In this document: positions 1 to 64,000 of the stretch, piece by piece
Numbering within the stretch: the first letter of the stretch is position 1
How the letters are laid out: every line of letters begins with the position of its first letter
The notes under the pieces: generated by a model
Told to the model about the DNA's origin: nothing
Databases searched by the model: none
What the model saw: only the letters and a program-made list of their open reading frames with translations
Translations under genes and position numbers: made by a program
Source: an uncultured Caulobacterales bacterium
GTDB taxonomy: Bacteria; Pseudomonadota; Alphaproteobacteria; Caulobacterales; Maricaulaceae
DNA: 64,000 nucleotides
Direction of reading: 5' to 3'
Assembly: GCA_937928165.1 (NCBI GenBank)
Contig: CALFVT010000002.1
Coordinates: 310,001 to 374,000 of the forward strand

Positions 1-1
1 T

Positions 2-316
2 GATTTTTATGACGGAGAGCGAGCGCGGCTTAAGGCCTCCCAAGGCTGTGATGAGGTGGTGTTTTTAAACAAAAACCGGCAACTCTGTGAAGGCTCTTTT
101 ACAAGTCTGTTTATTGAAAAAGGCGGGCAGCTTTTTACCCCGCCGCTCAGTGCGGGTCTTTTACCCGGGGTGCTGCGGGCGGTTATGTTGGCGCGCGGAC
201 AGGCGCAGGCCAAGGCTTTGGACTATGATGATCTTTTACAGGCTGATAACATTTATATGGGTAATTCCCTACGCGGCTTAATGCTTGCGCGGCTTTTAAG
301 TCCTGCGCGGCTATAG
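2..316 (+). CDS. Aminotransferase class IV, PabC-like (3' end only)
   Basis: The reading frame is open from the first base and ends at 316, so the 5' part lies outside the window. The visible 104 residues resemble the C-terminal half of fold-type IV PLP enzymes: a stretch like LNKNRQLCEGSFTSLF (substrate/PLP-phosphate contact region), then PPLSAGLLPGVLRAV and a terminal NSLRGLM motif. These are typical of 4-amino-4-deoxychorismate lyase, which makes p-aminobenzoate for folate. In many alphaproteobacteria this domain is fused behind PabB; whether it is here cannot be seen. A branched-chain aminotransferase is less likely given the NSLRG ending. Confidence 0.75.
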   Translation, partial: DFYDGERARLKASQGCDEVVFLNKNRQLCEGSFTSLFIEKGGQLFTPPLSAGLLPGVLRAVMLARGQAQAKALDYDDLLQADNIYMGNSLRGLMLARLLSPARL

Positions 317-442
317 AGGCTATTATTCATACCCTATAATTTGCTCATATATGTAATTTATTTAGTAATTGTCCCGCGCCGCCAAACGAGCACCCGAATA
401 AGTGGACGCCGTAGCGGGGGTTTAAAGCTGGCGGCAGATTTT

Positions 443-468
443 AAGGCGGCCTTTATAGCCGCCTTTTA
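443..468. terminator. Bidirectional hairpin terminator
   Basis: An 8-bp inverted repeat (AAGGCGGC / GCCGCCTT) with a 7-nt loop, followed by TTT on the plus strand. It lies between the converging PabC-like gene and the DUF481 gene, so it could serve both. Confidence 0.6.
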
Positions 469-483
469 AGTTGAGCTTGGGTT

Positions 484-1230
484 TTATTTAAGGGTATAAA
501 CAAGACCAAAGCGCGTGATTGTATCGGTTTTCTCGCGGCCTTCAGGAACATCTGTATGATGGTCAACGCGAAACGAGGCCCGCGCCGCAAGATTTCCAGC
601 AAGGGTCGCCGTAATGCCGACATCATTCCAAATATAAGTATCGCTAGAAGACCATAAAATTTCTGTGTCATTAAAAAACGACACATTATCGTTAAATTTA
701 TAATCAAAATCAGAAGAGGCCCGTAACGCGATTTCATTCTCTGTAACGGGTGCGGGTAGAAAATTTGGTAGGACAGGGCCTTGCGTTTCTTGGGAGCGGA
801 AACCTGCGCCGCCTTCAACGTCCCATGTAACGCTATCGGAGACAATGGCTTTATATCCAAGGCCGCCGCCGGCGAAATAGCCCTCTTGGAAAGCGCCAAA
901 ATCATCGCTGAAATAATCAGCATTACCAAAAATATAAACGCGGTCAGTGAGGTTGCGGTCAAGTTGATAACCGATTTGGTAGCGGCGGCGATTTACTTCG
1001 CCGTTTGCACGGCCAAGGTCGCCTAAGGCGTCAAACTTATGACGCCATGTACCAGTGTCTTTTTCAAGCTTAAGCCCCAGACCAATATCTGTTGTTTCCG
1101 TGTTACCCGTTGTAACGGCACCGGTAAGAGACGATTCGCCGCTCCACCCTTGCCAAAAGCCGGTTTGGGCCTGCGCTGATGTCGCCGTGAGTACAAAAGC
1201 ACAAGCGGTGATAAGATAGGTTTTTTTCAT
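484..1230 (-). CDS. DUF481 family outer-membrane protein
   Basis: A 248-residue exported protein. The start at 1230 (MKKTYLITACAF) is chosen over an upstream in-frame start because a good GGAGAG ribosome site sits just before it and a signal peptide ending at AQAQ follows. The mature part is rich in alternating beta-strand patterns and ends in TRFGLVYTLK, a typical outer-membrane barrel end. The sequence around TTGNTETTDIGLGLKL matches DUF481 (YdiY-like) proteins, predicted salt-induced or general barrel proteins of unknown substrate. It is a single gene, divergent from the desaturase gene, with a 269-bp shared upstream region. Confidence 0.8.
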   Translation of the reverse strand: MKKTYLITACAFVLTATSAQAQTGFWQGWSGESSLTGAVTTGNTETTDIGLGLKLEKDTGTWRHKFDALGDLGRANGEVNRRRYQIGYQLDRNLTDRVYIFGNADYFSDDFGAFQEGYFAGGGLGYKAIVSDSVTWDVEGGAGFRSQETQGPVLPNFLPAPVTENEIALRASSDFDYKFNDNVSFFNDTEILWSSSDTYIWNDVGITATLAGNLAARASFRVDHHTDVPEGREKTDTITRFGLVYTLK

Positions 1231-1499
1231 TATACTCTCCATAAGATTTAAGGGGCTATAAACCATGAAATCTATATGAAAAATGAACAGATAATCGCTT
1301 TATAGGGCGGGCTGACTCTTTCTCTCGATTTTAATATGATACGTGTTATGGTTGTTTCGGTCATCAAGCTTTTTCATTCCACATCTAAAGTTTGATGGCC
1401 GCTTTTATTTAGCGATTAAATAACAGTTAGGCTTTGTATTTTCCTTTGACCTTTGCGGTGAAATCAGGTGATTAGGAGGGAGATTCATAAGAGGCCTAT

Positions 1500-2393
1500 A
1501 TGCGTATCCCCCGCTCTGTTGCAATTCCTAAAACCTTTAAAAGCTTTAGTTGGGGGACGGCCTTTGCAGCCTTTATATACCCGGCCCTTGGGGTTGCCGT
1601 TGTCATTACTATGGTCGTGTTGGGTGTGGTTTTAAGGGATATAGAGCTTCGCGGCTATTACGTGCCTTTGGCGCTGGGAATGGTTGTTTTATCCATTATT
1701 ATTTGTAATGGCGGCATCGGCCCGCTTCACCGAATAATGCAGCACAGAGCCGGCACATTAAGTACGCCTGCGCAAATTATCACAATGATAAATCTGATGA
1801 TTGCCATGCAGGGCACAGTGCGTGAATGGGTGAATTATCACAGTCAACATCACCGTTTTGCCGATCAGGCCGGGGACCCCCATAATCCCTTTGAGAGTAA
1901 AGCATGGGCTTGGGTGGGTTGGATTTTATTTCGTGATGAAAAGGATGGTCGCCGGCCCATGGCGATGTGGCTAAAACAAAGTCCTGTAATTGTATGGATG
2001 GACCGATTTTATCATGAAATTTCCATTTTTATCCATCTTATTGTGCCAGCGGTTATATATTTGGCCGTATGGGCGGCGGGCGGCTCATTGATTTTAACAG
2101 GTATCCTGCACGGCTCTTTTGTGATTGGGCGGGCTTTGCAATTTCATGCTACGAATTACGGAATTAACGTGCTTGGCCACCTTAAAACACCGAAATGGGC
2201 AGATTACGCAATGGCGCTGTTAACGGGTGGTGAAGCCTTTCATGACCATCATCATGATGAGCCGCAAAGCGCGCTTCATCTCCCCCGCAAAGGGTTTTGG
2301 AACCGGGTTTTTGATTATAACGGCACCTTGCTTTTGATTTATGAAAAACTAGGTTGGCTTAAAGATGCAAAAATATCGCCCCGTTTCGCATAA
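1500..2393 (+). CDS. Membrane fatty acid desaturase (acyl-CoA delta-9 type)
   Basis: A 297-residue polytopic membrane protein with the three histidine clusters of the di-iron desaturases: HRIMQHR (about residue 79), HSQHHRFAD (about 118) and HDHHHDEP (about 248). Hydrophobic spans lie near residues 20-70 and 175-220. It probably introduces a double bond into a saturated acyl chain, adjusting membrane fluidity. The length is slightly short for the family, but all clusters are intact. Purine-rich AGGAGGG lies about 20 nt upstream and AGAGG closer in. It appears monocistronic. Confidence 0.88.
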   Translation: MRIPRSVAIPKTFKSFSWGTAFAAFIYPALGVAVVITMVVLGVVLRDIELRGYYVPLALGMVVLSIIICNGGIGPLHRIMQHRAGTLSTPAQIITMINLMIAMQGTVREWVNYHSQHHRFADQAGDPHNPFESKAWAWVGWILFRDEKDGRRPMAMWLKQSPVIVWMDRFYHEISIFIHLIVPAVIYLAVWAAGGSLILTGILHGSFVIGRALQFHATNYGINVLGHLKTPKWADYAMALLTGGEAFHDHHHDEPQSALHLPRKGFWNRVFDYNGTLLLIYEKLGWLKDAKISPRFA

Positions 2394-2417
2394 ATAGACA
2401 GTTTTGCCTAAATAAGC

Positions 2418-2855
2418 TTATGGGGCTTTGAAAACCCAAAACCGGTTTAGAGAAAAAGTTACCATCGGCACCAACATGACGGCGATAATCAAGGTGATGT
2501 GAAAAGACAGCCCTCCTTTTTCCGTTAAAATCCAGACGATAACTTGACTGAGTGCGAGCCCTGTTAAGGACACAACGGCAGATTTCATGAAAGATGTTTT
2601 GTGATCAGTTGCCGCTTGAAATACCCAAAAGTAATTTCCGATATATGTGGCGTTAAAGGCTATACAAAATGCAATAAAATTCGCCCAAAGCGGGGTGAAG
2701 CCGAAAATATGATGAGTGAATAGGGCGGCGATATAGTGAATAATTGTCGCGAGTCCGCCAATAATAATAAAGCGAAATATGTCCATATGGCGGCGGTAAA
2801 TCTTTTGTGCAAAATCTGGTAATATGCGCAAAATATGGTTTTCAACCCGGGTCAT
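2418..2855 (-). CDS. GtrA family membrane protein
   Basis: A 145-residue protein with four predicted membrane helices. The first reads FIIIGGLATIIHYIAAL, and NATYIGNYFWVF followed by a C-terminal SLNRFWVF is typical of the GtrA/DPMS family. Family members are thought to help move undecaprenyl-linked sugars across the inner membrane or to assist cell-surface glycosylation. No gtrB-type glycosyltransferase is adjacent, so the partner is unknown. It converges on the desaturase gene with a 24-bp gap. Confidence 0.82.
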   Translation of the reverse strand: MTRVENHILRILPDFAQKIYRRHMDIFRFIIIGGLATIIHYIAALFTHHIFGFTPLWANFIAFCIAFNATYIGNYFWVFQAATDHKTSFMKSAVVSLTGLALSQVIVWILTEKGGLSFHITLIIAVMLVPMVTFSLNRFWVFKAP

Positions 2856-2941
2856 GATTATGTTTTACCATAAGGGCGTAAAGGGAAGGTTAGCGCTCCC
2901 TCTTAAACATAAGAGATTATTGATACGATAAGATAGAGGGT

Positions 2942-3652
2942 TTAACCCGCGCAGCCTTTTATTAAGGCTGCGCGGGGCCATAGCTGAACCTCTTGATTAT
3001 CCAGAGCAATAGCGACGGGGTTTTGCGGTAGATCAGGGCCAAATCCATATTTAACAGCTGCGATAGCTGTGGGTTTGCTCTGAAGCGCTACCGCGCTGGT
3101 TGCGAGTTCAAGGCCTGTCTGCGTAAAGAGTACCGGGCCAAGAGGAGAAAAGGCACTGCGCTGTAAAGTTGTCGGCGCAATTTCTGATGGGGTTTCACGG
3201 TTTATAAAGCTAAGCTGCCCACCCTCAGTGATTTTATAGCGAAGTAATTCCGAGGCTTGGCCTGCGCCTCTATATAAAAGCAGGGTTTCGCCAAAAGCCG
3301 ACACAAGCCGGGCAGGTTGATCTAAATGAAATAATTGCTTGCCTGTGTGCGAATGGATTGAGACGCCGTCGACCCCGTGGGCTAAGGCAAGATAAGCCGT
3401 TATAGGCGTTGATTTAAGGGCGAGAAAACTTGCGCTTGTTACTGGGTATGAGGCTTTGAAGCTAAGTTTTGCACAGGCTTGGTCGATTTGTAACTTAGCC
3501 TTGATCTCGCCGGACTTTTGTGCCGCTTGGCTATGTTGAAGCTCGGCCTCGCTGGCATTTTTAGCTCCAAAGCGATGAAAGCCATAGCTTAATATTATAA
3601 TGATCAGCGCCGCTGTAAGAGAAAACTTTAAGTGTTTTGAGGTGATATTCAT
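2942..3652 (-). CDS. Membrane-anchored protein of unknown function
   Basis: A 236-residue protein I do not recognise. It has one N-terminal hydrophobic segment (about residues 10-26) followed by an extracytoplasmic region containing two short alternating beta-like stretches, suggestive of a small propeller fragment. It starts one base after the stop of the hydrolase gene, so it is the third cistron of a LysR-hydrolase-unknown operon and is probably translationally coupled. Two cysteines (one near residue 59, one at the extreme C-terminus) could form a disulfide in the periplasm. Confidence 0.6.
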   Translation of the reverse strand: MNITSKHLKFSLTAALIIIILSYGFHRFGAKNASEAELQHSQAAQKSGEIKAKLQIDQACAKLSFKASYPVTSASFLALKSTPITAYLALAHGVDGVSIHSHTGKQLFHLDQPARLVSAFGETLLLYRGAGQASELLRYKITEGGQLSFINRETPSEIAPTTLQRSAFSPLGPVLFTQTGLELATSAVALQSKPTAIAAVKYGFGPDLPQNPVAIALDNQEVQLWPRAALIKGCAG

Positions 3653-3653
3653 A

Positions 3654-4610
3654 TTATTTCAACGCTTCTAATACGTTTGGCAGAAAGGCATGTGAGCGTT
3701 CAAAGACGAGGGGCCCTGATGTTTCGAGCTTAATCAACGGCAGGGCGCCGCTTATCATGGACTGGATAGCGGTCATAGATTTTTGCCCAAAGACTGGATC
3801 TTGAAGCCCGGCTATACATGCAGCTTTCCCTTTCCAGCCACTTTGTAGAAAAGCCATTGACTTGGCTGTAATGGTAGAAATAGGGCAAGCATTGCAATGG
3901 GGTAAAAGATTGGGAAACCGCCGTACTGCGGCTTTAAATTTTGGTGTTGGAAAAGGAGCTTCATAGGCGGTTAATTCTGAGGGGCTTAACATATCATTAT
4001 TGGCCTTTAAGCTTTTTCCAATTTCAGGGTTGCTTTGTGCATTATGCATGGTGCGCCATAAATGAAAGCCCGGCCAAACGTCATCTTTCGACGTATAAAA
4101 CGCCATATTGCCTAAGATTAGGCGGCTAATTTTCTGCGGTAAGTCTATGGCAAGGCTTGCTCCAATCCAGCCCCCCCAATCGAATCCGGCAACGTAAATA
4201 TCTTCAAGGCCTAAGTGTTCAATTAGGGCAAGGATTGAATCACGATGAAATTCAAAACTATAATCATTATCGTTAATAAGCTTATCAGAGCGGCCAAAGC
4301 CGTAAAAATCGGGAATGATGACGCGGAAAGAATGGCTTAGAAAATATGAAATAGCCTTGCGGTAGCTATAACCCCATGTTTTCTGGCCGTGTAAACATAT
4401 AATCGTTCTAAGTGCATCACGTTTGCCAATATCGACATAATGTAGCCTAAGCCCTTCAAAGCGCGGAAGTGTATCAACATAGCTCGGCGGATAATTCCAA
4501 TCCTTGAGGTCTTGAAACTGCGTGTCTGATGTACGAAGCGATAGCCTTCTTAAAGTCGTCTGCGGCAATGCGCCAATAGAAGGCTTTGAGGTCGTTTGAT
4601 TAGGGTGCAT
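3654..4610 (-). CDS. Alpha/beta hydrolase, haloalkane-dehalogenase-like
   Basis: A 318-residue alpha/beta hydrolase closest to haloalkane dehalogenases and related epoxide hydrolases. Visible motifs are the oxyanion region HGQKTW, PDFYGFGRSDK, and the nucleophile elbow FDWGGWIG with Asp as nucleophile, as in dehalogenases. A GLQDPVFG stretch matches the acid-residue region. Where the family has a GHF-type catalytic histidine, this protein reads SGPLVFE: proline replaces the expected histidine, although another histidine lies eight residues on (RSHAF). Activity is therefore doubtful or altered. It overlaps the end of the LysR gene by 11 bp. Confidence 0.78.
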   Translation of the reverse strand: MHPNQTTSKPSIGALPQTTLRRLSLRTSDTQFQDLKDWNYPPSYVDTLPRFEGLRLHYVDIGKRDALRTIICLHGQKTWGYSYRKAISYFLSHSFRVIIPDFYGFGRSDKLINDNDYSFEFHRDSILALIEHLGLEDIYVAGFDWGGWIGASLAIDLPQKISRLILGNMAFYTSKDDVWPGFHLWRTMHNAQSNPEIGKSLKANNDMLSPSELTAYEAPFPTPKFKAAVRRFPNLLPHCNACPISTITAKSMAFLQSGWKGKAACIAGLQDPVFGQKSMTAIQSMISGALPLIKLETSGPLVFERSHAFLPNVLEALK

Positions 4611-5484
4611 GAAAAGCTTTTGTGTGTTGGATGATTATATCGTGAAGGCATTGTGCAGATGCGGACAAATCCCGGTCTGTAAGATAAGCGAGATTAAACG
4701 TACGGGTCAAGGGAAGGTCGTGAAGTGTTCGAGCTTCCAAATCATGGGTTATAAGGGATTTTGGAACTATCGACACCCCAAGTCCAGACTTGATCATGTG
4801 CATGGCGATGGCGTCTTGATTCGTTGAGAGGCGAATTTTAACGGCGGCACCAGCCGCATGTAAGTTCTTGTCGATCTGATCATTTTGCTCACAATGGGTT
4901 CTGTAGACATAATTGACGCCGTTCAGGTCGTTTACACATATACGGTCTTGTTGCAGTAAGTCGTGATTTTTAGGAAGAGCAAGAACATAATCTTCATTAA
5001 ATAATGGGGTTAGTGAAAACCGGTCAATATCCCCATGCGCATTAATGATTATAGCGAGTTCAAGCGCGCCCTCCCTAAGCTGCGTTTTCAATATATCTTG
5101 GGAATGCATACAAAGAGATATTTCAATCCCTGGCGCTTTGCGCTGTAAAGATTCAACGAGTTGTAAAAAAGCCTGGCGTCCAATCGTGCTGATAATACCT
5201 AAAGCATGTATCGTGTGGTCGAGATTATTAAATAAGCGTGCTTGGGCCGTAATATCGGATTTAAGTTCATGTAAAGCCCGGAACTTACCCATTAAGTGAT
5301 AGCCCAAATCCGTGAGCTTCATTGGCCGAGATTGCCGATTGAACAGCTCCCCGCCAAGCTCATATTCTAAAAGTTTCAAGGCTTTCGTCAAAGCAGGCTG
5401 GGTGACATTGCAGCTTTCTGCGGCGCGGGTAAAGTTTAAGGTTTCGCATGTGGCTAGGAAATATCTAACCTGTTGCAGCTCCAT
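4600..5484 (-). CDS. LysR-family transcriptional regulator
   Basis: A 294-residue LysR-type regulator. The start at 5484 gives the classical N-terminus MELQQVRYFL with an AAGGA ribosome site; a longer in-frame extension to 5553 lacks support. The winged helix-turn-helix occupies residues 1-60 (NFTRAAESCNVTQPALTKAL), followed by a substrate-binding domain. It is the first gene of a three-gene operon with a hydrolase, which is unusual because LysR genes are more often divergent from their targets. A symmetric candidate operator lies 75-93 bp upstream, so autoregulation is likely. Confidence 0.9.
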   Translation of the reverse strand: MELQQVRYFLATCETLNFTRAAESCNVTQPALTKALKLLEYELGGELFNRQSRPMKLTDLGYHLMGKFRALHELKSDITAQARLFNNLDHTIHALGIISTIGRQAFLQLVESLQRKAPGIEISLCMHSQDILKTQLREGALELAIIINAHGDIDRFSLTPLFNEDYVLALPKNHDLLQQDRICVNDLNGVNYVYRTHCEQNDQIDKNLHAAGAAVKIRLSTNQDAIAMHMIKSGLGVSIVPKSLITHDLEARTLHDLPLTRTFNLAYLTDRDLSASAQCLHDIIIQHTKAFHAP

Positions 5485-5558
5485 TGCGGATCCTTTTAAC
5501 TGATTGCGGGTAAACATGCGGATGTAAACGCATGTATGGCAGATTTCATTCATGTTTG

Positions 5559-5577
5559 CTATAGTAAGTTTCTATAG
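5559..5577. promoter_or_regulatory. Candidate LysR operator (T-N11-A type)
   Basis: CTATAG-7 nt-CTATAG forms a perfect inverted repeat containing the TATAG-N7-CTATA symmetry expected of LysR-type binding boxes. It sits in the 253-bp region between the lysR gene and the divergent hemA gene, nearer lysR. It could control the operon and conceivably hemA. Confidence 0.55.
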
Positions 5578-5737
5578 TCCTGCCTATATCGCAACACACT
5601 TATGGTTATCGTTCGTATAACAAAAAACTATTGTTGTCGCCTTCATCTTCTTCTTATCATTAAATCTATATGTTTGCCTCAATGGCGGGCTTAACAGGTG
5701 TTTTGGGGCTTTAAAGACTTAGTAGGGGGTTATTGCG

Positions 5738-7033
5738 TTGCAAAAAATTGGTCAAGATGATCCTGCTCGAGCTTTAAAGGCTTTGCGCCTCAGGGGGGAG
5801 TATAGAAATTTTGCGATCTTACGGCGCGATCCCGGCGCCCCTACACAGGCTGGGTTTTACGGTTATGCGGGCCTAAGTGCGGATGCAGATGCGGATATGA
5901 TCGCGGGCCGAGGTGAAGCGGCGGAAACGGCGCCGCGCCATTTATCTGTTTGGTGTTCAAATGACTATCTTGGTATGTCGCGCCATCCGGCTGTACTGGG
6001 CGCGATGAAAGAAGCTTTAGATCGTTGCGGCGCGGGGGCTGGGGGTACGCGCAATATCTCGGGCACGAATATATATCATGTTGCCCTGGAGCAGGAATTG
6101 GCCGATCTTCACGGTAAAGAAGCCGCCTTAATTTTCACATCGGGCTATAATGCAAATCAAGCCGCTTTGGGGGTCTTAGGACGATATCTTGACAAGGCTA
6201 TTATATTTTCTGATGAGCTTAATCATGCGTCTATGATTGCCGGAATACGCACGTCTCGCGCCCAATGCCAGGTCTGGCGTCATAATGATTTGACGCATTT
6301 ACGTGAGCTCTTAGAGGGTGCGCCTAAGGATCATGCCCGCATTATCGCCTTCGAGAGTGTCTATTCTATGGATGGGGATATTGGGCCGATCACGGATGTG
6401 TGCGATTTGGCCGATGAATTTGGAGCTTATGTTTATTTAGATGAAGTTCATGCGGTTGGTATGTATGGCCCGCAGGGTGCGGGGGTTGCGGCCGAGCGAA
6501 GTCAAGCTGCCCGTGTTGATATCATACAAGGCACGCTCGGAAAAGCATTTGGCATTCAAGGTGGTTATATTGCAGGGTCCCGTATATTGATTGATCTTGT
6601 TAGGTGTTTTGCGGCGGACTTCATTTTTTCAACAGCGCTGTCGCCCGTATTAGCCGCAGGCGCGCTGGCCAGTATTCGCCATTTGCGCCAAAGTGAGGCC
6701 GAGCGTGAAGCTCAGAAGTATTCAGTCGACCTTGTGAAAACAACCTTTAAGGCGCGGTCTATTCCTTTTATCGATCATAACAGCCACATTGTTCCTGTTA
6801 TTGTAAAGGGCGCCGCAAATTGCGTGGCGGCGGCGCGGGGCTTAATGTCTGATTGGGATATTTATGTGCAGCCGATTGTTTATCCAACGGTGCCGCGTGG
6901 GGTAGAAAGATTGCGTTTGACGCCGTCTCCCCAGCATAGCCCCGAATCAGTCGCTAATTTAACGCGAGCTTTGACTCATGTGTTAAGTACAAGCGAGGAG
7001 CGGGCCTCTGCTGAGGTGGCCCATACGGGGTGA
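5738..7033 (+). CDS. hemA: 5-aminolevulinate synthase
   Basis: A 431-residue PLP enzyme that condenses glycine and succinyl-CoA to 5-aminolevulinate, the first step of haem synthesis in alphaproteobacteria. Diagnostic stretches are VWCSNDYLGM, GTRNISGTNIYHV, ESVYSMDGDIGP and YLDEVHAVGMYGPQG, with the PLP lysine at K269 in GTLGKAFG. The start must be TTG at 5738: a stop lies in frame at 5723, an AGGGGG ribosome site ends 8 nt before the TTG, and the first in-frame ATG would remove the conserved N-terminus. The TTG start may limit expression. The enzyme lies directly upstream of three haem-protein genes. Confidence 0.95.
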   Translation: MQKIGQDDPARALKALRLRGEYRNFAILRRDPGAPTQAGFYGYAGLSADADADMIAGRGEAAETAPRHLSVWCSNDYLGMSRHPAVLGAMKEALDRCGAGAGGTRNISGTNIYHVALEQELADLHGKEAALIFTSGYNANQAALGVLGRYLDKAIIFSDELNHASMIAGIRTSRAQCQVWRHNDLTHLRELLEGAPKDHARIIAFESVYSMDGDIGPITDVCDLADEFGAYVYLDEVHAVGMYGPQGAGVAAERSQAARVDIIQGTLGKAFGIQGGYIAGSRILIDLVRCFAADFIFSTALSPVLAAGALASIRHLRQSEAEREAQKYSVDLVKTTFKARSIPFIDHNSHIVPVIVKGAANCVAAARGLMSDWDIYVQPIVYPTVPRGVERLRLTPSPQHSPESVANLTRALTHVLSTSEERASAEVAHTG

Positions 7034-7190
7034 GACGAGTGTTTTAGAGACTAAAGGCCCAAAATTAACCAGTATAACCATATGTTATTGTAGCAATCAC
7101 TATATTCTATTGGCGGATTTGGAGGAATGGGGGCATAGATACCTTATATGTAACGGCGAGGTCGCCCTTTTAATCTTTGTGGAGGAACAC

Positions 7191-7799
7191 ATGAGAACAT
7201 TAACGTATTTAATTACGGGCGCTTTTGCCGCATCTGTCTTAGCTGCTTGCGGCGGATCTGCTGAAGCAACTAAATCCGTCGACGCCGTGCCAGCTGTATT
7301 TACAGACTCGGGTGCTGTAAAAATCCCCCAGAATTACCGTGAGTGGGTTTATGTTGGAACGCCTTTAACGCCTAATGCCCTTAACGGCGGCGCTGCGCCT
7401 TTCCCTGAATTTCATAATGTCTATGTTGAGACGAATGCCTATAAGCACTTCGAGCGCACAGGCAAATGGGCTGAGGGCACGCAGATCGTAAAAGAATTGG
7501 TATCTGTACGTGAAAATAATAACGACCCAGAAACTGGCGCGTCTGCTGAAGTTAGCGGACTGGGTTATATGATGGGTGAGTTTATTGGTCTTGAACTTAC
7601 AGTCAAAGATAATGATCGTTTTGGCGATCAGCCAGGCGGTTGGGCTTATTTCAGTTTTGGTCACAAGCCAGAGCCATATAATACAACGGCTGAGGCTTTC
7701 CCATCCGAAGCGTGTAATGCCTGTCATGAAACAAATGCAGAAACTGATTTTGTCTTTTCACAGTTCTATCCCGTCATACGGGCCGCTAACGGAACATAA
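7191..7799 (+). CDS. Cytochrome P460 family lipoprotein (paralogue 1)
   Basis: A 202-residue lipoprotein. The start at 7191 has GGAGG just upstream; the lipobox is LAAC near residue 19. The C-terminal part is a cytochrome P460 domain: GGWAYFSFG, then the haem-binding C175-N-A-C-H179 and the terminal QFYPV. Family members are periplasmic c-haem proteins that oxidise hydroxylamine (P460) or bind NO (c'-beta). It retains a lysine in RTGKWAEG, the position where paralogue 2 also has lysine. It is the first of three consecutive P460 genes, 4 bp before the next. Confidence 0.85.
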   Translation: MRTLTYLITGAFAASVLAACGGSAEATKSVDAVPAVFTDSGAVKIPQNYREWVYVGTPLTPNALNGGAAPFPEFHNVYVETNAYKHFERTGKWAEGTQIVKELVSVRENNNDPETGASAEVSGLGYMMGEFIGLELTVKDNDRFGDQPGGWAYFSFGHKPEPYNTTAEAFPSEACNACHETNAETDFVFSQFYPVIRAANGT

Positions 7800-7803
7800 A
7801 TCT

Positions 7804-8451
7804 ATGCGACATAAAATTGCCAGCGGCACTCTAATGGCGCTGGCCGCTTTGTCTCTTATGGCTTGCGGTCAAAACGCGGCTGATACGAAATCTGACAATC
7901 AATCACGCTCTGATACGGCTTCAAGTCGTGTTCAATCGAGTGCTGACGCGCAGCCAGCAGCACAAAATGCGGCATTTTCACCTTATGTCGATGCTCAGGG
8001 TAATATTTCTCGGCCTACAGACTTTCTGACGGGCGAAAACTGGACGCATCTGGGCTCTTGGGGCGTTGTAAACCCTAATGGTGAGGGAAACGGCATTCAT
8101 AATGTTTACACAACATATGACGTTGTGAAAGCTTATCGCGAGACGGGGAAGTTTCCTGACGGAGCCGTTTTGGTCAAAGAAGTTAAAGGGGCACATGCTG
8201 CCGATTTAACCACAGGCCGCGCCCATTGGGGGAGTGATAATGCCGTTTGGTTTGTCTCTATAAAAGATAGCACAGACCGGTTTCCAAATAACCCTTTATG
8301 GGGCGAAGGTTGGGGCTGGGCCCTATTTGAAGCGGGCAATCCTGCCAAACAAGTTGCTAAAGACTACAAAGCCGACTGCCTCGGCTGTCATGTTCCGGCA
8401 AAGGATACGGATTGGATGTATGTTCAAGCCTATCCCGTATTGACCGAATAA
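7804..8451 (+). CDS. Cytochrome P460 family lipoprotein (paralogue 2)
   Basis: A 215-residue lipoprotein (lipobox LMAC near residue 20) with a Ser/Asp/Gln-rich linker and then a P460 domain beginning FSPYVDAQGNISRP. The haem motif is C192-L-G-C-H196, and WGWALFEAG and AYPVL match the P460 ending. It is much closer to paralogue 3 than to paralogue 1: the block from FSPYVD to YPVL aligns almost without gaps. The lysine in ETGKFPDG is present. It is probably co-transcribed with its neighbours (gaps of 4 and 32 bp). Confidence 0.87.
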   Translation: MRHKIASGTLMALAALSLMACGQNAADTKSDNQSRSDTASSRVQSSADAQPAAQNAAFSPYVDAQGNISRPTDFLTGENWTHLGSWGVVNPNGEGNGIHNVYTTYDVVKAYRETGKFPDGAVLVKEVKGAHAADLTTGRAHWGSDNAVWFVSIKDSTDRFPNNPLWGEGWGWALFEAGNPAKQVAKDYKADCLGCHVPAKDTDWMYVQAYPVLTE

Positions 8452-8483
8452 TTGGCCCTATTGCTTTAACGAATGAGATTAAA

Positions 8484-9470
8484 ATGAAGAAAATATTCGC
8501 AGCAATTATAGGCGTAGGTGCAATCGGCTCCATTTATGCTTTGGCTCATGCTCAAAATTTTTCACCTTATGTCGACGATGCGGGTAATATTTCCCGGCCA
8601 GTAGATTTTAAAACTGATCCAGATTGGCTCCATATAGGCGGCTGGTCAGTTGTTAATGAAAATAATGAAGGCAATGGTGTTCATAATGTTTACACCACGC
8701 GGGCAGCTGCGGCATCCTTCAGAGAAAATGGTGTTTTCCCAGACGGCGCACCGCTCGTCAAAGAAGTTCGCGGGGCAAAAGGAGATGATCTATCTACAGG
8801 CCGCGCTCATTGGGCCACAGAAAATCAAGTTTGGTTTGTGTCTATTAAAGACAGTAAAAACCGCTTTTCTGACAACCCACTTTGGGGTGATGGATGGGGT
8901 TGGGCTTTATTCCAAGCTGATAATCCCGCCAAACAAGTTGCAAGCGATTACAAAGCAGATTGTAAAGCCTGTCATGTTCCTGTTGAGAAGAGTGACTGGA
9001 TGTATCTTCATGCTTATGCGCCTGTTTTAGGACCTAATGCTTTGAAAAATGCGCCTGTTTACACGACTGCGGCTTTATCCGGAGCTGCGGTTGAAGGAGC
9101 AGCTATGACGGCATCGAGTGCTGATGATACGCCTTCTGCTGAGACTAAAGAGATTGATCTTGTCTCTGCAGAAAAAGCGTTTAAGCAAACTTGCCGCAGT
9201 TGTCATTCTGACAAAGCGGGCGGACGCGGCATTGGCCCATCCCTAGCTGGCGTCATCGGGCGAGAAGCCGGAACTGTTGACGGGTATAATTATTCAAAAG
9301 CTCTAAAGGACTCTGACGTCGTTTGGACCGCAGAAACAATCGATAGTCATATTACGGATGTTAAAGGTTTTATCCCTAAAAACAGAATGGGAACCATGTT
9401 TCCTCAGGGTGTAAAAGATTCCAAGAAACGGGCTGAAATTATTGCCTATCTTGAAAGTATTTCTCAATAA
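8484..9470 (+). CDS. Secreted cytochrome P460 - cytochrome c fusion (paralogue 3)
   Basis: A 328-residue exported di-haem protein. The signal peptide ends at AHAQN, without a lipobox, unlike its two upstream paralogues. The N-terminal P460 domain has C160-K-A-C-H164. After a linker of about 50 residues comes a class I cytochrome c domain with C237-R-S-C-H241, GIGPSLAGVIGR, and methionine ligands in RMGTMF (M302 or M305). The fusion could pass electrons from the P460 haem straight to a c-type carrier. The family-conserved GK before PDG is GV here (ENGVFPDG), unlike both paralogues. Confidence 0.88.
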   Translation: MKKIFAAIIGVGAIGSIYALAHAQNFSPYVDDAGNISRPVDFKTDPDWLHIGGWSVVNENNEGNGVHNVYTTRAAAASFRENGVFPDGAPLVKEVRGAKGDDLSTGRAHWATENQVWFVSIKDSKNRFSDNPLWGDGWGWALFQADNPAKQVASDYKADCKACHVPVEKSDWMYLHAYAPVLGPNALKNAPVYTTAALSGAAVEGAAMTASSADDTPSAETKEIDLVSAEKAFKQTCRSCHSDKAGGRGIGPSLAGVIGREAGTVDGYNYSKALKDSDVVWTAETIDSHITDVKGFIPKNRMGTMFPQGVKDSKKRAEIIAYLESISQ

Positions 9471-9499
9471 CATCTAAATAATTACAAAACTTATTTTAC

Positions 9500-9537
9500 A
9501 AAGGCCAGCATGTCACACATATGCTGGCCTTTTCTTT
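9500..9537 (+). terminator. Rho-independent terminator of the P460 cluster
   Basis: An inverted repeat of about 12 bp (AAAGGCCAGCAT / ATGCTGGCCTTT) followed by a T-rich stretch, 30 bp after the last P460 stop codon. Confidence 0.85.
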
Positions 9538-9637
9538 GGGGCGACATAAATCGTCGGTAAAGCGGGACGAATGCTTGATTATAGCGCGGTTGTATAACTG
9601 CGAACCATTAAAGGTAACACGGCGGGATGATATTAGA

Positions 9638-10588
9638 TTAGTCTTTTTTCTTTAAAAAGTCAGAGGCACTTGCGCGGGCCCCGCGGCCATCATCACCTTG
9701 ACGCGCATTTTTAAGGTGCTCGAGAGGGCTTATTGGCTCTGGCGTTCGGCGCGCCGCATTTTGGGCGGCTTGGGAAGCATCTACGGAAGAATCTTGTCCT
9801 TGGCTTTGCACTCCGGCCGCATTGTCTTGACCTTGCGCCTCGCCATTTTGCGGCGCAGAATCAGTACCAGATTGACGGTCTTGCCCAGCTTGACTTTGTT
9901 CTGAAGGCGTATTTTGCTGACCTTGGTTGGCGTTTTGCCCAGATGGAGCTTGCCCAGAAGGTAAAGATCCGCCTGGCTGTCCTGAGGGAGCTTGGCCTAA
10001 ACCTTTTAACTGCGCCATAATATCGGCAACAGACGCCGAAGACCCGCCGCGCAATACGGAATTTGAACGGCTTTGATCGTTGCTACTACTTTGACCCTGC
10101 TGATCTGATTGACCGCCCTGCCTCTGTTGACCGGTTTGGCTAGCTTGTCCTTGTTGCCCCCCTTGCCCAGCTGCAAACTGCTCATTTTTAACCTTCTGAG
10201 CGAGCTGCTCCCAAGCTTCTTTCTCTTCGCTTTCAAGATTTGCATCGGCTTTGGCAGCCTCAGACGGTGTATAGGTTAAATCAACAGGCTCATTCGGCCC
10301 CGCTTGCGCGAGGCGTTTGGCCCGTTCTTTAATCAAGTGACGGCGGCTTTCCTCCGGCAAGGCATCAACGGGGGAGAACCCGCGCCCATTACCAACGCCA
10401 GAGCCGCGCGTATTTTTGATGATATCTATAATATCATCTGTATCGCCAGTTTTCTTTTGGGATTTACGCCAATCTTCCTCAGATTGATCCGTTTGGCGGG
10501 TATCCGGCGCGCTTTGCGCATAGGCATGACTTGGCAGGGCCAAAAGGCCCGTGGATAGAAATAACATATATAAAACAGGTCTTATCAT
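9638..10588 (-). CDS. Exported Gln/Gly/Ser-rich protein, last gene of the vWA operon
   Basis: A 316-residue protein I do not recognise. The signal peptide ends at SHAYAQ. The middle (about residues 140-265) is low-complexity and dominated by Gln, Gly, Ser and Asn (GQQGQASQTGQQ-like runs), so it is probably disordered. The N-terminal part holds conserved-looking charged helices (SRRHLIKERAKRLAQ), and the tail is basic (SDFLKKKD). It lies 46 bp after the FGE-like gene, on the same strand, with no terminator between. It is therefore taken as the seventh cistron and may be an extracellular or periplasmic component. Confidence 0.6.
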   Translation of the reverse strand: MIRPVLYMLFLSTGLLALPSHAYAQSAPDTRQTDQSEEDWRKSQKKTGDTDDIIDIIKNTRGSGVGNGRGFSPVDALPEESRRHLIKERAKRLAQAGPNEPVDLTYTPSEAAKADANLESEEKEAWEQLAQKVKNEQFAAGQGGQQGQASQTGQQRQGGQSDQQGQSSSNDQSRSNSVLRGGSSASVADIMAQLKGLGQAPSGQPGGSLPSGQAPSGQNANQGQQNTPSEQSQAGQDRQSGTDSAPQNGEAQGQDNAAGVQSQGQDSSVDASQAAQNAARRTPEPISPLEHLKNARQGDDGRGARASASDFLKKKD

Positions 10589-10634
10589 AGGTTTTACTTA
10601 GTATAATTAAGATGAGCGAGCCATGAACATATGG

Positions 10635-12209
10635 TTAAGAGCTAATTTTACGCACAACCCGCAGACCCGTAAAATCATTACTATCCCCTCGGCGCTGCAT
10701 TAAGCGTGCCGCATAGCGCAGATCAGGCGGCCCGGAGAACCAACTGCCGCCGCGCACAACCCGCTGATTACAAGAGCCGCGCGAATCCGCACTGCCGTCT
10801 GTTGGGGCATCACGCAGATTAAGCGTATTACAATCTTGAGTCCATTCGGCGACATTACCGATCATATCTTTGACGCCGAATTTATTTGCCCCAAGGCTAC
10901 CAGCTGGGAGGGTTTTGTCGGAGGCGGGGTCGATACAATCGGGGTTCGCCCATTTCAGACCGCTCTCATTTGACGCCCCATTGGCAAAGGCACAAAGCGC
11001 CGCTGTAGAACCACCAATAAGCGGGCTAGCATCACCAGCGCGGGCCGCATATTCCCACTGGGCTTCGGTGGGCAGACTATAGGATTGGCCCGATGTTTCT
11101 GACAACCAGGCAACATATTTCTGCGCCTCATCCCATGAAACATTAATTACCGGACGATTACCGCCGCCCCAGCCATTGTCACTTGGTTGACCTATACAGA
11201 CGCCGGCTGAAATACAGGCGTTATATTCTGTAAAAGTGACCTCTTTCACGCTAATGGCAAACATATTAGCAAAGGTAACAGGCCGCTGCGGTTTTTCATT
11301 GGGGCGCGCATGTTTTTCATTATCGCCTGCCCCTAATGACGCCGTGCCGGGGGGGAGGCTCACCATATCGGGGCATGTGCTACAATCTTTAAAAACGCGG
11401 CCCGGTGTCGGTCTTAGGGCCTCAATGGCGGCAATCGCTTCTGCGGCATAAACCCCTTGCGGAAAACTATTTAAATATTGCTGATAGGCATTGGCCGTGT
11501 GCGCCGTTTTAGCCGCCGTCCAGGCGGCCATATCGGCGGCGGTAGCTTGCAAGCGGTCAATCCGGCTTTGGGCCTCGGCAGCATTTTCGCCCCCGGGATA
11601 TTGGGCCAAATAATTTTGATAACTATCCACCGTGTTTGCCTCTGCCGCTGCTTGCCATGCCTGCGCATGGGCGGCAGCGCGCTCAGCCGCTGCTTTGCGC
11701 GCTGCATCCGCGGCCGCCTTGATCTCGGCGATACGGTCACGAGCTTCGGTGGTGTGTAAACCTTCAGGCCAATCTTTGAGATAATCTTCATATCCCGCAA
11801 TGGTGTCGCGGGTTTGGGCGTTCTCCCACGCTTTATCATCATAGGCGTTAATTTCCGCCTGTGCATCATCGGCATGTTTTCCGTCCGGAAAGGCGGCTAT
11901 ATATTCTTGGTAGCCTTCGAGGGTGTCTTTTTCCAACGCCTTCACCCATGCGGCGTCATCTGCGCCGATTACGGGTTTTGCCTCTTCCGTCTCCGGGGCG
12001 GAACTACTACCGGCAGTTTCAATCACCGGAATATCACGCGGGACAACCACTTTGGACGCGAGCCATAAAGCCCCCGCAATCACAAGTCCTAATACGATAA
12101 GACCGGCAATCCAGCGTCCCCAAGGCGCGCGCTCCTCGCGTAGGGCAAATTGATCCCGCTCATGGGGCGGTTTCCATCCACTATCAGGGTTTGGCGTTGG
12201 GTCTGTCAT
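10635..12209 (-). CDS. Membrane protein with repeats and a cysteine-less FGE/SUMF1-like domain
   Basis: A 524-residue protein with a cytoplasmic N-terminus and a membrane helix at about 33-52. Four degenerate repeats of about 35 residues follow at 87-122, 127-162, 184-219 and 229-264 (pattern AW..A....T..GY..YL..FP.G...EA). Residues 279-524 form a formylglycine-generating-enzyme-like domain: VSLPPG, RPVINVSWDEAQKYVAWLS, LPTEAQWEYAARAG, MIGNVAEWTQD, RVVRGGSW. True FGEs have two active-site cysteines after RGGS; here the stretch reads RGGSWFSGPPDLRYAAR with neither, so a structural rather than catalytic role is likely. The start overlaps the stop of the channel gene (TAATG). Confidence 0.85.
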   Translation of the reverse strand: MTDPTPNPDSGWKPPHERDQFALREERAPWGRWIAGLIVLGLVIAGALWLASKVVVPRDIPVIETAGSSSAPETEEAKPVIGADDAAWVKALEKDTLEGYQEYIAAFPDGKHADDAQAEINAYDDKAWENAQTRDTIAGYEDYLKDWPEGLHTTEARDRIAEIKAAADAARKAAAERAAAHAQAWQAAAEANTVDSYQNYLAQYPGGENAAEAQSRIDRLQATAADMAAWTAAKTAHTANAYQQYLNSFPQGVYAAEAIAAIEALRPTPGRVFKDCSTCPDMVSLPPGTASLGAGDNEKHARPNEKPQRPVTFANMFAISVKEVTFTEYNACISAGVCIGQPSDNGWGGGNRPVINVSWDEAQKYVAWLSETSGQSYSLPTEAQWEYAARAGDASPLIGGSTAALCAFANGASNESGLKWANPDCIDPASDKTLPAGSLGANKFGVKDMIGNVAEWTQDCNTLNLRDAPTDGSADSRGSCNQRVVRGGSWFSGPPDLRYAARLMQRRGDSNDFTGLRVVRKISS

Positions 12210-12973
12210 TATGCTGTGCCGCTGAGCCGCAGGATAAGATTATCCAAACAATATTGTCCGGCTTCGTTTAAAGCGCGTTCTTCTTTGGCCTGCACGAGTG
12301 ATTGCATTAAGACCAGCACGGCGCTCATGACGAGGGCGAGCAAGGTGGTTGTAAAGGCAACCCCAAGGCGGGAGGTGACTTGATAAAGAAACTCCTCACT
12401 TTCGGCATTGGCTGGAACCCCCGCATATTGCAAAGCAAACATAATACCCATAACCGTTCCGATAAAACCAAGGGAGGGAATTAACCACGTTAAATAACGC
12501 AGCATGGAATAGCGTAAATCAATTTCATGCATGTAAAGCTCCATGGATGAATTTAAAACTGAAATGGCCTGATCCTCTTTACCAGAGACAGTATATTGAT
12601 CAATGGTGCGGCTAATCATACGCGGCAAAAAGGCGGCGCGTCCATAACGGCGCTGGATGATTCCTTCTTTAATGCGGCCTAAAATCTCGGCGGATAAGTT
12701 TTGCCCATCTGCCGGAAGATAGCCGCGTTTAAGCTGGCTTTCTTCATCACTGGCGGCAGACCAGCGCAGGAATAGCTCGCCAAAACCAATAAAAAGCGCC
12801 ACCCACATGATATTTTGCACGGTAAACGGCCAAAAATCAGCATCCGCATCAAGCAAGATTTCTTGCAATAAATCCGAGGCGGTAAAGCGAATAATCCCAA
12901 TCACGACAATCGCAGCGATAATAGCCACTAAAAAGACAAATAATCTTCGGATTAATCTAGCGTTCTTATTCAT
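12209..12973 (-). CDS. MotA/TolQ/ExbB-like proton channel subunit
   Basis: A 254-residue polytopic protein with hydrophobic segments at about 10-30, 47-68, 143-165 and 190-215. The third carries LGFIGTVMGIMFAL, the hallmark of the MotA/TolQ/ExbB superfamily (LGxxGTVxGM), and the fourth reads VAFTTTLLALVMSAVLVL. Family members form pentameric channels that couple ion flow to movement of a dimeric B subunit (MotB, TolR, ExbD, ZorB). No such classical gene is adjacent. The two upstream vWA genes encode proteins with one N-terminal membrane helix bearing a conserved aspartate and fit that role. The gap to the vWA gene is 24 bp. Confidence 0.85.
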   Translation of the reverse strand: MNKNARLIRRLFVFLVAIIAAIVVIGIIRFTASDLLQEILLDADADFWPFTVQNIMWVALFIGFGELFLRWSAASDEESQLKRGYLPADGQNLSAEILGRIKEGIIQRRYGRAAFLPRMISRTIDQYTVSGKEDQAISVLNSSMELYMHEIDLRYSMLRYLTWLIPSLGFIGTVMGIMFALQYAGVPANAESEEFLYQVTSRLGVAFTTTLLALVMSAVLVLMQSLVQAKEERALNEAGQYCLDNLILRLSGTA

Positions 12974-12997
12974 AAGTTTATCCTAACCTCTTTCGGT

Positions 12998-13975
12998 CTA
13001 ATCGCAAATACCATCGCGGGTTGATGCGAGAGCCATGAACTGTCCATTATTACGTCCGGATAGGCTTTCCATAAATTCAACCGTGCCGTTATAGTCAAAA
13101 TAATTACCGACCACGACCGTGTGAATTTCTTTACGGCCATTATTAAGCTGCGTGATTTCTTGAACTAATCGCCCGGGACCAAAGCCGTTGTTAGCCTTTG
13201 GGTTAGGCAAACCGTCACTGACTAAAAATATAGCCTCACCGGGGCCATTTAACATGTCCTTAAACGCATCCAGCATGGAGGCTGAGCCGCCAAAACTATT
13301 GGTTAGGCTTGATGCAAAGCGAATGGCGTCCCGGCGGGTGCTAGCGGTAATAGGGCGTAAACTGCCGCTGCTTGGCCAAATGCGCGTGCGCGGCCCGCTA
13401 TCGGTTTGCTGAAAGCCAACAACGCGCACTGCATGATTGCTCTGCAGGGAGTTAATGATTCGCGACGTGGCCTTATTCACAGAGGCCTCATGCCCGCCAA
13501 GGCAGCGATTCATATCAAGGGCCAGAACAATATCATCTTTTTTGGTTTTCATCCCTAAAAACCGAAAAGACACGGTTGTCTTTTCGGGGGCCGGGGCGGG
13601 ACGCTCTTCAATCGGTTCGGGCACAGGCACTGCCTTAGGCACTGCGGCAGCTTTTTTCTCAAGCAAGGCAGCTTCCGCCCCGCGCAGGGCCGCCAAAAGC
13701 TTATCAGCTTCGCTTTTTATATCGGACACATTTTGCGCCGCGGCCGAGCGTTTAGCTTCAAGCGCCTTTTTCTTTTCAACCGTTTCAATTTGGCTATCTT
13801 TTGCGGCGCGTAGTAGATCTGAAATTGCATTTTCCGGTGTGCGCTCTTGAATTTCTTTTTGATAAAAGGGCAAAAGAATAATCGCCAGAAGTGCAAAGGC
13901 TCCCATGGCCGCCGCAAAGAGATCAATAGCGGACATAGAAAAAACTTCAATATCGCGTGATGGGCGTCTTTTCAT
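12998..13975 (-). CDS. Membrane-anchored vWA-domain protein with degenerate MIDAS
   Basis: A 325-residue protein. A short basic N-terminus leads to a membrane helix at about 14-36 with an aspartate at its start (SAIDLFAAAMGAF, D18). A coiled coil (about 45-110), a Pro/Ala-rich linker (about 112-132) and a von Willebrand A domain follow. The metal site expected as DxSxS reads D154-M-N-R-C, so metal-dependent adhesion is probably lost, although VSDGLPNP later in the domain is kept. It is paralogous to the gene upstream, with identical layout, and is linked to it by an ATGA overlap. Confidence 0.82.
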   Translation of the reverse strand: MKRRPSRDIEVFSMSAIDLFAAAMGAFALLAIILLPFYQKEIQERTPENAISDLLRAAKDSQIETVEKKKALEAKRSAAAQNVSDIKSEADKLLAALRGAEAALLEKKAAAVPKAVPVPEPIEERPAPAPEKTTVSFRFLGMKTKKDDIVLALDMNRCLGGHEASVNKATSRIINSLQSNHAVRVVGFQQTDSGPRTRIWPSSGSLRPITASTRRDAIRFASSLTNSFGGSASMLDAFKDMLNGPGEAIFLVSDGLPNPKANNGFGPGRLVQEITQLNNGRKEIHTVVVGNYFDYNGTVEFMESLSGRNNGQFMALASTRDGICD

Positions 13976-14922
13976 CGAGCCCTCCCGACAAAATCACCGC
14001 GGTTACGATTGGCGAGCTCTTGCAAGAAAACGGTCAAAGCCTTGTCTTGTGTATAATTCCCAATCGCCACCGTATGTATTTCGGCCCGCCCGCGGTTACG
14101 GTTGCTCACATTAGCAATAATGTCTCCGGGGCGGCCGTCATCCGGCGCACCGTCCGACATAAGGATAACCACTTCTGGACGCATATTCAGGGCACGTATC
14201 ATCGCTGCTTGGGTCGGGGTTCCACCGCCAAAACGCCGAGACAGGCCCGAGACAAAATTACGGGCTTGCTGCACAGTGGGCTCGTCCGCAGCGGTAAAAC
14301 GCTCATTCCTTGGAAAGCTGTCATAGCTTGGCCCGCCTCTATAGCCAATAATAGCAAAGCGGTTGTCGGGTTTTAATACGTCTAAAATTTCATTTAACGC
14401 CCGTTCGACATTCCGTCTATGGGCCTTCATAGAGCCGGACATATCAACGACGACAACAACTTCTTTTTTATCTGTCGCGAGGCCAAGGATAGAAAATTCA
14501 ACCCCTTCATTTTGGCTGCGCGGCGGCTCCTGAACGGGGTCCGGCTCGGGTATAGGCTCTGGGTCGGGGCGCGGAAGCGGCGGCGGGTCAGGGATTTCAA
14601 TTTCTGCGGTTTGGCGCTGCACCTCCCGAAGGCGGTTTTCAACCTCTGACATTTCCTCTTGAGTGGTACGATATTGTTTGTCAAGCAGCCGAATTTCGGC
14701 CTGTATGGCGCGGATTTGACTGACTTCTGATTGGGTTGAGCTGGCGACAAGCCGGCGTTTTCTAACGAGCTCTTCAAGCTCTTCAAAAGATTGGTCTGTG
14801 CCCCCTTTTTGATAATAGGGAAATAAAACCAAGACGATGAGAATAAATGCCCCCAATGCAGCGGCAAATAGGTCCAGGGCAGAAATAGAGAAAATGGAAA
14901 TATTGCGCCGCTTTGACCGCAT
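13972..14922 (-). CDS. Membrane-anchored vWA-domain protein with intact MIDAS
   Basis: A 316-residue protein. The start at 14922 (MRSKRRNISIF) is preferred because it overlaps the previous stop as TAATG; a 9-residue longer form is possible. The layout is a basic tail, a membrane helix at about 12-35 with SALDLFAAALGAF (D17), a coiled coil about 43-108, a Pro-rich linker 111-135 rich in PxP, and a vWA domain. The domain has a complete MIDAS: D160-M-S-G-S, a threonine in GGGTPTQAA, and an aspartate in LMSDGAPDD. The transmembrane aspartate matches the ion-carrying residue position of MotB/ExbD/TolR-type proteins (inference from placement). Confidence 0.84.
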   Translation of the reverse strand: MRSKRRNISIFSISALDLFAAALGAFILIVLVLFPYYQKGGTDQSFEELEELVRKRRLVASSTQSEVSQIRAIQAEIRLLDKQYRTTQEEMSEVENRLREVQRQTAEIEIPDPPPLPRPDPEPIPEPDPVQEPPRSQNEGVEFSILGLATDKKEVVVVVDMSGSMKAHRRNVERALNEILDVLKPDNRFAIIGYRGGPSYDSFPRNERFTAADEPTVQQARNFVSGLSRRFGGGTPTQAAMIRALNMRPEVVILMSDGAPDDGRPGDIIANVSNRNRGRAEIHTVAIGNYTQDKALTVFLQELANRNRGDFVGRAR

Positions 14923-15758
14923 TAACGTCCGCCGCGCAATATTCGCCAAAGTGTTCGGCGTTGAATCTCTTTGGCTCTGTCCTTCTCCCTTTGGTTAATG
15001 GAGTCAGATAAAGCGATAGAATCGCCTAAAACTTCGCGGTCAATCTCTTCATTGATAACATCATTAGAACGTTTCAGGCGTCCATCAAGGTCTGTCATGA
15101 ATAAGACTTCAAGCCCGTCAAGCTCTGCTTCAAAGGATGTAAATTCGGCCTGGTCTCGGGTTGTAATAAGAGCCTGCGCATATTCCGCCGTTGCCGTGCC
15201 GTGAGCTGGGTCTTCATTTGCGCCGAGGCGGTACATGGAATCCGATAATATCTGCCGCAGAAATAATGCGTCTTCGATAATCACCGCATTAAATTCTACA
15301 TCCGTTAAAGCCGCATCATAGGCTTCAAGGCTATTAATTTGACCCGTTATAAACGGCTCACATATAGCGGCGAAATCTGCTAAATAAGCCATGTTTGAAA
15401 CCGTTAGCCCCGGTGCTGCTTGGCGGAGAACTGGATTGGCAATATTTTCAATGACGTCCAAAATATGTGTGTCCGCAGACACCTCTCCATCTCCATAGGC
15501 CGCAAGAGCAGCCCTATATTCCGGCGTTACATCCCGGCCTAGCTCTTGGGTTAGGCGAAAGAATTGATAGCGGACTTCGGGATCATCGGACGAAAAGTCT
15601 GCCATGATATTAATGCAGTAATCAGGCTCTGCTTGAAGGGTTATGGCTTGTGGTGCTTCACTCTCAACACTCTGAGTAAAGGCACTCTGGGCAAAGGCAC
15701 TCGTTACCGGCGCAATCGTGGCCAGATATAACGCCAAGGATATGCGCAAGTGCTGCAT
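14922..15758 (-). CDS. Exported protein of unknown function (vWA operon)
   Basis: A 278-residue protein I do not recognise. A signal peptide ends near SAFAQ, and the short sequence after it repeats (SAFAQSAFTQS), reflecting a small DNA duplication. The mature protein is acidic and mostly helical by composition, with two cysteines (CINIMADF near residue 48 and AAICEPF near 132) that may form a disulfide. The C-terminus turns basic (NQREKDRAKEIQRRTLW). It is coupled to both neighbours by TAATG overlaps, which argues that it works with the vWA proteins in the periplasm. Confidence 0.7.
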   Translation of the reverse strand: MQHLRISLALYLATIAPVTSAFAQSAFTQSVESEAPQAITLQAEPDYCINIMADFSSDDPEVRYQFFRLTQELGRDVTPEYRAALAAYGDGEVSADTHILDVIENIANPVLRQAAPGLTVSNMAYLADFAAICEPFITGQINSLEAYDAALTDVEFNAVIIEDALFLRQILSDSMYRLGANEDPAHGTATAEYAQALITTRDQAEFTSFEAELDGLEVLFMTDLDGRLKRSNDVINEEIDREVLGDSIALSDSINQREKDRAKEIQRRTLWRILRGGR

Positions 15759-17767
15759 TATTGTATGGCAGCGGTTTGAAAGAGGGATTGCGGGGCCTGC
15801 GAGGCTGTGCCCACATCTTGGCCTGCACGGTAAGTTCTAAGTTTATCGTTCTGGCCAGGTTTTGATACGCGCACAGCGCCGTCGGCTTCACCATTCACAA
15901 AATTACCTTCAAGGCTGTAACTGCTTTGCGGGCCATGAATAATCATGAGCCCCGCGCCATTAGCCCGTCCGCCGCGAGCATAGCCGTAATATTCAACCGC
16001 TGTTCCATCCGTATTTTGAATAGCTCCTGCGCCGCTACCATTGGCCTGTCCGCCCTCACAAACGCCCATCCATGTTCCAGTCGTGCCATTATTATGGCTA
16101 AAGGTGCAGCGCGAGGCGACCGTATCTAAGGAACGCTGGCGGCTTGAATATAGCTCTTGCAACTTTGATTGAAGGTCTTCATAGCGAATCGCCGTAATGG
16201 TTTCGCTACTATCGAGCAAGTCTACCGTCACGGTTGTTTGCTGCTCAAGCGCCGGAACGATCGAAGACAGATAATTGCGGCCTACAGATTTTGAGCGGCT
16301 GTTCAGGTTGATGGCCTGTGTTGCGGCCACAACGGTGCCTTGAATAGCCAGTTGGGTTAAAATATTATTGCCGATATTTGTTCGTCTTGCGCGGCGAAGA
16401 CAATTTTCCAGCTCTCTTTGACTGCGGGTATTATTACAGCGGGCCCGGCCACCGCCGCTGTTTGCAATGGCGGCCCCGGCTGCAACAGCGCCTAAAACAG
16501 CAAAAAATGTGGCCTCGTTTTGCTTTCGCGCTAATCTTCGTCGCTCCTCAAGAACTTTATATTCGGCTGAGATCATATCGCGCATTTGCACGCCCATTTC
16601 GCCGTTGTGAATGCCGTCAAAAATACGAAGAGATTGCACAGATAAATATTTACGCTCCGCATCCAAAAGGCGCTCCGCATAACGCAGGCGTGCGTTATAA
16701 TCAGGATCATCAGAGCCGACAAAGGTTAAGGCCGCCAAAGATTGATCATATTTAGAAATCGCTGCGGCCTTGCTGGCCATAACAGCTTTATTGATATCTG
16801 TATCATTTATAATCTTGACGATCTTATCCGCCATAGCATTAGAAAAAACATCTTCTAGCGGGTCAATAGATCCGTCATTGGCCCTGTTAAGCTGCAAAAG
16901 CGCTGTTTTATTCAATTTAACTTTTTCAACCGGATAAGCGGCAATCGCATTTTTGGTTCGTCTGTTATTTAGGCTTTTTGTTGGGACATTGACGCGGTTA
17001 TCTTTGGCAATATATGAGATAAAATCCAAAGGCTGGGCCTCGGTTTCAAATTGCCCATTTTGCAGCGTTGTCAACTCGGTATTGGTATCGCTTTGGCCCG
17101 TGCCGGCAGCATAAGGTATAAGCGGCGCACTCGCAAATAAAACCCCTTGAGTAGCCGCAGATGCGCGGCGATCTGTATGAACACTAACAAGAGGCGTTAC
17201 AAGGTCGCCAAACGTTAAAGGCTCGCTCTCCAGCATTTTTCGCGGATCAGGGTATGAATAAGTGACGAAGTCAACGGTCACTGCGCTTGGCAGGCTTTCC
17301 GCTTGCGTAATCGGCTCTGATGTGAGGTTGCCATCCGCATCAAGTTTGACCGCATGGGGCGAGAGCAAAACACTATGTTCAGGGAGGCGGGCCGCCATTT
17401 CTTTAAATAAAGACAAGGCAAAATAATTAGACTTTACAACGACACTATCGGCAACTGTTTGGCGCTGTGCCGCGTCACTCTTGTTGCTGAGCGTTCCGCC
17501 TATAGCTGCCCGGTCAAATGCGTCGTAATATTTATCTTTGGCAGCGGTTTCAACAACCGCGGGGTAGCGAATAACTGTTAATACACTTCCTGCGGGCGCG
17601 CTCGCCTTCAGTGGCTCTGTTTTGCCGCTATTGACAATCGCAGTTTGGCTTGCCCCAGTGGCTGTAGAGGCGCAACCACCCACCAAAGCCGTGGTGGTTA
17701 AAAGCATCACTGAAATACATGTTGTCTTTAGTGGTTTTAAAACGTTTATTGATGAAATAATCGTCAT
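15758..17767 (-). CDS. Large lipoprotein with C-terminal MORN-like repeats (vWA operon, first gene)
   Basis: A 669-residue protein. The start at 17767 has AGGAGAG upstream; the signal ends with lipobox LVGGC (C32). The central region (about 300-420) is helical and charged. A short glycine/alanine-rich hydrophobic stretch lies near 425-445 (VLGAVAAGAAIANSGGG). Residues about 555-640 hold three MORN-like units (CEGGQANGSGAGAI, YARGGRANGAGLMI, FVNGEADGAVRV). The protein should sit in the outer or inner membrane facing the periplasm. It is the first cistron of the seven-gene operon and could be its envelope anchor. I do not recognise the N-terminal domain. Confidence 0.72.
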   Translation of the reverse strand: MTIISSINVLKPLKTTCISVMLLTTTALVGGCASTATGASQTAIVNSGKTEPLKASAPAGSVLTVIRYPAVVETAAKDKYYDAFDRAAIGGTLSNKSDAAQRQTVADSVVVKSNYFALSLFKEMAARLPEHSVLLSPHAVKLDADGNLTSEPITQAESLPSAVTVDFVTYSYPDPRKMLESEPLTFGDLVTPLVSVHTDRRASAATQGVLFASAPLIPYAAGTGQSDTNTELTTLQNGQFETEAQPLDFISYIAKDNRVNVPTKSLNNRRTKNAIAAYPVEKVKLNKTALLQLNRANDGSIDPLEDVFSNAMADKIVKIINDTDINKAVMASKAAAISKYDQSLAALTFVGSDDPDYNARLRYAERLLDAERKYLSVQSLRIFDGIHNGEMGVQMRDMISAEYKVLEERRRLARKQNEATFFAVLGAVAAGAAIANSGGGRARCNNTRSQRELENCLRRARRTNIGNNILTQLAIQGTVVAATQAINLNSRSKSVGRNYLSSIVPALEQQTTVTVDLLDSSETITAIRYEDLQSKLQELYSSRQRSLDTVASRCTFSHNNGTTGTWMGVCEGGQANGSGAGAIQNTDGTAVEYYGYARGGRANGAGLMIIHGPQSSYSLEGNFVNGEADGAVRVSKPGQNDKLRTYRAGQDVGTASQAPQSLFQTAAIQ

Positions 17768-18049
17768 AAAGCTCTCCTGTCGCACGTCCCTCCTACGTAC
17801 ATAATAAATCTAAGATTAACCTTTGCTGAAGAAGTCTGCAAAAGCCGATCTGCCCAATTTTCCCCGCAAGCATGACGACCTTACACATAAAATTTGCAAA
17901 TGTCGCATGATATTTAAGTTAGATATCTCACTTTTGAACTCAGCCGTTTATTCTCATGCAATCGGGTTGGAGCATATAATCAAGGGCCTGTTTGAAAACT
18001 AACGACAGGATTTTTAGACTTATGTTTTGTTCTCCTGCAATTTCCTAAT
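17768..18049. other. Intergenic region upstream of the vWA operon
   Basis: 282 bp between the start of the operon's first gene and the end of the AlkB-like gene. It must contain the operon promoter. I see AT-rich stretches but no convincing symmetric operator or hairpin. Confidence 0.4.
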
Positions 18050-18616
18050 TTACCCAATAAGTTTAATCGTTCTGAAGGTTAGCGAGACGCGCCTTGAGCG
18101 CGGAACTCTCAAGTTTTCAACTAAATCACTTTTACGCGCTGCAATCCCATGTCGCCATTTCAACCTAGCCTCTCTGCTCAAGGCCAAAAGACTTTGCGGC
18201 ATCAGGCGTAAGTTATGAGCCTCACCACCCCTATCAAACTGCATATCCACGGCTCCGCCTAAACTAAGTGAGGCGATATGATTTCCAAAACAGGGGACGC
18301 AATCAATATGCGCTGCGATACCTTGGCCAGGTTCGTATTCATTTATAATGACTTGATCCGGTATTTGCGCAAATACCTCTTGCTCGACCAGTTTAGATGA
18401 AATTTCGCTCAGCCAACTTGGCAGCGGGCCAAGCTTCATATCGTGAGATATAGCCCGGCTGCGATAATCATAGATGTACCCATAATGCTGCACGCGGCGC
18501 CTCAAATCGGCTCGCCACTCTTGCTTGTCAATCCGTTCTAAAAGCTCGACGCTCATAGCCGCTGAGATAAAGTTGGGGATATAGCGAAGCCCCGATATGT
18601 TAGAAATTGCATCCAT
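18050..18616 (-). CDS. AlkB-like 2-oxoglutarate/Fe(II) dioxygenase
   Basis: A 188-residue enzyme of the AlkB family. The iron ligands are visible as H-x-D in AAHIDCVPCFG and a distal histidine in KWRHGI; the 2-oxoglutarate-binding arginines are in RRVSLTFR. YEPGQGI matches the family's N/D-x-Y-x-x-G region. Members repair alkylated bases or demethylate RNA or protein. The sequence resembles ALKBH8/bacterial AlkB-like proteins more than E. coli AlkB, so the substrate is uncertain. It stands alone, next to the left end of the integrated element but outside it. Confidence 0.87.
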   Translation of the reverse strand: MDAISNISGLRYIPNFISAAMSVELLERIDKQEWRADLRRRVQHYGYIYDYRSRAISHDMKLGPLPSWLSEISSKLVEQEVFAQIPDQVIINEYEPGQGIAAHIDCVPCFGNHIASLSLGGAVDMQFDRGGEAHNLRLMPQSLLALSREARLKWRHGIAARKSDLVENLRVPRSRRVSLTFRTIKLIG

Positions 18617-18810
18617 TTATTATTTTGCTTTGGTTTAAAGACCCATGTTTTAAAACCGTTATGCCCACCTAGGGCACTGCCAACCTTATTCGTCATAGTA
18701 TGGACATAGCCTTTGAAACGCTTTGGTTCAAATTGATAAGCCTTTTCTCTAAGTCAACTTAGAATAGGCTCTGGTAAGGGAGGGGAGGATTTAATGGTTG
18801 CAATTTTCGA

Positions 18811-18868
18811 TGGTACGGATGGTCGGACTCGAACCGACACTCCAAAGGAACCGGATTTTGAATCCGGC
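18811..18868 (-). tRNA. 3' half of a split tRNA-Leu(CAA), left attachment site
   Basis: Read on the minus strand, this is the anticodon arm onward of a tRNA-Leu: GCCGGATTCAAAATCCGG, a long variable arm, the T arm (GTCGGTTCGAGTCCGAC), the acceptor 3' strand and an encoded CCA. The 5' half is missing here; it lies at 30811-30851. The first 15 bases are identical to the end of that half and form the attachment core (18854-18868). Joining the halves gives a complete tRNA-Leu(CAA) with a perfect anticodon stem. This copy is not functional. Confidence 0.88.
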
Positions 18869-18887
18869 AACTTTAGTCATAAACTAT

Positions 18888-18944
18888 TGTTTTTATTATA
18901 TATAATTCTGTATTATATGTGAAGTGTGTAAGAGATTGTGTAAG
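18888..18944. repeat. Left arm-type integrase site repeats
   Basis: TGTTTTTATTATATAT (18888-18903), AGTGTGTAAG (18923-18932) and TGTGTAAG (18937-18944) lie just inside the left core. The same three motifs, in the same orientation, lie just inside the right core (30715-30784), so they are probable arm-binding or directionality-factor sites. Confidence 0.5.
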
Positions 18945-18949
18945 TATTT

Positions 18950-19283
18950 AGCCTAAATTCACGTCCCAGACACGATGAAATTCGCGCCGATTCGCGTGTG
19001 AAATCAAGCATATTGTTTCTAATTTACGAGAAAGCCCTCAGAACGTCCCTGAGAGCAACCTATAAATTTTTCGATGAAAGGTGCATTCGAGAAATTAAGA
19101 CCTCAGGCGGCGTTTGCGCGGCCTATTAAACCTTCCTCAAAACAGGGTTTTGGGGCTTGCACCAAAACCCATGATCAGCCCTCTTAATGGGGGAGCGGCG
19201 TCAACTCGAAAATTGGGGGCGACCTTTAGGGGGAGCCGATTTTCGCGGTTTACGCCGCCGGGGGCAAAGCCCCCATTAGTCTT
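18950..19283. other. Non-coding left end of the element
   Basis: About 330 bp without a credible gene. It has a GC-rich patch with inverted segments (around 19139-19280: CAAAACAGGGTTTTGG, GGGGGC.../GCCCCC) that could fold, but no recognised RNA family. Confidence 0.4.
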
Positions 19284-19398
19284 ATTACTCACCTCACGCT
19301 CAATCTATTCCTCATTTCACGCAATACCTATTCCTCACCTCACGCACATTCTACTACCCAACTCACGCACACTGTGTTACCCATCTCACGCAAATAAA
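19284..19398. repeat. Five tandem 23-bp degenerate repeats
   Basis: Units start at 19284, 19307, 19330, 19353 and 19376. Each is exactly 23 bp with consensus ATTnCnCAnCTCACGCAnAnnnT; the CTCACGCA core varies least. The array ends 12 bp before the ATPase start codon. The fixed spacing of about two helical turns suggests binding of a multimeric protein on one face of DNA: operator array, iteron-like origin or parS-like site. Confidence 0.75.
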
Positions 19399-19410
19399 TG
19401 AGATTCGTAT

Positions 19411-20703
19411 ATGGCAAACAATGATACCTTAGCACCACGGCATTTACAGGCTGAATTGGAAGCTGCATTAGCGGCAAGTCGCATTGTCAATATCATTGGC
19501 CCTCGGCAAGCGGGAAAGACAACCTTTGTGCGCGATATATTTGCCTCAGAACGCTCAGGAGCGCGTTTTGTGACCTTAGATGACCAAGTCCTGCTCAAAG
19601 CCATAGAAAACGACCCAGAGAGCCAGATACGCGCACTAATGACCGATATAGGCGACAATCCTTTGATCATTGACGAGGCGCAACGCTCAAAAGCAATGGC
19701 TTTAGCGATTAAAAAAATCGTGGATGAGGATCGCCGCAAGGGACAATTTATACTCACAGGCTCATCAAACGTGTTTACGTCACTGGAAATCGCGGATTCA
19801 CTTGCCGGACGAATGCGAACAATAAAACTCTGGCCGATGTCAATTGCAGAAACCTTACGCCGCAAGCCTTCCCAGATTTTGGATTGGGGGATAGCCAAGT
19901 CCCCGAACTTAGCGGATTTAGGAAGCCCCGATAAACTAACACGTGCCGAATATATCGACTTTATCCTTCGGGGAGGCTTCCCTGAGATACGGGAACTCGA
20001 AACCCGAGATAGAGGGCGGCAATACAGGGACTATGTAGATTCGGTTGTCGATAGAGACGTTGCTGATATTTTACGTGTTAGAAAAACAGATGCATTGCGG
20101 CAATTGATCGAACAACTGGCCGCTAGAACAGCTTGTGAAACAAACACGACAACGCTGTCGCGTCTAATTGCAACAGACCGCAAGACTGTGGACGAGTATA
20201 TGGACGTTCTGTTTAGACTTTCTATGATCGTCAAACTCCGTGCTTGGACATCAAGCGAGAGCAAGCGTGATATCAAGCAACCCAAATATCATTTTGCAGA
20301 TACAGGCATAGCCTCCGCTCTGCGCGAGATAACACCAGATAGTTTTGGCATCGACGCAAACCCGACCGCGCTGGGAGCAATGCTTGAAACATTTATTCTT
20401 GGTGAGTTGCAAAAATCACTACCCTATCAGCAACATGATTTTCGACTCTACCATTGGCGCAATGAGCGGCAAAAAGAAATCGACATTCTCGCCGAAAGTG
20501 CCACGCGGTTAGTCGGCATAGAAATCAAAGCCGCGAGCACGGTGAATGATGAAAGCTTGAAAGCGTTAAAAGATTTCGCAAAAACTGGCCCCGGTAAATC
20601 AAAACAGTTCACGGGAATTGTGTTTTACCTTGGCGAACACAAGCTCACATTTGGTGATGGAATTTTCGCGCTGCCTGTAAGTATTTTGTGGTCGAAAAAT
20701 TAA
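19411..20703 (+). CDS. AAA ATPase with DUF4143 domain
   Basis: A 430-residue protein of the AAA_14/DUF4143 family. Walker A is GPRQAGKTTF (about residues 30-39), Walker B LIIDEAQRS (about 85-93), and sensor 1 LTGSSN. The DUF4143 part (about 185-430) includes RGGFPEI, DTGIASAL and a PD-(D/E)XK-like ending (HWRNERQKEIDIL followed by GIEIKAAS). Many members are accessory-genome proteins of unsettled role, proposed in mobile elements or toxin-like modules. It is the first gene inside the left end, directly behind the repeat array, which may regulate it. Confidence 0.85.
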   Translation: MANNDTLAPRHLQAELEAALAASRIVNIIGPRQAGKTTFVRDIFASERSGARFVTLDDQVLLKAIENDPESQIRALMTDIGDNPLIIDEAQRSKAMALAIKKIVDEDRRKGQFILTGSSNVFTSLEIADSLAGRMRTIKLWPMSIAETLRRKPSQILDWGIAKSPNLADLGSPDKLTRAEYIDFILRGGFPEIRELETRDRGRQYRDYVDSVVDRDVADILRVRKTDALRQLIEQLAARTACETNTTTLSRLIATDRKTVDEYMDVLFRLSMIVKLRAWTSSESKRDIKQPKYHFADTGIASALREITPDSFGIDANPTALGAMLETFILGELQKSLPYQQHDFRLYHWRNERQKEIDILAESATRLVGIEIKAASTVNDESLKALKDFAKTGPGKSKQFTGIVFYLGEHKLTFGDGIFALPVSILWSKN

Positions 20704-20948
20704 ACCAAAAACTCACACTCCAAAAATAGGCCGAAATTCCTAAAAACACCCCTTTTAAGGTCATGGCCCGGCATTTTCCTCAGGTGCCATGGGGGATTCC
20801 GCCGATTCCACGTCCCAGCAAAATATTGCGTGGGCCAGAAAAAACGATGTGCAGACAATGGGTTAACCCCATTCTGGGACACGCCCTTTATCTTGCCCTC
20901 ACTAAACCCGCCCCATTTGTCAACCCAGCTGACCCGATTCCGTGCCAT
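20700..20948 (-). CDS. Small hypothetical protein
   Basis: A possible 82-residue protein starting MARNRVSWVDKWGG, supported by AGGAGA six bases before the ATG. It converges on the DUF4143 gene with a 4-bp overlap of ends. No family is recognised, and the opposite strand is also open here, so the call rests mainly on the ribosome site. Confidence 0.3.
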   Translation of the reverse strand: MARNRVSWVDKWGGFSEGKIKGVSQNGVNPLSAHRFFWPTQYFAGTWNRRNPPWHLRKMPGHDLKRGVFRNFGLFLECEFLV

Positions 20949-21180
20949 AGACTTTCTCCTATTTTCATTGATGTCATCATATTTTTCCTTTCTGCACATC
21001 ACTGTATTGAACGCCTTTGGCGCACTTTTCTTAATTGGTATCCCGACGGTTCATGCACTACTCCGTGCTCGATATGACTATCCGCACATGCTGTTTTCAG
21101 AGGGGCGTGAGATGTCCAAAAGCACTCGCGACGCACTGCGGATATAGATTGTCAAAGTTCTATCCGGTGCCGGCAAGATA

Positions 21181-21239
21181 GCGGGATCATCTCTCCCGCG
21201 ACCCCGTCAAGGGGCGCCATTCATCTCAGTCACCTGAGA
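21181..21239 (-). ncRNA. Structured 3' flank of the IS110 element, candidate bridge RNA part
   Basis: Three consecutive hairpins lie within 59 bp: GCGGGA/TCCCGC (21181-21199), CCCC/GGGG with a 5-nt loop (21202-21214), and TCTCAG/CTGAGA with a 4-nt loop (21224-21239). IS110-family elements encode a bridge RNA in a non-coding end that guides target and donor recognition; in the IS1111 subgroup it lies downstream of the transposase, as here. The assignment as bridge RNA is inference. Confidence 0.4.
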
Positions 21240-21299
21240 CAAATTAGGTGATATGTGTTCGTTTTTCTCCCATAATTATGTTTTGATTAGTGTCTGTCA

Positions 21300-22346
21300 T
21301 TACGCCGCTGTCGCTGCGTTAAGCTCATCACGGCTGGCCATAAACTCGGTCCCATCCACCCACATCCGGTGCAAAATAACCGAGAGTTTACGTGCGACCG
21401 CCACATTCGCGCGGCGCTTTCCAGCCCGCTTTTGCAGGCTCATTCCCCAGGCTTTTAGCACCGACCAGCTCTGCACGCGGGTAAGTAGTGATGAGGCTGC
21501 TTCGTATAAGAGCGTACGCATCTCTGGATCACCGCACTTGGATATACGGCCCTCATAATCGACGGTTCCCGATTGATAACGCTTTGGCGTTAGCCCTAGG
21601 TGCGCCCCGACCGTCTTTGACTTTTTAAACCGCGTGGGATCATCAATCGTCGTCTTAAACGCCAAGGCCGTAATCGGTCCGACGCCCGGAACCGTCATAA
21701 AACGGCGGCAGACATCATCCTCTCGCACAGCTTTTAGGACCAATTTATGACAACGATTATGCTGCTCCAAAAGGGTTCGGCGAGCCTCTAACATGCTTTG
21801 TGTCATCTCGCGCAGCATCGGATCTGCCTCGGCCAGCTTTACCATCAGGTCTTGCTCAAACCGTCCGCGCGTTGTGCGCGTCATCTTCACACCGAAGACC
21901 TTCAATGTGCCCCGTATCGCGTTCTCAACATCTAAAAACTTACGCTTCAGAATACGTCGATTGGTCAACAAAATACGTAGGCGATGGCTATTATCTGACT
22001 TCACATGCACGCTCCGATACCACCCCGTGCGCATCATCTGCGCCAAGCCCCGTGCATCATTCTTATCCGTCTTGTTACGCATAGCCCCAAGCGCGCTCGC
22101 CATGTGGCGCGTCTCAACAATGATAGCGGGAAAGCCGAGCTTGATAAGCTCATTGCTAAGCCAAGGAGATAGACTACTGGCTTCAAAACCAACACGTTTT
22201 ATATCATCACCAAAGCAGCGCAGTACCGGCGCAATCGCCTCTGGTTCTGTCATTACCTTGGTCTCTTTGAGTGTCTTTCCGTCTTCATCGACAACACAGA
22301 TATGCGTCTCGTCCAATGAAATATCTAATCCGATAAATACTGTCAT
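21300..22346 (-). CDS. IS110-family transposase (DEDD recombinase)
   Basis: A 348-residue transposase. The N-terminal RuvC-like DEDD domain starts FIGLDISLDETHICVVD, with KTDKNDARGLAQMM at about 92-105. The C-terminal transposase_20 domain has VPGVGPITALAF (about 219-230) and the serine-bearing region ISKCGDPEMRTLLYEAA, followed by KRRANVAVARKLSVILH. The gene is full length with a good AGGAG ribosome site, so the element may be active. It sits inside the integrated element between the ATPase and HerA genes. Confidence 0.9.
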   Translation of the reverse strand: MTVFIGLDISLDETHICVVDEDGKTLKETKVMTEPEAIAPVLRCFGDDIKRVGFEASSLSPWLSNELIKLGFPAIIVETRHMASALGAMRNKTDKNDARGLAQMMRTGWYRSVHVKSDNSHRLRILLTNRRILKRKFLDVENAIRGTLKVFGVKMTRTTRGRFEQDLMVKLAEADPMLREMTQSMLEARRTLLEQHNRCHKLVLKAVREDDVCRRFMTVPGVGPITALAFKTTIDDPTRFKKSKTVGAHLGLTPKRYQSGTVDYEGRISKCGDPEMRTLLYEAASSLLTRVQSWSVLKAWGMSLQKRAGKRRANVAVARKLSVILHRMWVDGTEFMASRDELNAATAA

Positions 22347-22450
22347 AATGGTCTCCTATGAGTTGCTTGCGAATATACGCAGACTAACTCCGTTAAGACC
22401 CAACGCCAAAATCCCCGAAGGAGAGCTGGCGGCGGGTTTACCATAGCACT

Positions 22451-22904
22451 CTTAAAATCACCCCAAAACCGCCTATTTCCTCAACTTTATCGAAGATGTG
22501 ATTTTGCGATTTTTTTACAGTTTAGTATGATTAATTGCTCTAATTTTCGGTAGCGGCATTCGGTTCCTATCGAACCAAATCATTGAAACACAGGATTGAA
22601 ATGAGTTGAAAATGGTAAGTTTGATACCAAGTCGGTATCCCACGAAAAATTATTAAGAGCAAATTTTGGTCATTAAAATTCGTGCGTAGAGTTAGGGGGT
22701 ATAGCGGTTTGGACTACAAATTCTTTAAAATAACACGCTAAAAACTAGCGATACTCTTCAATAAAAATCAAAATATTGCACTATAATCATAATCAAAAAA
22801 GTCATTTTCACCGTCAAATATAAGTAACTTATAGCCACATAACTCGTTAGTTTTGAGCATTCAGAAAGTAAAAAAACCAGCTAATTAAGCTTCATGATGA
22901 GCTT
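22451..22904. other. AT-rich non-coding region downstream of the HerA gene
   Basis: About 450 bp with no open frame of interest. It contains the left copy of a 15-bp inverted repeat (22464-22478) whose partner lies at 26081-26095, and a short hairpin (AAGCT/AGCTT, about 22887-22904) just after the HerA stop that may act as a weak terminator. Confidence 0.4.
22464..22478. repeat. Left copy of a 15-bp inverted repeat bracketing SIR2-HerA
   Basis: CAAAACCGCCTATTT here is the exact reverse complement of 26081-26095. The two copies bracket the SIR2-HerA gene pair. A match of this length can arise by chance in a 64-kb window, so significance is moderate. Confidence 0.45.
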
Positions 22905-24767
22905 TTAAGAGTTCATTCTTGAAGTAATAGCATCGAGCTCTTCTTCACTGATCGGCTCAGAAGACCAAGCTTTAACGAAAGAAATATCAGCAGATTTTGG
23001 TAGCTGTTCAGGTGTCAAAGTGCGCAATCGAATTCGCGCCGGAAGCGCGGAGGCTTCGCCGACAAAGATCGCTTCTTGTCTTGGCAATGAAGACAACTGC
23101 TTAGTCATCCCAGATAAACTATCGGGCAAAAACCGCGATACATGTTCTTGGTCACGGCTATTTGTTAGACGCAAAACCACCCAAGAATTACATTGAGAAA
23201 TTACCGTGCCTTCTACATCAGAGGGCCGTTGAGAAACTAAAACTAAACCCAGTCCGTACTTCCTACCCTCTCTTGCAATCCGCCGAACGGCTGTCTGGGC
23301 TACATCATATTGAGCCTCGCCTCGATCTGGTACGTAGCGATGGGCCTCTTCGCAGATAATAGCTACAGGGTCTTTTTCACGCTCTTCACGCGTTTGAAAA
23401 ATTTTGTATTGAAACAAGAGCCTGCATATTGCTCCAGTTAAAGGCCCCGCAATTTCATTGGGTATGCCCGAAATATCAATGATCTTCAGGCCGCAACTAC
23501 CATCGATGGGCCTTCTTATAAATTGGGCCACACATGTAGTTAGTGTGGGGTGATCTTCATCATGTTCTGCCATCATAAAGCTAATTCTTGGGTCTAACTT
23601 CAATACATTTAACTTGTTTAAGATTGAAGAGAATGTTTTTTCAAACTCACTAGCTGTTACATCTGCCCAATTCGCTCCCGACTTTCGCTTAGCTTGTCTA
23701 TTCCTAATATGAGCTTCAAACTCACTTAACTTGAACGGGCGTGGTTTGTCTCTATCAAATGCGGTGACAGCATCTTGCGTGATACCTTCGCATGGCACAG
23801 GCAGATCAACATGGGAGTTATCGCCCATTATACCCGAATGCACATTTACGTCTGTTAGCGCCGTTCGACAAATTCCTGCCTCGGCCATTCGTGCGTGTGC
23901 CAACGCTTTATAAATAACATTGGCCTGTGAAGTGGCTTCAAACTCTGTCTTGCCTATTACTAGAGAACGAAATTCATCACTGGACATCAACCAATAAGGC
24001 AATTGAAGTAGAGCCGCCCCGTCACCCTCACCCTCACCATTTATGTTCTGATAAGCTCTAAGTAATTGGGCCTTGCCCTCGAACGCCGCGCCATATTCGC
24101 CGTGCGGGTCTATCAACACTATATTGGGTTTCGCTTTTACGCCTTCACGCGGTTCTGCATCTAAAACTGAGTGAATTATTCCAGCCACAGCGCTAGATTT
24201 ACCTGAGCCAGTTGAGCCTAAAATCGCACAATGTTGTCCGAATAATTTATCCATATTCGCACGACAGGTGACTCTCGTAGCTCCCGAATAATCTCCAAGG
24301 TCAACTCGATTATCATACTCTTCGCCTGAGACGCTTTCAGCGCTAGTAAATAATGCTTCTGTTTCAGTTTTAGTTACTAAGTGAACGGTTTGCAGAGGAA
24401 GCGGGTATAAGGAAACGCCTCGTTTAAAGTTGAGTGTGCTCGATGTCGTATCAAACCATGCTTCACCCAGCAAAGACGCCTCTATGACTCTACGGTCATG
24501 GCTTTGATTAACTAAGTGGTCATTTGCCTGTATCGCCGCAATTTCTTCATCTGATTGTAGACGAAGCAGTTTTACTGTGGCGAACAATATCTTACGTCCA
24601 AGGTGCATCTTTAAGAGACTACCGATTTGCCCCACATTGTAGACACGCCCGCTATGACTGCGGGTCAGCTCTGTGATACTCTTGCTTAGAGCAATTTTTA
24701 TCTCACTGCCTGCAACTTCAAAAACTGAGCCGATTTCTAAATCTTTATCAATATGGAAGTCGGTCAT
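22905..24767 (-). CDS. HerA-like ATPase of a SIR2-HerA defence module
   Basis: A 620-residue HerA/FtsK-superfamily translocase. An N-terminal HAS-barrel-like region (about 1-130) precedes the ATPase core with Walker A GSTGSGKS (184-191), NIVLIDPHGEYG, Walker B AIICEEAHRY, and VLVSQRPSDVEGTV with the later arginine finger region. HerA proteins form hexameric rings that pump or unwind DNA. Paired with SIR2-like NADases they form antiphage complexes that deplete NAD+ or cleave DNA. The start overlaps the SIR2 stop by 4 bp (ATGA), so the two are made together. Confidence 0.9.
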   Translation of the reverse strand: MTDFHIDKDLEIGSVFEVAGSEIKIALSKSITELTRSHSGRVYNVGQIGSLLKMHLGRKILFATVKLLRLQSDEEIAAIQANDHLVNQSHDRRVIEASLLGEAWFDTTSSTLNFKRGVSLYPLPLQTVHLVTKTETEALFTSAESVSGEEYDNRVDLGDYSGATRVTCRANMDKLFGQHCAILGSTGSGKSSAVAGIIHSVLDAEPREGVKAKPNIVLIDPHGEYGAAFEGKAQLLRAYQNINGEGEGDGAALLQLPYWLMSSDEFRSLVIGKTEFEATSQANVIYKALAHARMAEAGICRTALTDVNVHSGIMGDNSHVDLPVPCEGITQDAVTAFDRDKPRPFKLSEFEAHIRNRQAKRKSGANWADVTASEFEKTFSSILNKLNVLKLDPRISFMMAEHDEDHPTLTTCVAQFIRRPIDGSCGLKIIDISGIPNEIAGPLTGAICRLLFQYKIFQTREEREKDPVAIICEEAHRYVPDRGEAQYDVAQTAVRRIAREGRKYGLGLVLVSQRPSDVEGTVISQCNSWVVLRLTNSRDQEHVSRFLPDSLSGMTKQLSSLPRQEAIFVGEASALPARIRLRTLTPEQLPKSADISFVKAWSSEPISEEELDAITSRMNS

Positions 24768-25966
24768 TGCAGCGCCTCTTGGATGTCTTTTGGTAAGCCC
24801 TCTGAGAACAACTTAGTCATCCCTGTGAAAGTCCACCAATCTCTAGTACCTTCCCCCTTTCCAAAACAAGGGACAGATGCGCCACGGGTAAGCCCTTTGG
24901 GGCTGGCAATATATATTCTATCACTAAAGGATCGACCAATTCGCCAACCTTCTAGCACGGGAGGAAGTTGGCCGTCTGTTTCACCAGAAAAAGCTACAAT
25001 TGTGAGTTGGCTTCGTGTCGTAGACATCGCTTGTTCAATGTCGGAATTTATATGATCATCGCCAAATGAATAACCGCATATTAGTAAAACTTGGTCAGTT
25101 CCCCCCGATAAGCGTTTCCGAAAGCGGTCAAACAACTGAGCAAAAGGGTTTTCTTGAGCATTTACATATTTCGAAGCCTGTGGGTAAATCATTACCGCCC
25201 CTTGCTCATCGGCGTGATAGGTATCGCCATATCTTACCCTTAATAGAGGGCGAGGAGGGCTACTTGAACGAAACCAATCAATTGAGCCATGTAATTTAGT
25301 GACTACAGCTTGTTGGCTTGTATCAAGACCTTCTTTCCAAAATCCAACTGCGCCACCAGTAAAGCCGTCACAATAAGGGATTTCATTTAGCGCCAGAGCA
25401 TCTTCGATTAAGGTGTCGTAATTTGTTGTGAAAAATTCAACGCCGCTTCGGTGTTTTTCTAAGCCAGCTCTGTTTTGCAGAAAAATAGCTTTGATAAATT
25501 CTTTATGGGCCTTGATTTTTGTTATCGATTTTCCGCTTTTACCCACAATTGCTTCTGCATCTCCTTTTGCAGGCTTGTATCCCCACCGGATAATGTCCGC
25601 GATCACATCTAACAGCGCTAAATGAACAGAAGTAAGCTTCACTTTTGTTGCTGTGCTTGCGCCAATCGCGACAGTCTTTGTACGAGACCTCTCGGCCATA
25701 GAAATCAAATCGGACAAATGGGTTAGAAAAATCTCAATATGTGCTGTTTCAGCAATATCACTTTTAACAAACTCAATTATCGCGAGTGCCTCTGCATCTC
25801 CTAAAAAGGTTTCGGTTGTGGCGATCTCAAAAACGCGAGCAGTTAATGGATACATGAGAGGGATATTCGACTCAAAGCTCGCCCCCGCTCCGAGCAGCCA
25901 TGTTTGTTTGGGACTATTCAGATGCTTTTCAAATTGCTCTGCAATATCTACTTCATCGTTATTCAT
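24764..25966 (-). CDS. SIR2-like NADase of a SIR2-HerA defence module
   Basis: A 400-residue SIR2-like protein. Visible motifs are LLGAGASFESNIP (GAGAS 26-30, NAD binding), FFTTNYDTLIE (TxNYD), KLHGSIDW (catalytic histidine) and ICGYSFGDDHIN (GxSxxD). In antiphage systems such domains degrade NAD+ when phage infection is sensed. An ATG at 25966 is used; a TTG four codons upstream (25978) is an alternative. It is the first gene of the two-gene operon, with about 190 bp to the divergent restriction-modification gene, so a shared control region is likely. Confidence 0.9.
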   Translation of the reverse strand: MNNDEVDIAEQFEKHLNSPKQTWLLGAGASFESNIPLMYPLTARVFEIATTETFLGDAEALAIIEFVKSDIAETAHIEIFLTHLSDLISMAERSRTKTVAIGASTATKVKLTSVHLALLDVIADIIRWGYKPAKGDAEAIVGKSGKSITKIKAHKEFIKAIFLQNRAGLEKHRSGVEFFTTNYDTLIEDALALNEIPYCDGFTGGAVGFWKEGLDTSQQAVVTKLHGSIDWFRSSSPPRPLLRVRYGDTYHADEQGAVMIYPQASKYVNAQENPFAQLFDRFRKRLSGGTDQVLLICGYSFGDDHINSDIEQAMSTTRSQLTIVAFSGETDGQLPPVLEGWRIGRSFSDRIYIASPKGLTRGASVPCFGKGEGTRDWWTFTGMTKLFSEGLPKDIQEALQ

Positions 25967-26080
25967 AAGCTTGCCCAATTATTAGCTGTGTGTAGTGTGG
26001 TCGAGTCGGTTACACTACACCACACTTATAAGTTTAAACGCAAACTAGAAAACGGATAATCTTTTGACGCTCGATTTTCA

Positions 26081-26095
26081 AAATAGGCGGTTTTG
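26081..26095. repeat. Right copy of a 15-bp inverted repeat bracketing SIR2-HerA
   Basis: AAATAGGCGGTTTTG, the exact reverse complement of 22464-22478. It lies in the divergent promoter region between the SIR2 and restriction-modification genes. Confidence 0.45.
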
Positions 26096-26153
26096 ACGAC
26101 TTTTTTGAGAAACTACATTTTTAAGACCAACACATAACCGTAAAGCTATTACA

Positions 26154-29100
26154 ATGACGCTGTTTCATCCTAGAGTTATAAATAAAAAACTGTCAAATGT
26201 TGCACCAGTTCCAGCGCAAGAGGCAAAGATACTTAGTGATTGGTCTGAGAATCTCGACAAAGGGATTTATAACATTGAGACGCAGAGTGATGGTGAGTTC
26301 ATACAGCAAATTTTAATTAATGTATTAGGTTACCTTGGGAGCACTACAGGAGATGAATGGACGGTAGCTAAAAATCAACCTGCTGGTTCTGGCAATGTCG
26401 ATGCCGCACTAGGGTTTTTTACTCCTGATAACAAAACAATTTTAGCTCCATTCGAATTGAAGGGGGCTCAAACAAAAGACTTAGATGCTATTATGCCAGG
26501 TCGGAATAAGTCACCGGTTCAACAGGCTTGGGAGTATGCAATTGATATTAAAGGGGCTAAATGGGTTTTAGTATCAAACTATCGTGAGATTAGACTGTAT
26601 GCAGTAGGGTTTGGTCGAAAGAACTATGAAACTTTTGATATTAAAAAACTAACCGATCCTTTCCAGTATGCAAAATTCATGTTGCTACTGTCCCCCGAAA
26701 ATTTGTTGAGCGACAGAACTCATTCTCTATTAGCTGAGAGTGAAAAAGTTGACAAACAAATTACCAATGAACTCTATTCAGATTATAAAAATTTGAGGAA
26801 GAATTTAATAAATACCATTATTAAAAATAACAAAAAAATTAGCTCGCTGAAGAGCATTGAACTAGCTCAAACCATTCTTGACCGAATTCTGTTTATTGCC
26901 TTTGCTGAAGATAAGGGGTTGCTTCCTGAAAACACTTTGGAAAAAGCCTTTGAGACTCAAAATGAATACAACCCTCAGCCTGTATGGGAGAACTTCAAAG
27001 GCCTTTTTAGAGCAATAAACAAAGGTAGCTCCAAATTAAATATCCCTGCTTATAATGGGGGGCTTTTCGCTGAGAATGAGGAGATTGATAATCTTATTCT
27101 AACGCCGCTACTTTGTGAAAAATTTAAGAACATTGGGAAGTATGATTTTGAAAGTGACGTTGGAGTCAATATTCTGGGCCACATTTTTGAACAGTCTATT
27201 AGTGATATTGAGGAGTTAAAAGCCAAAACAAGCGGAGAAACGACAGCAAACAACTCTGCAACAAAAAGAAAAAAAGACGGAATTTTTTATACCCCACCCT
27301 ATGTGACCAGATTTATAGTTGAACAATCTATTGGGGGTTGGTTGGCAAAGCAAAAAGAGAAAATCGGCTTTCATAAATTACCTGAACTATCAGAACAAGA
27401 TTATGAAAGCATTCAAGTGGTGCAGAAAGGACGAGGTAAAAATAAGACAACCAGCATTAAGACAAATAAGAATATTAAAAAACACATTCTCGCTTGGGAA
27501 GCTTACAAGGAGATCCTTTCAACTATTAAGATATTAGATCCTGCATGTGGTTCTGGCGCATTTCTAAATGAAATTTTTGATTTCTTAAAGAATGAAGGAG
27601 ATATCGTAAACGGCCAATTAATGAATCTGAAAGGCGAACAAACAGGCCTATTCCGCTGGGACACACATATTTTATCTAATAACTTGTTTGGTGTTGATTT
27701 AAACGGTGAATCTGTAGAGATAACTAAGCTGTCCTTGTGGTTAAAAACAGCTAACAAGTCTGAAAAACTGACTTATTTGGAAGATAATATAAAGGTCGGT
27801 AACTCACTTTTCAGTGACACAGAGATTGCTGGTGTCAACGCTTTTAACTGGGACGAAGAGTTCTCTGAAATAATGTCAAGCGGTGGGTTTGATATTGTCG
27901 TAGGTAACCCTCCCTACATTCCTATGGAATTAATTCCGGAAAAGCAAAAACAGAGCTTTAAGGAAGATTATAGTTGTCTAGAAAGAAAATATGACACGTC
28001 GATTGTGTTTATTTTAAAGTGCTTAAAATTATTAAATGATGAAGGCACCTTATCATTTATCTCTTCTACTACTTGGCAAACAGGTAAGAATTATAAATTA
28101 TTTAGAAAACAACTCTTTGAAGAGTTTCATTTGAATTCAATCGTAAATCTACCATTTGACGTATTTGAAGATGCTTATGTCGATACGTGTATTTATTCTA
28201 TTGGAAAAAAACTGGGGAAATCTAAAAATTACAAAATATATTCCTACAACAAGAAAGACCGTATTTCTCATTTAGAGGGATTGCAATTTGAAGAGGTTCC
28301 CTTTGAGCTCTCAGAAAAACACTCCGATTATTCAATTATTCTCAACCCCAGAGCTTATGCGGTGAAGCAAAGAATTGAAAATATAAAGGGTGTCGAGGTA
28401 CTGGGAGATATATCAAAATCAACCCAAGGTCTGGCAAAAAGCAGGTTCGATCTTAAAGATGCCGAGTATCCGAAATCTCACCCCTTCTTGTTTGACGCAG
28501 AAATAAACAGATACAAGTTGAATTTAAAGGAAGTCAAATTCACAGATTTTTCTGAGAAGGAGTCTTTGAAGCAGTTTTATCTTGGCGAGCCTAAGATTCT
28601 GATAAGGAGACTCATAAGTAGACAAGATCGAATTCTATGTTCTTATACCGATAAAAATTTCGCGTTCTCGAAGGATACAAACCCGTTCATATTGAATGAA
28701 AAAAAGAAAACTCTTTATGTATTAGCATGCTTAAATAGTAAGCTTATGTCTTACATGTACGTCAATTTGTCCTCAATAGCCACTAAGGATGATTTCCGAC
28801 AAACAACTTTAGGTGAATTGCGCGATCTACCAATCGTGTTTCCTAAACGAAAAGTGCAAGAGAGAGTTTCAGATTTAGTCAGTGAAATTCTTGAGTCTGA
28901 AGCTAAACTATTCTCGAAGAAAGATGACCTAATTCGACTTGCTTTGGCTGATTTTGGAATTGCGAAAGCGAACAATAAATTAAGTGATTGGCCAAAGTTA
29001 GATTTTCCTCAATTCTTGGATGAGATAAAAAAACTAATTAAGCCACAGTCTTTATCACTTACAAAAAAATCTGAATGGCTCAAGCATTTTGAAAGTGAAA

Positions 29101-29231
29101 GGAAAGTTGCATTGAACCTTATAAATAAAATCAATGCGGCCGAACTAAAGATAGATCAAGAAATTTACGATGTTTTCGAAGTTACAAAAGAAGAAGTTAA
29201 GCAAATCAATTCTTACTTCAACAGCATATAA
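26154..29231 (+). CDS. Type IIG-like restriction-modification fusion protein
   Basis: A 1025-residue single-chain enzyme of the Eco57I/type IIG kind. The N-terminal nuclease region carries PFELKGA (about 98-104), a PD-(D/E)XK-like active site preceded by DAALGFF. The adenine-N6 methylase core has FYTPPYVTRFIVEQ, motif I D462-PACGSGAF and motif IV N585-PPY. The C-terminal part (about 720-950) resembles a target-recognition domain. It modifies host DNA and cuts unmodified DNA. The gene is notably AT-rich, with many AAA, TTA and ATA codons, unlike the flanking chromosome, indicating foreign origin. Confidence 0.85.
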   Translation: MTLFHPRVINKKLSNVAPVPAQEAKILSDWSENLDKGIYNIETQSDGEFIQQILINVLGYLGSTTGDEWTVAKNQPAGSGNVDAALGFFTPDNKTILAPFELKGAQTKDLDAIMPGRNKSPVQQAWEYAIDIKGAKWVLVSNYREIRLYAVGFGRKNYETFDIKKLTDPFQYAKFMLLLSPENLLSDRTHSLLAESEKVDKQITNELYSDYKNLRKNLINTIIKNNKKISSLKSIELAQTILDRILFIAFAEDKGLLPENTLEKAFETQNEYNPQPVWENFKGLFRAINKGSSKLNIPAYNGGLFAENEEIDNLILTPLLCEKFKNIGKYDFESDVGVNILGHIFEQSISDIEELKAKTSGETTANNSATKRKKDGIFYTPPYVTRFIVEQSIGGWLAKQKEKIGFHKLPELSEQDYESIQVVQKGRGKNKTTSIKTNKNIKKHILAWEAYKEILSTIKILDPACGSGAFLNEIFDFLKNEGDIVNGQLMNLKGEQTGLFRWDTHILSNNLFGVDLNGESVEITKLSLWLKTANKSEKLTYLEDNIKVGNSLFSDTEIAGVNAFNWDEEFSEIMSSGGFDIVVGNPPYIPMELIPEKQKQSFKEDYSCLERKYDTSIVFILKCLKLLNDEGTLSFISSTTWQTGKNYKLFRKQLFEEFHLNSIVNLPFDVFEDAYVDTCIYSIGKKLGKSKNYKIYSYNKKDRISHLEGLQFEEVPFELSEKHSDYSIILNPRAYAVKQRIENIKGVEVLGDISKSTQGLAKSRFDLKDAEYPKSHPFLFDAEINRYKLNLKEVKFTDFSEKESLKQFYLGEPKILIRRLISRQDRILCSYTDKNFAFSKDTNPFILNEKKKTLYVLACLNSKLMSYMYVNLSSIATKDDFRQTTLGELRDLPIVFPKRKVQERVSDLVSEILESEAKLFSKKDDLIRLALADFGIAKANNKLSDWPKLDFPQFLDEIKKLIKPQSLSLTKKSEWLKHFESERKVALNLINKINAAELKIDQEIYDVFEVTKEEVKQINSYFNSI

Positions 29232-29315
29232 TTATATCTGCCTAATCGTCCTAATGAATCAAATTAACATAAAGGTTTAAGGCAAGAAGCATCTTCAAAG
29301 GCATCAAAGTAAAGA

Positions 29316-29399
29316 TGGTACGGGTGGTCGGACTCGAACCGACACATCATAGATACCAGATTTTGAATCTGGCGCGTCTACCAATTCCGCCACACCCGC
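29316..29399 (-). tRNA. Intact tRNA-Leu(CAA) carried by the element
   Basis: Complete on the minus strand: acceptor GCGGGTG/CACCCGT, D arm with GGAATTGGTAGACGC, anticodon stem CCAGA/TCTGG with loop TTCAAAA (anticodon CAA), variable arm, T arm GTCGGTTCGAGTCCGAC, discriminator A and encoded CCA. Its 5' half differs from the split gene's 5' half by a single base. It lies inside the element beside the integrase and probably restores the function lost when the host gene was split. Confidence 0.93.
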
Positions 29400-29459
29400 A
29401 ACGAAGATTTTTGACGTATAAAGCAGTCTATTTCAGTTGGCTAGAACTGATTTCACGGA

Positions 29460-30665
29460 CTATGTATTTTTCTGACTCTTGGGCGATTTCATCGCAAAGG
29501 GCTTATGCCGACGAACATTTACTTTGGCTGCATTTATAAGCGTCTTGATATGTGAGGCATAATACTTCTCAATCATCTCAACGGACGTGCGGCAGTTCTT
29601 GGCGATCTGGTAAATATCCGCCCCTTCCATGAGCCGCAAACAAATATAAGTATGTCGAAGGCTGTACGCCGTTCGGCGTTGGCCTTCGCGGTCTATTTTA
29701 AGATTTTCCTCGTCCAAAATTCTATTGAATAAAGCCCTATGCAAGGAGGGAAAAATCTTATCTGTAGGTTGAGGTTTGTGTCGTTCGACCAAACGCTCAA
29801 ATGTATGCACGGCGTTCGCCGTGCTCTTACAATAACCGACTCCACGCTTGCCCCGAACTTCAATCTCTAGAATTGTTTCGCCGCTATCTAAGTCATCGAC
29901 TATTGTAATGTCTCTATATTCAATCCGAAGAATCTCGTCAGGTCTCAACCCAGTGTTTGCCATGAATAAAACGAGGTCATGTAATTGTAGGGCGTTCTTT
30001 TTGTGACGTAGATTGTAAGCCGTTTCGATGTTGTTTCGAGTGGCTGTATAAAGCCTTTTATATTCCTCGGGCGAGAACCAAGCTCTGCGCACAATTTTAC
30101 CCGCTGACTTATAAGGTAAAGAAACGTCAGGAAGGTGAGTGAGCCACCCGTGCCGGGCGGCAGTTTTTAGAACTTGTCTTAATGCACAAATATCTTTGTG
30201 CATTGTGCTACGGGATGGCGGGGTGTGAACATGCTCCCCCACTTTATTGTGACGAGGGACGGAATAGCCTTGCCGATGAATGCGGTATTCTTGAACTAAT
30301 CCCGGTGTAATTTCCGACAGGCCTTTTTCACCGAAGAAAGGAATCAAGTAATTGTCTAGCCTCCTCATAATTGAATCGACGTAACCTTCGTTTCGATCAC
30401 CATCGGTGATGATGATATATTCTTTTTCAAATTGGGCTGCTGCGCGCGCGAAAGTGTTTTCAGTTCGAAGCTCTTTTCGTCGGGCTCCGAGTCTGAGGTC
30501 TAGATACCAGCCTTCTGCAAAGTCTTTGGCTTTCCGTATATCGGACTCTTTTGTCGACCGTCTCCAGTTCCTGCCTTCGAGGTAAGTGGCGCATTGCCAA
30601 TAGTCTGAACCGGGGCGTTTGTAGAGGTTTACATTCCCGCCCATTGTAGTGTGTTTACCCGCCAT
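29460..30665 (-). CDS. Tyrosine recombinase/integrase
   Basis: A 401-residue phage-type integrase. The start at 30665 (MAGKHTTMGG, AGGTGGG upstream) is preferred; a 24-residue upstream extension overlaps the arm repeats. A SAM-like core-binding domain lies at about 50-170. The catalytic domain has TGLRPDEIL (first arginine), YSLRHTYICLRL (H/R pair) and the nucleophile region MIEKYYASH. It lies 145 bp from the right attachment core and probably inserts at the tRNA-Leu anticodon loop. Arm repeats overlap its promoter, so it may repress itself. Confidence 0.92.
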   Translation of the reverse strand: MAGKHTTMGGNVNLYKRPGSDYWQCATYLEGRNWRRSTKESDIRKAKDFAEGWYLDLRLGARRKELRTENTFARAAAQFEKEYIIITDGDRNEGYVDSIMRRLDNYLIPFFGEKGLSEITPGLVQEYRIHRQGYSVPRHNKVGEHVHTPPSRSTMHKDICALRQVLKTAARHGWLTHLPDVSLPYKSAGKIVRRAWFSPEEYKRLYTATRNNIETAYNLRHKKNALQLHDLVLFMANTGLRPDEILRIEYRDITIVDDLDSGETILEIEVRGKRGVGYCKSTANAVHTFERLVERHKPQPTDKIFPSLHRALFNRILDEENLKIDREGQRRTAYSLRHTYICLRLMEGADIYQIAKNCRTSVEMIEKYYASHIKTLINAAKVNVRRHKPFAMKSPKSQKNT

Positions 30666-30714
30666 ATCGCCCACCTTTCTCACGTAAAACGGCGCTGGGA
30701 CGCCGAAACGGAAA

Positions 30715-30784
30715 AGTGTGTAAGGGGTGTGTAACACATGCGGTTTCGGCGCATATATCTTATGTATATGTTTTTATTATATAT
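30715..30784. repeat. Right arm-type integrase site repeats
   Basis: AGTGTGTAAG (30715-30724), TGTGTAAC (30728-30735) and TGTTTTTATTATATAT (30769-30784) repeat motifs found inside the left core (18888-18944), in the same orientation. They lie immediately upstream of the integrase start. Confidence 0.5.
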
Positions 30785-30810
30785 TTTTTATTGAAAAAGT
30801 AAAGTAGGAC

Positions 30811-30851
30811 GATTTTGAATCCGGCGCGTCTACCAATTCCGCCACACCCGC
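30811..30851 (-). tRNA. 5' half of the split tRNA-Leu(CAA), right attachment site
   Basis: On the minus strand this reads from the acceptor 5' strand (GCGGGTG) through the D arm to the anticodon arm and stops after GCCGGATTCAAAATC; beyond that the sequence is element DNA. The final 15 bases (30811-30825) are identical to 18854-18868. A promoter probably still drives it, producing a tRNA fragment fused to element sequence. Confidence 0.88.
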
Positions 30852-30969
30852 ATCGAAGTTAAAGGGCGTATAAACCACTCCCTTTAAGAAGGCTAGAGGG
30901 GATTTCACTTATTTACTTGCGGGTGTTTTGCCACTTTACTTTAGTTTTATGTCAATGGGTTCCTCAAAA

Positions 30970-31569
30970 TTAAGGCTGTAGAAATCTGCGAATGTCATCA
31001 ATATTTTTATGTTGATAGTCTTCGCTTTTAATGTCGAATAATGTGTCTGTGAAACATGTCGACGTGACATAGTAATCGCCTGTTTTTGATTTTACGCCGG
31101 CGATGAAATATGTCTGGTTTAGATTAAAGTTTTGAGCGTAGCTTATGGATGAGGCGCTGGGGTTTTGATTATAATAAACTCGCATAATATTGTCTTTAAC
31201 GTCAAGATTAGGTTTTAAAATCCAGTCTTCTATGTCAAACTCGCTATAAGAATTTGGCTCTGGCGGCGCTATGACCTCGATAAGCTTTAAAATCTCTTGA
31301 TCTATTTTATGTTTTTGGGCGCGGCTATAATTATCGCTCTCGCGCTGGATTATGAGTTTATTTAATTTGTTATTTATTCTCTCAACCTCATTTATATCAA
31401 GATGGTGAATAAAGTGGCTGCCAGTAGCGCGGCCAATAAAGATAAAATCGACGGCTTTGACCCTATCTTTCATCTGCCCCGACAGCGGTGCGCTGCAACG
31501 GGCATGGGCCGCCTCATAGGCAAAAAGCCCTGCGGTGAAGATACATAATGTCAGCCACGGTTTCATCAT
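30970..31569 (-). CDS. Exported protein of unknown function
   Basis: A 199-residue protein. The start at 31569 (MMKPWLTLCIF) gives a clean signal peptide ending at AAHARC; a longer open frame upstream lacks one. The mature part carries CSAPLSGQMKDRVKAVDFIFIGRA, a pattern seen in small periplasmic proteins that begin with a cysteine just after cleavage, and a second cysteine near residue 174 (STCFTD). A charged helical middle follows (about 60-110). It is not recognised as a named family. It lies between the element and miaB, divergent from miaB. Confidence 0.6.
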   Translation of the reverse strand: MMKPWLTLCIFTAGLFAYEAAHARCSAPLSGQMKDRVKAVDFIFIGRATGSHFIHHLDINEVERINNKLNKLIIQRESDNYSRAQKHKIDQEILKLIEVIAPPEPNSYSEFDIEDWILKPNLDVKDNIMRVYYNQNPSASSISYAQNFNLNQTYFIAGVKSKTGDYYVTSTCFTDTLFDIKSEDYQHKNIDDIRRFLQP

Positions 31570-31711
31570 ATTATCATAACATCTTACGGTTTTACATGGA
31601 AATGACTTATGTTTCATCTTTGTCCTTGTGCTGTGCCTGTCACCTTTCCCTTGCCCCCGTACTGGCTGCGGCCTATAAGCCGCGCAGATTTTAACCATAG
31701 TGAGCCCTCTC

Positions 31712-33172
31712 ATGACTGTTCTGTTACCGCGCGATAAAACCGCGTCCCGTGACGGCGCGCGTAAAGCCGCCCCAAAGGCCGCCGCTCAAGCCTCGCGTAA
31801 TATTGATGCGCCCCATATCGCCACAGGCGATATCAAGCCCGCGAAAGACGCTAAGAAAGTCTTTATCAAAACCTATGGCTGCCAGATGAATGTCTATGAT
31901 AGCGAGCGCATGGCCGATGTGCTGGCCCCGATTGGCTATGCGCCGGTGGATGTTCCCGATCATGCGGATTTGGTGATTCTGAATACTTGTCATATTCGCG
32001 AAAAAGCGGCCGAAAAAGTTTATTCGGAGCTGGGCCGTATCCGCCGCCATAAGACGGATAATAATCCGAATATGAAAGTCGCCGTGGCGGGATGCGTTGC
32101 CCAAGCGGAAGGCGAAGAGATTATGCGCCGTGCCCCAGTGGTCGATATGGTCTTGGGGCCGCAGACCTATCATAAACTGCCTGAAATGATTGCCAAGGTT
32201 CACCGCGGCACAGGGGAGGTGCTTGAGACCGAATTTGACACCCTTGAGAAATTTGACGAACTGTCGACCCACCGTAATCCCAAGGGCTTTAGCGCCTTTC
32301 TGACGATCCAAGAGGGCTGTGACAAATTTTGTACCTTCTGTGTGGTGCCCTATACGAGGGGCGCGGAGGTGTCCCGCTCCGTTGCGCAAATCACCGCAGA
32401 AGCCCGTAGCCTTGCGGCTAAGGGCGTGCGCGAAATTACCCTGATCGGGCAAAATGTTAATGCCTATGCCGCCGAAGGGCCAGACGGCAGCCAATGGAGC
32501 TTGGGGCAACTGATTGAGCATGTGGCTTTGATTGGCGGTATTGACCGTATTCGATTTACTACTTCTCACCCGCGCGATATGGATGATGAGCTTATCCGCG
32601 TTATCGGCGCACAGTCGAAACTCATGCCCTATCTGCATTTGCCGATACAGGCCGGGAGCGATAAAATCCTGCGGGCGATGAACCGCGATCATAGCTATGA
32701 ACATTATAAAAACCTGATTGCCAAAATTCGCGCCTCCCGCCCGGATATTGCCTTGTCGGGGGATTTCATTGTCGGCTTCCCCGGCGAGACAGAGGCGGAT
32801 TTCGAAGCGACCCTGAAATGCGTTGAAGAGATTGGTTATGCCAGCTCCTTTAGTTTTAAATATTCCGTCCGTCCCGGAACCCCGGGGGCAAGCTTGCCGC
32901 GCCAAGTCCCCGAAGATGTAAAATCCGATCGGCTTAAGCGGCTTCAAGATTTGCTCTACGCCCAGCAAACGGCCTTTAACAAAAGCCTGATTGGCCGAAC
33001 CTTACCGATATTAGTCGAAGGCACCGCGCGGGAGCCGGGACAGCTCTTTGGCCGTAACCCTTACCTGACGGGGACGCATTTCTTTGGTGATGAAGCCCTG
33101 ATCGGCCAGATCGTCAATGTCACCATAACTGAGGCCGGCGTGAATAGCTTGATCGGGGATTTAGCGCCGTAA
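31712..33172 (+). CDS. miaB: tRNA-2-methylthio-N6-dimethylallyladenosine synthase
   Basis: A 486-residue radical SAM methylthiotransferase modifying A37 of tRNAs that read UNN codons. The N-terminal cluster cysteines are in KTYGCQMNVYDSERM, LNTCHIREKA and VAGCVAQAEG. The radical SAM cluster is CDKFCTFCVVPYTRG, and a TRAM domain ends the protein. A GTG at 31700 is an alternative start. An unusual Ala/Lys-rich N-terminal extension of about 45 residues precedes the core. In alphaproteobacteria miaB heads the phoH-ybeY cluster, as here, although about 920 bp separate them. Confidence 0.96.
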   Translation: MTVLLPRDKTASRDGARKAAPKAAAQASRNIDAPHIATGDIKPAKDAKKVFIKTYGCQMNVYDSERMADVLAPIGYAPVDVPDHADLVILNTCHIREKAAEKVYSELGRIRRHKTDNNPNMKVAVAGCVAQAEGEEIMRRAPVVDMVLGPQTYHKLPEMIAKVHRGTGEVLETEFDTLEKFDELSTHRNPKGFSAFLTIQEGCDKFCTFCVVPYTRGAEVSRSVAQITAEARSLAAKGVREITLIGQNVNAYAAEGPDGSQWSLGQLIEHVALIGGIDRIRFTTSHPRDMDDELIRVIGAQSKLMPYLHLPIQAGSDKILRAMNRDHSYEHYKNLIAKIRASRPDIALSGDFIVGFPGETEADFEATLKCVEEIGYASSFSFKYSVRPGTPGASLPRQVPEDVKSDRLKRLQDLLYAQQTAFNKSLIGRTLPILVEGTAREPGQLFGRNPYLTGTHFFGDEALIGQIVNVTITEAGVNSLIGDLAP

Positions 33173-33326
33173 TTGATTCTGCGCACAGGGCAAAGCGCGC
33201 CCGCCCTTGACGGGGCGGGTGGACATATGCGGTGGTTGACCATGAGGGCTACCGAATATCTTTTGTTTTACACAGTCAACGCAGCCAAGCACTTTGCTGG
33301 CTGCCGCCATAGCGCCAAAGAGCTAT

Positions 33327-33346
33327 CCGCAGATTTGCATCTGCGG
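33327..33346. other. Perfect 8-bp hairpin downstream of miaB
   Basis: CCGCAGAT-TTGC-ATCTGCGG, a perfect stem with a four-base loop, nested in a partly complementary outer segment (AGCGCC...GGCGCT). There is no T tract, so it is not an ordinary terminator. It may be RNA structure or a mobile palindrome. Confidence 0.4.
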
Positions 33347-33678
33347 CGCTCCACTGCAATCCGTCCCAGATATGTTCTTAGGAGGAAGGATTACGGGCGT
33401 TACGTGCGCGCCGCATAGATCAGCTTTTTCAAAGGCCCCGGACAGTTATTAGGTCTAAACCATCACAGCTCTCACCTTACACGCTTACTTAAAAGCGCAT
33501 TACAGGGCGTCCGGCAGGACTATGAATCGTTACGTCATAGCTATCTGCACCAATCATCCCGTCATAATGAAGCCAACGTGCACATCACCGTCCGTATGAC
33601 AGAATAGGGCTATAATATCATAGGGATGAGGGGCGTGGATAAGTTTTATTTTTGTCAGCCCTTATCGACCCTTCTGTC

Positions 33679-33976
33679 ATTCCTGAGAAAGCAGAAATTT
33701 CGCGAAGCCAAGCATGACCTTCCGGGTTCGCTCCGCGCTCCGGAATGACAGATTGGATAATTGCCATTAACCTTAACCCCGAACGTCACCCTTGGGCCTG
33801 ACCCAAAAGTCTATCTCAAGGGTCTATCCATACTCTCCTCCGTCTATTCCGGCGAAAGCCGAAATCTCAAGAGATAAGCAAAGCAAGAAAGATTCCCGCA
33901 TGCGCGGGAATGCACGGAGAATGAGTGAAGACATGGTATAAATCATAAATCCGTCCATTCCCGCGAAAGCGGGAAT
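33679..33976. repeat. Cluster of four 20-bp palindromic repeats
   Basis: Units at 33679-33698, 33846-33865, 33892-33911 and 33957-33976. The last two are perfect (ATTCCCGC-4 nt-GCGGGAAT, loops ATGC and GAAA); the first two are decayed copies. This resembles the REP/BIME-like intergenic palindromes common in proteobacteria. They may protect or terminate transcripts, or be moved by REP-associated transposases. Confidence 0.65.
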
Positions 33977-34094
33977 CTCTTGGCCCAAGCTAGATGCTCA
34001 GATTCCCACTCCCATTTTCATTGAGATAAGCTGCGGGCTTGTCTTATGTGGATAATATCTTTCCCCGCCTTGTAAATTATGCTTAAGACATCTT

Positions 34095-35117
34095 ATGTCG
34101 AAACAAACAGAAATTATACAATTTGATGACCCGGAGCTTGTGCGAAAGCTGTGCGGTGCGGGGCATTCTAATTTGGCCCTGATAGAGGATGCGTTTGATG
34201 TTTACCTCGAAGCGCCGGGCTCAAGTGTTCATGTTAATGGGGACGGCCCAAGCCGCACCCGGGCGGGAGAGATTGTCCGCGAGATTTACCAGCGCTTAGA
34301 GCGCGGCTGGCCTTGCGGGGTGAATGATGTCCGCGCTCTAATAAAGGCGGTGGGTCAGGGGGCAGTCAAGGCGGCCCGCGCCGATGCGATTATTCCCTTT
34401 CCGCGCCGCGCGCCGATTGTGCCGAAAACCCCGCGCCAAGAAGAATTTATCACCGCTTTGCAAAAAAATACGGTAAGTTTTGGGGTTGGGCCCGCAGGAA
34501 CGGGTAAGACCTTTTTGGCCGCTGCTTATGGGGCGTCTCTGTTGGCGCGGGGGGAGGTGGCGCGGTTTATTGCTTGCCGCCCCGCCGTTGAAGCGGGGGA
34601 GCGCCTTGGGTTTTTGCCAGGGGATTTTAACGAAAAAATTGATCCTTATATGCAGCCAATTTGGGATAGCCTGAATATGGTGCTGGGCCGTGATGATGTG
34701 GAGCGCCGCCGCGAAGCAGGGGAGATCGAAGTGGTGCCGCTGGCCTTTATGCGCGGGCGAACCTTATCTGATGCCTTTGTGCAAATTGACGAGGCACAAA
34801 ATGCAACTGTCTCGCAGATGAAAATGGTGCTGACCCGCCTTGGGGAGCGGGCGAAATATGCGGTCACGGGGGATGTGACGCAATCGGATTTGCCGCGCCA
34901 TGTCGAAAGCGGCCTTGCCCATGCCCTTCGGATTTTAAACGGCGTGCGTGGGATAAAACAGACTCACTTTGAAACCTCGGATGTGGTGCGCCACCCGCTT
35001 GTCGGGAAAATTATCAATGCCTATGAAACGGATCATCAATCACAAGCGGATATAGGCGGGTCCAATAAAATTGAGCCTTTACCCTTTTTGCAAAAGAAAA
35101 CTGACGACATAAAGTGA
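34095..35117 (+). CDS. phoH: PhoH-family ATPase
   Basis: A 340-residue PhoH-like protein. An N-terminal KH-like region (about 20-90) precedes the ATPase with Walker A GPAGTGKTF (about 133-141) and Walker B FVQIDEAQNA. The motifs RPAVEAGERLGFLPGD and TGDVTQSDLP are typical of the family. It is thought to act in RNA metabolism with YbeY, whose gene overlaps its end. It is the first gene of the phoH-ybeY-corC-lnt operon. Confidence 0.94.
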   Translation: MSKQTEIIQFDDPELVRKLCGAGHSNLALIEDAFDVYLEAPGSSVHVNGDGPSRTRAGEIVREIYQRLERGWPCGVNDVRALIKAVGQGAVKAARADAIIPFPRRAPIVPKTPRQEEFITALQKNTVSFGVGPAGTGKTFLAAAYGASLLARGEVARFIACRPAVEAGERLGFLPGDFNEKIDPYMQPIWDSLNMVLGRDDVERRREAGEIEVVPLAFMRGRTLSDAFVQIDEAQNATVSQMKMVLTRLGERAKYAVTGDVTQSDLPRHVESGLAHALRILNGVRGIKQTHFETSDVVRHPLVGKIINAYETDHQSQADIGGSNKIEPLPFLQKKTDDIK

Positions 35118-35578
35118 GCCTGATTAAGTTTGATGTTATCACGCAAGATGCCGCGTGGGAGGGCTTAGGGCTTGATGCGGCGGCCCTCGCCCTGCGCGTA
35201 GCCCATTCCTTACCGGCGGAGGTAATCCCCCCTAACAAGCAAGAGGTTAGCCTTGTTTTAACAGATGATGCGTCTATTCGGGCGCTTAACCGTAATTACC
35301 GTAGCAAAGATAAGCCGACGAATATATTATCCTTCCCAACCATAGAGGCGCCGGGGCTGCTCGGGGATATTATTCTGGCGCGGGAAACTATTATAGCCGA
35401 GGCGCAGCGGGCGGATAAGCGCCTGCCAGACCATCTTACCCATCTTATTATTCATGGCCTGCTTCACCTTTTGGGCTATGACCATATTCAAGCGCAAGAG
35501 GCGGACATTATGGAAGCGATTGAGATTAAAGCGCTGGCAAAACTGGGGATTGCCAATCCTTATGTTTTAAAGGCATAA
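35114..35578 (+). CDS. ybeY: Endoribonuclease YbeY
   Basis: A 154-residue metal-dependent RNase needed for 16S rRNA 3' end maturation and ribosome quality control. The zinc motif H-x3-H-x5-H is visible as HGLLHLLGYDH. The upstream segment LNRNYRSKDKPTNILSFP is the other conserved block. It starts with GTG, overlapping the phoH stop by 4 bp (GTGA), so the two are translationally coupled. Confidence 0.95.
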   Translation: MSLIKFDVITQDAAWEGLGLDAAALALRVAHSLPAEVIPPNKQEVSLVLTDDASIRALNRNYRSKDKPTNILSFPTIEAPGLLGDIILARETIIAEAQRADKRLPDHLTHLIIHGLLHLLGYDHIQAQEADIMEAIEIKALAKLGIANPYVLKA

Positions 35579-35601
35579 CGGGCTTAGGAGTTATAACCGA
35601 T

Positions 35602-36516
35602 ATGGCTGATATATCTTTGCCGCCGGATGCGGATAATGCACCGTCCGCTGCGGATAATCCACTGCCAAAGCGAAGCTGGTTGGCGCGGCTATTTAAAGGC
35701 CCGGCTCCCAGTGAAAAAGAGACAACCCATTCGCGGGCTCGTAAAAACATGTTGATTGCGGCTGACCGCTTTCATGTTTTGCGGGTCGAAGATGTTATGG
35801 TGCCTCGGGCGGATATAGTTGCGGTTGACCAAACCACGGGGCTACATGATTTATCCGCCGCCTTTAAAGAGGCGGGCCATTCACGCATGCCGGTTTATAA
35901 AGATAATCTCGATGATCCAGTCGGCATGGTGCATATCAAAGATATTTTGTCCTATCTTATGCTCAATGCGCGGGGGCGTAGTGGCAAGACCTATAAAGAC
36001 CGTAAAATTATCCCGACTATTAAACGTCCAGTGCTTTATGTGCCCCCCTCTATGTTAGCGCAGGATTTATTGCGGCGTATGCAGGCACGGCGTGTGCATA
36101 TGGCGATTGTGGTGGATGAATATGGGGGCACGGACGGGATTGTTACTCTTGAGGATTTAGTGGAGCCGATTGTTGGCGATATTGAAGATGAACATGATGA
36201 AGATGACGCCGAAGTTAAAAAGCTAAAAACGAAAACCGGCGCAGAATATTGGGAAGCCGATGCACGGGTGACCATTGATGATTTTGAAGCGGTTCTAGGT
36301 CGAGATTTTGCCAGTGCTGATGAAGAAGATGATGTGGATACATTGGGCGGCCTTGTTTTTACTTTGGCGGGGCGGGTGCCGGAACGCGGCGAGATCATCC
36401 ATCATGTCGGCGGGCTTGAATTTGAAGTAATTGACGCCGACCCGCGCCGAGTTAAGCGCTTGCGGATTCAAAGTTCATCTAAATCAAAACCGCAAAAAAC
36501 TAAGCCCTCGGACTAG
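35602..36516 (+). CDS. CorC/HlyC-family CBS-domain protein
   Basis: A 304-residue protein with tandem CBS domains (about 60-195) containing VEDVMVPRADIVAVD, MVHIKDIL and VVDEYGGTDGIVTLEDLVE, and a C-terminal CorC_HlyC domain (about 210-295, LGGLVFTLAGRVPERGE). It lacks the N-terminal membrane domain of longer homologues. It is linked to magnesium and cobalt handling or to regulation of membrane transporters. Its place between ybeY and lnt is conserved in proteobacteria. Confidence 0.92.
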   Translation: MADISLPPDADNAPSAADNPLPKRSWLARLFKGPAPSEKETTHSRARKNMLIAADRFHVLRVEDVMVPRADIVAVDQTTGLHDLSAAFKEAGHSRMPVYKDNLDDPVGMVHIKDILSYLMLNARGRSGKTYKDRKIIPTIKRPVLYVPPSMLAQDLLRRMQARRVHMAIVVDEYGGTDGIVTLEDLVEPIVGDIEDEHDEDDAEVKKLKTKTGAEYWEADARVTIDDFEAVLGRDFASADEEDDVDTLGGLVFTLAGRVPERGEIIHHVGGLEFEVIDADPRRVKRLRIQSSSKSKPQKTKPSD

Positions 36517-36522
36517 TGCATT

Positions 36523-38139
36523 ATGCATAATATACGCCCTAAAATTGTGCTGTGGGGGATTGGGCAAAACCGTGGGCGCGCCTTTGAAATTATCTTGGGT
36601 ATGGTCGCGGCTCTTGGCTTTGCTCCGTTTTATCTCTCTGCCTTGACGGTGCTTATGCTCGCCTTAATCGGGCTACGGCTTTATTATCACCACCAACAAA
36701 AAGCGGGGTTTAAAGCGGGATTTAAAACTGGATGGTGTTTTGGATTTGGCTTGTTTCTCGCAGGGCTTTACTGGATTGGCTCTGCCTTTGCTATGCGCCC
36801 GGGCGGTTATATCTTTTTAGCGGTGCCGATGGTCGGCGCTTTGATAGCTTTTCTATCTGTATTTTGGGGCGCGGCAGCGGGACTTGCGACGCGGTTTCGC
36901 CCGCTTAAACTTTGGGGCTTTGCCGTGGTTTTCATGAGCGCTCTGTTTTGGGCAGAGTGGGCACGCGGACATTGGTTTGGCGGTCTTCCGTGGAACCTGC
37001 CGGGGTATATTATTGAGGCCGGACATCCGCTTTCGCAAATCTCAAGTGCGATCGGTATATATGGCCAAAGTTTACTTGTGCTACTTTGGGCCGGGGCTTT
37101 GATGGTCATTATCGGAGCCCGCGGCGCGGCGCGGACTATTAGCGCCGGCGCGGCGACGGCGTTACTTGTGGGGCTCTGGATTTACGGCGCTACGCGGCTT
37201 TCAGCTGAGCCTGCGCCGATAATCCCCAAAGCAAAACTCCGCCTTGTCAGCGTTGAGTTTAGTCAGCGCGATCAGTTTGATCCGCAAAAGAGCATTGAAA
37301 TCATTAGAGAGTTTTTGCGCCAATCTGTTTCACCGGGATTTGAGGATGTGAGTCATGTTATTTGGCCAGAGGGGGCCGCTGGCGGCGTCGTGATTGAAAA
37401 CCAAGCCTTAATTAATGCAGCGGCACAAAGCTTTAAGGCAAATGATCCAGTTTCTCCGCCGTTTTGGGTGTTAAATTCCTTGCGTCATGAAACGCGGCGA
37501 AAGGCTGATGGACGCATTAAGAACCTCTATTATAATAGCGCTGTTGAAATTGATTTTCGCGCGGCGGCTCCGCGCGTGACGGGGTTTAGTGATAAAACCC
37601 GTCTTGTGCCCTTTGGGGAATTTATTCCCTTTGCAGATCAACTTGAAAAAATTGGTCTTGGGACATTGTCGTCGGCGATTGGGTCTATGACCCCGGCAGG
37701 TGAAAAGCTGAACCTGACTTTGTCAGGCCTGCCACCGGTTAATGCTTTGATTTGTTATGAAGGTATTTTCCCAGAAATATCTCGCTTGGCGGCGGGCGGT
37801 GAGGGCGGCAATGCACAATGGATTTTAAATCTATCAAATGATGGATGGTATGGCCGGCTGACGGGGCCTTATCAACATGCGAATCAAACCCGTTACCGCG
37901 CCATTGAAACAGGCCTTCCGCTTGTGCGCGCTTCTGCCGGCGGAGAAAGCGGCGTCTATGATGCCTATGGGCGCGGCTTAAAAATACAACCTGCTAACGT
38001 GACAGGGGTGATTGATATTAATATTCCCAACCAAAGATTGCAGATATCTAAGAGATTACAGTCTACAGGGTTTCTTTTGTTGATTACGTTGTCGTTCTTT
38101 GTATTAGTCACTTTGATGGGGCGCAATCCATCAGATTAA
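36523..38139 (+). CDS. lnt: Apolipoprotein N-acyltransferase
   Basis: A 538-residue inner-membrane enzyme that adds the third acyl chain to lipoproteins. Six to seven membrane helices occupy about 20-225. The nitrilase-like periplasmic domain follows, with the catalytic glutamate region VPFGEFIPF, the lysine in the LRHETRRKADGR-to-YYNSA stretch, and the cysteine in ALICYEGIFPE. A final helix lies at about 510-530. Several lipoproteins in this window (P460 paralogues, MORN protein, the 42304 and 61686 genes) would be its substrates. Confidence 0.95.
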   Translation: MHNIRPKIVLWGIGQNRGRAFEIILGMVAALGFAPFYLSALTVLMLALIGLRLYYHHQQKAGFKAGFKTGWCFGFGLFLAGLYWIGSAFAMRPGGYIFLAVPMVGALIAFLSVFWGAAAGLATRFRPLKLWGFAVVFMSALFWAEWARGHWFGGLPWNLPGYIIEAGHPLSQISSAIGIYGQSLLVLLWAGALMVIIGARGAARTISAGAATALLVGLWIYGATRLSAEPAPIIPKAKLRLVSVEFSQRDQFDPQKSIEIIREFLRQSVSPGFEDVSHVIWPEGAAGGVVIENQALINAAAQSFKANDPVSPPFWVLNSLRHETRRKADGRIKNLYYNSAVEIDFRAAAPRVTGFSDKTRLVPFGEFIPFADQLEKIGLGTLSSAIGSMTPAGEKLNLTLSGLPPVNALICYEGIFPEISRLAAGGEGGNAQWILNLSNDGWYGRLTGPYQHANQTRYRAIETGLPLVRASAGGESGVYDAYGRGLKIQPANVTGVIDINIPNQRLQISKRLQSTGFLLLITLSFFVLVTLMGRNPSD

Positions 38140-38237
38140 TATACACACCTTGGGGGAAGCTTACGAGTCAATATCACTTGATTTGACAATAATATTCAAC
38201 GAATAGAATAACACCTATTCATAGGCCAGGATTAGAC

Positions 38238-38660
38238 ATGATAAAACCAGGACCGAGATCGGCAAGCCCTGTAGACCTCCACGTGGGGACACGTATTCGT
38301 ATGCGGCGGCAGTTAATGAATATGAGTCAAGAAAAGCTCGGAACCAGCCTTGGCGTTACCTTCCAGCAAGTCCAAAAATATGAGCGCGGCACTAACCGCG
38401 TTGGGGCGAGCCGGCTTTGGGATATATCAAAAATATTGGATGTGCCGATCTCTTTTTTCTATGATGGGCTTGATAATAATTTTGAATATGTACAGGCCGC
38501 AGAAGGCGATCAAATGCCCATTATTTATGACTTCATCAATAGCTCTGACGGGGTGGCTTTGGCGAAAGCCATTTCCAAAATTAAAAGCAAAGCTGTGCGC
38601 CGCCAAATCTTAGAATTGGCGCGCTCATTGGCTGATACGGATGACGAAGACGAAGGCTAA
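38238..38660 (+). CDS. XRE-family helix-turn-helix regulator
   Basis: A 140-residue regulator with a helix-turn-helix at about 18-72 (MSQEKLGTSLGVTFQQVQKYE) and an acidic tail (ADTDDEDEG). This short regulator is widespread in alphaproteobacteria between lnt and metK, and the N-terminal domain is nearly invariant there. A separate promoter is plausible in the 98-bp gap after lnt. In this genome metK, its usual downstream neighbour, is absent. Confidence 0.9.
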   Translation: MIKPGPRSASPVDLHVGTRIRMRRQLMNMSQEKLGTSLGVTFQQVQKYERGTNRVGASRLWDISKILDVPISFFYDGLDNNFEYVQAAEGDQMPIIYDFINSSDGVALAKAISKIKSKAVRRQILELARSLADTDDEDEG

Positions 38661-38729
38661 ACCCCGGTTCCTTCAAGGCAGCTTAATTTTCAACTGGTGC
38701 GACTAGGGCTTACGGGCTAAAGCTTAGCC

Positions 38730-39434
38730 ATGACTAATAATCTGCCCCATAAACATGCAAATGATAGCGAGCTGCGAACCTTTGGCCGCACCAAAGGCAA
38801 AGCGCTCTCGCCTTATCAACAGCGTTTGATGGAGACGCTCTATCCGCAAATAAAAATTGGTGACGATCCCCTATCGGGCCTTGGCGGCTATAAAGATATC
38901 TGGTTAGAGATTGGCTTTGGCGGGGCGGAACATTTAATTTGGCAAGCGCGGCAAAATCCCGATATTGCTCATCTTGGCATTGAACCTTTTCTTAACGGCG
39001 TGGCCAAAGCGGTGAGGGGCGCTGATGAATTTGGCCTTGAAAACTTGCGCGTGCTCCAAGGGGATGCACGCGATGTTTTAGCTGTGCTGCCGGATCAAAG
39101 TCTTTCGCGCTTGTTTATCTTATTCCCTGACCCGTGGCCTAAAGCGAAGCATAATAAACGCCGGCTGATTAATGAAAACCTGATTACCCAAGCCTACCGC
39201 GTGTTAAAACCCGGTTGTGAATTTCGCTTTGCCAGTGATATTATCCATTATGTTGATTGGGCTTTGTGGCGCATTAAGGCGTTTCAGTCCAAAGGTGGCG
39301 GCGGTTTTGATATGCCGCACCAGGCGAGTCAAGATTGGCGAACCCGCCCTGAAGATTGGCCCGAAACCCGCTATGAAGCCAAAGCCATCCGCGAAGGCCG
39401 CCCCTGTCATTACTTCCGCTTTATACGGAATTAA
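38730..39434 (+). CDS. trmB: tRNA (guanine-N7-)-methyltransferase
   Basis: A 234-residue SAM-dependent enzyme forming m7G46 in tRNA variable loops. Signature stretches are WLEIGFGGAEHLIWQA (SAM site), LGIEPFLNG, and LFPDPWPKAKHNKRRL with the catalytic region, then RFASDI. It follows the XRE gene by 69 bp. In most alphaproteobacteria metK separates them and rimP follows trmB; neither holds here. Confidence 0.95.
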   Translation: MTNNLPHKHANDSELRTFGRTKGKALSPYQQRLMETLYPQIKIGDDPLSGLGGYKDIWLEIGFGGAEHLIWQARQNPDIAHLGIEPFLNGVAKAVRGADEFGLENLRVLQGDARDVLAVLPDQSLSRLFILFPDPWPKAKHNKRRLINENLITQAYRVLKPGCEFRFASDIIHYVDWALWRIKAFQSKGGGGFDMPHQASQDWRTRPEDWPETRYEAKAIREGRPCHYFRFIRN

Positions 39435-39512
39435 AGGTTTTGATAGCAGCAAAGTGATTTAAACTTGGCACGCCGTGGGGTAAGAGGGGGGGCTTTAAAA
39501 TTTGGAGACCCC

Positions 39513-40622
39513 ATGAAAACACGCGCCGCCGTAGCCTTTGAGGCCAAAAAACCTTTGGAAGTTGTCGAGCTTGATTTGCACGGGCCCAAAGCAGGAGAGG
39601 TCCTTGTGGAAATCATGGCGACAGGGATTTGCCATACGGACGCCTATACGCTCGACGGTTTGGACAGCGAAGGCCTGTTCCCGAGCATCCTCGGCCATGA
39701 GGGCGCAGGCATTGTGCGCGAGGTTGGCGCAGGCGTCACATCAGTAACGGTGGATGATCACGTTATTCCGCTCTACACCCCTGAATGCCGCACCTGTAAA
39801 TCGTGTCTGTCGGGAAAGACGAATTTATGTACCTGTATTCGCGCGACCCAAGGCAAAGGGGTGATGCCGGACGGCACGTCCCGCTTTAGCTATAAGGGGC
39901 AGACGATCTATCATTATATGGGCTGCTCAACCTTTTCGAATTTCACAGTTCTGCCCGAAATTGCCGTGGCGAAAATCCGTAAAGACGCGCCATTTGATAA
40001 GTCCTGCTATATTGGCTGCGGCGTGACGACGGGCGTAGGCGCTGTGACCAATACGGCCAAAGTGCAGGCAGGGGATAATGTGATTGTCTTCGGCCTTGGG
40101 GGTATTGGCCTGAATGTACTCCAAGCCGCGCGCATGGTTGGGGCGAGCAAGATTATCGGCGTGGATATTAATAACGACAAAAAGCAATGGGGTGAGCGTT
40201 TTGGCATGACTCATTTTGTTAATCCCAAAGAAATCGACGGCGACATTGTCGCCCATCTTGTTGCCCTTACGGACGGCGGCGCGGATTACACGTTTGACTG
40301 TACGGGCAATACGATTGTCATGCGCCAAGCGCTCGAAGCCTGCCACCGGGGCTGGGGCGTCTCCGTCGTGATTGGCGTGGCCGAGGCGGGCAAGGAAGTC
40401 GCTACCCGCCCGTTCCAGCTCGTCACGGGCCGCGTTTGGAAGGGCACAGCCTTCGGCGGCGCACGCGGACGTACAGACGTGCCTAAAATCGTCGATTGGT
40501 ATATGAACGGAAAAATCGAAATTGACCCGATGATTACTCATGTGCTGACGCTCGACGAGATTAATAAGGGGTTCGATTTGATGCACGCGGGGGAGAGTAT
40601 TCGAAGCGTGGTGGTTTATTAA
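39513..40622 (+). CDS. frmA: S-(hydroxymethyl)glutathione dehydrogenase, class III alcohol dehydrogenase
   Basis: A 369-residue zinc-dependent dehydrogenase that oxidises the formaldehyde-glutathione adduct to S-formylglutathione. The catalytic zinc region is [14 protein letters not shown] and the structural zinc is bound by four cysteines in [15 protein letters not shown]. The NAD site is GLGGIGLNV. The start at 39513 has GGAGA upstream and the usual [16 protein letters not shown]-terminus. It is coupled to the next gene by a TAATG overlap; fghA follows one gene later. Confidence 0.95.
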
Positions 40623-41332
40623 TGCGTCTTCGCGAGATGTTATGGTGGCCGCTACGTGATCTTATTTATGATGTTTGGCGAATTTTGTTTGGGCGTTACG
40701 ATATTGATGACCCCAGATTAATCGCAAAACAAGCGCCATATACATTTTATTTACCATCAAAAGAAAGGTTAGATTTATTAAACCTTGGAGATGAAGTTCA
40801 GATTATTTTTAGAAGCGTTCCTGTTTACTCAATTGGCGGTGAGCGTATGTGGGTCACCATAGATAAAATTGACGGTGAAAGTTTAAGCGGCATTTTGGGC
40901 AATGAGCCGCAGGATATGCCGCAATTAAAAAAAGGAACTCGCATCAATTTTTATCGTTGGCAAATTATTGACATTAATTGGAAAGACCGAGAAAAATATA
41001 AAACGCTTCCCCCTGAACCAAGTAAGCAGATATGGGATCGCTGTATGGTTGATCAAGAGGTGCTGAACGGGACGGCGCGCGTCGGTTATTTATACAGAGA
41101 AGAGCCTGACCTTGGCGGGGAAGATGATAAATATTCAGACAGTGGTTGGCGTATTAGAGCTGATGAAAGAGATATTACAGATGAAGAATACGATAATCCA
41201 TCACCTGTTTATATCGCTATCGGTAAAGTTCTAAATAAAGATGATAGCTGGATTGATTTAATTGATGCCCCTATTGGTTCAAAGTTTTTAAGAAATGAAG
41301 ATACGAATACATTTGAGGCCCTAGAAAAATGA
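40622..41332 (+). CDS. DUF2314 / DUF2185-like (Imm33-type) protein inside the formaldehyde operon
   Basis: A 236-residue cytoplasmic protein. The middle (about 40-122) resembles DUF2314 (ERMWVTIDKIDGESLSGILGNEP). The C-terminal part (about 140-232) resembles DUF2185/immunity protein 33: VGYLYREEPD, DSGWRIRADE, and ending with IGSKFLRNEDTNTFE. Such domains occur as immunity or stress proteins in polymorphic-toxin loci, though the function of these families is not settled. The gene is coupled on both sides (TAATG with frmA, ATGA with fghA) and more AT-rich than either, suggesting a late, precise insertion. Confidence 0.75.
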   Translation: MRLREMLWWPLRDLIYDVWRILFGRYDIDDPRLIAKQAPYTFYLPSKERLDLLNLGDEVQIIFRSVPVYSIGGERMWVTIDKIDGESLSGILGNEPQDMPQLKKGTRINFYRWQIIDINWKDREKYKTLPPEPSKQIWDRCMVDQEVLNGTARVGYLYREEPDLGGEDDKYSDSGWRIRADERDITDEEYDNPSPVYIAIGKVLNKDDSWIDLIDAPIGSKFLRNEDTNTFEALEK

Positions 41333-42189
41333 AAACCATCTCAACAAACACCTCCCACGGTGGGGTGCAGGGCGTTTATAGTCATGTGTCGACGTGCACC
41401 CACACGGAGATGACTTTTTCCGTCTTTGTGCCGCCGCATAAAAAGGGCGAGACCTTGCCTGTGTTGTGGTATCTATCGGGTCTGACCTGCACCCATGCTA
41501 ATGTCACCGAGAAAGGTGAGTACCGCAAAGCCTGCGCAGAGCAGGGGATTATCTTTATTGCGCCCGATACTTCCCCGCGCGGGCCAGATATAAATGGCGA
41601 AGACGTTCCTAATGACGAGGCTTATGATATGGGCCAAGGGGCAGGGTTTTACGTTAATGCGTCGCAGGCTCCGTGGGATAAACATTTCCATATGCGCGAT
41701 TATATCGAAACCGAACTGCCCGCGTTGATCACGGCGAATTTCCCCATGGCTGATATGTCCTGCCAAGCTATTACAGGTCATAGCATGGGCGGCCACGGGG
41801 CGCTGACCATTGGGCTGCGAAACCCAGATCGGTTTAAGTCCATCTCTGCCTTTAGTCCGATTGTCTCGCCGATCAACTGCCCATGGGGCGAGAAAGCTTT
41901 GGGTGGTTATTTGGGGGATAACCGCGCGGCATGGGCCGAATATGACGCCTGCGCCCTTATTGAAAGCGGCGCAAGGGCGGCGCATATTCTCATCGACCAA
42001 GGCATGGCGGATAATTTCTTGGACGGCCAATTAAAGACCCACTTGTTTGAGCAAGCCTGCGCGGCGGCGGGACAAGCGGCGACAATCCGCCTGCAAGATG
42101 GTTATGATCACAGCTATTATTTTATCTCAAGCTTTATGGCTGAGCATATTGCATGGCACGGGGCTCATTTAAAAGGCTCGGCGGTTTAG
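41329..42189 (+). CDS. fghA: S-formylglutathione hydrolase
   Basis: A 286-residue esterase-D-like serine hydrolase that releases formate and glutathione from S-formylglutathione, the second step after frmA. LWYLSGLTCTH gives the oxyanion region, GHSMGGHGAL the nucleophile elbow (about residue 149), and DGYDHSYYF the catalytic histidine. Length and motifs are typical. Its ATG overlaps the previous stop by 4 bp. Confidence 0.95.
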   Translation: MKTISTNTSHGGVQGVYSHVSTCTHTEMTFSVFVPPHKKGETLPVLWYLSGLTCTHANVTEKGEYRKACAEQGIIFIAPDTSPRGPDINGEDVPNDEAYDMGQGAGFYVNASQAPWDKHFHMRDYIETELPALITANFPMADMSCQAITGHSMGGHGALTIGLRNPDRFKSISAFSPIVSPINCPWGEKALGGYLGDNRAAWAEYDACALIESGARAAHILIDQGMADNFLDGQLKTHLFEQACAAAGQAATIRLQDGYDHSYYFISSFMAEHIAWHGAHLKGSAV

Positions 42190-42303
42190 CGCTGGATTTA
42201 ACGCCCTTTTAGGCGGCGGGACGGGCCATCCATGGCTCCGTTCATTCATTATATATTCAATTTAAACGCGGCATATTAGCCCTATATTAAGGAGGATATC
42301 TTT

Positions 42304-42774
42304 ATGCCGCTAAATAGTTTTTATAAATTAACCATTTTATCCCTCGCCGCCGGGGGGCTTATGGCGTGTTCGACCACGCCGCCCTCTGCGACATTATTAA
42401 CCGGACTTCAGGCCAGTGATATTGAGGCTAAACCGGCTAATCTTGATGTGAATGGCCAAAGGCTCGCCTCAGATCCTGTATGCCAAGGGTTTTATGCGAA
42501 TGCGGTAAATTTTTCTAAGGCCGCTAATCGCCCTAATCCGGGCGGGCGTGTTCTTGCGGCGACGGGGCTGAGTGTTTTAGCGGCTGTTGCGACAAATGGT
42601 ATTTTAGGGGGCGTGGGAACGGGCGTTGGCGGTGTGGCGGCTCAAACCGCGGCGAGCCAGCTTATTTTCACAGGCGGAGATGCGGCTATTTCGGGTCTAA
42701 ATGCGTCGCGGGGCCCTGATAAAAAAATTATTGAAAAAGCCGCAGAGATTAATTGCCCAGTCAGTGTTATCTAA
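42304..42774 (+). CDS. Glycine-rich lipoprotein of unknown function
   Basis: A 156-residue predicted lipoprotein with lipobox GLMAC near residue 22 and a strong AGGAGGA ribosome site. A glycine/alanine-rich hydrophobic stretch (about 75-120, with GGVGTGVGGVAAQTAAS) could be a membrane-inserting glycine-zipper segment as in some outer-membrane lipoproteins. Two cysteines follow the lipobox cysteine (near residues 60 and 152). No family is recognised. It ends 36 bp from a convergent gene. Confidence 0.65.
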   Translation: MPLNSFYKLTILSLAAGGLMACSTTPPSATLLTGLQASDIEAKPANLDVNGQRLASDPVCQGFYANAVNFSKAANRPNPGGRVLAATGLSVLAAVATNGILGGVGTGVGGVAAQTAASQLIFTGGDAAISGLNASRGPDKKIIEKAAEINCPVSVI

Positions 42775-42810
42775 TGATGTCATTTGGTGATATATTCGGC
42801 GGCGTATGAT

Positions 42811-43701
42811 TTAGGGCGTATAAACTGTGTAACTCACCTGTGCGCCGATTGTACCGTGACCCAGCGATAAATCATAATCATTAACTTGCCCGGCGTTTTC
42901 GGCCCCGGATAAGGCATAACGAATATTAAACGATACGGCTTGCTCCAAAAGCGTGCCGCGAAACCGGGCCGTGCGGCGGCCCCCGTCAAACAGCTTCACG
43001 GGCCCGCGGCTCATATCCCCAAGATCATTCACCGTATCGTCAATCCCGCTCCCGCCAATGGCCGGGTTTTGCGCGGCTGCGCCCCAGCGGCCGACGCCGC
43101 TCCCGCCAGTGCGGTTAATTATGGCGCGAAAGCCAATATTACTATAGTCAAAAGCGGTGAAGTCACCGGATGTTGTAAGGTTTGTACTTTCAGCAAAAAT
43201 ATCAAAAGGCACATTAGACGCGACCAGAAACCGCGAGACATTACGCGCGCGGCGGGTGTTGATATCCGTGTCAATATCAAGTTCAAAGGCGGTGAGGCGG
43301 TCTGTAGCGTCAAGAAAATCAATATCCCCGCCGCCAGGATTTGAAAAATTACCCCCGCTGAGCTCGTCATTAATATCAAGGCGGCTCGCCCCGCCGGAGA
43401 AATAATGACCGGGATCAAATCCACTATTAGCATTAAAAACAAAGCCTTCAGCGCGAATAAGATCAGGCGCTGCTTGGCCGGAGGCGCTTTTAGTGAGTAG
43501 GTTAAAGTCAATGACAACAGGGGCCTGCCCGCCATTGGCTTCATCCTCTGTGGCCCCAATGACTACCACAAGGGCATTGGCACGAAAAAATACCCGGTCT
43601 CTAGCTTGGCTATGCGCAGGACTATGGAGCACGAGCAAGATGCCCGCCGAGAGAAATAAGGCCGTTAAGGGGCCAGTTTGATAGGTTTTATCACCGCCCA
43701 T
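42811..43701 (-). CDS. Exported protein of unknown function
   Basis: A 296-residue protein with an N-terminal signal segment ending near PAHSQA. The mature part is rich in Asn, Gly, Asp and Ser with alternating beta patterns (VFFRANALVVVIGA, RAIINRTGGSGVG), and lacks cysteine. It resembles secreted beta-rich proteins and ends in an aromatic strand (AQVSYTVYTP), but a barrel cannot be claimed. No family is recognised. Confidence 0.6.
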   Translation of the reverse strand: MGGDKTYQTGPLTALFLSAGILLVLHSPAHSQARDRVFFRANALVVVIGATEDEANGGQAPVVIDFNLLTKSASGQAAPDLIRAEGFVFNANSGFDPGHYFSGGASRLDINDELSGGNFSNPGGGDIDFLDATDRLTAFELDIDTDINTRRARNVSRFLVASNVPFDIFAESTNLTTSGDFTAFDYSNIGFRAIINRTGGSGVGRWGAAAQNPAIGGSGIDDTVNDLGDMSRGPVKLFDGGRRTARFRGTLLEQAVSFNIRYALSGAENAGQVNDYDLSLGHGTIGAQVSYTVYTP

Positions 43702-43766
43702 GATGTTATGTTTACAGCTTAGAGCTTAATATCACGCTGTTGATTAGGCTTTATAAAACTTTAAAA

Positions 43767-44843
43767 TTAAGACTGGCAAAAGGCGCTGAATGTCTTTGCC
43801 ATATGGTCATAGGCACTCTGGGGCTCAATGTTATCCGCCATATTATTTATGCGGCGTTGCATGTTTTGAAAGTCTTGGCGGCTTGGGAGATGGGCGGGGT
43901 CTTGGCCGTTTATAACTGCCCCATAACCCAGCCCCTCTAAGCACCGTCCGAGGATTAAATGGTTTTTGTGATTGGGCATAATTAATAGCGGTGTTTTATG
44001 GGCAAGTGCTTGATAGCTCGCCCCTGAGCCCCCTTGGCTAATCACCGCGCAGCACTGGGTAAGAAGATCATCAAGGGGGAGGCGTTCAAAAGTAAAGTCC
44101 GCGTAATCCGGGGGCGGGGCTTTGCCGGTCATGACTACATGTTTCGCGCCTGTACTGGCTTTAAGGGCCTCGATCATGGGGGTGGTGATTAATTTTTTAC
44201 GCCCCGTCGAGCCCAGAGAGATGAGCAATATGTCCTTAAGGCCTTGAAGCTCTTGGGGGATTGGGCCGGAGGCTGACCAATAAGCGCCGCCAAAAGATTT
44301 ATAATGGACGGGGAGGCTACCGTAAGATTTTATTACGGGTAAGGGATCGGCGAGTAAGACCTGATCTGCCTCATAAAGATCATAGGCGGAATTTAATGGG
44401 GCGAGGCCAAAGCTATGGCGAATGTCATCATATTGTATTTTATCCGCGCTATGCCGTTCGGTTTGAATGGTTGGTTCCCCGGCGGGGCGGGTGAGGAATA
44501 TATTAGTAAGGCAGACGGTTTTAAGGGGCTGTAAATCGACCGCATAAAGCCATTGCAAGGGGTTAGTGTCATATAAAACGAGGTCGTAATTTCGGCGAAG
44601 ATTATGCGGGGTTAAGGCGGTGGCAAAGATTTGTCCTTGGGTGATCCAATCGGCAGAATCTACCGGAATATCAATCACGCTATGACCAGAAATTTCAAAT
44701 TGCGGGAAATGGGGCATGCGCGGTACAAAGACGGTGGCTTTAAAATTTAAAAAAGCTTTAAGATGCTCAAGCAGGCGCATGACCCGCGAAATATGGCCAA
44801 GGGGCGGGGCGACTAAAACAGCAATTTTTAAGGGAGCTTTCAT
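43767..44843 (-). CDS. GT-B fold glycosyltransferase (MGT/UGT-like)
   Basis: A 358-residue protein with the two-domain GT-B layout. The N-terminus LVAPPLGHISRVMRLLEHL is the acceptor-side loop of GT1/GT28 enzymes. The C-terminal nucleotide-sugar region reads ISQGGSGASYQALAHKTP followed by MPNHKNHLI, matching the donor-binding signature. The substrate is unknown; a glycolipid or secondary-metabolite sugar transfer is possible. It stands alone. Confidence 0.78.
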   Translation of the reverse strand: MKAPLKIAVLVAPPLGHISRVMRLLEHLKAFLNFKATVFVPRMPHFPQFEISGHSVIDIPVDSADWITQGQIFATALTPHNLRRNYDLVLYDTNPLQWLYAVDLQPLKTVCLTNIFLTRPAGEPTIQTERHSADKIQYDDIRHSFGLAPLNSAYDLYEADQVLLADPLPVIKSYGSLPVHYKSFGGAYWSASGPIPQELQGLKDILLISLGSTGRKKLITTPMIEALKASTGAKHVVMTGKAPPPDYADFTFERLPLDDLLTQCCAVISQGGSGASYQALAHKTPLLIMPNHKNHLILGRCLEGLGYGAVINGQDPAHLPSRQDFQNMQRRINNMADNIEPQSAYDHMAKTFSAFCQS

Positions 44844-44997
44844 GGCCTAAACCTATGTAATATACCGGGTGAAGTAAATGCCGTGGTTAACTGAGCTTAT
44901 CGTAAAATATATGGATAATTTTTTGATTATAGATGGGTTTGTTCAGTGCTCATAAAAACCCTCGACAAATATGTTTGCCTGCCCTATAAGCCGCTTA

Positions 44998-45058
44998 ACA
45001 ACGCCTTAAGCACAGGATGCTTTAGAGCGGCCCACCAGAACGGCGGGGCCGTTTTTTT
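44998..45058 (+). terminator. Leader hairpin and terminator upstream of rimP
   Basis: AACGGC-GGG-GCCGTT followed by a run of T (45039-45058) is a strong rho-independent terminator, preceded by an AAGCA/TGCTT hairpin. A competing pairing (GGCC near 45028 with GGCC near 45047) would disrupt the terminator. It precedes the rimP-nusA operon by about 125 bp, so it could be an attenuator of that operon; it might instead end an unannotated transcript. Confidence 0.5.
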
Positions 45059-45098
45059 ATTGCCTATCCTTTACCGCCGGCGCGAACAGGGTAAATAA

Positions 45099-45178
45099 AC
45101 AAGAGGCGAGGAGCGCGTCAGCGCGACAGGGAAACATAACAAGAGGCGAGGAGCGCCGCAGGCGCGACAGGGAATATA
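45099..45178. repeat. Two 40-bp tandem repeats in the rimP leader
   Basis: Copies 45099-45138 and 45139-45178 share AACAAGAGGCGAGGAGCGC and GCGCGACAGGGAA. A partial third copy (CAAGAG) provides the purines just before the rimP GTG start. Each unit contains a small GCGC hairpin. Confidence 0.7.
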
Positions 45179-45184
45179 TCAAGA

Positions 45185-45742
45185 GTGAAAACGAAAACAG
45201 AAACCGATAAGCGCGTATTGCGCCTCATAGAACCCGCCATTACGGACATGGGTTATGATGTAGTGCGCGTGCGGGTCATGGCCGGAAAGCGCGCGACTTT
45301 GCAGATCATGGCGGCGCGGCAAAAGGACGGCCTTATGGATGTGGAGGATTGCTCAGAGCTATCCAAAGCAGTGTCGTCTATCCTTGAGGTTGAAGACCCG
45401 CTGCGTGATGCCTATATTCTTGAAGTGTCCTCGCCGGGGCTTGACCGTCCTTTGACATCCTTGAAAGATTTTGAGACCTATGAGGGCTATCTTGCGCGGC
45501 TGGAACTTGACCGTATGATCGAGGGGCGCAAGCGCTTTCGCGGGGTTTTGGCAGGCATAGACGGCGACCATATTGATATTGACCTTGACGGGGAAGACGA
45601 CACGGCGCAAATCCCCTTTGATTGGATTAGCGAGGCCAAGCTTTTAATCACAGATGAGCTGATTAAAGCGGGCCAAGAAAAAAAAGAGGCCGCCCAAAAA
45701 CAAAAGGCAGCGGTCCAAACTGAACAGAATAACACGGCTTAG
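45185..45742 (+). CDS. rimP: Ribosome maturation factor RimP
   Basis: A 185-residue 30S assembly factor. The N-terminal domain includes IEPAITDMGYDVVRVRV and VEDCSELSKAVSSIL; the family signature YILEVSSPGLDRPLTSLKDFE is split over residues about 78-100. The C-terminal tail is Lys/Gln-rich and probably disordered. It starts with GTG at 45185, right after the tandem repeats. It is the first gene of rimP-nusA-ylxR-infB. Confidence 0.95.
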   Translation: MKTKTETDKRVLRLIEPAITDMGYDVVRVRVMAGKRATLQIMAARQKDGLMDVEDCSELSKAVSSILEVEDPLRDAYILEVSSPGLDRPLTSLKDFETYEGYLARLELDRMIEGRKRFRGVLAGIDGDHIDIDLDGEDDTAQIPFDWISEAKLLITDELIKAGQEKKEAAQKQKAAVQTEQNNTA

Positions 45743-45754
45743 AAGGAGATCATC

Positions 45755-47413
45755 ATGTCGACTGTCGGAATTAGTGCCAATAAGCTCGAACTCTTACAAA
45801 TTGCGGGCGCTGTGGCTCAGGAAAAATCTATTGATAAAGCCATTGTTTTAGAGGCGATTGAAGAAGCCATTCAAAAGGCAGCCCGCCTGCGTTATGGCTC
45901 AGAGCTCGATATTCGCGCCAAGCTTGACCCTGTCACCGGTGAGCAAAGCCTGCGCCGCGTCATCACCGTTGTTGAAGAGGTTGAAAACGATCAGCAAGAA
46001 ACAGACTTGGCTTCGGCGAAGCTTGACCATCCGGAGGCGGAAATTGGTTATGAAATTTCAACAGAGCTACCGCCGTTGGAATTTGGCCGTGTACAGGCGC
46101 AAATGTCCAAGCAAATTATCACAGGTAAAATCCGCGAAGCCGAGCGTCTTCGTCAATATGAAGAATATAAAGACCGTATGGGCGAGATCATTAACGGCAT
46201 TGTTAAGCGGGTTGAATATGGTCATATCATTGTTGATCTGGGCCGGGCTGAAGGCGTTATCCGCCGCGAACAAACTCTGCCGCGAGAAAATGTTAAAAAT
46301 GGCGACCGTATCCGCGCCTATATTTATGATGTGCGCCAAGAACCGCGCGGCTCACAAATTTTCCTCTCCCGCGCCCATCCGCAGTTCATGGCGCAGCTCT
46401 TCTCCCAAGAAGTGCCGGAAGTTTATGAGGGCGTGATTCAGATTGTGTCCGTGGCCCGCGATCCCGGCTCCCGCGCGAAGATCGCGGTTTATTCCTCTGA
46501 CGGTTCGATTGATCCGGTTGGAGCTTGCGTTGGTATGCGCGGCTCTCGGGTGCAGGCGGTGGTTAATGAGCTTCAAGGGGAGCGGATTGATATTATCCCG
46601 TTCACCGAAGATGCGGCGACTTTTATTGTGAATGCGCTCCAGCCTGCCAATGTGGCCAAAGTTGTTTTGGACGAAGATGAAAACCGTATTGAAGTGGTTG
46701 TGCCCAATGATCAGCTCTCCCTTGCTATTGGACGGCGCGGACAAAATGTCCGCCTCGCCTCGCAACTCTCTGGCTGGGCGATTGATATTCTGACCGAAGA
46801 ACAAGAATCAGAGCGCCGCCAGAAAGAATTCCAAGAACGTTCTGCCCTCTTTATCGAGGCGTTAGATGTGGACGAAATGATTGCGCAGCTTCTGGTCTCG
46901 GAAGGCTTTGAGACTCTCGAAGAAGTGGGTTATGTGGCCCAAGATGAGCTATCTGTGATTGACGGTTTTGATGATGAAACCGCCGAAGAGTTGCAAGCCC
47001 GCGCCCGTGAATATCTCGCCAAATTAGCCGCGCAGCAAGATGCGGCCCGTATCGCGGCTGGCGTTGAAGATGACGTGCTAGAGATTGAAGGTGTGACCTT
47101 GCCGATGGCCGTCGCCTTTGGCGAGAATGATATTAAATCCGTCGAAGATGTGGCGGGCCTCGTGCCAGATGATATTCGCGGCTATACAGAGACCAATAAA
47201 AAAGGCGAGAAAGTCCATGAAGAAGGCGTTCTTGAAAGTTTTGGCCTCTCCGTGAAAGTGGCGACAGACCTTATCATGCAGGCGCGGGTTAAAGCGGGCT
47301 GGATTGATGCGGCGGATCTTGAAGTGGCCGATGAAGATGATAGCGAAACCGCCGAAGACGACGCCGGGACCGAGGACAAGGTTCTTGATGCCGCCTCCGT
47401 CTTTGGCGCGTAA
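45755..47413 (+). CDS. nusA: Transcription termination/antitermination factor NusA
   Basis: A 552-residue RNA polymerase-associated factor. In order it has an N-terminal domain (1-130), an S1 domain (about 140-205, GIVKRVEYGHIIVDLGRAEG), KH domains (about 235-350, CVGMRGSRVQAVVNEL and LAIGRRGQNVRLASQL), and C-terminal helix-hairpin-helix repeats. An acidic tail follows. It lies 12 bp after rimP with an AGAAGGAGAT ribosome site. Confidence 0.97.
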   Translation: MSTVGISANKLELLQIAGAVAQEKSIDKAIVLEAIEEAIQKAARLRYGSELDIRAKLDPVTGEQSLRRVITVVEEVENDQQETDLASAKLDHPEAEIGYEISTELPPLEFGRVQAQMSKQIITGKIREAERLRQYEEYKDRMGEIINGIVKRVEYGHIIVDLGRAEGVIRREQTLPRENVKNGDRIRAYIYDVRQEPRGSQIFLSRAHPQFMAQLFSQEVPEVYEGVIQIVSVARDPGSRAKIAVYSSDGSIDPVGACVGMRGSRVQAVVNELQGERIDIIPFTEDAATFIVNALQPANVAKVVLDEDENRIEVVVPNDQLSLAIGRRGQNVRLASQLSGWAIDILTEEQESERRQKEFQERSALFIEALDVDEMIAQLLVSEGFETLEEVGYVAQDELSVIDGFDDETAEELQARAREYLAKLAAQQDAARIAAGVEDDVLEIEGVTLPMAVAFGENDIKSVEDVAGLVPDDIRGYTETNKKGEKVHEEGVLESFGLSVKVATDLIMQARVKAGWIDAADLEVADEDDSETAEDDAGTEDKVLDAASVFGA

Positions 47414-47424
47414 GGATATGCCCT

Positions 47425-48132
47425 TTGAGCCCACATTCCAATATACCTGCCGATCATGCGGCTGATACATCTAACGCGGCGTTAGATATTGATAAACGGG
47501 GCCATAAAGGCCCCGAACGGCGCTGTATTGTCACGCGCCAAACGGCGGATAAATCCGCGCTTTTAAGATTTGTAAAATCCCCTGACGGCCTGATTACGCC
47601 GGATATTTTTGAAAAATTACCAGGACGCGGCGCTTATATTACGCCGACCCAAGAGACCCTAGTAAAGGCCCTTGAAACGGGGGCTTTTGCCCGCGCCTTT
47701 AAAGGTAAGGCCGAAGCGATGGACGGGCTTGATGAACTGGTGAGTGATATTCTCTCCCGGCGCCTTTTGGGTCTTATCACCATGGCCATGAAGGCAGGGC
47801 GGCTTCGCCTTGGTTATGATAAAGTCCGTAGTCTTGCGCAAAATGGTGAACTGGCGGTACGCATTGAAGCCCGCGATGGCTCTGTAGATGGGCGCAGTAA
47901 AATCCGCACCTTAGCCAAAGCGGTTGGCCTTGCAACCGAAGGGGCAGCGCCGCCAGTTGTTGGCTGTTTTACGGCAGTGGAACTCGGGCAAGCCTTGGGG
48001 CGACCATCTGTGGTCCACGCCGCGATTGAGCGCGGGAAGCTCGCCAAAGCCTTTAAACATGACATGAAACGCCTATCGGGTTTTCGCCCGCTAATTCCGC
48101 CGGAATGGAGTGATCGCCGCCATGAAATGTGA
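47425..48132 (+). CDS. YlxR-L7Ae fusion RNA-binding protein
   Basis: A 235-residue protein. The YlxR domain (DUF448, about 25-105) has RRCIVTRQTADKSALLRFV and GRGAYI. An L7Ae-like ribosomal-protein domain (about 110-215) follows. This fusion is normal in alphaproteobacteria between nusA and infB. It appears to start with TTG at 47425, with AAGGA eight bases upstream and no in-frame ATG before the conserved domain. Confidence 0.9.
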   Translation: MSPHSNIPADHAADTSNAALDIDKRGHKGPERRCIVTRQTADKSALLRFVKSPDGLITPDIFEKLPGRGAYITPTQETLVKALETGAFARAFKGKAEAMDGLDELVSDILSRRLLGLITMAMKAGRLRLGYDKVRSLAQNGELAVRIEARDGSVDGRSKIRTLAKAVGLATEGAAPPVVGCFTAVELGQALGRPSVVHAAIERGKLAKAFKHDMKRLSGFRPLIPPEWSDRRHEM

Positions 48133-48264
48133 TTTTGACGATTAGGCTTTAATATTAGGCTTGAATATATGGCACTTACGGTTAGGTTACGCCGCCAAGC
48201 GCCGCAGAAAGAAAATGTGACGTAAACGTCTTCGATAAGACGTCGAAGACAAATGTGAGACGAA

Positions 48265-50760
48265 ATGACTGAGAATAAAAATAACGCTACCCCGCCCCGC
48301 CGCCCGTTAAAACTGAAAACGGGAGGCAATGCGCCGCGCACAAGCGGCGGGAACCGCATGAAGTCGGTTGTTGTTGAAAAGAAAAAACGCCGCATTATTG
48401 GAGGCCCCGGCAAGGCTGCGCCTGGCGGTGATACGGCCAAGCCAAAACCGCCGGTCGATGAAGTTGCGGAAGCGGCTCGGAAATTGGGCTTGTCGAAATC
48501 TGAATTTCTCAAGCGCCAGCAAGCGGTAAATTCGGCGGCCGTTGAGCAAGCCAAGCGTAATGAAATCCGCCAAGCGGAAGAAGCCGAGCGTCAACGCCGC
48601 ATGCAAGAAGAGCAAGCCGCTCTTGATGCCAAGCGCCGCGCCGAAGAAGAAGAAGAAAAGCGCCGCTTGCAAGCGGAAGAAGAAGAGCGCAAGCGCCGCG
48701 AAGTCGAAGAAGCCCGCCGCGCGCCCTCAGTGGCCGCGAAAGCTTTGGCGGAAGATGATAATAAAGAAGATGAGCGCTCTATCCTTGAGCGTGCAGGGGG
48801 GCGGATTAAGAAAAAACGCACACCCCCGCCGCCGGCCCGTACAAAGGCCAATGAACCACGCCGCCGCAAAGGTAAGCTAACAATCGTTAGCGCCCTGTCA
48901 GGGGATAATGAGCGTCAACGTTCCCTCGCCTCCATGCGCCGCGCCCGGCAAAAAGAAAAGCAACGCCAACAAGATGGCGGCCGGGTTAAAGTCGCCCGTG
49001 AGGTGACAATCCCCGAAGCGATCTCCGTGGGCGATCTGGCGAACCGTATGGCTGAACGTGCCGCAGATGTTGTTAAATATCTCATGAAGCAAGGGGATAT
49101 GGTTAAAATTAATGATATGCTCGATGCGGACACGGCGCAGCTTGTAGCGGAAGATTTTGGACATATCGTTAAGCGCGTGGCCGAAGCGGATGTGGAAGAT
49201 GATTTCATCCAAGCCGATGATGCTGATGATAGCGCCGATCTTAAACCCCGCGCCCCCGTTATTGCGGTGATGGGCCATGTTGACCATGGTAAAACCTCGA
49301 TTATTGACGCCTTGCGGTCTGCGGATGTCGCGAGCGGTGAGGCCGGCGGGATTACCCAGCATATTGGCGCCTATCAAATTAAAACAAAAACCGGCCAAGA
49401 GATTACAGTCTTAGATACGCCGGGCCATGCGGCCTTCTCCGCCATGCGGACGCGCGGCGCGCAGGCGGTGGATATTGTCATTTTAGTGGTAGCTGCAGAT
49501 GACGGCATTAAACCGCAAACGATTGAATCAATTAATCACGCTAAGGCGGCAGAAACGCCGATCATTGTCGCAGTGAATAAAATTGATACCTATGAAGCCA
49601 ATCCTCAAAAGGTTGAAACCGACCTTCTACAGCACTCTGTTATCACAGAGAGCATGTCGGGTGAAACCCAGTGCATACATGTTTCTGCGAAAGAGAAAAC
49701 GGGTCTTGAAGAGCTTGTGGAAGCGATAAACCTACAGGCTGAATTGCTTGATTTGAAAGCTAATCCTGAACGGGTGGCGGACGGTCTTGTGATTGAGAGT
49801 AAGATTGAAAAGGGCCGCGGCCCCGTCGCGACCTTGCTCGTGCAGCGCGGCCAATTAAAGCGCGGTGATATTGTTGTTGCGGGGCAGCAATGGGGCAAGG
49901 TGAAAGCCATGCTTGATGAGCGCGGACAGCAGCGAAAAGCCGCTCTGCCCTCTACGCCCGTTGCCGTAATGGGCTTTGACGGTGCCCCTGCTCCGGGGGA
50001 GCCTTTTGCAGTGGTGGAAACCGAGGCCCGCGCCCGCGAGATTACGCAATACCGCGTGGATATGGCGAAGAAGAAAGCCAATGCTGCGCCGACTGCTGTG
50101 TCGATTATGGAGCAAATGATGCGCGGCGCAGATGCTATTGAAGTGTCGAACTTGCCATTATTGGTCAAAGCCGATGTTCAGGGCTCCGCCGAAGCGATTA
50201 AATCTGCCCTCGAAGGGGCGGGAAATGATGAGGTGAAAGCCCAAGTTATTCATACGGCTGTGGGCGCGATTTCCGAATCCGATGTGCTGCTGGCGAAATC
50301 ATCCGGCGCAGATTTGCTCGCCTTTAATGTACGGCCTAATCGCCAAGCCAAAGACTTAGCCGAGCGTGAAGGGGTGTCCATTCGTTATTACTCGATTATT
50401 TATGACCTCATTGACGATGTGAAAGCCGCCCTTGAAGGCCTCTTGAAACCCGAACGCCGGGAAACCTTTATTGGTTATGCCGAAATTCTCGAGGTGTTCC
50501 ATATTTCCAAAATTGGCAAAGTCGCGGGCTGTAAAGTCACCGAAGGCAAGGTTGAACGGGCCTGCGGCGTGCGTTTGCTACGGGAAAATGTGGTTATTCA
50601 CGAAGGTATGCTCAAAACCCTTAAGCGCTTTAAGGACGAAGTTGAAAAAGTCCAAGCAGGCATGGAATGTGGCATGGCCTTTGAGAAATACGAAGACCTA
50701 CGCAAAGGTGACCAAATCGAATGTTTTACCGTTGAAATGATCGAACGGACTTTGGACTAA
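48265..50760 (+). CDS. infB: Translation initiation factor IF-2
   Basis: An 831-residue GTPase that brings initiator tRNA to the ribosome. A long charged N-terminal region (to about 230) has many Glu/Arg-rich helical repeats. The G domain has GHVDHGKTS (about 337), DTPGHAAF and NKID. Domains II to IV follow, with [11 protein letters not shown] in domain III. The length is in the usual alphaproteobacterial range. Confidence 0.97.
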
Positions 50761-50765
50761 ACCCT

Positions 50766-51143
50766 ATGGCGCGCAATAAACCGCCGTCCCAAAGACAGCT
50801 GAAAGCAGGGGAGCTTATTCGCCGCGCCCTCGCGGATATTATCAACCGCGAGAGCTTTCGCGACTCTGATCTACAGGGCGTGTCGGTGACGATTTCTGAA
50901 GTACGGGCGAGCCCTGATTTAAAACACGCGATTGTTTACGCCGCTCCGCTTGGGGGCGGGGACGCCGAAGCGGTAATTGCCGCCTTACAGCGCGCCGGGC
51001 GTTTCCTGCGCGGGCGGCTGGGGATGGAAATGGAAACCAAATTCACCCCGCGCCTGAAATTCGAAGTCGACAGAACCTTCGAGACTGCCAGCGATATGGC
51101 CGACCTGCTCAATGATCCACATATCAAGCAGGATTTGGGGTGA
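50766..51143 (+). CDS. rbfA: Ribosome-binding factor A
   Basis: A 125-residue KH-fold protein for 16S rRNA 5' maturation, with SVTISEVRASPDLKHAIVY and RLGMEMETKFTPRLKFEVD. It follows infB by 5 bp. Its stop TGA begins the 8-bp sequence TGATGCCT (51141-51148), which recurs at the truB start. This indicates that rbfA and truB were originally joined by an overlapping TGATG. Confidence 0.95.
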   Translation: MARNKPPSQRQLKAGELIRRALADIINRESFRDSDLQGVSVTISEVRASPDLKHAIVYAAPLGGGDAEAVIAALQRAGRFLRGRLGMEMETKFTPRLKFEVDRTFETASDMADLLNDPHIKQDLG

Positions 51144-52428
51144 TGCCTGTTTAATATTTTATAGGCTTTAAGCTTTTCGAAAGTTACATCATGAATCTTT
51201 CTACCGAAAAGAACCTTTTAGATAAGGTCTTAGATGTTATCACCAAACATGCCGATAAGGAAAAACTACGCGCTGAATCGTTTAATGTATTTTCAGTTTT
51301 AGGGTTTGAAACGAAAGAAGACCGGACACATTCGGCATTTATAGCAGAACTTTTAGACCCCAAAGGGTCCCATTTAATGGAAAGTCTATTCTTAGATTTA
51401 TTTCTAAAAGATTTAGGTCTTTCAGACTTTATTAGTTCACAAGAGGCTGGAGTTAAGCGGGAATTTAATATTGGCGCTATTGACTCCGACCGCCGTACAG
51501 GTGGGCGAATAGATATTTTGATAACTGATAACACAGGTAAAACAATTTCTATTGAAAATAAAATATACGCCAAAGACCAAGATCATCAAATAGAGCGATA
51601 TGTTAATTATAATAAGGCTGAAAATAAGGTTTTATACCTAACGCTCGATGGATCAGAGCCTAGTGAGAAAAGCTCTGGGCCATACAAAAGCCCGCAAGAT
51701 TTTGAGTGCATATCTTATGAACGAGATATCATATCTTGGCTCGAAGAATGCCTCGAAAAATCCTATAAACATCCTATTTTACGTGAATCTATTCGGCAAT
51801 ATGTTATTTTACTAAAAAAGTTAACGGGACAACTTACGGATAATGAAATGAATAAAGACCTTTTTAAGCTTATTTCAGAGAATTATCAGGCAGCCCGCGT
51901 AATCGTAGATGGTTGTGGGCAAGCGGAACAAGCTGCGGCGGTTAAATTGTTTAAAACTGTGAAAAATAAACTTGAAGCTGAAATTAAAGGATCAGGCTGG
52001 AGTGTTGAACTGGATGATGATTTGAGCGCTTTAGACGCGGGTTTGATGCTTTACAAAAGTGGATATGATGACTTTTTTACCATTAACTTGGTAGGAGATA
52101 GAAGGATTTGGAATACTCATTTAAACTATGGTGTATTTTGTCAAGATAGTAAAAAGAAACAAGAAATTTTTGACGTTAGCAGATCTTCTGATAAATTTGC
52201 TAACTTTGAAAGGAAGCATTCGGATTATCCAGTTTGGGAATGGATTTCTGGGGCTAATTTTACGAAGATTGATGACCGCCAGAAGCTATTTAACTCTGAA
52301 GCTATTGAGAAATTGGCGGAAGATATATCCGGGCGATTGGTTCAGTGCAAACAAGATATTACGGGCGTGCTGAACCATAAAAGTGTTTTTGAAAATGATA
52401 TCTAAATTATACAATAATATTGATGCCT
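51141..52428. repeat. 8-bp direct repeats flanking an inserted nuclease gene
   Basis: TGATGCCT occurs at 51141-51148, containing the rbfA stop, and at 52421-52428, containing the truB start. The 1,280 bp between the first bases of the two copies hold only the nuclease gene and short AT-rich flanks. This looks like a target duplication or a microhomology scar from a single insertion. Confidence 0.7.
51191..52405 (+). CDS. PD-(D/E)XK nuclease family protein inserted between rbfA and truB
   Basis: A 404-residue protein of the PD-(D/E)XK superfamily (PDDEXK_4-like). The nuclease core has RTHSAFIAELLDPKGSH, the catalytic aspartate in GGRIDILI and the E-x-K in SIENKIYAKDQDHQIERY (about 118-135). 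The C-terminal half (about 220-400) is unrecognised and may sense a ligand or bind DNA. Family members are mostly lone accessory genes suspected in defence. It is clearly more AT-rich than rbfA and truB, indicating horizontal arrival. Confidence 0.82.
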   Translation: MNLSTEKNLLDKVLDVITKHADKEKLRAESFNVFSVLGFETKEDRTHSAFIAELLDPKGSHLMESLFLDLFLKDLGLSDFISSQEAGVKREFNIGAIDSDRRTGGRIDILITDNTGKTISIENKIYAKDQDHQIERYVNYNKAENKVLYLTLDGSEPSEKSSGPYKSPQDFECISYERDIISWLEECLEKSYKHPILRESIRQYVILLKKLTGQLTDNEMNKDLFKLISENYQAARVIVDGCGQAEQAAAVKLFKTVKNKLEAEIKGSGWSVELDDDLSALDAGLMLYKSGYDDFFTINLVGDRRIWNTHLNYGVFCQDSKKKQEIFDVSRSSDKFANFERKHSDYPVWEWISGANFTKIDDRQKLFNSEAIEKLAEDISGRLVQCKQDITGVLNHKSVFENDI

Positions 52429-53352
52429 CGTAAACGCAAAGGTCATCCTGTTCATGGTTGGGTAGTTTTGGATAAGCCGCTGGGCATGGGCTCCACATCG
52501 GCGGTGGGAAAAACCCGCTGGCTTTATACGGCGCAAAAGGCGGGCCATGCGGGTACGCTCGATCCGCTGGCGAGCGGGGTGTTGCCGATTGCACTGGGGG
52601 AGGCAACCAAGACGGTGCCTTTTATGATGGACGCGGCCAAGTCCTATGATTTCACCGTCAAATGGGGAGAGAATACCTCGACATGGGACGCAGAAGGAGA
52701 GGTTACCGCGCGCTCTGATATGCGGCCCAGCGCGGCGGATATATTTGGCGTCCTACATGAATTCACAGGCGAGATATTGCAAATGCCGCCAAAATTTTCC
52801 GCGCTTAAGGTGGACGGAAAGCGTGCTTATGATTTGGCCCGCGCCGGTGAAGATTTTACCCTAAAAGCCCGCCCTGTGCGGATTGACAGGCTGGATTGCA
52901 CGGATGCGGGTGAGCACACGGCGTCTTTCACGGTGGACTGCGGCAAGGGGACATATATTCGCAGCCTCGCGCGGGATATGGCGGCGCGGCTTGGGGCCTG
53001 CGGGCATGTGATCACCCTGCGGCGAACGCGGGTGGGGCCATTTGTTATAAAAGACAGTTTTTCTGTAGACGCGCTTGAAAAACTCCCTTATGAGGGCCGC
53101 GTTTTAGAGGCATTGCGCCCTGTTGAGACCGCTCTGGACGACATCCCGGATCTGGCCATAACGGACGAAGACGCAGCGCATCTGAGGCATGGACGGGCGA
53201 TTGCTCTTTCTTCTGATTATGCGCAGGGCGTGACACAGGCCAAAGATTTGGCCGCACCGCCCATGATATGTGCATTTCACGGCGGAAAAGCTCTGGCTCT
53301 TTGCGAGCTTCGCGGACGGATGCTTCATCCCAAGCGGGTCTTTAATTTGTAA
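52423..53352 (+). CDS. truB: tRNA pseudouridine-55 synthase
   Basis: A 309-residue enzyme making pseudouridine 55 in the T loop. [18 protein letters not shown] and the catalytic aspartate in [16 protein letters not shown] are intact, with [10 protein letters not shown] and [12 protein letters not shown] further on. Its ATG lies in the second TGATGCCT repeat. The sequence upstream is now AT-rich inserted DNA with no clear ribosome site, so the insertion probably replaced the original signal and may lower expression. Confidence 0.96.
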
Positions 53353-53371
53353 ATTAATATGGAGAAACACG

Positions 53372-53641
53372 ATGTCGATTACTGCGAAGCGTAAAGCTGA
53401 ATTGATCTCGGAATATGCCGTTAAACCCGGCGACACAGGCTCACCGGAAGTGCAAGTTGCGATCTTAACCGAACGGATTGTCAACCTCACAGAGCATTTC
53501 AAAACGAATAAAAAAGATAATCATTCCCGCCGCGGCCTTTTGGCCATGGTGACTCAGCGCCGCCGGCTGCTGGATTATGTAAAGAAAAAAGATGAGGCCC
53601 GTTACCAAGACCTCATTAAAAGATTAGGTCTGCGCCGCTAA
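53372..53641 (+). CDS. rpsO: Ribosomal protein S15
   Basis: An 89-residue 30S protein binding the central domain of 16S rRNA. The N-terminus [20 protein letters not shown] follows a GGAGAAA ribosome site. The conserved [26 protein letters not shown] and C-terminal KRLGLRR are present. It lies between truB and pnp, as in most proteobacteria. Confidence 0.98.
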
Positions 53642-53660
53642 ACTGCGCTGCATATCTTTG

Positions 53661-53703
53661 AAAGGTCGCCCCTTTAGTGAAAGTTTCACGGGCGGCCTTT
53701 TGC
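53661..53703 (+). terminator. Hairpin after rpsO
   Basis: An 11-bp stem (AAAGGTCGCCC / GGGCGGCCTTT, one G-T pair) with a nested GTGAAA/TTTCAC loop and short T run. It may terminate or process the rpsO-pnp transcript, as the RNase III site between these genes does in E. coli. Confidence 0.75.
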
Positions 53704-53822
53704 ACATTTTGGGCGCTATCAAGAGGGTAAGCCTGAAATCCGCGTGACGATCACGCAACCAACCATAACATTGAAAATATGGTTGTTATGTATGTACGAT
53801 GAAAAGAAAGATTTTGTACGAT

Positions 53823-56033
53823 ATGTTTGATAAACACACAGTAGAACTTGATTGGGCCGGACGCCTTCTCACACTTGAAACCGGCGGTATGGCCCGCCAA
53901 GCTGATGGGGCGGTTCTCGCCACTTACGGCGAAACAAAATTGCTTGCGACGGTTTGCGCCGCGCGCGCGCCCAAGCCGGGACAAAGCTTTTTCCCGCTGA
54001 CAGTTAATTATATGGAAAAATTTTATGCGGCCGGTAAAGTCCCGGGCGGATATTTTAAACGCGAAGGCCGCCCAACAGAGCGCGAAACTTTAATTGCCCG
54101 CCTAACTGATCGCCCGCTTCGCCCGCTCTTCCCGAAAGGCTTTAAAAACGAAGTGCAGGTCGTGATTACCGTGCTTCAACATGATCTTGAAAATGAGCCC
54201 GATGTGCTCGGCATGATCGCAGCCTCTGCGGCTCTGTCCATTTCCGGCGTACCTTTTGGCGGCCCGATTGCGGCGACCCGTGTTGGCTTGATTGATGGTG
54301 ATTATGTACTTAACCCAACCCTTCAGGAGCTCGAAGAGAGCGAGCTTGACCTTGTTGTCGCCGGTACAGATGACGCGGTGATGATGGTCGAATCTGAGGC
54401 GAAAGAACTCACTGAGGAGCAAATGCTCGGCGCGGTGATGTTTGCCCATGAAAGCGGCCAAGACGTGATTAAAGCGATTAAGACCCTGACGAAAAAAGCC
54501 GGTAAAGCGGCCTGGGAATTTGAAGCGCCAGATCACGCCGCTGAGAAAAAAGCCGTGGCGAAACATGCGGAAAAAGCGATTAAAGCGGCTTATAAGAAAA
54601 CTGATAAAATGGAGCGCCAAGAAGCGCTGCGCGAAGCTAAATCTGCGGCGTGGACTGATCTCGGCGTATCGGATGAGAATCCAGACGGCATGAACGAAGC
54701 GGTCTTTGGTGATGTGTTTAAATCCATCGAATCCAAAACGGTTCGCTCGTCTGTGATTAAAACTGGTAAGCGGATTGACGGACGTAAGCTCGATCAAGTG
54801 CGCCCGATTGTCTCCGAAGCGGGGCCATTGCCGCGCACTCACGGCTCGGCGCTGTTTACCCGCGGCGAAACACAGGCGCTTTGCGTCGCGACCCTCGGCA
54901 CGTCGGATGATGAGCAATATGTTGATCAGCTCACAGGCACGATCAAAAATAGATTTTTACTGCATTATAACTTCCCGCCATATTCTGTCGGCGAAGCGGG
55001 CCGTATGGGCGGCACATCTCGGCGGGAGCATGGGCACGGTAAGCTTGCATGGCGCGCGCTTCAGGCGGTTCTGCCAACGGCGGAAGATTTCCCTTACACG
55101 ATCCGTCTTGTTTCAGAGATCATGGAATCAAACGGCTCGTCCTCTATGGCGACAGTTTGCGGCTGTTCCCTTGCGATGATGGACGCCGGCGTGCCGATTA
55201 AGCGCCCGGTCTCCGGGATTGCAATGGGTTTGATTAAAGATGATGACGGCGTAGCTGTCTTGTCTGATATTTTGGGAGATGAAGATCACCTTGGTGATAT
55301 GGACTTTAAAGTCGCCGGGACAGAACACGGCATTACTTCGCTGCAAATGGACATTAAGATCGCCGGTATTTCCGAAGAGATTATGACCACCGCCCTTGAG
55401 CAAGCCAATGCGGGCCGCCTTCATATTCTTGGCGAAATGGGCAAGGCTTTAGATAGCTCCCGTGATAGTGTGGGTGAATTTGCACCGCGTATTGAGACCA
55501 TGAAAATTCCGGTTGATAAAATCCGCGACGTGATTGGTTCTGGCGGTAAGGTTATCCGCGAAATCGTTGACACAACCGGCGCGCGCGTCTCGGTTGAAGA
55601 TGACGGCACGATTAAAATTGCTTCTAATGACCAGAAATCTATCGATGCGGCGAAAGAGTGGATTGTCTCCCTCACGGCAGAACCAGAAGTCGGCGTTATC
55701 TATAAAGGTAAAGTCGTGAAGGTCGTTGATTTCGGTGCCTTTGTGAATTTCTTTGGCAAGAAAGACGGGCTTGTCCATGTGTCTCAGATTAAAAATGAGC
55801 GCGTGAATCATCCGTCCGATGAGCTAAAAGAAGGCCAAGAAGTTTATGTCAAACTCATGGGCTTTGATGACCGCGGTAAGGTTCGCCTCGCGATGAAATA
55901 TGTCAATCAAGAAACGGGCGAAGAATTTCCCCGCGAAGATAAACCAAAGCGTGATGATGATAAAAAAGGCGACGACAAGAAAAAGCCGCGCCGCCGCCGC
56001 CGTAGAGGCGGGAAAAAAGACGAAGAAGAATAG
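53823..56033 (+). CDS. pnp: Polyribonucleotide nucleotidyltransferase
   Basis: A 736-residue phosphorolytic exonuclease, part of the RNA degradosome. Two RNase PH domains (the second with [19 protein letters not shown] and [15 protein letters not shown]) are followed by KH (about 555-615, [18 protein letters not shown]) and S1 (about 620-690, [15 protein letters not shown]) domains and a basic tail. The start at 53823 gives the normal [14 protein letters not shown]-terminus; an in-frame ATG at 53799 would add eight residues. Confidence 0.97.
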
Positions 56034-56060
56034 AGCTTCGCCTTTTTAATTTAAGCTTTC

Positions 56061-56087
56061 AAACCCGCCTTTATGGCGGGTTTTTTT
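56061..56087 (+). terminator. Rho-independent terminator of pnp
   Basis: AAACCCGCC-TTTAT-GGCGGGTTT followed by a T run, 27 bp after the pnp stop. Confidence 0.9.
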
Positions 56088-56177
56088 GTGGGAATATAGC
56101 TTAGAAAAAAAAGGGGATTTTACTTGAACGTAAAGTTTATATCGTAGTACTACTTATATAATACAGGAGTAGCGGCT

Positions 56178-57377
56178 ATGCGTTTTTTTATTTTTTTTGT
56201 ACTTAGTTTTTTTTATTCGGCTACATCTTATGCAAACTGTGGGGCTTCAAATTGTAATGTACTAAATTTTGCAGGAACTTTCGATCAACAAATTGAAAGT
56301 GCTATAGCGGCAGCAAAGCAGACAAGCCATAAGACAGTTTATATTCCTAATGGAAAGCATCAAATTACTCGAACTATTAATATTTCTGACCCAATTGATC
56401 AAAATGAAAAAAGCGTAGTTCTAAAAATTATTGGTCAATCCACACAATACACAACTTTGTCTTACAATATTTCTCCAGGTGTCACTTCAGATAATACGAG
56501 CTTTATACAACCTCTTTTTAACGTCGAAAAAGTAAATGGATTCCAACTACTCGACCTATTAATTGATCGGTTAAGTATAGATATGCAGATAACTAAGTCG
56601 TACTCAATATATCTAAACCCAAGCGAGAATGCTGTTTCAACATCTGGGCATGCTATAAGGGTTCGTGATGGATATACATCAGGGAGAATGAAGTTTTCTA
56701 ATTTAGTTATATCTTCCCCACCAGGCTACGGTATTGGCATCCAAAATAATGGCAATAGGATTAATGCAGATAATGTCGTTATTCAAAGTGTCGTCATAGT
56801 GGATGCTGGATCTGATGCTGTGGACACAAAAGCTCCGAATAGGGGGGCTAATAGTAATCTAAGAATCTTTGACCTTAAAGTTTTGAACGCCGGATTAAAT
56901 GATGACTCTGCTGGCGCAAGTGGATTAGATATCAGGTATGATGATTTCTATGTTCGTGGGTATACTTTCGAAGGAAATGCTGTCGTTGAATCAAGGCTAA
57001 CGCCAGGCAGATTAGTTACTATTAATGGAGTTTCTATTAGACCGTTTACGAGGGGTGGTACTTTGTACAAGATGGATATTCGTGGAGGTAATCATGGTGT
57101 GGTACTTGATGATAACAACTCTGACATAATTATAAAAACTAGCTTAATAAGAAATAGTCGTATTTACGGTGTTTGGATACGTAATGCTGATGATATTGAG
57201 CTTAAAGATGGTTGCGTATATAGTACTGGAAGAGATTTTGTACGTATTGAAGATGATTCAGAAAACATTAATAATAAATTTGCAAATAGATCTGATAGCC
57301 CGCCTTGTCCTTCTAGATCAAGTTTGGGTTCGAAGTTTAACCCTTATTTTCCACAGTTAATCCCGCCTGGTAAGTGA
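56178..57377 (+). CDS. Exported right-handed beta-helix protein
   Basis: A 399-residue protein with a signal peptide ending at SYANCG. The body shows the periodic pattern of a parallel beta-helix of the pectate-lyase or tail-spike type: FDQQIESAIAAAKQTSHKTVYIPNGKH at the entry is split by a cap, followed by repeating strands such as NADNVVIQSVVIVDAG and GVVLDDNNSDIIIKTS. It may bind or cut a surface polysaccharide; no catalytic set can be assigned. Codon use is strongly AT-rich compared with pnp, suggesting recent transfer. It precedes polysaccharide-related genes. Confidence 0.72.
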   Translation: MRFFIFFVLSFFYSATSYANCGASNCNVLNFAGTFDQQIESAIAAAKQTSHKTVYIPNGKHQITRTINISDPIDQNEKSVVLKIIGQSTQYTTLSYNISPGVTSDNTSFIQPLFNVEKVNGFQLLDLLIDRLSIDMQITKSYSIYLNPSENAVSTSGHAIRVRDGYTSGRMKFSNLVISSPPGYGIGIQNNGNRINADNVVIQSVVIVDAGSDAVDTKAPNRGANSNLRIFDLKVLNAGLNDDSAGASGLDIRYDDFYVRGYTFEGNAVVESRLTPGRLVTINGVSIRPFTRGGTLYKMDIRGGNHGVVLDDNNSDIIIKTSLIRNSRIYGVWIRNADDIELKDGCVYSTGRDFVRIEDDSENINNKFANRSDSPPCPSRSSLGSKFNPYFPQLIPPGK

Positions 57378-57512
57378 ACTAGAAGATGTATCTATCATGC
57401 GAGTCTTGAAGCATATCTTTCATAGTCTCCAATTATTTATCGCCATTATTAATGATTGTCATGAAGAACGAATTAATGAAATAAGGTCAAAAGTCTTTCG
57501 AAAGAGTTCTCT

Positions 57513-58319
57513 ATGCTGACCTCGACCCAAAATCTCGTTATCTATACAACGGCAAATAGGCCCTATGAGCCCTTTGTCTTGCCCTATATGGCAAGCTGTC
57601 TTGAGTTTAATCCCGGCGCCTATGTTGAAGTGGGGGTTGAAGATGCAGACCGATTTCGAAGTGAGAACACCGAAGCTTTTGACCTGCTTTATGCGCGTTA
57701 CGGTGCGTCTATGGATATTACAAATGCTGATTTTTCTCATGGAGCCCCGCATTCGGCGCGGTTTTTAAATGAGAGTGAGACCCAGCGCGAGTTTCTCTAT
57801 ATTGGTGATATTGATATGTTCATTATCGAAGAGATTACACCGAAGCATCTAATGATCATGGAACGGTTTAACCTCCCTTATTCAAATATCCTTCGGCAGG
57901 GTAAAAAGGCCTTGTCGGGGCTTCATTTTACGCGCACGAATGCATTCTATCCCCTTGAAAAGATGGAGGGTAGTATCGTTAACCTTGATGAAGCCATGTT
58001 GTATCAAATGGTGGCGAAAAAAGGCCATGACATGCCACCTGAAGACTTTCGGCATCGGCCAAGTCATGGGTATCATGTCTCGCTTAATCGTCGTCCCATG
58101 TGTACCCATGGCCTGCATTGGGGGATGAGTCCAAATTACTTGCCAGAATATTTAGACTTTACGCAAAGTGATTTTTTTCAATCTCTATTTTCATGTTTTG
58201 CGCTGGCTTATCAGAGAGTTTTTACGGTTATGGATATGACTCTAGAGGCCCGATATCCGAACGCTTACAAAGACCAAGATCGCCGTTGGCTTAATGCTCA
58301 TGTGTTTTTTAAAGATTAA
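57513..58319 (+). CDS. Probable GT-A type glycosyltransferase
   Basis: A 268-residue protein. The N-terminal part LVIYTTANRPYEPFVLPYMASC resembles nucleotide-diphospho-sugar transferases, split here by a turn. FLYIGDIDMFIIEE (about 90-103) contains a DxD-like motif for metal and sugar nucleotide binding. Later HGYHVSLNRRPMCTHGLHWG may line the acceptor site. The family is not firmly recognised. Its stop codon overlaps that of the convergent ABC transporter gene (TTAA). The context suggests surface glycan synthesis. Confidence 0.55.
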   Translation: MLTSTQNLVIYTTANRPYEPFVLPYMASCLEFNPGAYVEVGVEDADRFRSENTEAFDLLYARYGASMDITNADFSHGAPHSARFLNESETQREFLYIGDIDMFIIEEITPKHLMIMERFNLPYSNILRQGKKALSGLHFTRTNAFYPLEKMEGSIVNLDEAMLYQMVAKKGHDMPPEDFRHRPSHGYHVSLNRRPMCTHGLHWGMSPNYLPEYLDFTQSDFFQSLFSCFALAYQRVFTVMDMTLEARYPNAYKDQDRRWLNAHVFFKD

Positions 58320-59095
58320 AGTGCGGCTTTTCGCGGTGTCGCTAAAGCTCGGTAATCTGTTTCGTAATATTGAATGCAGTCATTAATATCGCCGTAGAAC
58401 ATGGCTTTGCCGCTATGCATCACAAGACCTTTATTGCAAAGACGCTTCATTAAGACATTATTATGTGTGGCTAAAATCAGGCCGTTACTTTTGGCAACGA
58501 CCTCTTGCATACGCTCTTCTGCTTTATCCTTGAATAACGCATCACCGGCGCCAATCCATTCATCCAAGAGTAGAATATCTGGCGTAATCATCGTGGATAT
58601 AGCAAAGGCTAATCGTAACATCATGCCCGTTGAATAAGTACTAATCGGTTTGTTTATGTGATCATAAAGCTCTGAAAACTCGACGACCTTGGGAGCGAGA
58701 TCGCGAATTTCGGCCATTGAGAGTCCCATTTGCATGCCGCGAAGATATATATTTTCAACGCCCGTTCCTTCCATATTCATGCCGAGGCTAATGTGAAAGA
58801 GGCCTGTAATTGACCCTTGAACATCTAGCTTGCCGGCTGAGTGAGGATAAACGCCAGATAAAACGCGGAGCAATGTACTTTTTCCAGCGCCGTTATGACC
58901 AATTAAGCCTATTCTATCGCGCGGGTTTAAGGTCAAAGTTACGCCTTCTAAAATACGGGCATATTTCTTTTTGGCTTTTCCCGTGTAAAGTGACTTTAAA
59001 ATAGAAACGGGGTTGAGTGATAGTTTCTGCTCACCCAATTGGAAGTAAGGGGCGTCAAGACCAAGGTCTTCTGTTTGAATTAAATAATGGCTCAT
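58316..59095 (-). CDS. ABC transporter ATP-binding protein for polysaccharide export
   Basis: A 259-residue ATPase of the Wzt/KpsT type. Walker A is GHNGAGKST, the signature YSTGMMLRLAFA, Walker B ILLLDEWIGAGD and the switch histidine ATHNN. The N-terminal insertion SILKSLYTGKAKKK before the Walker A is typical of the O-antigen/teichoic-acid exporter group. It lacks the C-terminal carbohydrate-binding domain of long Wzt proteins. It pairs with the permease gene 4 bp upstream. Confidence 0.9.
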   Translation of the reverse strand: MSHYLIQTEDLGLDAPYFQLGEQKLSLNPVSILKSLYTGKAKKKYARILEGVTLTLNPRDRIGLIGHNGAGKSTLLRVLSGVYPHSAGKLDVQGSITGLFHISLGMNMEGTGVENIYLRGMQMGLSMAEIRDLAPKVVEFSELYDHINKPISTYSTGMMLRLAFAISTMITPDILLLDEWIGAGDALFKDKAEERMQEVVAKSNGLILATHNNVLMKRLCNKGLVMHSGKAMFYGDINDCIQYYETDYRALATPRKAAL

Positions 59096-59099
59096 TTCA

Positions 59100-59906
59100 T
59101 CAAACCCATAACGCTATGCGGCGCGCTTGTATGCGGTAAAGGGTTAGCGCAAAACCATATCCAAAAATAGTAATGCAAAGAACAACAATCCAGGTGAGCT
59201 GTGGTATGGAGTTACCAAGAAGCGGCGCGCGAACAATTTCTAAAAAATGGAAGAATGGGTTTAATACCAGATATATGCCTAAAATGCCGCCAGCGCCATT
59301 TTCATGCATCCAGATAATAGGTGTAATAAAAAAGGCCAAGCGCATAACGGCGCTAATCACTTCGGCGAGGTCTCTAAATTGAGTTCCAATAATGCCGCAA
59401 ACGATCGACAACCAAACGCCGTTCAGCACAATCAGGCATATGCCTAAACCGCCTATGACGAGATTTAGCGGGCTGACCCCAATTTTAAAGAATATAAAAA
59501 CTCCAATCAGGATTGGGACTTGATGTAAATATTGTAAAAAAGTCGCAAATAAATTGGACAGGACAATATCAGTCAGGCGCATATCTCCCTGTAAAAGCTC
59601 TGAGCGTCTTTGGTGAAATAAAGGCGTGCTGTTTGATATAATTCCGACCATCAACGTCCATGTAATATAGCCAACACTCATATAAGGCATAAAGACGTCG
59701 AGCGGCCGACCGTTAACACTGGAAAACAAGAATCCGAGCATGACAACAAAAACGGCGGGGCTGATCATAAGCCATAGCGGGCCGAGTGTCGTTTTACGAT
59801 ATTGCAAGCCGAACTTCATCCATGTGGAATAAACCCAATACTCGGGAAAGCGAAAAGATGCGGTTAAGTCGCGAATGAGATGTATATTTTTTTGAGGTCG
59901 AGACAT
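59100..59906 (-). CDS. ABC-2 type polysaccharide export permease
   Basis: A 268-residue permease with six predicted membrane helices (from about residue 40). FGLQYRKTTLGPLWLMISP is the conserved cytoplasmic entry of Wzm/KpsM permeases. The segment RDLAEVISAVMRLAFFITPIIW, split across two helices, is also typical. It works with the adjacent ATPase to export a capsule, O-antigen or similar polymer. The gene order is methyltransferase, permease, ATPase on the minus strand. Confidence 0.9.
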   Translation of the reverse strand: MSRPQKNIHLIRDLTASFRFPEYWVYSTWMKFGLQYRKTTLGPLWLMISPAVFVVMLGFLFSSVNGRPLDVFMPYMSVGYITWTLMVGIISNSTPLFHQRRSELLQGDMRLTDIVLSNLFATFLQYLHQVPILIGVFIFFKIGVSPLNLVIGGLGICLIVLNGVWLSIVCGIIGTQFRDLAEVISAVMRLAFFITPIIWMHENGAGGILGIYLVLNPFFHFLEIVRAPLLGNSIPQLTWIVVLCITIFGYGFALTLYRIQARRIALWV

Positions 59907-59915
59907 GAATCTAGT

Positions 59916-60680
59916 TTAGGCTCCGCCGCTGTCGTAAATACAATAATGACCGCCGGCTTTGCGGCGAAGCTCATCAATGGCATTGTGGCCGTTTAGATTA
60001 ATAATGACAATGGTTTCATTAAAGACGGGCTGAAAAAAGATTCTAAATGGTTTTTTACCATGCCTTTCTAAATCCCAAACGCTTTCATCACAGGGGGCTG
60101 ATGCGGGTAATATAGCGGGGTGGCGACTATGTTTTATGCGGTCTTTGCCATAAATTGCAAACCGGTCAATCTTTTGAGCCTCAAGGAGAGGCCGTAATAT
60201 ATTATGAATCTGGAGCGAGGTCATGGCATTGGGGTGGCCGTGCCAATCTGACCAAAATAATTTCAAGCCCTTATCTAGCAAATATCCGTCAGCATCAAAA
60301 AAGGGTTGCTGGATAAATATAAAATCACGGGCCAAAGATAGGCCTGATATAATAGATTTCTTAGCCATGCCGACCCCCGAGAGATGCTCAAGAAAGTGAG
60401 ACATCATGACAAAACGAACTTTGTCTTTAATGGGTTTGATTTGGGTGAGATCGCCTTGAAAGGCATGGTAGCCAAGTTTTCTCGCCGTTTCGACATTACG
60501 AGCTTGGATGTCGATTCCGATACCTGTTTTGCCGTCAAGTATTCGCCGGGCGTGATCTATCGAACCGCCCTCGCTACAACCAAAGTCGATAAAATCAATA
60601 TGAGCCGACCGAATGAGATGTTGAAGATTATCTTCAAGCGATAAGGCTGAATTTACAGTTTCAAATGTCATATAACCCAT
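59916..60680 (-). CDS. SAM-dependent methyltransferase (class I fold)
   Basis: A 254-residue protein. FIDFGCSEGGSIDHA (about 31-45) is the glycine-rich SAM loop, GIGIDIQARNVETARK supplies the ribose-binding acidic residue, and VMMSHFLEHL matches motif post-II of class I methyltransferases. It lies 9 bp upstream of the permease gene and probably modifies a sugar of the exported polysaccharide or its lipid carrier. An alternative start lies at 60671. Confidence 0.75.
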   Translation of the reverse strand: MGYMTFETVNSALSLEDNLQHLIRSAHIDFIDFGCSEGGSIDHARRILDGKTGIGIDIQARNVETARKLGYHAFQGDLTQIKPIKDKVRFVMMSHFLEHLSGVGMAKKSIISGLSLARDFIFIQQPFFDADGYLLDKGLKLFWSDWHGHPNAMTSLQIHNILRPLLEAQKIDRFAIYGKDRIKHSRHPAILPASAPCDESVWDLERHGKKPFRIFFQPVFNETIVIINLNGHNAIDELRRKAGGHYCIYDSGGA

Positions 60681-60762
60681 AAATTACTCAATGCGTAGAT
60701 TAAGGTGATTTGTGGTAAAATAAACCAATAATTATACACCCCTATAGCGCGGCGGCTTGGCC

Positions 60763-61560
60763 TTAAATAAATATCGTCACAGACTGCACAGCTTCGGCGC
60801 AAAGCACGCCGGCGCGGTTCCAATAGCGCATGATTTGGCTGGAATAGCCGCCTTTTGAGGCAGTGAGGTCAAGCTCGATATGCCACCAACCGTCTTCGGT
60901 CTCGCAGGGGTGGTTTAAAATATTAATCTGCCAATTCATCGAACTTACGGGCCCCATTTTCGTAAACATAGGCAGGGCTGCCGGGGGCATGACGTCGGCA
61001 ATAGCGATAAAACTGCCAAGACCTACGCGCGAGCTTACGTCCTTATGGCGGGCCCATGTGCGCATATAGCCCCGCGCCGCGCCGCTGATCGGGCGGTGAC
61101 CCTCTATGAGGTGGACGTCAAAATTCTGCGTAAAAGCAGGCAGAAACGCAGCGGCGGCGGCGGGAAAAAAGGATTCCGTGCCTTCGGGCGTACTGGCCTT
61201 AGGGGCGGGGCAGTCATAACTCAGTTCGGAAGTACGGCTTTGCCCAAACAGCATATTGGCGGTGGCCACTGTCTGTTCACCGATCATCATATCCGATTGC
61301 ACGGCGGTGACGTTACGCCCCTGTCTTATGCGCCGGGCCGTGATCTGCGGGGTGTCTGTGACCGGACCGATAAAGCTGATTTGCAAGCTACGAAGAGGCG
61401 GTAAATCCGCAAAATCACGCTGGGCCGCCTCATAACAAAGCGCCGCCGTGAGGCCGCCGTAAACTGTGCGTCCCTGTCGCCAATTGCCTGATAACTCGGC
61501 TGTTAAAGCGCCATTTTTCATCGGGCCTAATGTTTTAAGGAGCTGAAAATAACTTAACAT
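60763..61560 (-). CDS. Acyl-CoA thioesterase, double-hotdog (TesB-like)
   Basis: A 265-residue protein with a hotdog domain in each half. WRQGRTVYGGLTAAL at about 24-38 and LQISFIGPV, with RNVTAVQSDMMIGEQTVATA split by a turn, fit the 4HBT_3/TesB-like thioesterase family. It hydrolyses acyl-CoA esters. The start at 61560 is chosen because the conserved domain begins at once; a TTG at 61608 would add sixteen residues. Confidence 0.82.
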   Translation of the reverse strand: MLSYFQLLKTLGPMKNGALTAELSGNWRQGRTVYGGLTAALCYEAAQRDFADLPPLRSLQISFIGPVTDTPQITARRIRQGRNVTAVQSDMMIGEQTVATANMLFGQSRTSELSYDCPAPKASTPEGTESFFPAAAAAFLPAFTQNFDVHLIEGHRPISGAARGYMRTWARHKDVSSRVGLGSFIAIADVMPPAALPMFTKMGPVSSMNWQINILNHPCETEDGWWHIELDLTASKGGYSSQIMRYWNRAGVLCAEAVQSVTIFI

Positions 61561-61685
61561 GAGGCGGCTATATAGAGTTTTTGTGAGCGGGGCTATTGAA
61601 ACTATCAAAGCTAAAAGACAGAATAGCTTGCCTATATAACCTGCGATGATTTAGCCTGGTAAAAAACTGGTAAGGTTGTTATGTC

Positions 61686-62663
61686 ATGAGCTTAAATCTT
61701 TCGCCGCGCTATGTTGGGTTCCGCGTTATAGCGTTGTTAGGGCTATGGCTTATGGCCTGTGAACCCGTAGACCATAAGCAAAAAGCGATATCAGATGCCG
61801 TAAAGGCTGAAACTGCCAGTCATAATGATGCGGCGCCGCAATCTGAACCCATTTCTTTTGGTGTTACATATCAATTGAAATCCGACATATATAATGGGAT
61901 GCGAGAGGTGAATATATATGTCCCTGAAATTCCAGAATGGGGCCAAGGATATTTTGCCGATCCCTTACCTGTATTATATGTTGTTGACGGGGGGACCGAG
62001 CAAGATTTCTTCCATATTGCCGCTTTGTCGCAATTAACGCTGATTAATGCGGAGCGCCAACCGATGATTGTTGTCGGTATTCGTACCCATAATCGCCGCA
62101 GCGAGATAACGCCTGCGGCGACTGATCCGCGTTATAAAGACGGCGAATTTGCTAATTGGGGCGGATCAGATGATTTCAAGCGGCACATCCTAGGTGAGGT
62201 CAAACCTTTTGTTGAGGCCCGTCATAAAACAGGCCGTAGCGCCATTATTGGCGAATCTCTGGCGGGTCTTTTTATCGCAGAGCTTTTTTTAAAGACGCCC
62301 GAGAGTTTTGATGATTACATCTCTATAAGCCCAAGTCTTTGGTGGGATGATCAAAGACTTGCAAAAGATGCGGCGGAGCTATTAAGCCGTCATACATCAT
62401 CCGGCAAACGCCTTTACCTGACAATGGCCGATGAAGGCGGAACCATGCGGCAAGGTTTGGATAAACTCATACAGGCTTTGTCTGTCCATGAAGATGCGGT
62501 TGAGGTGAAGTTTGTGGATAGAGCCGAAACAGATACTCACGGGTCTATTTATCATCATGCAGCCCGTGATGCGCTTATTTGGCTCCACGGCATTCCCGCA
62601 GAGCCCTATGGGGAAACACCTTGGTATTTCAAAATAGATGGGCAGCCGCCTGTGCCAAATTAA
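61686..62663 (+). CDS. Esterase-family lipoprotein (alpha/beta hydrolase)
   Basis: A 325-residue lipoprotein with lipobox WLMAC near residue 25. The domain matches the enterochelin-esterase/IroE-like family: PVLYVVDGGTEQDFF, PMIVVGIRTHNRR, the nucleophile elbow IIGESLAGLF (about residue 195) and SPSLWWDD. A histidine in ETDTHGSIYHHA probably completes the triad. The likely location is the periplasmic face of a membrane. The substrate is unknown; siderophore or other ester cleavage is possible. Confidence 0.82.
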   Translation: MSLNLSPRYVGFRVIALLGLWLMACEPVDHKQKAISDAVKAETASHNDAAPQSEPISFGVTYQLKSDIYNGMREVNIYVPEIPEWGQGYFADPLPVLYVVDGGTEQDFFHIAALSQLTLINAERQPMIVVGIRTHNRRSEITPAATDPRYKDGEFANWGGSDDFKRHILGEVKPFVEARHKTGRSAIIGESLAGLFIAELFLKTPESFDDYISISPSLWWDDQRLAKDAAELLSRHTSSGKRLYLTMADEGGTMRQGLDKLIQALSVHEDAVEVKFVDRAETDTHGSIYHHAARDALIWLHGIPAEPYGETPWYFKIDGQPPVPN

Positions 62664-62829
62664 GGCCTTGCGGCGCGGCGTTTAGGCTGTTTAGGCCTAT
62701 AGCCGGTCTTGCCGTTAATGGCCTGTATTTCGTGCCGCGTGCCTTATTTTAGGATATGATTGGCTAAAATAACGCAAATGTGTGTGAAATTACTTTTCAG
62801 TTTATGATTTAAGCCTGTAGAGTTTCTTC

Positions 62830-63771
62830 ATGACTGTGATTATTGACCCAGCGAAATTTAAAGATCCGCGCGTGACCGCCAAAGGTGAACGCCGGGCCTC
62901 TGTCTATTTTAAGACGCTCACCACGCTGTGGCTAAACTCAGGTAGTTTGTGTAATATTGAATGCGCGAATTGCTATATCAAAAGCAGCCCCACGGCGGAT
63001 CACTTTATCTATATCACGCCCGAAGATGTCGCGCCGTTTTTGGATGAAATTGACGAGATGGGCCAAGGGCCGATTGAAATTGGCGTCACCGGCGGGGAGC
63101 CTTATTTGAACCCCCACATGATGACCCTTAGCGAAATGGTGCTGTCCCGGGGCCATAGCCTACTTATGCTGACCAATGCCATGAAGCCGATGATGCGCCC
63201 GCGCGTGCAGGCGGGGCTTTTGGATCTACAAGCCCGTTATAAAGATAAACTTACTATGCGGGTGAGCCTTGATCACTTCTCCCAAAGTGAACATGACCGC
63301 GAGCGCGGTGCAGGGAGTTTTAACGTGGCCCTTAAAGGGCTTGATTGGCTCACGGCGCACGGCTTTACCACCCATATTGCGGGGCGGGCGATGTTTGCCG
63401 AATCGGAAACCGCGGCTCGCCAGGGCTATGGGGACTTAATTTCGGCTCAGAACTGGAAAATTGACGCGCAAAACCCGATGGAGCTTTTGCTCTTTCCGGA
63501 AATGGACGAAAGCGTCGATGTGCCTGAGATTACAACGGCCTGCTGGGGCATACTTGATGTGCATCCCGATAGCATGATGTGCGCCAGCTCTCGTATGGTG
63601 GTGAAGCGCAAAGGCGAGAGCCGCGCTGCCGTGCTGGCCTGTACGCTATTATGGGATGATGCCCAATTTGAAATGGGGAAAACCCTTAAAGATTCTTTGC
63701 GTCCTGTGGCGCTTAATCATCCCCATTGTTCGCGCTTTTGCGTGCTCGGCGGCGCAAGCTGCTCCGCTTAG
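62830..63771 (+). CDS. Radical SAM protein
   Basis: A 313-residue radical SAM enzyme. The cluster motif is C-x3-C-x2-C in SLCNIECANCYIKSS (about 39-53), with GVTGGEPYLNP as the SAM-binding GGE motif. Extra cysteines near the C-terminus (CWGIL, MMCASS, ACTLL, HCSRFCVLGGASCS) could bind an auxiliary cluster. It is followed 33 bp later by an ArsM-like methyltransferase gene, a pairing that recalls arsenosugar biosynthesis (ArsM with a radical SAM partner), though it is not a clear ArsS match. Confidence 0.8.
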   Translation: MTVIIDPAKFKDPRVTAKGERRASVYFKTLTTLWLNSGSLCNIECANCYIKSSPTADHFIYITPEDVAPFLDEIDEMGQGPIEIGVTGGEPYLNPHMMTLSEMVLSRGHSLLMLTNAMKPMMRPRVQAGLLDLQARYKDKLTMRVSLDHFSQSEHDRERGAGSFNVALKGLDWLTAHGFTTHIAGRAMFAESETAARQGYGDLISAQNWKIDAQNPMELLLFPEMDESVDVPEITTACWGILDVHPDSMMCASSRMVVKRKGESRAAVLACTLLWDDAQFEMGKTLKDSLRPVALNHPHCSRFCVLGGASCSA

Positions 63772-63804
63772 TTATTTAACCTTGATCTATCAAAGAGGCC
63801 CTTC

Positions 63805-64000
63805 ATGAACCATGATGTCGTCAAAGAATATTACGGCGAGACGCTGCAAAGCTCGTCTGACCTTAAAACCGATGCTTGCGTGACCAATGGCTTGCCGCCG
63901 CTTTATGTGCGCCGAGCTATGTCCGGCATACATGAAGAGGTCGCGAGCCGTTATTATGGCTGCGGCCTTGTCATTCCGGCGGCCCTGGACGGGCTTAAAG
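63805..64000 (+). CDS. ArsM-like SAM methyltransferase (5' end only)
   Basis: The first 65 codons of a gene running off the window, starting MNHDVVKEYYGETLQSS. The pattern YYGETLQSSSDLKTDACV and EEVASRYYGCGLVIPAAL matches the N-terminus of methyltransferases annotated as arsenite methyltransferase or close relatives. The stretch around the first cysteine is DACVTNG. The SAM-binding core is beyond the window, so the assignment rests on this N-terminal block alone. Confidence 0.6.
   Translation, partial: MNHDVVKEYYGETLQSSSDLKTDACVTNGLPPLYVRRAMSGIHEEVASRYYGCGLVIPAALDGLK

What the first reader, a model, noticed from the sequence alone, without database searches (positions are those of the whole stretch)
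9638..17767. Seven-gene operon: an ion-channel subunit with vWA proteins, an inactive FGE-like protein and envelope lipoprotein
The junctions (TAATG, TAATG, ATGA, 24 bp, TAATG, 46 bp) show one co-translated unit. It encodes a MORN lipoprotein, an exported protein, two membrane-anchored vWA proteins, a MotA/TolQ/ExbB subunit, a membrane FGE-like protein and an exported Gln-rich protein. MotA/ExbB-type subunits always work with a B subunit; here the vWA proteins are the only candidates. An FGE-like protein next to a motor recalls GldK with GldLM of type 9 secretion, but the other parts do not match. I know of no described system with this set.
Basis: partly seen in the sequence, partly recalled or inferred. 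Interest (0 to 1): 0.88.

Follow-up and report, generated by a model that had tools for sequence, protein, structure and literature searches.

The report
Proton motor with paired vWA rotor
Seven neighbouring genes in an alphaproteobacterium look like a cell-envelope motor driven by an ion gradient, whose turning part would carry two different von Willebrand-type domains and which travels with an apparently dead enzyme domain and an outer-membrane-type lipoprotein; the motor's core idea has already been predicted in print, but I did not find this seven-part version and its recurring dead-enzyme partner described.

Summary
The operon is real and as described. It behaves as one module: among 200 genomes of the order, the MORN lipoprotein and the exported helical protein occur in 7 genomes each, the same seven that carry this MotA type with vWA partners. 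But this core is not undescribed: PMC12204202 (2025) predicts such TolQ plus paired 'TPH-vWA' motors. Not found in print: the recurrent membrane-anchored FGE-fold protein without FGE's cysteine pair, beside the motor in 7 of 9 chosen lineage representatives, though absent near 8 of 8 other Verrucomicrobiota loci; the fixed asymmetry of the pair (intact MIDAS in vWA1, Cys in the site of vWA2, 36 of 36 each); and kinase/PP2C/FHA versions. T9SS also pairs a 5:2 motor with a dead FGE fold: a working analogy, not membership. Purpose unknown.

The parts
15758..17767 (-). Lipoprotein, 669 aa, N-terminal alpha/beta part, long helices, C-terminal MORN repeats (P0007); GTG start at 17785 also possible
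   Evidence: Lipobox-type Cys32 in 32 of 34 aligned rows, invariant in 30 of 30 rows of A4; MORN fold of about 548-664; same 7 of 200 genomes of the order as the vWA-linked MotA
14922..15758 (-). Exported all-helical protein X, 278 aa (P0006), two conserved Cys (48, 133)
   Evidence: AlphaFold2 model, mean pLDDT 87; no PDB match at E<=0.001; same 7 of 200 genomes; Cys in 34 of 35 and 35 of 35 rows
13972..14922 (-). vWA1, 316 aa (P0005): TM helix with Asp17, coiled-coil-like and Pro-rich linker, vWA domain with intact MIDAS DMSGS; proposed B subunit
   Evidence: MIDAS 36 of 36, Asp17 33 of 36 rows plus 3 rows cut by start-codon choice whose DNA encodes it
12998..13975 (-). vWA2, 325 aa (P0004): TM helix with Asp18, linker, vWA domain with a MIDAS Ser replaced by Cys158; proposed second B subunit
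   Evidence: Asp18, Cys158 and Cys324 each 36 of 36; Pfam VWA_3 only below its cut-off
12209..12973 (-). MotA/TolQ/ExbB-type A subunit, 254 aa (P0003)
   Evidence: Pfam MotA_ExbB E 9e-12; T173, T200, T209, T210, G172, G176, P166 invariant in 19 of 19 rows from four phyla
10635..12209 (-). Membrane-anchored protein, 524 aa (P0002): TM 34-52, repeats, C-terminal FGE-fold domain without the FGE Cys pair
   Evidence: Pfam FGE-sulfatase E 2.3e-46; closest solved PvdO, then PorK and a chain named 'Lipoprotein, putative'; 8 Cys positions, 32-34 of 36 rows; TM
9638..10588 (-). Exported low-complexity Gln/Gly/Ser-rich protein, 316 aa (P0001)
   Evidence: sequence; matched in 30 of 35 related loci
9500..9532 (-). 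12-bp inverted repeat after the last gene, possible terminator between converging genes
   Evidence: not in the scan's list

Best explanation
A trans-envelope motor of the MotA/ExbB/TolQ 5:2 class, driven by the proton (or sodium) gradient. Five copies of the 12209-12973 product form the channel; the two different vWA proteins form a heterodimeric rotor, their N-terminal helices in the pore with Asp17/Asp18 as the ion-binding residues and their vWA heads in the periplasm on coiled-coil and Pro-rich stalks. The heads work on envelope partners encoded beside them: the membrane-anchored FGE-fold protein, probably not an FGE enzyme, used as a docking hub, plus the outer-membrane-type MORN lipoprotein, helical protein X and the Gln-rich protein. 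vWA1 has an intact metal (MIDAS) motif and could grip an acidic ligand; vWA2 has that motif changed, with a Cys that may pair with Cys324, so the rotor would be built asymmetric: one gripping and one passive head. Shown: genes, order, conservation, co-occurrence, motifs. Inferred: co-transcription, 5:2 assembly, heterodimer, ion flow, periplasmic side of the heads, the disulfide, force on the outer membrane, and which partner is gripped.
For: Single TM helix that begins with an invariant Asp in both vWA proteins and their relatives in four phyla (A2: Asp17 18 of 18; 42 of 48 ORFs matching the vWA profile in 29 further loci, six of those rows being from the window's own family). A subunit keeps Thr and GT..G residues in 19 of 19; that these line the ion path is recalled and as in PMC12204202. 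Own genome: 4 MotA_ExbB genes and 3 ExbD genes, the ExbD genes all near the other three, none near this one; no MotB_plug hit. MORN and X in 7 of 200 genomes each, the same seven with the strong MotA match. FGE-fold protein within about 10 kb of this MotA type in 7 of 9 chosen lineage representatives, against 0.5-5% expected per genome. vWA pair asymmetric in 36 of 36. The same core was predicted independently with complex models (PMC12204202, section read). T9SS offers a precedent for a 5:2 motor thought to act on a ring that contains an FGE-like fold without the catalytic Cys (PMC12421860, abstract and two sections).
Against: No complex was modelled here; no phenotype is known. 11 of the 19 Verrucomicrobiota loci I fetched (of 43 genomes matched) have no TPH-vWA near the matched gene, and 0 of the 8 that do have one show an FGE domain in the fetched stretch, so the FGE partner is not universal. 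FGE-fold proteins are common (1-17 per genome). Shared descent and my choice of representatives make the 6e-11 far too small as a probability. MORN lipoprotein and X were not seen in the nine distant loci or outside the family in the 200 genomes of the order, and were not sought further; the lipoprotein of the operons from other classes of the phylum is not detectably homologous to MORN (hhalign probability 4.5). Only three segments of P0003 pass a hydropathy cut. The own genome also has a solitary MORN paralogue without a motor. Promoter-like matches are twice the expectation, so internal promoters are possible.
Confidence: 0.6

Rival explanations
1. The same membrane complex is a sensor or gated channel rather than a force generator: binding of a ligand by the vWA1 MIDAS or the FGE-fold domain opens or closes ion flow, and elsewhere reports to Ser/Thr kinase, PP2C and FHA proteins.
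For: Related channel genes lie with FHA, PP2C and kinase genes in Latescibacterota (L038), one Verrucomicrobia locus (L045) and a Rhizobium plasmid (L114); with FHA and kinase in Kiloniellales (L037); with PP2C in Bacteroidota (L040). In Latescibacterota and L045 kinase and FGE domain are one protein.
Against: The window's operon has no kinase, phosphatase or FHA domain; the characterised members of the A-subunit family couple ion flow to movement (recalled).
Confidence: 0.2
2. Anti-phage defence system of the Zorya type, with the vWA proteins in place of ZorB.
For: Weak PADLOC matches: ZorA2 2e-4 (P0003), ZorB1 0.014-0.015 in the N-termini of both vWA proteins; patchy presence in the family: 7 with, at least 20 without.
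Against: P0003 is only 254 aa; no Pfam peptidoglycan-binding, nuclease or helicase domain in the seven proteins; no hit in the phage collection and one distant plasmid hit; whole-operon conservation.
Confidence: 0.06
3. A relative of the type 9 secretion or gliding machinery (GldL/M with GldK).
For: FGE-fold protein next to a 5:2-class motor gene; GldK NCBIfam match 3e-22 and PorK among the next-best solved relatives after PvdO; for the L084 FGE domain PorK and a near-identical 'putative lipoprotein' chain come before PvdO.
Against: GldK match 79.5 bits against a cut-off of 350; no GldL, GldM, GldN or Sov-type match among the seven proteins; PvdO is closer for the window protein; the FGE protein has an inner-membrane-type TM helix and no lipobox was seen.
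Confidence: 0.05
4. The vWA proteins form a periplasmic scaffold and the MotA-like protein is a non-conducting membrane anchor; no motor at all.
For: Some related loci have a neighbouring one-TM protein whose helix lacks the Asp (L042-L044).
Against: In the window's group the Asp never varies, and the Thr residues do not vary in the 19 rows aligned.
Confidence: 0.08

Closest known systems
TPH-vWA / TolQ-like motors of PMC12204202 (Mol Biol Evol 2025; prediction only)
   Same: TolQ/MotA-type gene with a heterologous pair of TM-vWA genes, Asp in the pore helix, no TolR/ExbD gene, no SHLS motif
   Different: The section read does not mention an FGE-fold protein, MORN lipoprotein, X, Gln-rich protein, a Cys-altered second MIDAS or kinase/PP2C/FHA variants; its figure and supplement were not seen; sequence kinship with its Idiomarina example was not tested
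T9SS PorLM motor with PorKN ring (PMC12421860)
   Same: 5:2 motor with a protein of repurposed FGE fold that lacks the catalytic Cys
   Different: PorM has Ig-type domains, not vWA; PorK belongs to an outer-membrane-anchored ring; here the FGE protein has a TM helix; GldK model far below its cut-off
Zorya ZorAB
   Same: MotA-like plus a one-TM partner with Asp; weak profile matches
   Different: no long ZorA tail, no peptidoglycan-binding domain, no effector genes
PvdO (dihydropyoverdine dehydrogenase)
   Same: closest solved relative of the FGE-fold domain, E 8e-37
   Different: 172 bits against the PvdO cut-off of 500; here membrane-anchored with repeats and next to a motor

Membership tests
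TPH-vWA motor (PMC12204202) | tolQ/motA-type gene adjacent to vWA genes | tested here: met
TPH-vWA motor (PMC12204202) | vWA proteins have one TM helix with the conserved Asp, no SHLS motif | tested here: met
TPH-vWA motor (PMC12204202) | heterologous pair of vWA genes | tested here: met
   vWA1 and vWA2 30% identical; both in 35 of 35 loci
TPH-vWA motor (PMC12204202) | no tolR/exbD/motB beside it | tested here: met
TPH-vWA motor (PMC12204202) | sequence homology to the Idiomarina loihensis example | not tested
TPH-vWA motor (PMC12204202) | 5:2 complex with Asp facing a Thr ring | not testable with these tools
   no complex prediction available; Thr residues invariant in 19 rows
Canonical MotAB / ExbBD / TolQR | cognate MotB, ExbD or TolR gene | tested here: not met
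   the three ExbD-family hits all lie near the other three MotA_ExbB genes
Zorya | ZorA tail, ZorB peptidoglycan-binding domain, ZorC/D/E effectors (recalled) | tested here: not met
   P0003 is 254 aa; no such domains among the seven proteins
Type 9 secretion | GldK/PorK equivalog score and GldL/GldM/GldN partners | tested here: not met
   79.5 of 350 bits; no partner model matched in the seven proteins
Formylglycine-generating enzyme | catalytic Cys pair | tested here: not met
   a solved FGE's motif rggsylchdsyc aligns to rggsyvsgpkfl in L038; the window protein reads RGGSWFSGPPDL at the same motif (direct alignment of the window protein to FGE at these residues was not printed)
PvdO | NCBIfam equivalog cut-off | tested here: not met
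   172.4 of 500 bits

The most novel reading that the evidence does not exclude
A distinct class of envelope machine in which a rotor made of two unlike vWA heads, one gripping through its metal site and one with the site closed by cysteine, steps against a dead FGE-fold hub. Together with T9SS this would make 'ion motor plus repurposed FGE hub' a recurrent design principle, here in a constitutive seven-gene form and elsewhere in a form where the hub is fused to a Ser/Thr kinase and switched by phosphorylation.
Probability: 0.3. Interest if true: 0.82.

Novelty: new variant of a known kind. Interest (0 to 1): 0.62.

Why it matters
5:2 ion motors are few, and the known ones (flagellum, Ton, Tol, T9SS/gliding, Zorya; recalled) drive different processes. 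A compact operon that is present or absent largely as a whole and whose parts should span both membranes gives a testable unit for the predicted vWA motors, for which PMC12204202 (section read) gives no phenotype, and suggests a shared partner fold with T9SS. Named isolates carry it (Litorimonas cladophorae KCTC 23968, Algimonas arctica KCTC 32513: L006, L020).

Tried and rejected
Plasmid or phage origin: one distant plasmid match (Rhizobium leguminosarum BT01, 47%), none in phages. Flanks: the operon sits in different surroundings in different sub-clades (three contexts shared by several loci, many seen once), so no single conserved site; no empty-site comparison was made. Fold of X: no PDB match at E<=0.001, which does not show a new fold. 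N-terminal part of the MORN lipoprotein: the lists are filled by MORN and long-helix folds, so it is untested. Homology of the MORN lipoprotein to the lipoprotein of the operons from other classes: none detected. A generic vWA search of the phylum picks up many ordinary vWA domains (125 of 398 genomes; most listed matches begin after profile position 90), so the MotA profile was used for distribution: 16 of 398 genomes at E<=1e-10, of which I looked at the surroundings in six besides the window's (G025, G040, G122, G132, G195, G342); the weakest, G003, was not examined.

PMC12204202 is the only paper I saw that joins vWA proteins and TolQ-type motors; several papers listed (among them PMC4488436 and PMC6775972, which hold both 'ExbB' and 'von Willebrand') were not opened. 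Supplements could not be read, and most subscription papers and preprints are not held. Fig. 4c of PMC12204202 was seen only through its legend, so it may show FGE genes that the text does not name. Seen: PMC12204202 section 8 whole plus passages; PMC12421860 abstract and two sections; PMC12505986, PMC7159879 and PMC12635249 passages only; PMC11556061 start of abstract.

Rows dropped or qualified: L090-L092 come from the window's family and two of them repeat loci of L002-L036 (equal contig lengths for L020/L091 and L021/L090); L040, L041, L086, L087 are too short to judge the FGE partner; the 9 genomes were chosen by me, one or two per lineage, after seeing the data; G524 (same order) carries a related MotA with a one-TM Asp protein but no vWA match beyond that helix and was left out of them; G582 was left out because its contig is 5.9 kb. 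In one search, 10 of 200 genomes pass E<=0.001: the seven, G524 (5e-83) and two marginal ones (5e-5, 3e-4) not examined. The number of genomes of the same family is at least 27, as unmatched genomes were listed only in part. The taxonomy of the G-handle loci is not told; 'other classes of the phylum' is all that is known of L084-L088 and L112.
Full report
OBSERVATION. The window is part of a 2.6-Mb draft genome (G000:C2:310001-374000) whose nearest named relatives by the channel subunit carry labels such as Hellea, Litorimonas, Algimonas, Robiginitomaculum, Hyphomonadaceae and Caulobacterales; a genome announcement calls Algimonas a prosthecate member of a family of the order Caulobacterales (start of abstract, PMC11556061). 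Order: lipoprotein with MORN repeats, exported protein X, vWA1, vWA2, MotA-type channel subunit, FGE-like protein, Gln-rich exported protein. Pfam supports MotA_ExbB, FGE-sulfatase and VWA (vWA2 only below its cut-off); the MORN repeats are supported by a predicted structure. Co-transcription is inferred: promoter-like matches in the region are twice the shuffled expectation and one strong terminator-like hairpin lies inside the vWA2 gene.

CONSERVATION. A scan of one genome for each of 84,980 species with the channel subunit gave 44 loci: 35 from this bacterial group (71-91% identical) and 9 distant ones (44-53%). In the 35, gene order is kept in 35 of 35 and all seven genes are found in 28; vWA1, vWA2, MotA and FGE are present in 35, X in 34, MORN in 33, the Gln-rich protein in 30; the MORN and X misses and four of five Gln-rich misses are at contig ends. 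Because those loci were found through the channel subunit, an independent test was made: profiles of MORN and X against 200 genomes of the order hit 7 genomes each, the same seven that carry this channel subunit at E<=3e-127. An eighth genome, G524, has a related channel gene with a different partner and neither MORN nor X; two more have marginal MotA matches. At least 20 genomes of the same family lack all three. So the operon is kept or lost largely as a unit, and it is not essential to the family. One exception to strict all-or-none: the window's genome has a second, solitary MORN paralogue. The Gln-rich protein was not tested in this way.

THE B SUBUNIT. Both vWA proteins have one hydrophobic helix near the N-terminus (19-37 in vWA2 and 16-34 in vWA1), preceded by basic residues, that starts with S-A-(L/I)-D. 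In an alignment of 18 such proteins, 12 from the window's group and 6 from four distant loci of four lineages, the Asp is one of only seven invariant columns. Within the window's group it is present in 36 of 36 vWA2 and in 33 of 36 vWA1 rows; the other three rows (L004, L005, L011) were cut by start-codon choice and their DNA encodes it. In the further loci L037-L045 and L084-L112, 48 ORFs in 29 loci matched the vWA profile (six of these rows are from the window's family): a script found the Asp helix in 40, reading by eye adds two whose N-terminus lay beyond the script's limit (L093, L109), and six lack it: three ordinary vWA proteins 1.8-2.7 kb from the channel gene (L099, L100, L104) and three proteins next to the channel gene in Hyphomicrobium, Rhodoblastus and Xanthobacter, whose helix has no Asp. 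One of the 42, in G524, has the helix but no vWA motif. The channel subunit keeps T173, T200, T209, T210 and the GT..G residues in 19 of 19 rows. The genome holds three more MotA/ExbB genes, and its three ExbD-family genes lie near them (C15 and C20), none near this one; MotB_plug gives no hit while it rings in 4 of 14 control genomes (assembly 96% complete). This is good circumstantial evidence that the vWA pair is the rotor partner.

ALREADY IN PRINT. A literature search found PMC12204202 (Mol Biol Evol 2025). Its section 8, read whole, describes a family of TM-tethered vWA proteins that co-occur with tolQ, without tolR/exbD, mostly in heterologous pairs, with a transpore helix carrying the conserved Asp, and reports AF3 models with the helices inside the pentamer. 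The window's motor core meets every feature of that description that I could test. PMC12505986 and PMC7159879 (passages) do not mention such a pair in what I saw.

WHAT IS ADDED HERE. (1) The FGE-fold partner. In the window's group the FGE protein is beside the channel gene in 35 of 35 loci. In loci from other classes of the phylum (L084, L085, L088, L112; 4 of 4 with enough flank) a membrane protein with the same C-terminal domain (with PEGA repeats in the two tested by Pfam) precedes the channel gene; in two Latescibacterota and one Verrucomicrobia locus the domain is fused behind a Ser/Thr kinase; in Kiloniellales it lies 5 kb away. It is absent from the fetched stretch in 8 of 8 further Verrucomicrobiota loci with TPH-vWA genes, out of 19 fetched and 43 matched. 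Counting FGE domains per genome (1 to 17), chance would place one within about 10 kb in 0.5-5% of genomes; it is seen in 7 of 9 lineage representatives (nominal P 6e-11, not to be taken literally because of shared descent and my choice of representatives). In G342 the only FGE match of the genome at E<=1e-8 is the one beside the motor. The domains of the window group and of those four loci align over 213 columns (hhalign E 9e-25). The FGE Cys pair is missing (alignment for L038; motif RGGSWFSG in the window protein). Eight conserved Cys positions fit a periplasmic domain. Other enzyme activities, such as a PvdO-like one, are not excluded.

(2) The asymmetric pair. vWA1 has D-M-S-G-S in 36 of 36; vWA2 has D-[M/L]-[N/S]-[R/K]-C in 36 of 36, and a second Cys near its end in 36 of 36; no other Cys column reaches half of the rows. 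The simplest reading is a metal site that works in one head and is closed in the other. In L095-L097 (Verrucomicrobiota) one partner has E-S-S-G-S instead, while the pairs of L084-L088 and L112 have both motifs intact, so asymmetry recurs but is not a rule.

(3) A regulated form elsewhere. FHA, PP2C and kinase genes surround the channel gene in Latescibacterota (L038), in L045 and on a Rhizobium leguminosarum plasmid (L114); FHA and kinase in Kiloniellales (L037), PP2C in Bacteroidota (L040). The window's operon has none of these.

MECHANISM. Most likely: ion flow through the pentamer turns the vWA pair; the periplasmic heads act on the FGE-fold hub and through it, or directly, on the MORN lipoprotein, X and the Gln-rich protein at the outer membrane. 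T9SS is the precedent: PorLM is thought to drive a ring whose PorK uses an FGE-like fold, without the catalytic Cys, as a docking hub (PMC12421860, abstract and two sections). This is a likeness in working principle; the GldK model scores 79.5 bits against a cut-off of 350 and no other T9SS part was matched, so it is not a member. What the force is for is unknown; patchy presence fits an accessory surface or envelope function rather than housekeeping, but that is inference.

VERDICT. A genuine, tightly conserved module; a new variant of a kind that was predicted in 2025; interest 0.62. On checking, the confidence of the best explanation was lowered from 0.62 to 0.60 because co-transcription rests on junctions and conserved order alone and internal promoter- and terminator-like matches exist.

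Noticed in passing
G000:C12:3096-4988 (L113): A second MORN lipoprotein paralogue (E 5e-260 to the profile) stands alone, without X, vWA or MotA genes in the 14 kb fetched; an ORF nearby looks by eye like a transposase fragment.
   Followed up: partly
window 7110-9470: Three tandem cytochrome P460 genes, the last with a cytochrome c domain, after an aminotransferase-fold gene that looks like 5-aminolevulinate synthase (that name is recalled; Pfam gives only Aminotran_1_2 above its cut-off).
   Followed up: no
L004, L005, L011 (vWA1) and L084, L088 (first vWA): The open frame of the vWA gene reaches upstream of its first ATG/GTG/TTG and a CTG codon stands where the start is expected; possible CTG starts in two lineages.
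   Followed up: partly
L085 10548-11852, L112 7394-8749, L094 10324-11784, L109 9538-10794: A protein of 418-486 aa without a Pfam match sits between the channel gene and the vWA pair in these loci.
   Followed up: no
L042-L044: Hyphomicrobium, Rhodoblastus and Xanthobacter have a relative of the channel subunit next to a long coiled-coil-like one-TM protein whose helix has Thr/Lys and no Asp.
   Followed up: no
L114 (NZ_CP125637.1 153387-174052): Rhizobium leguminosarum BT01 megaplasmid carries the channel gene with an Asp-helix protein (249-residue open frame), an FHA, two PP2C and two kinase genes.
   Followed up: partly
window 18050-24767: Upstream of the operon: 2OG-Fe(II) oxygenase, AAA_14/DUF4143 ATPase, IS110-type transposase and HerA-like (DUF87) helicase genes.
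   Followed up: no
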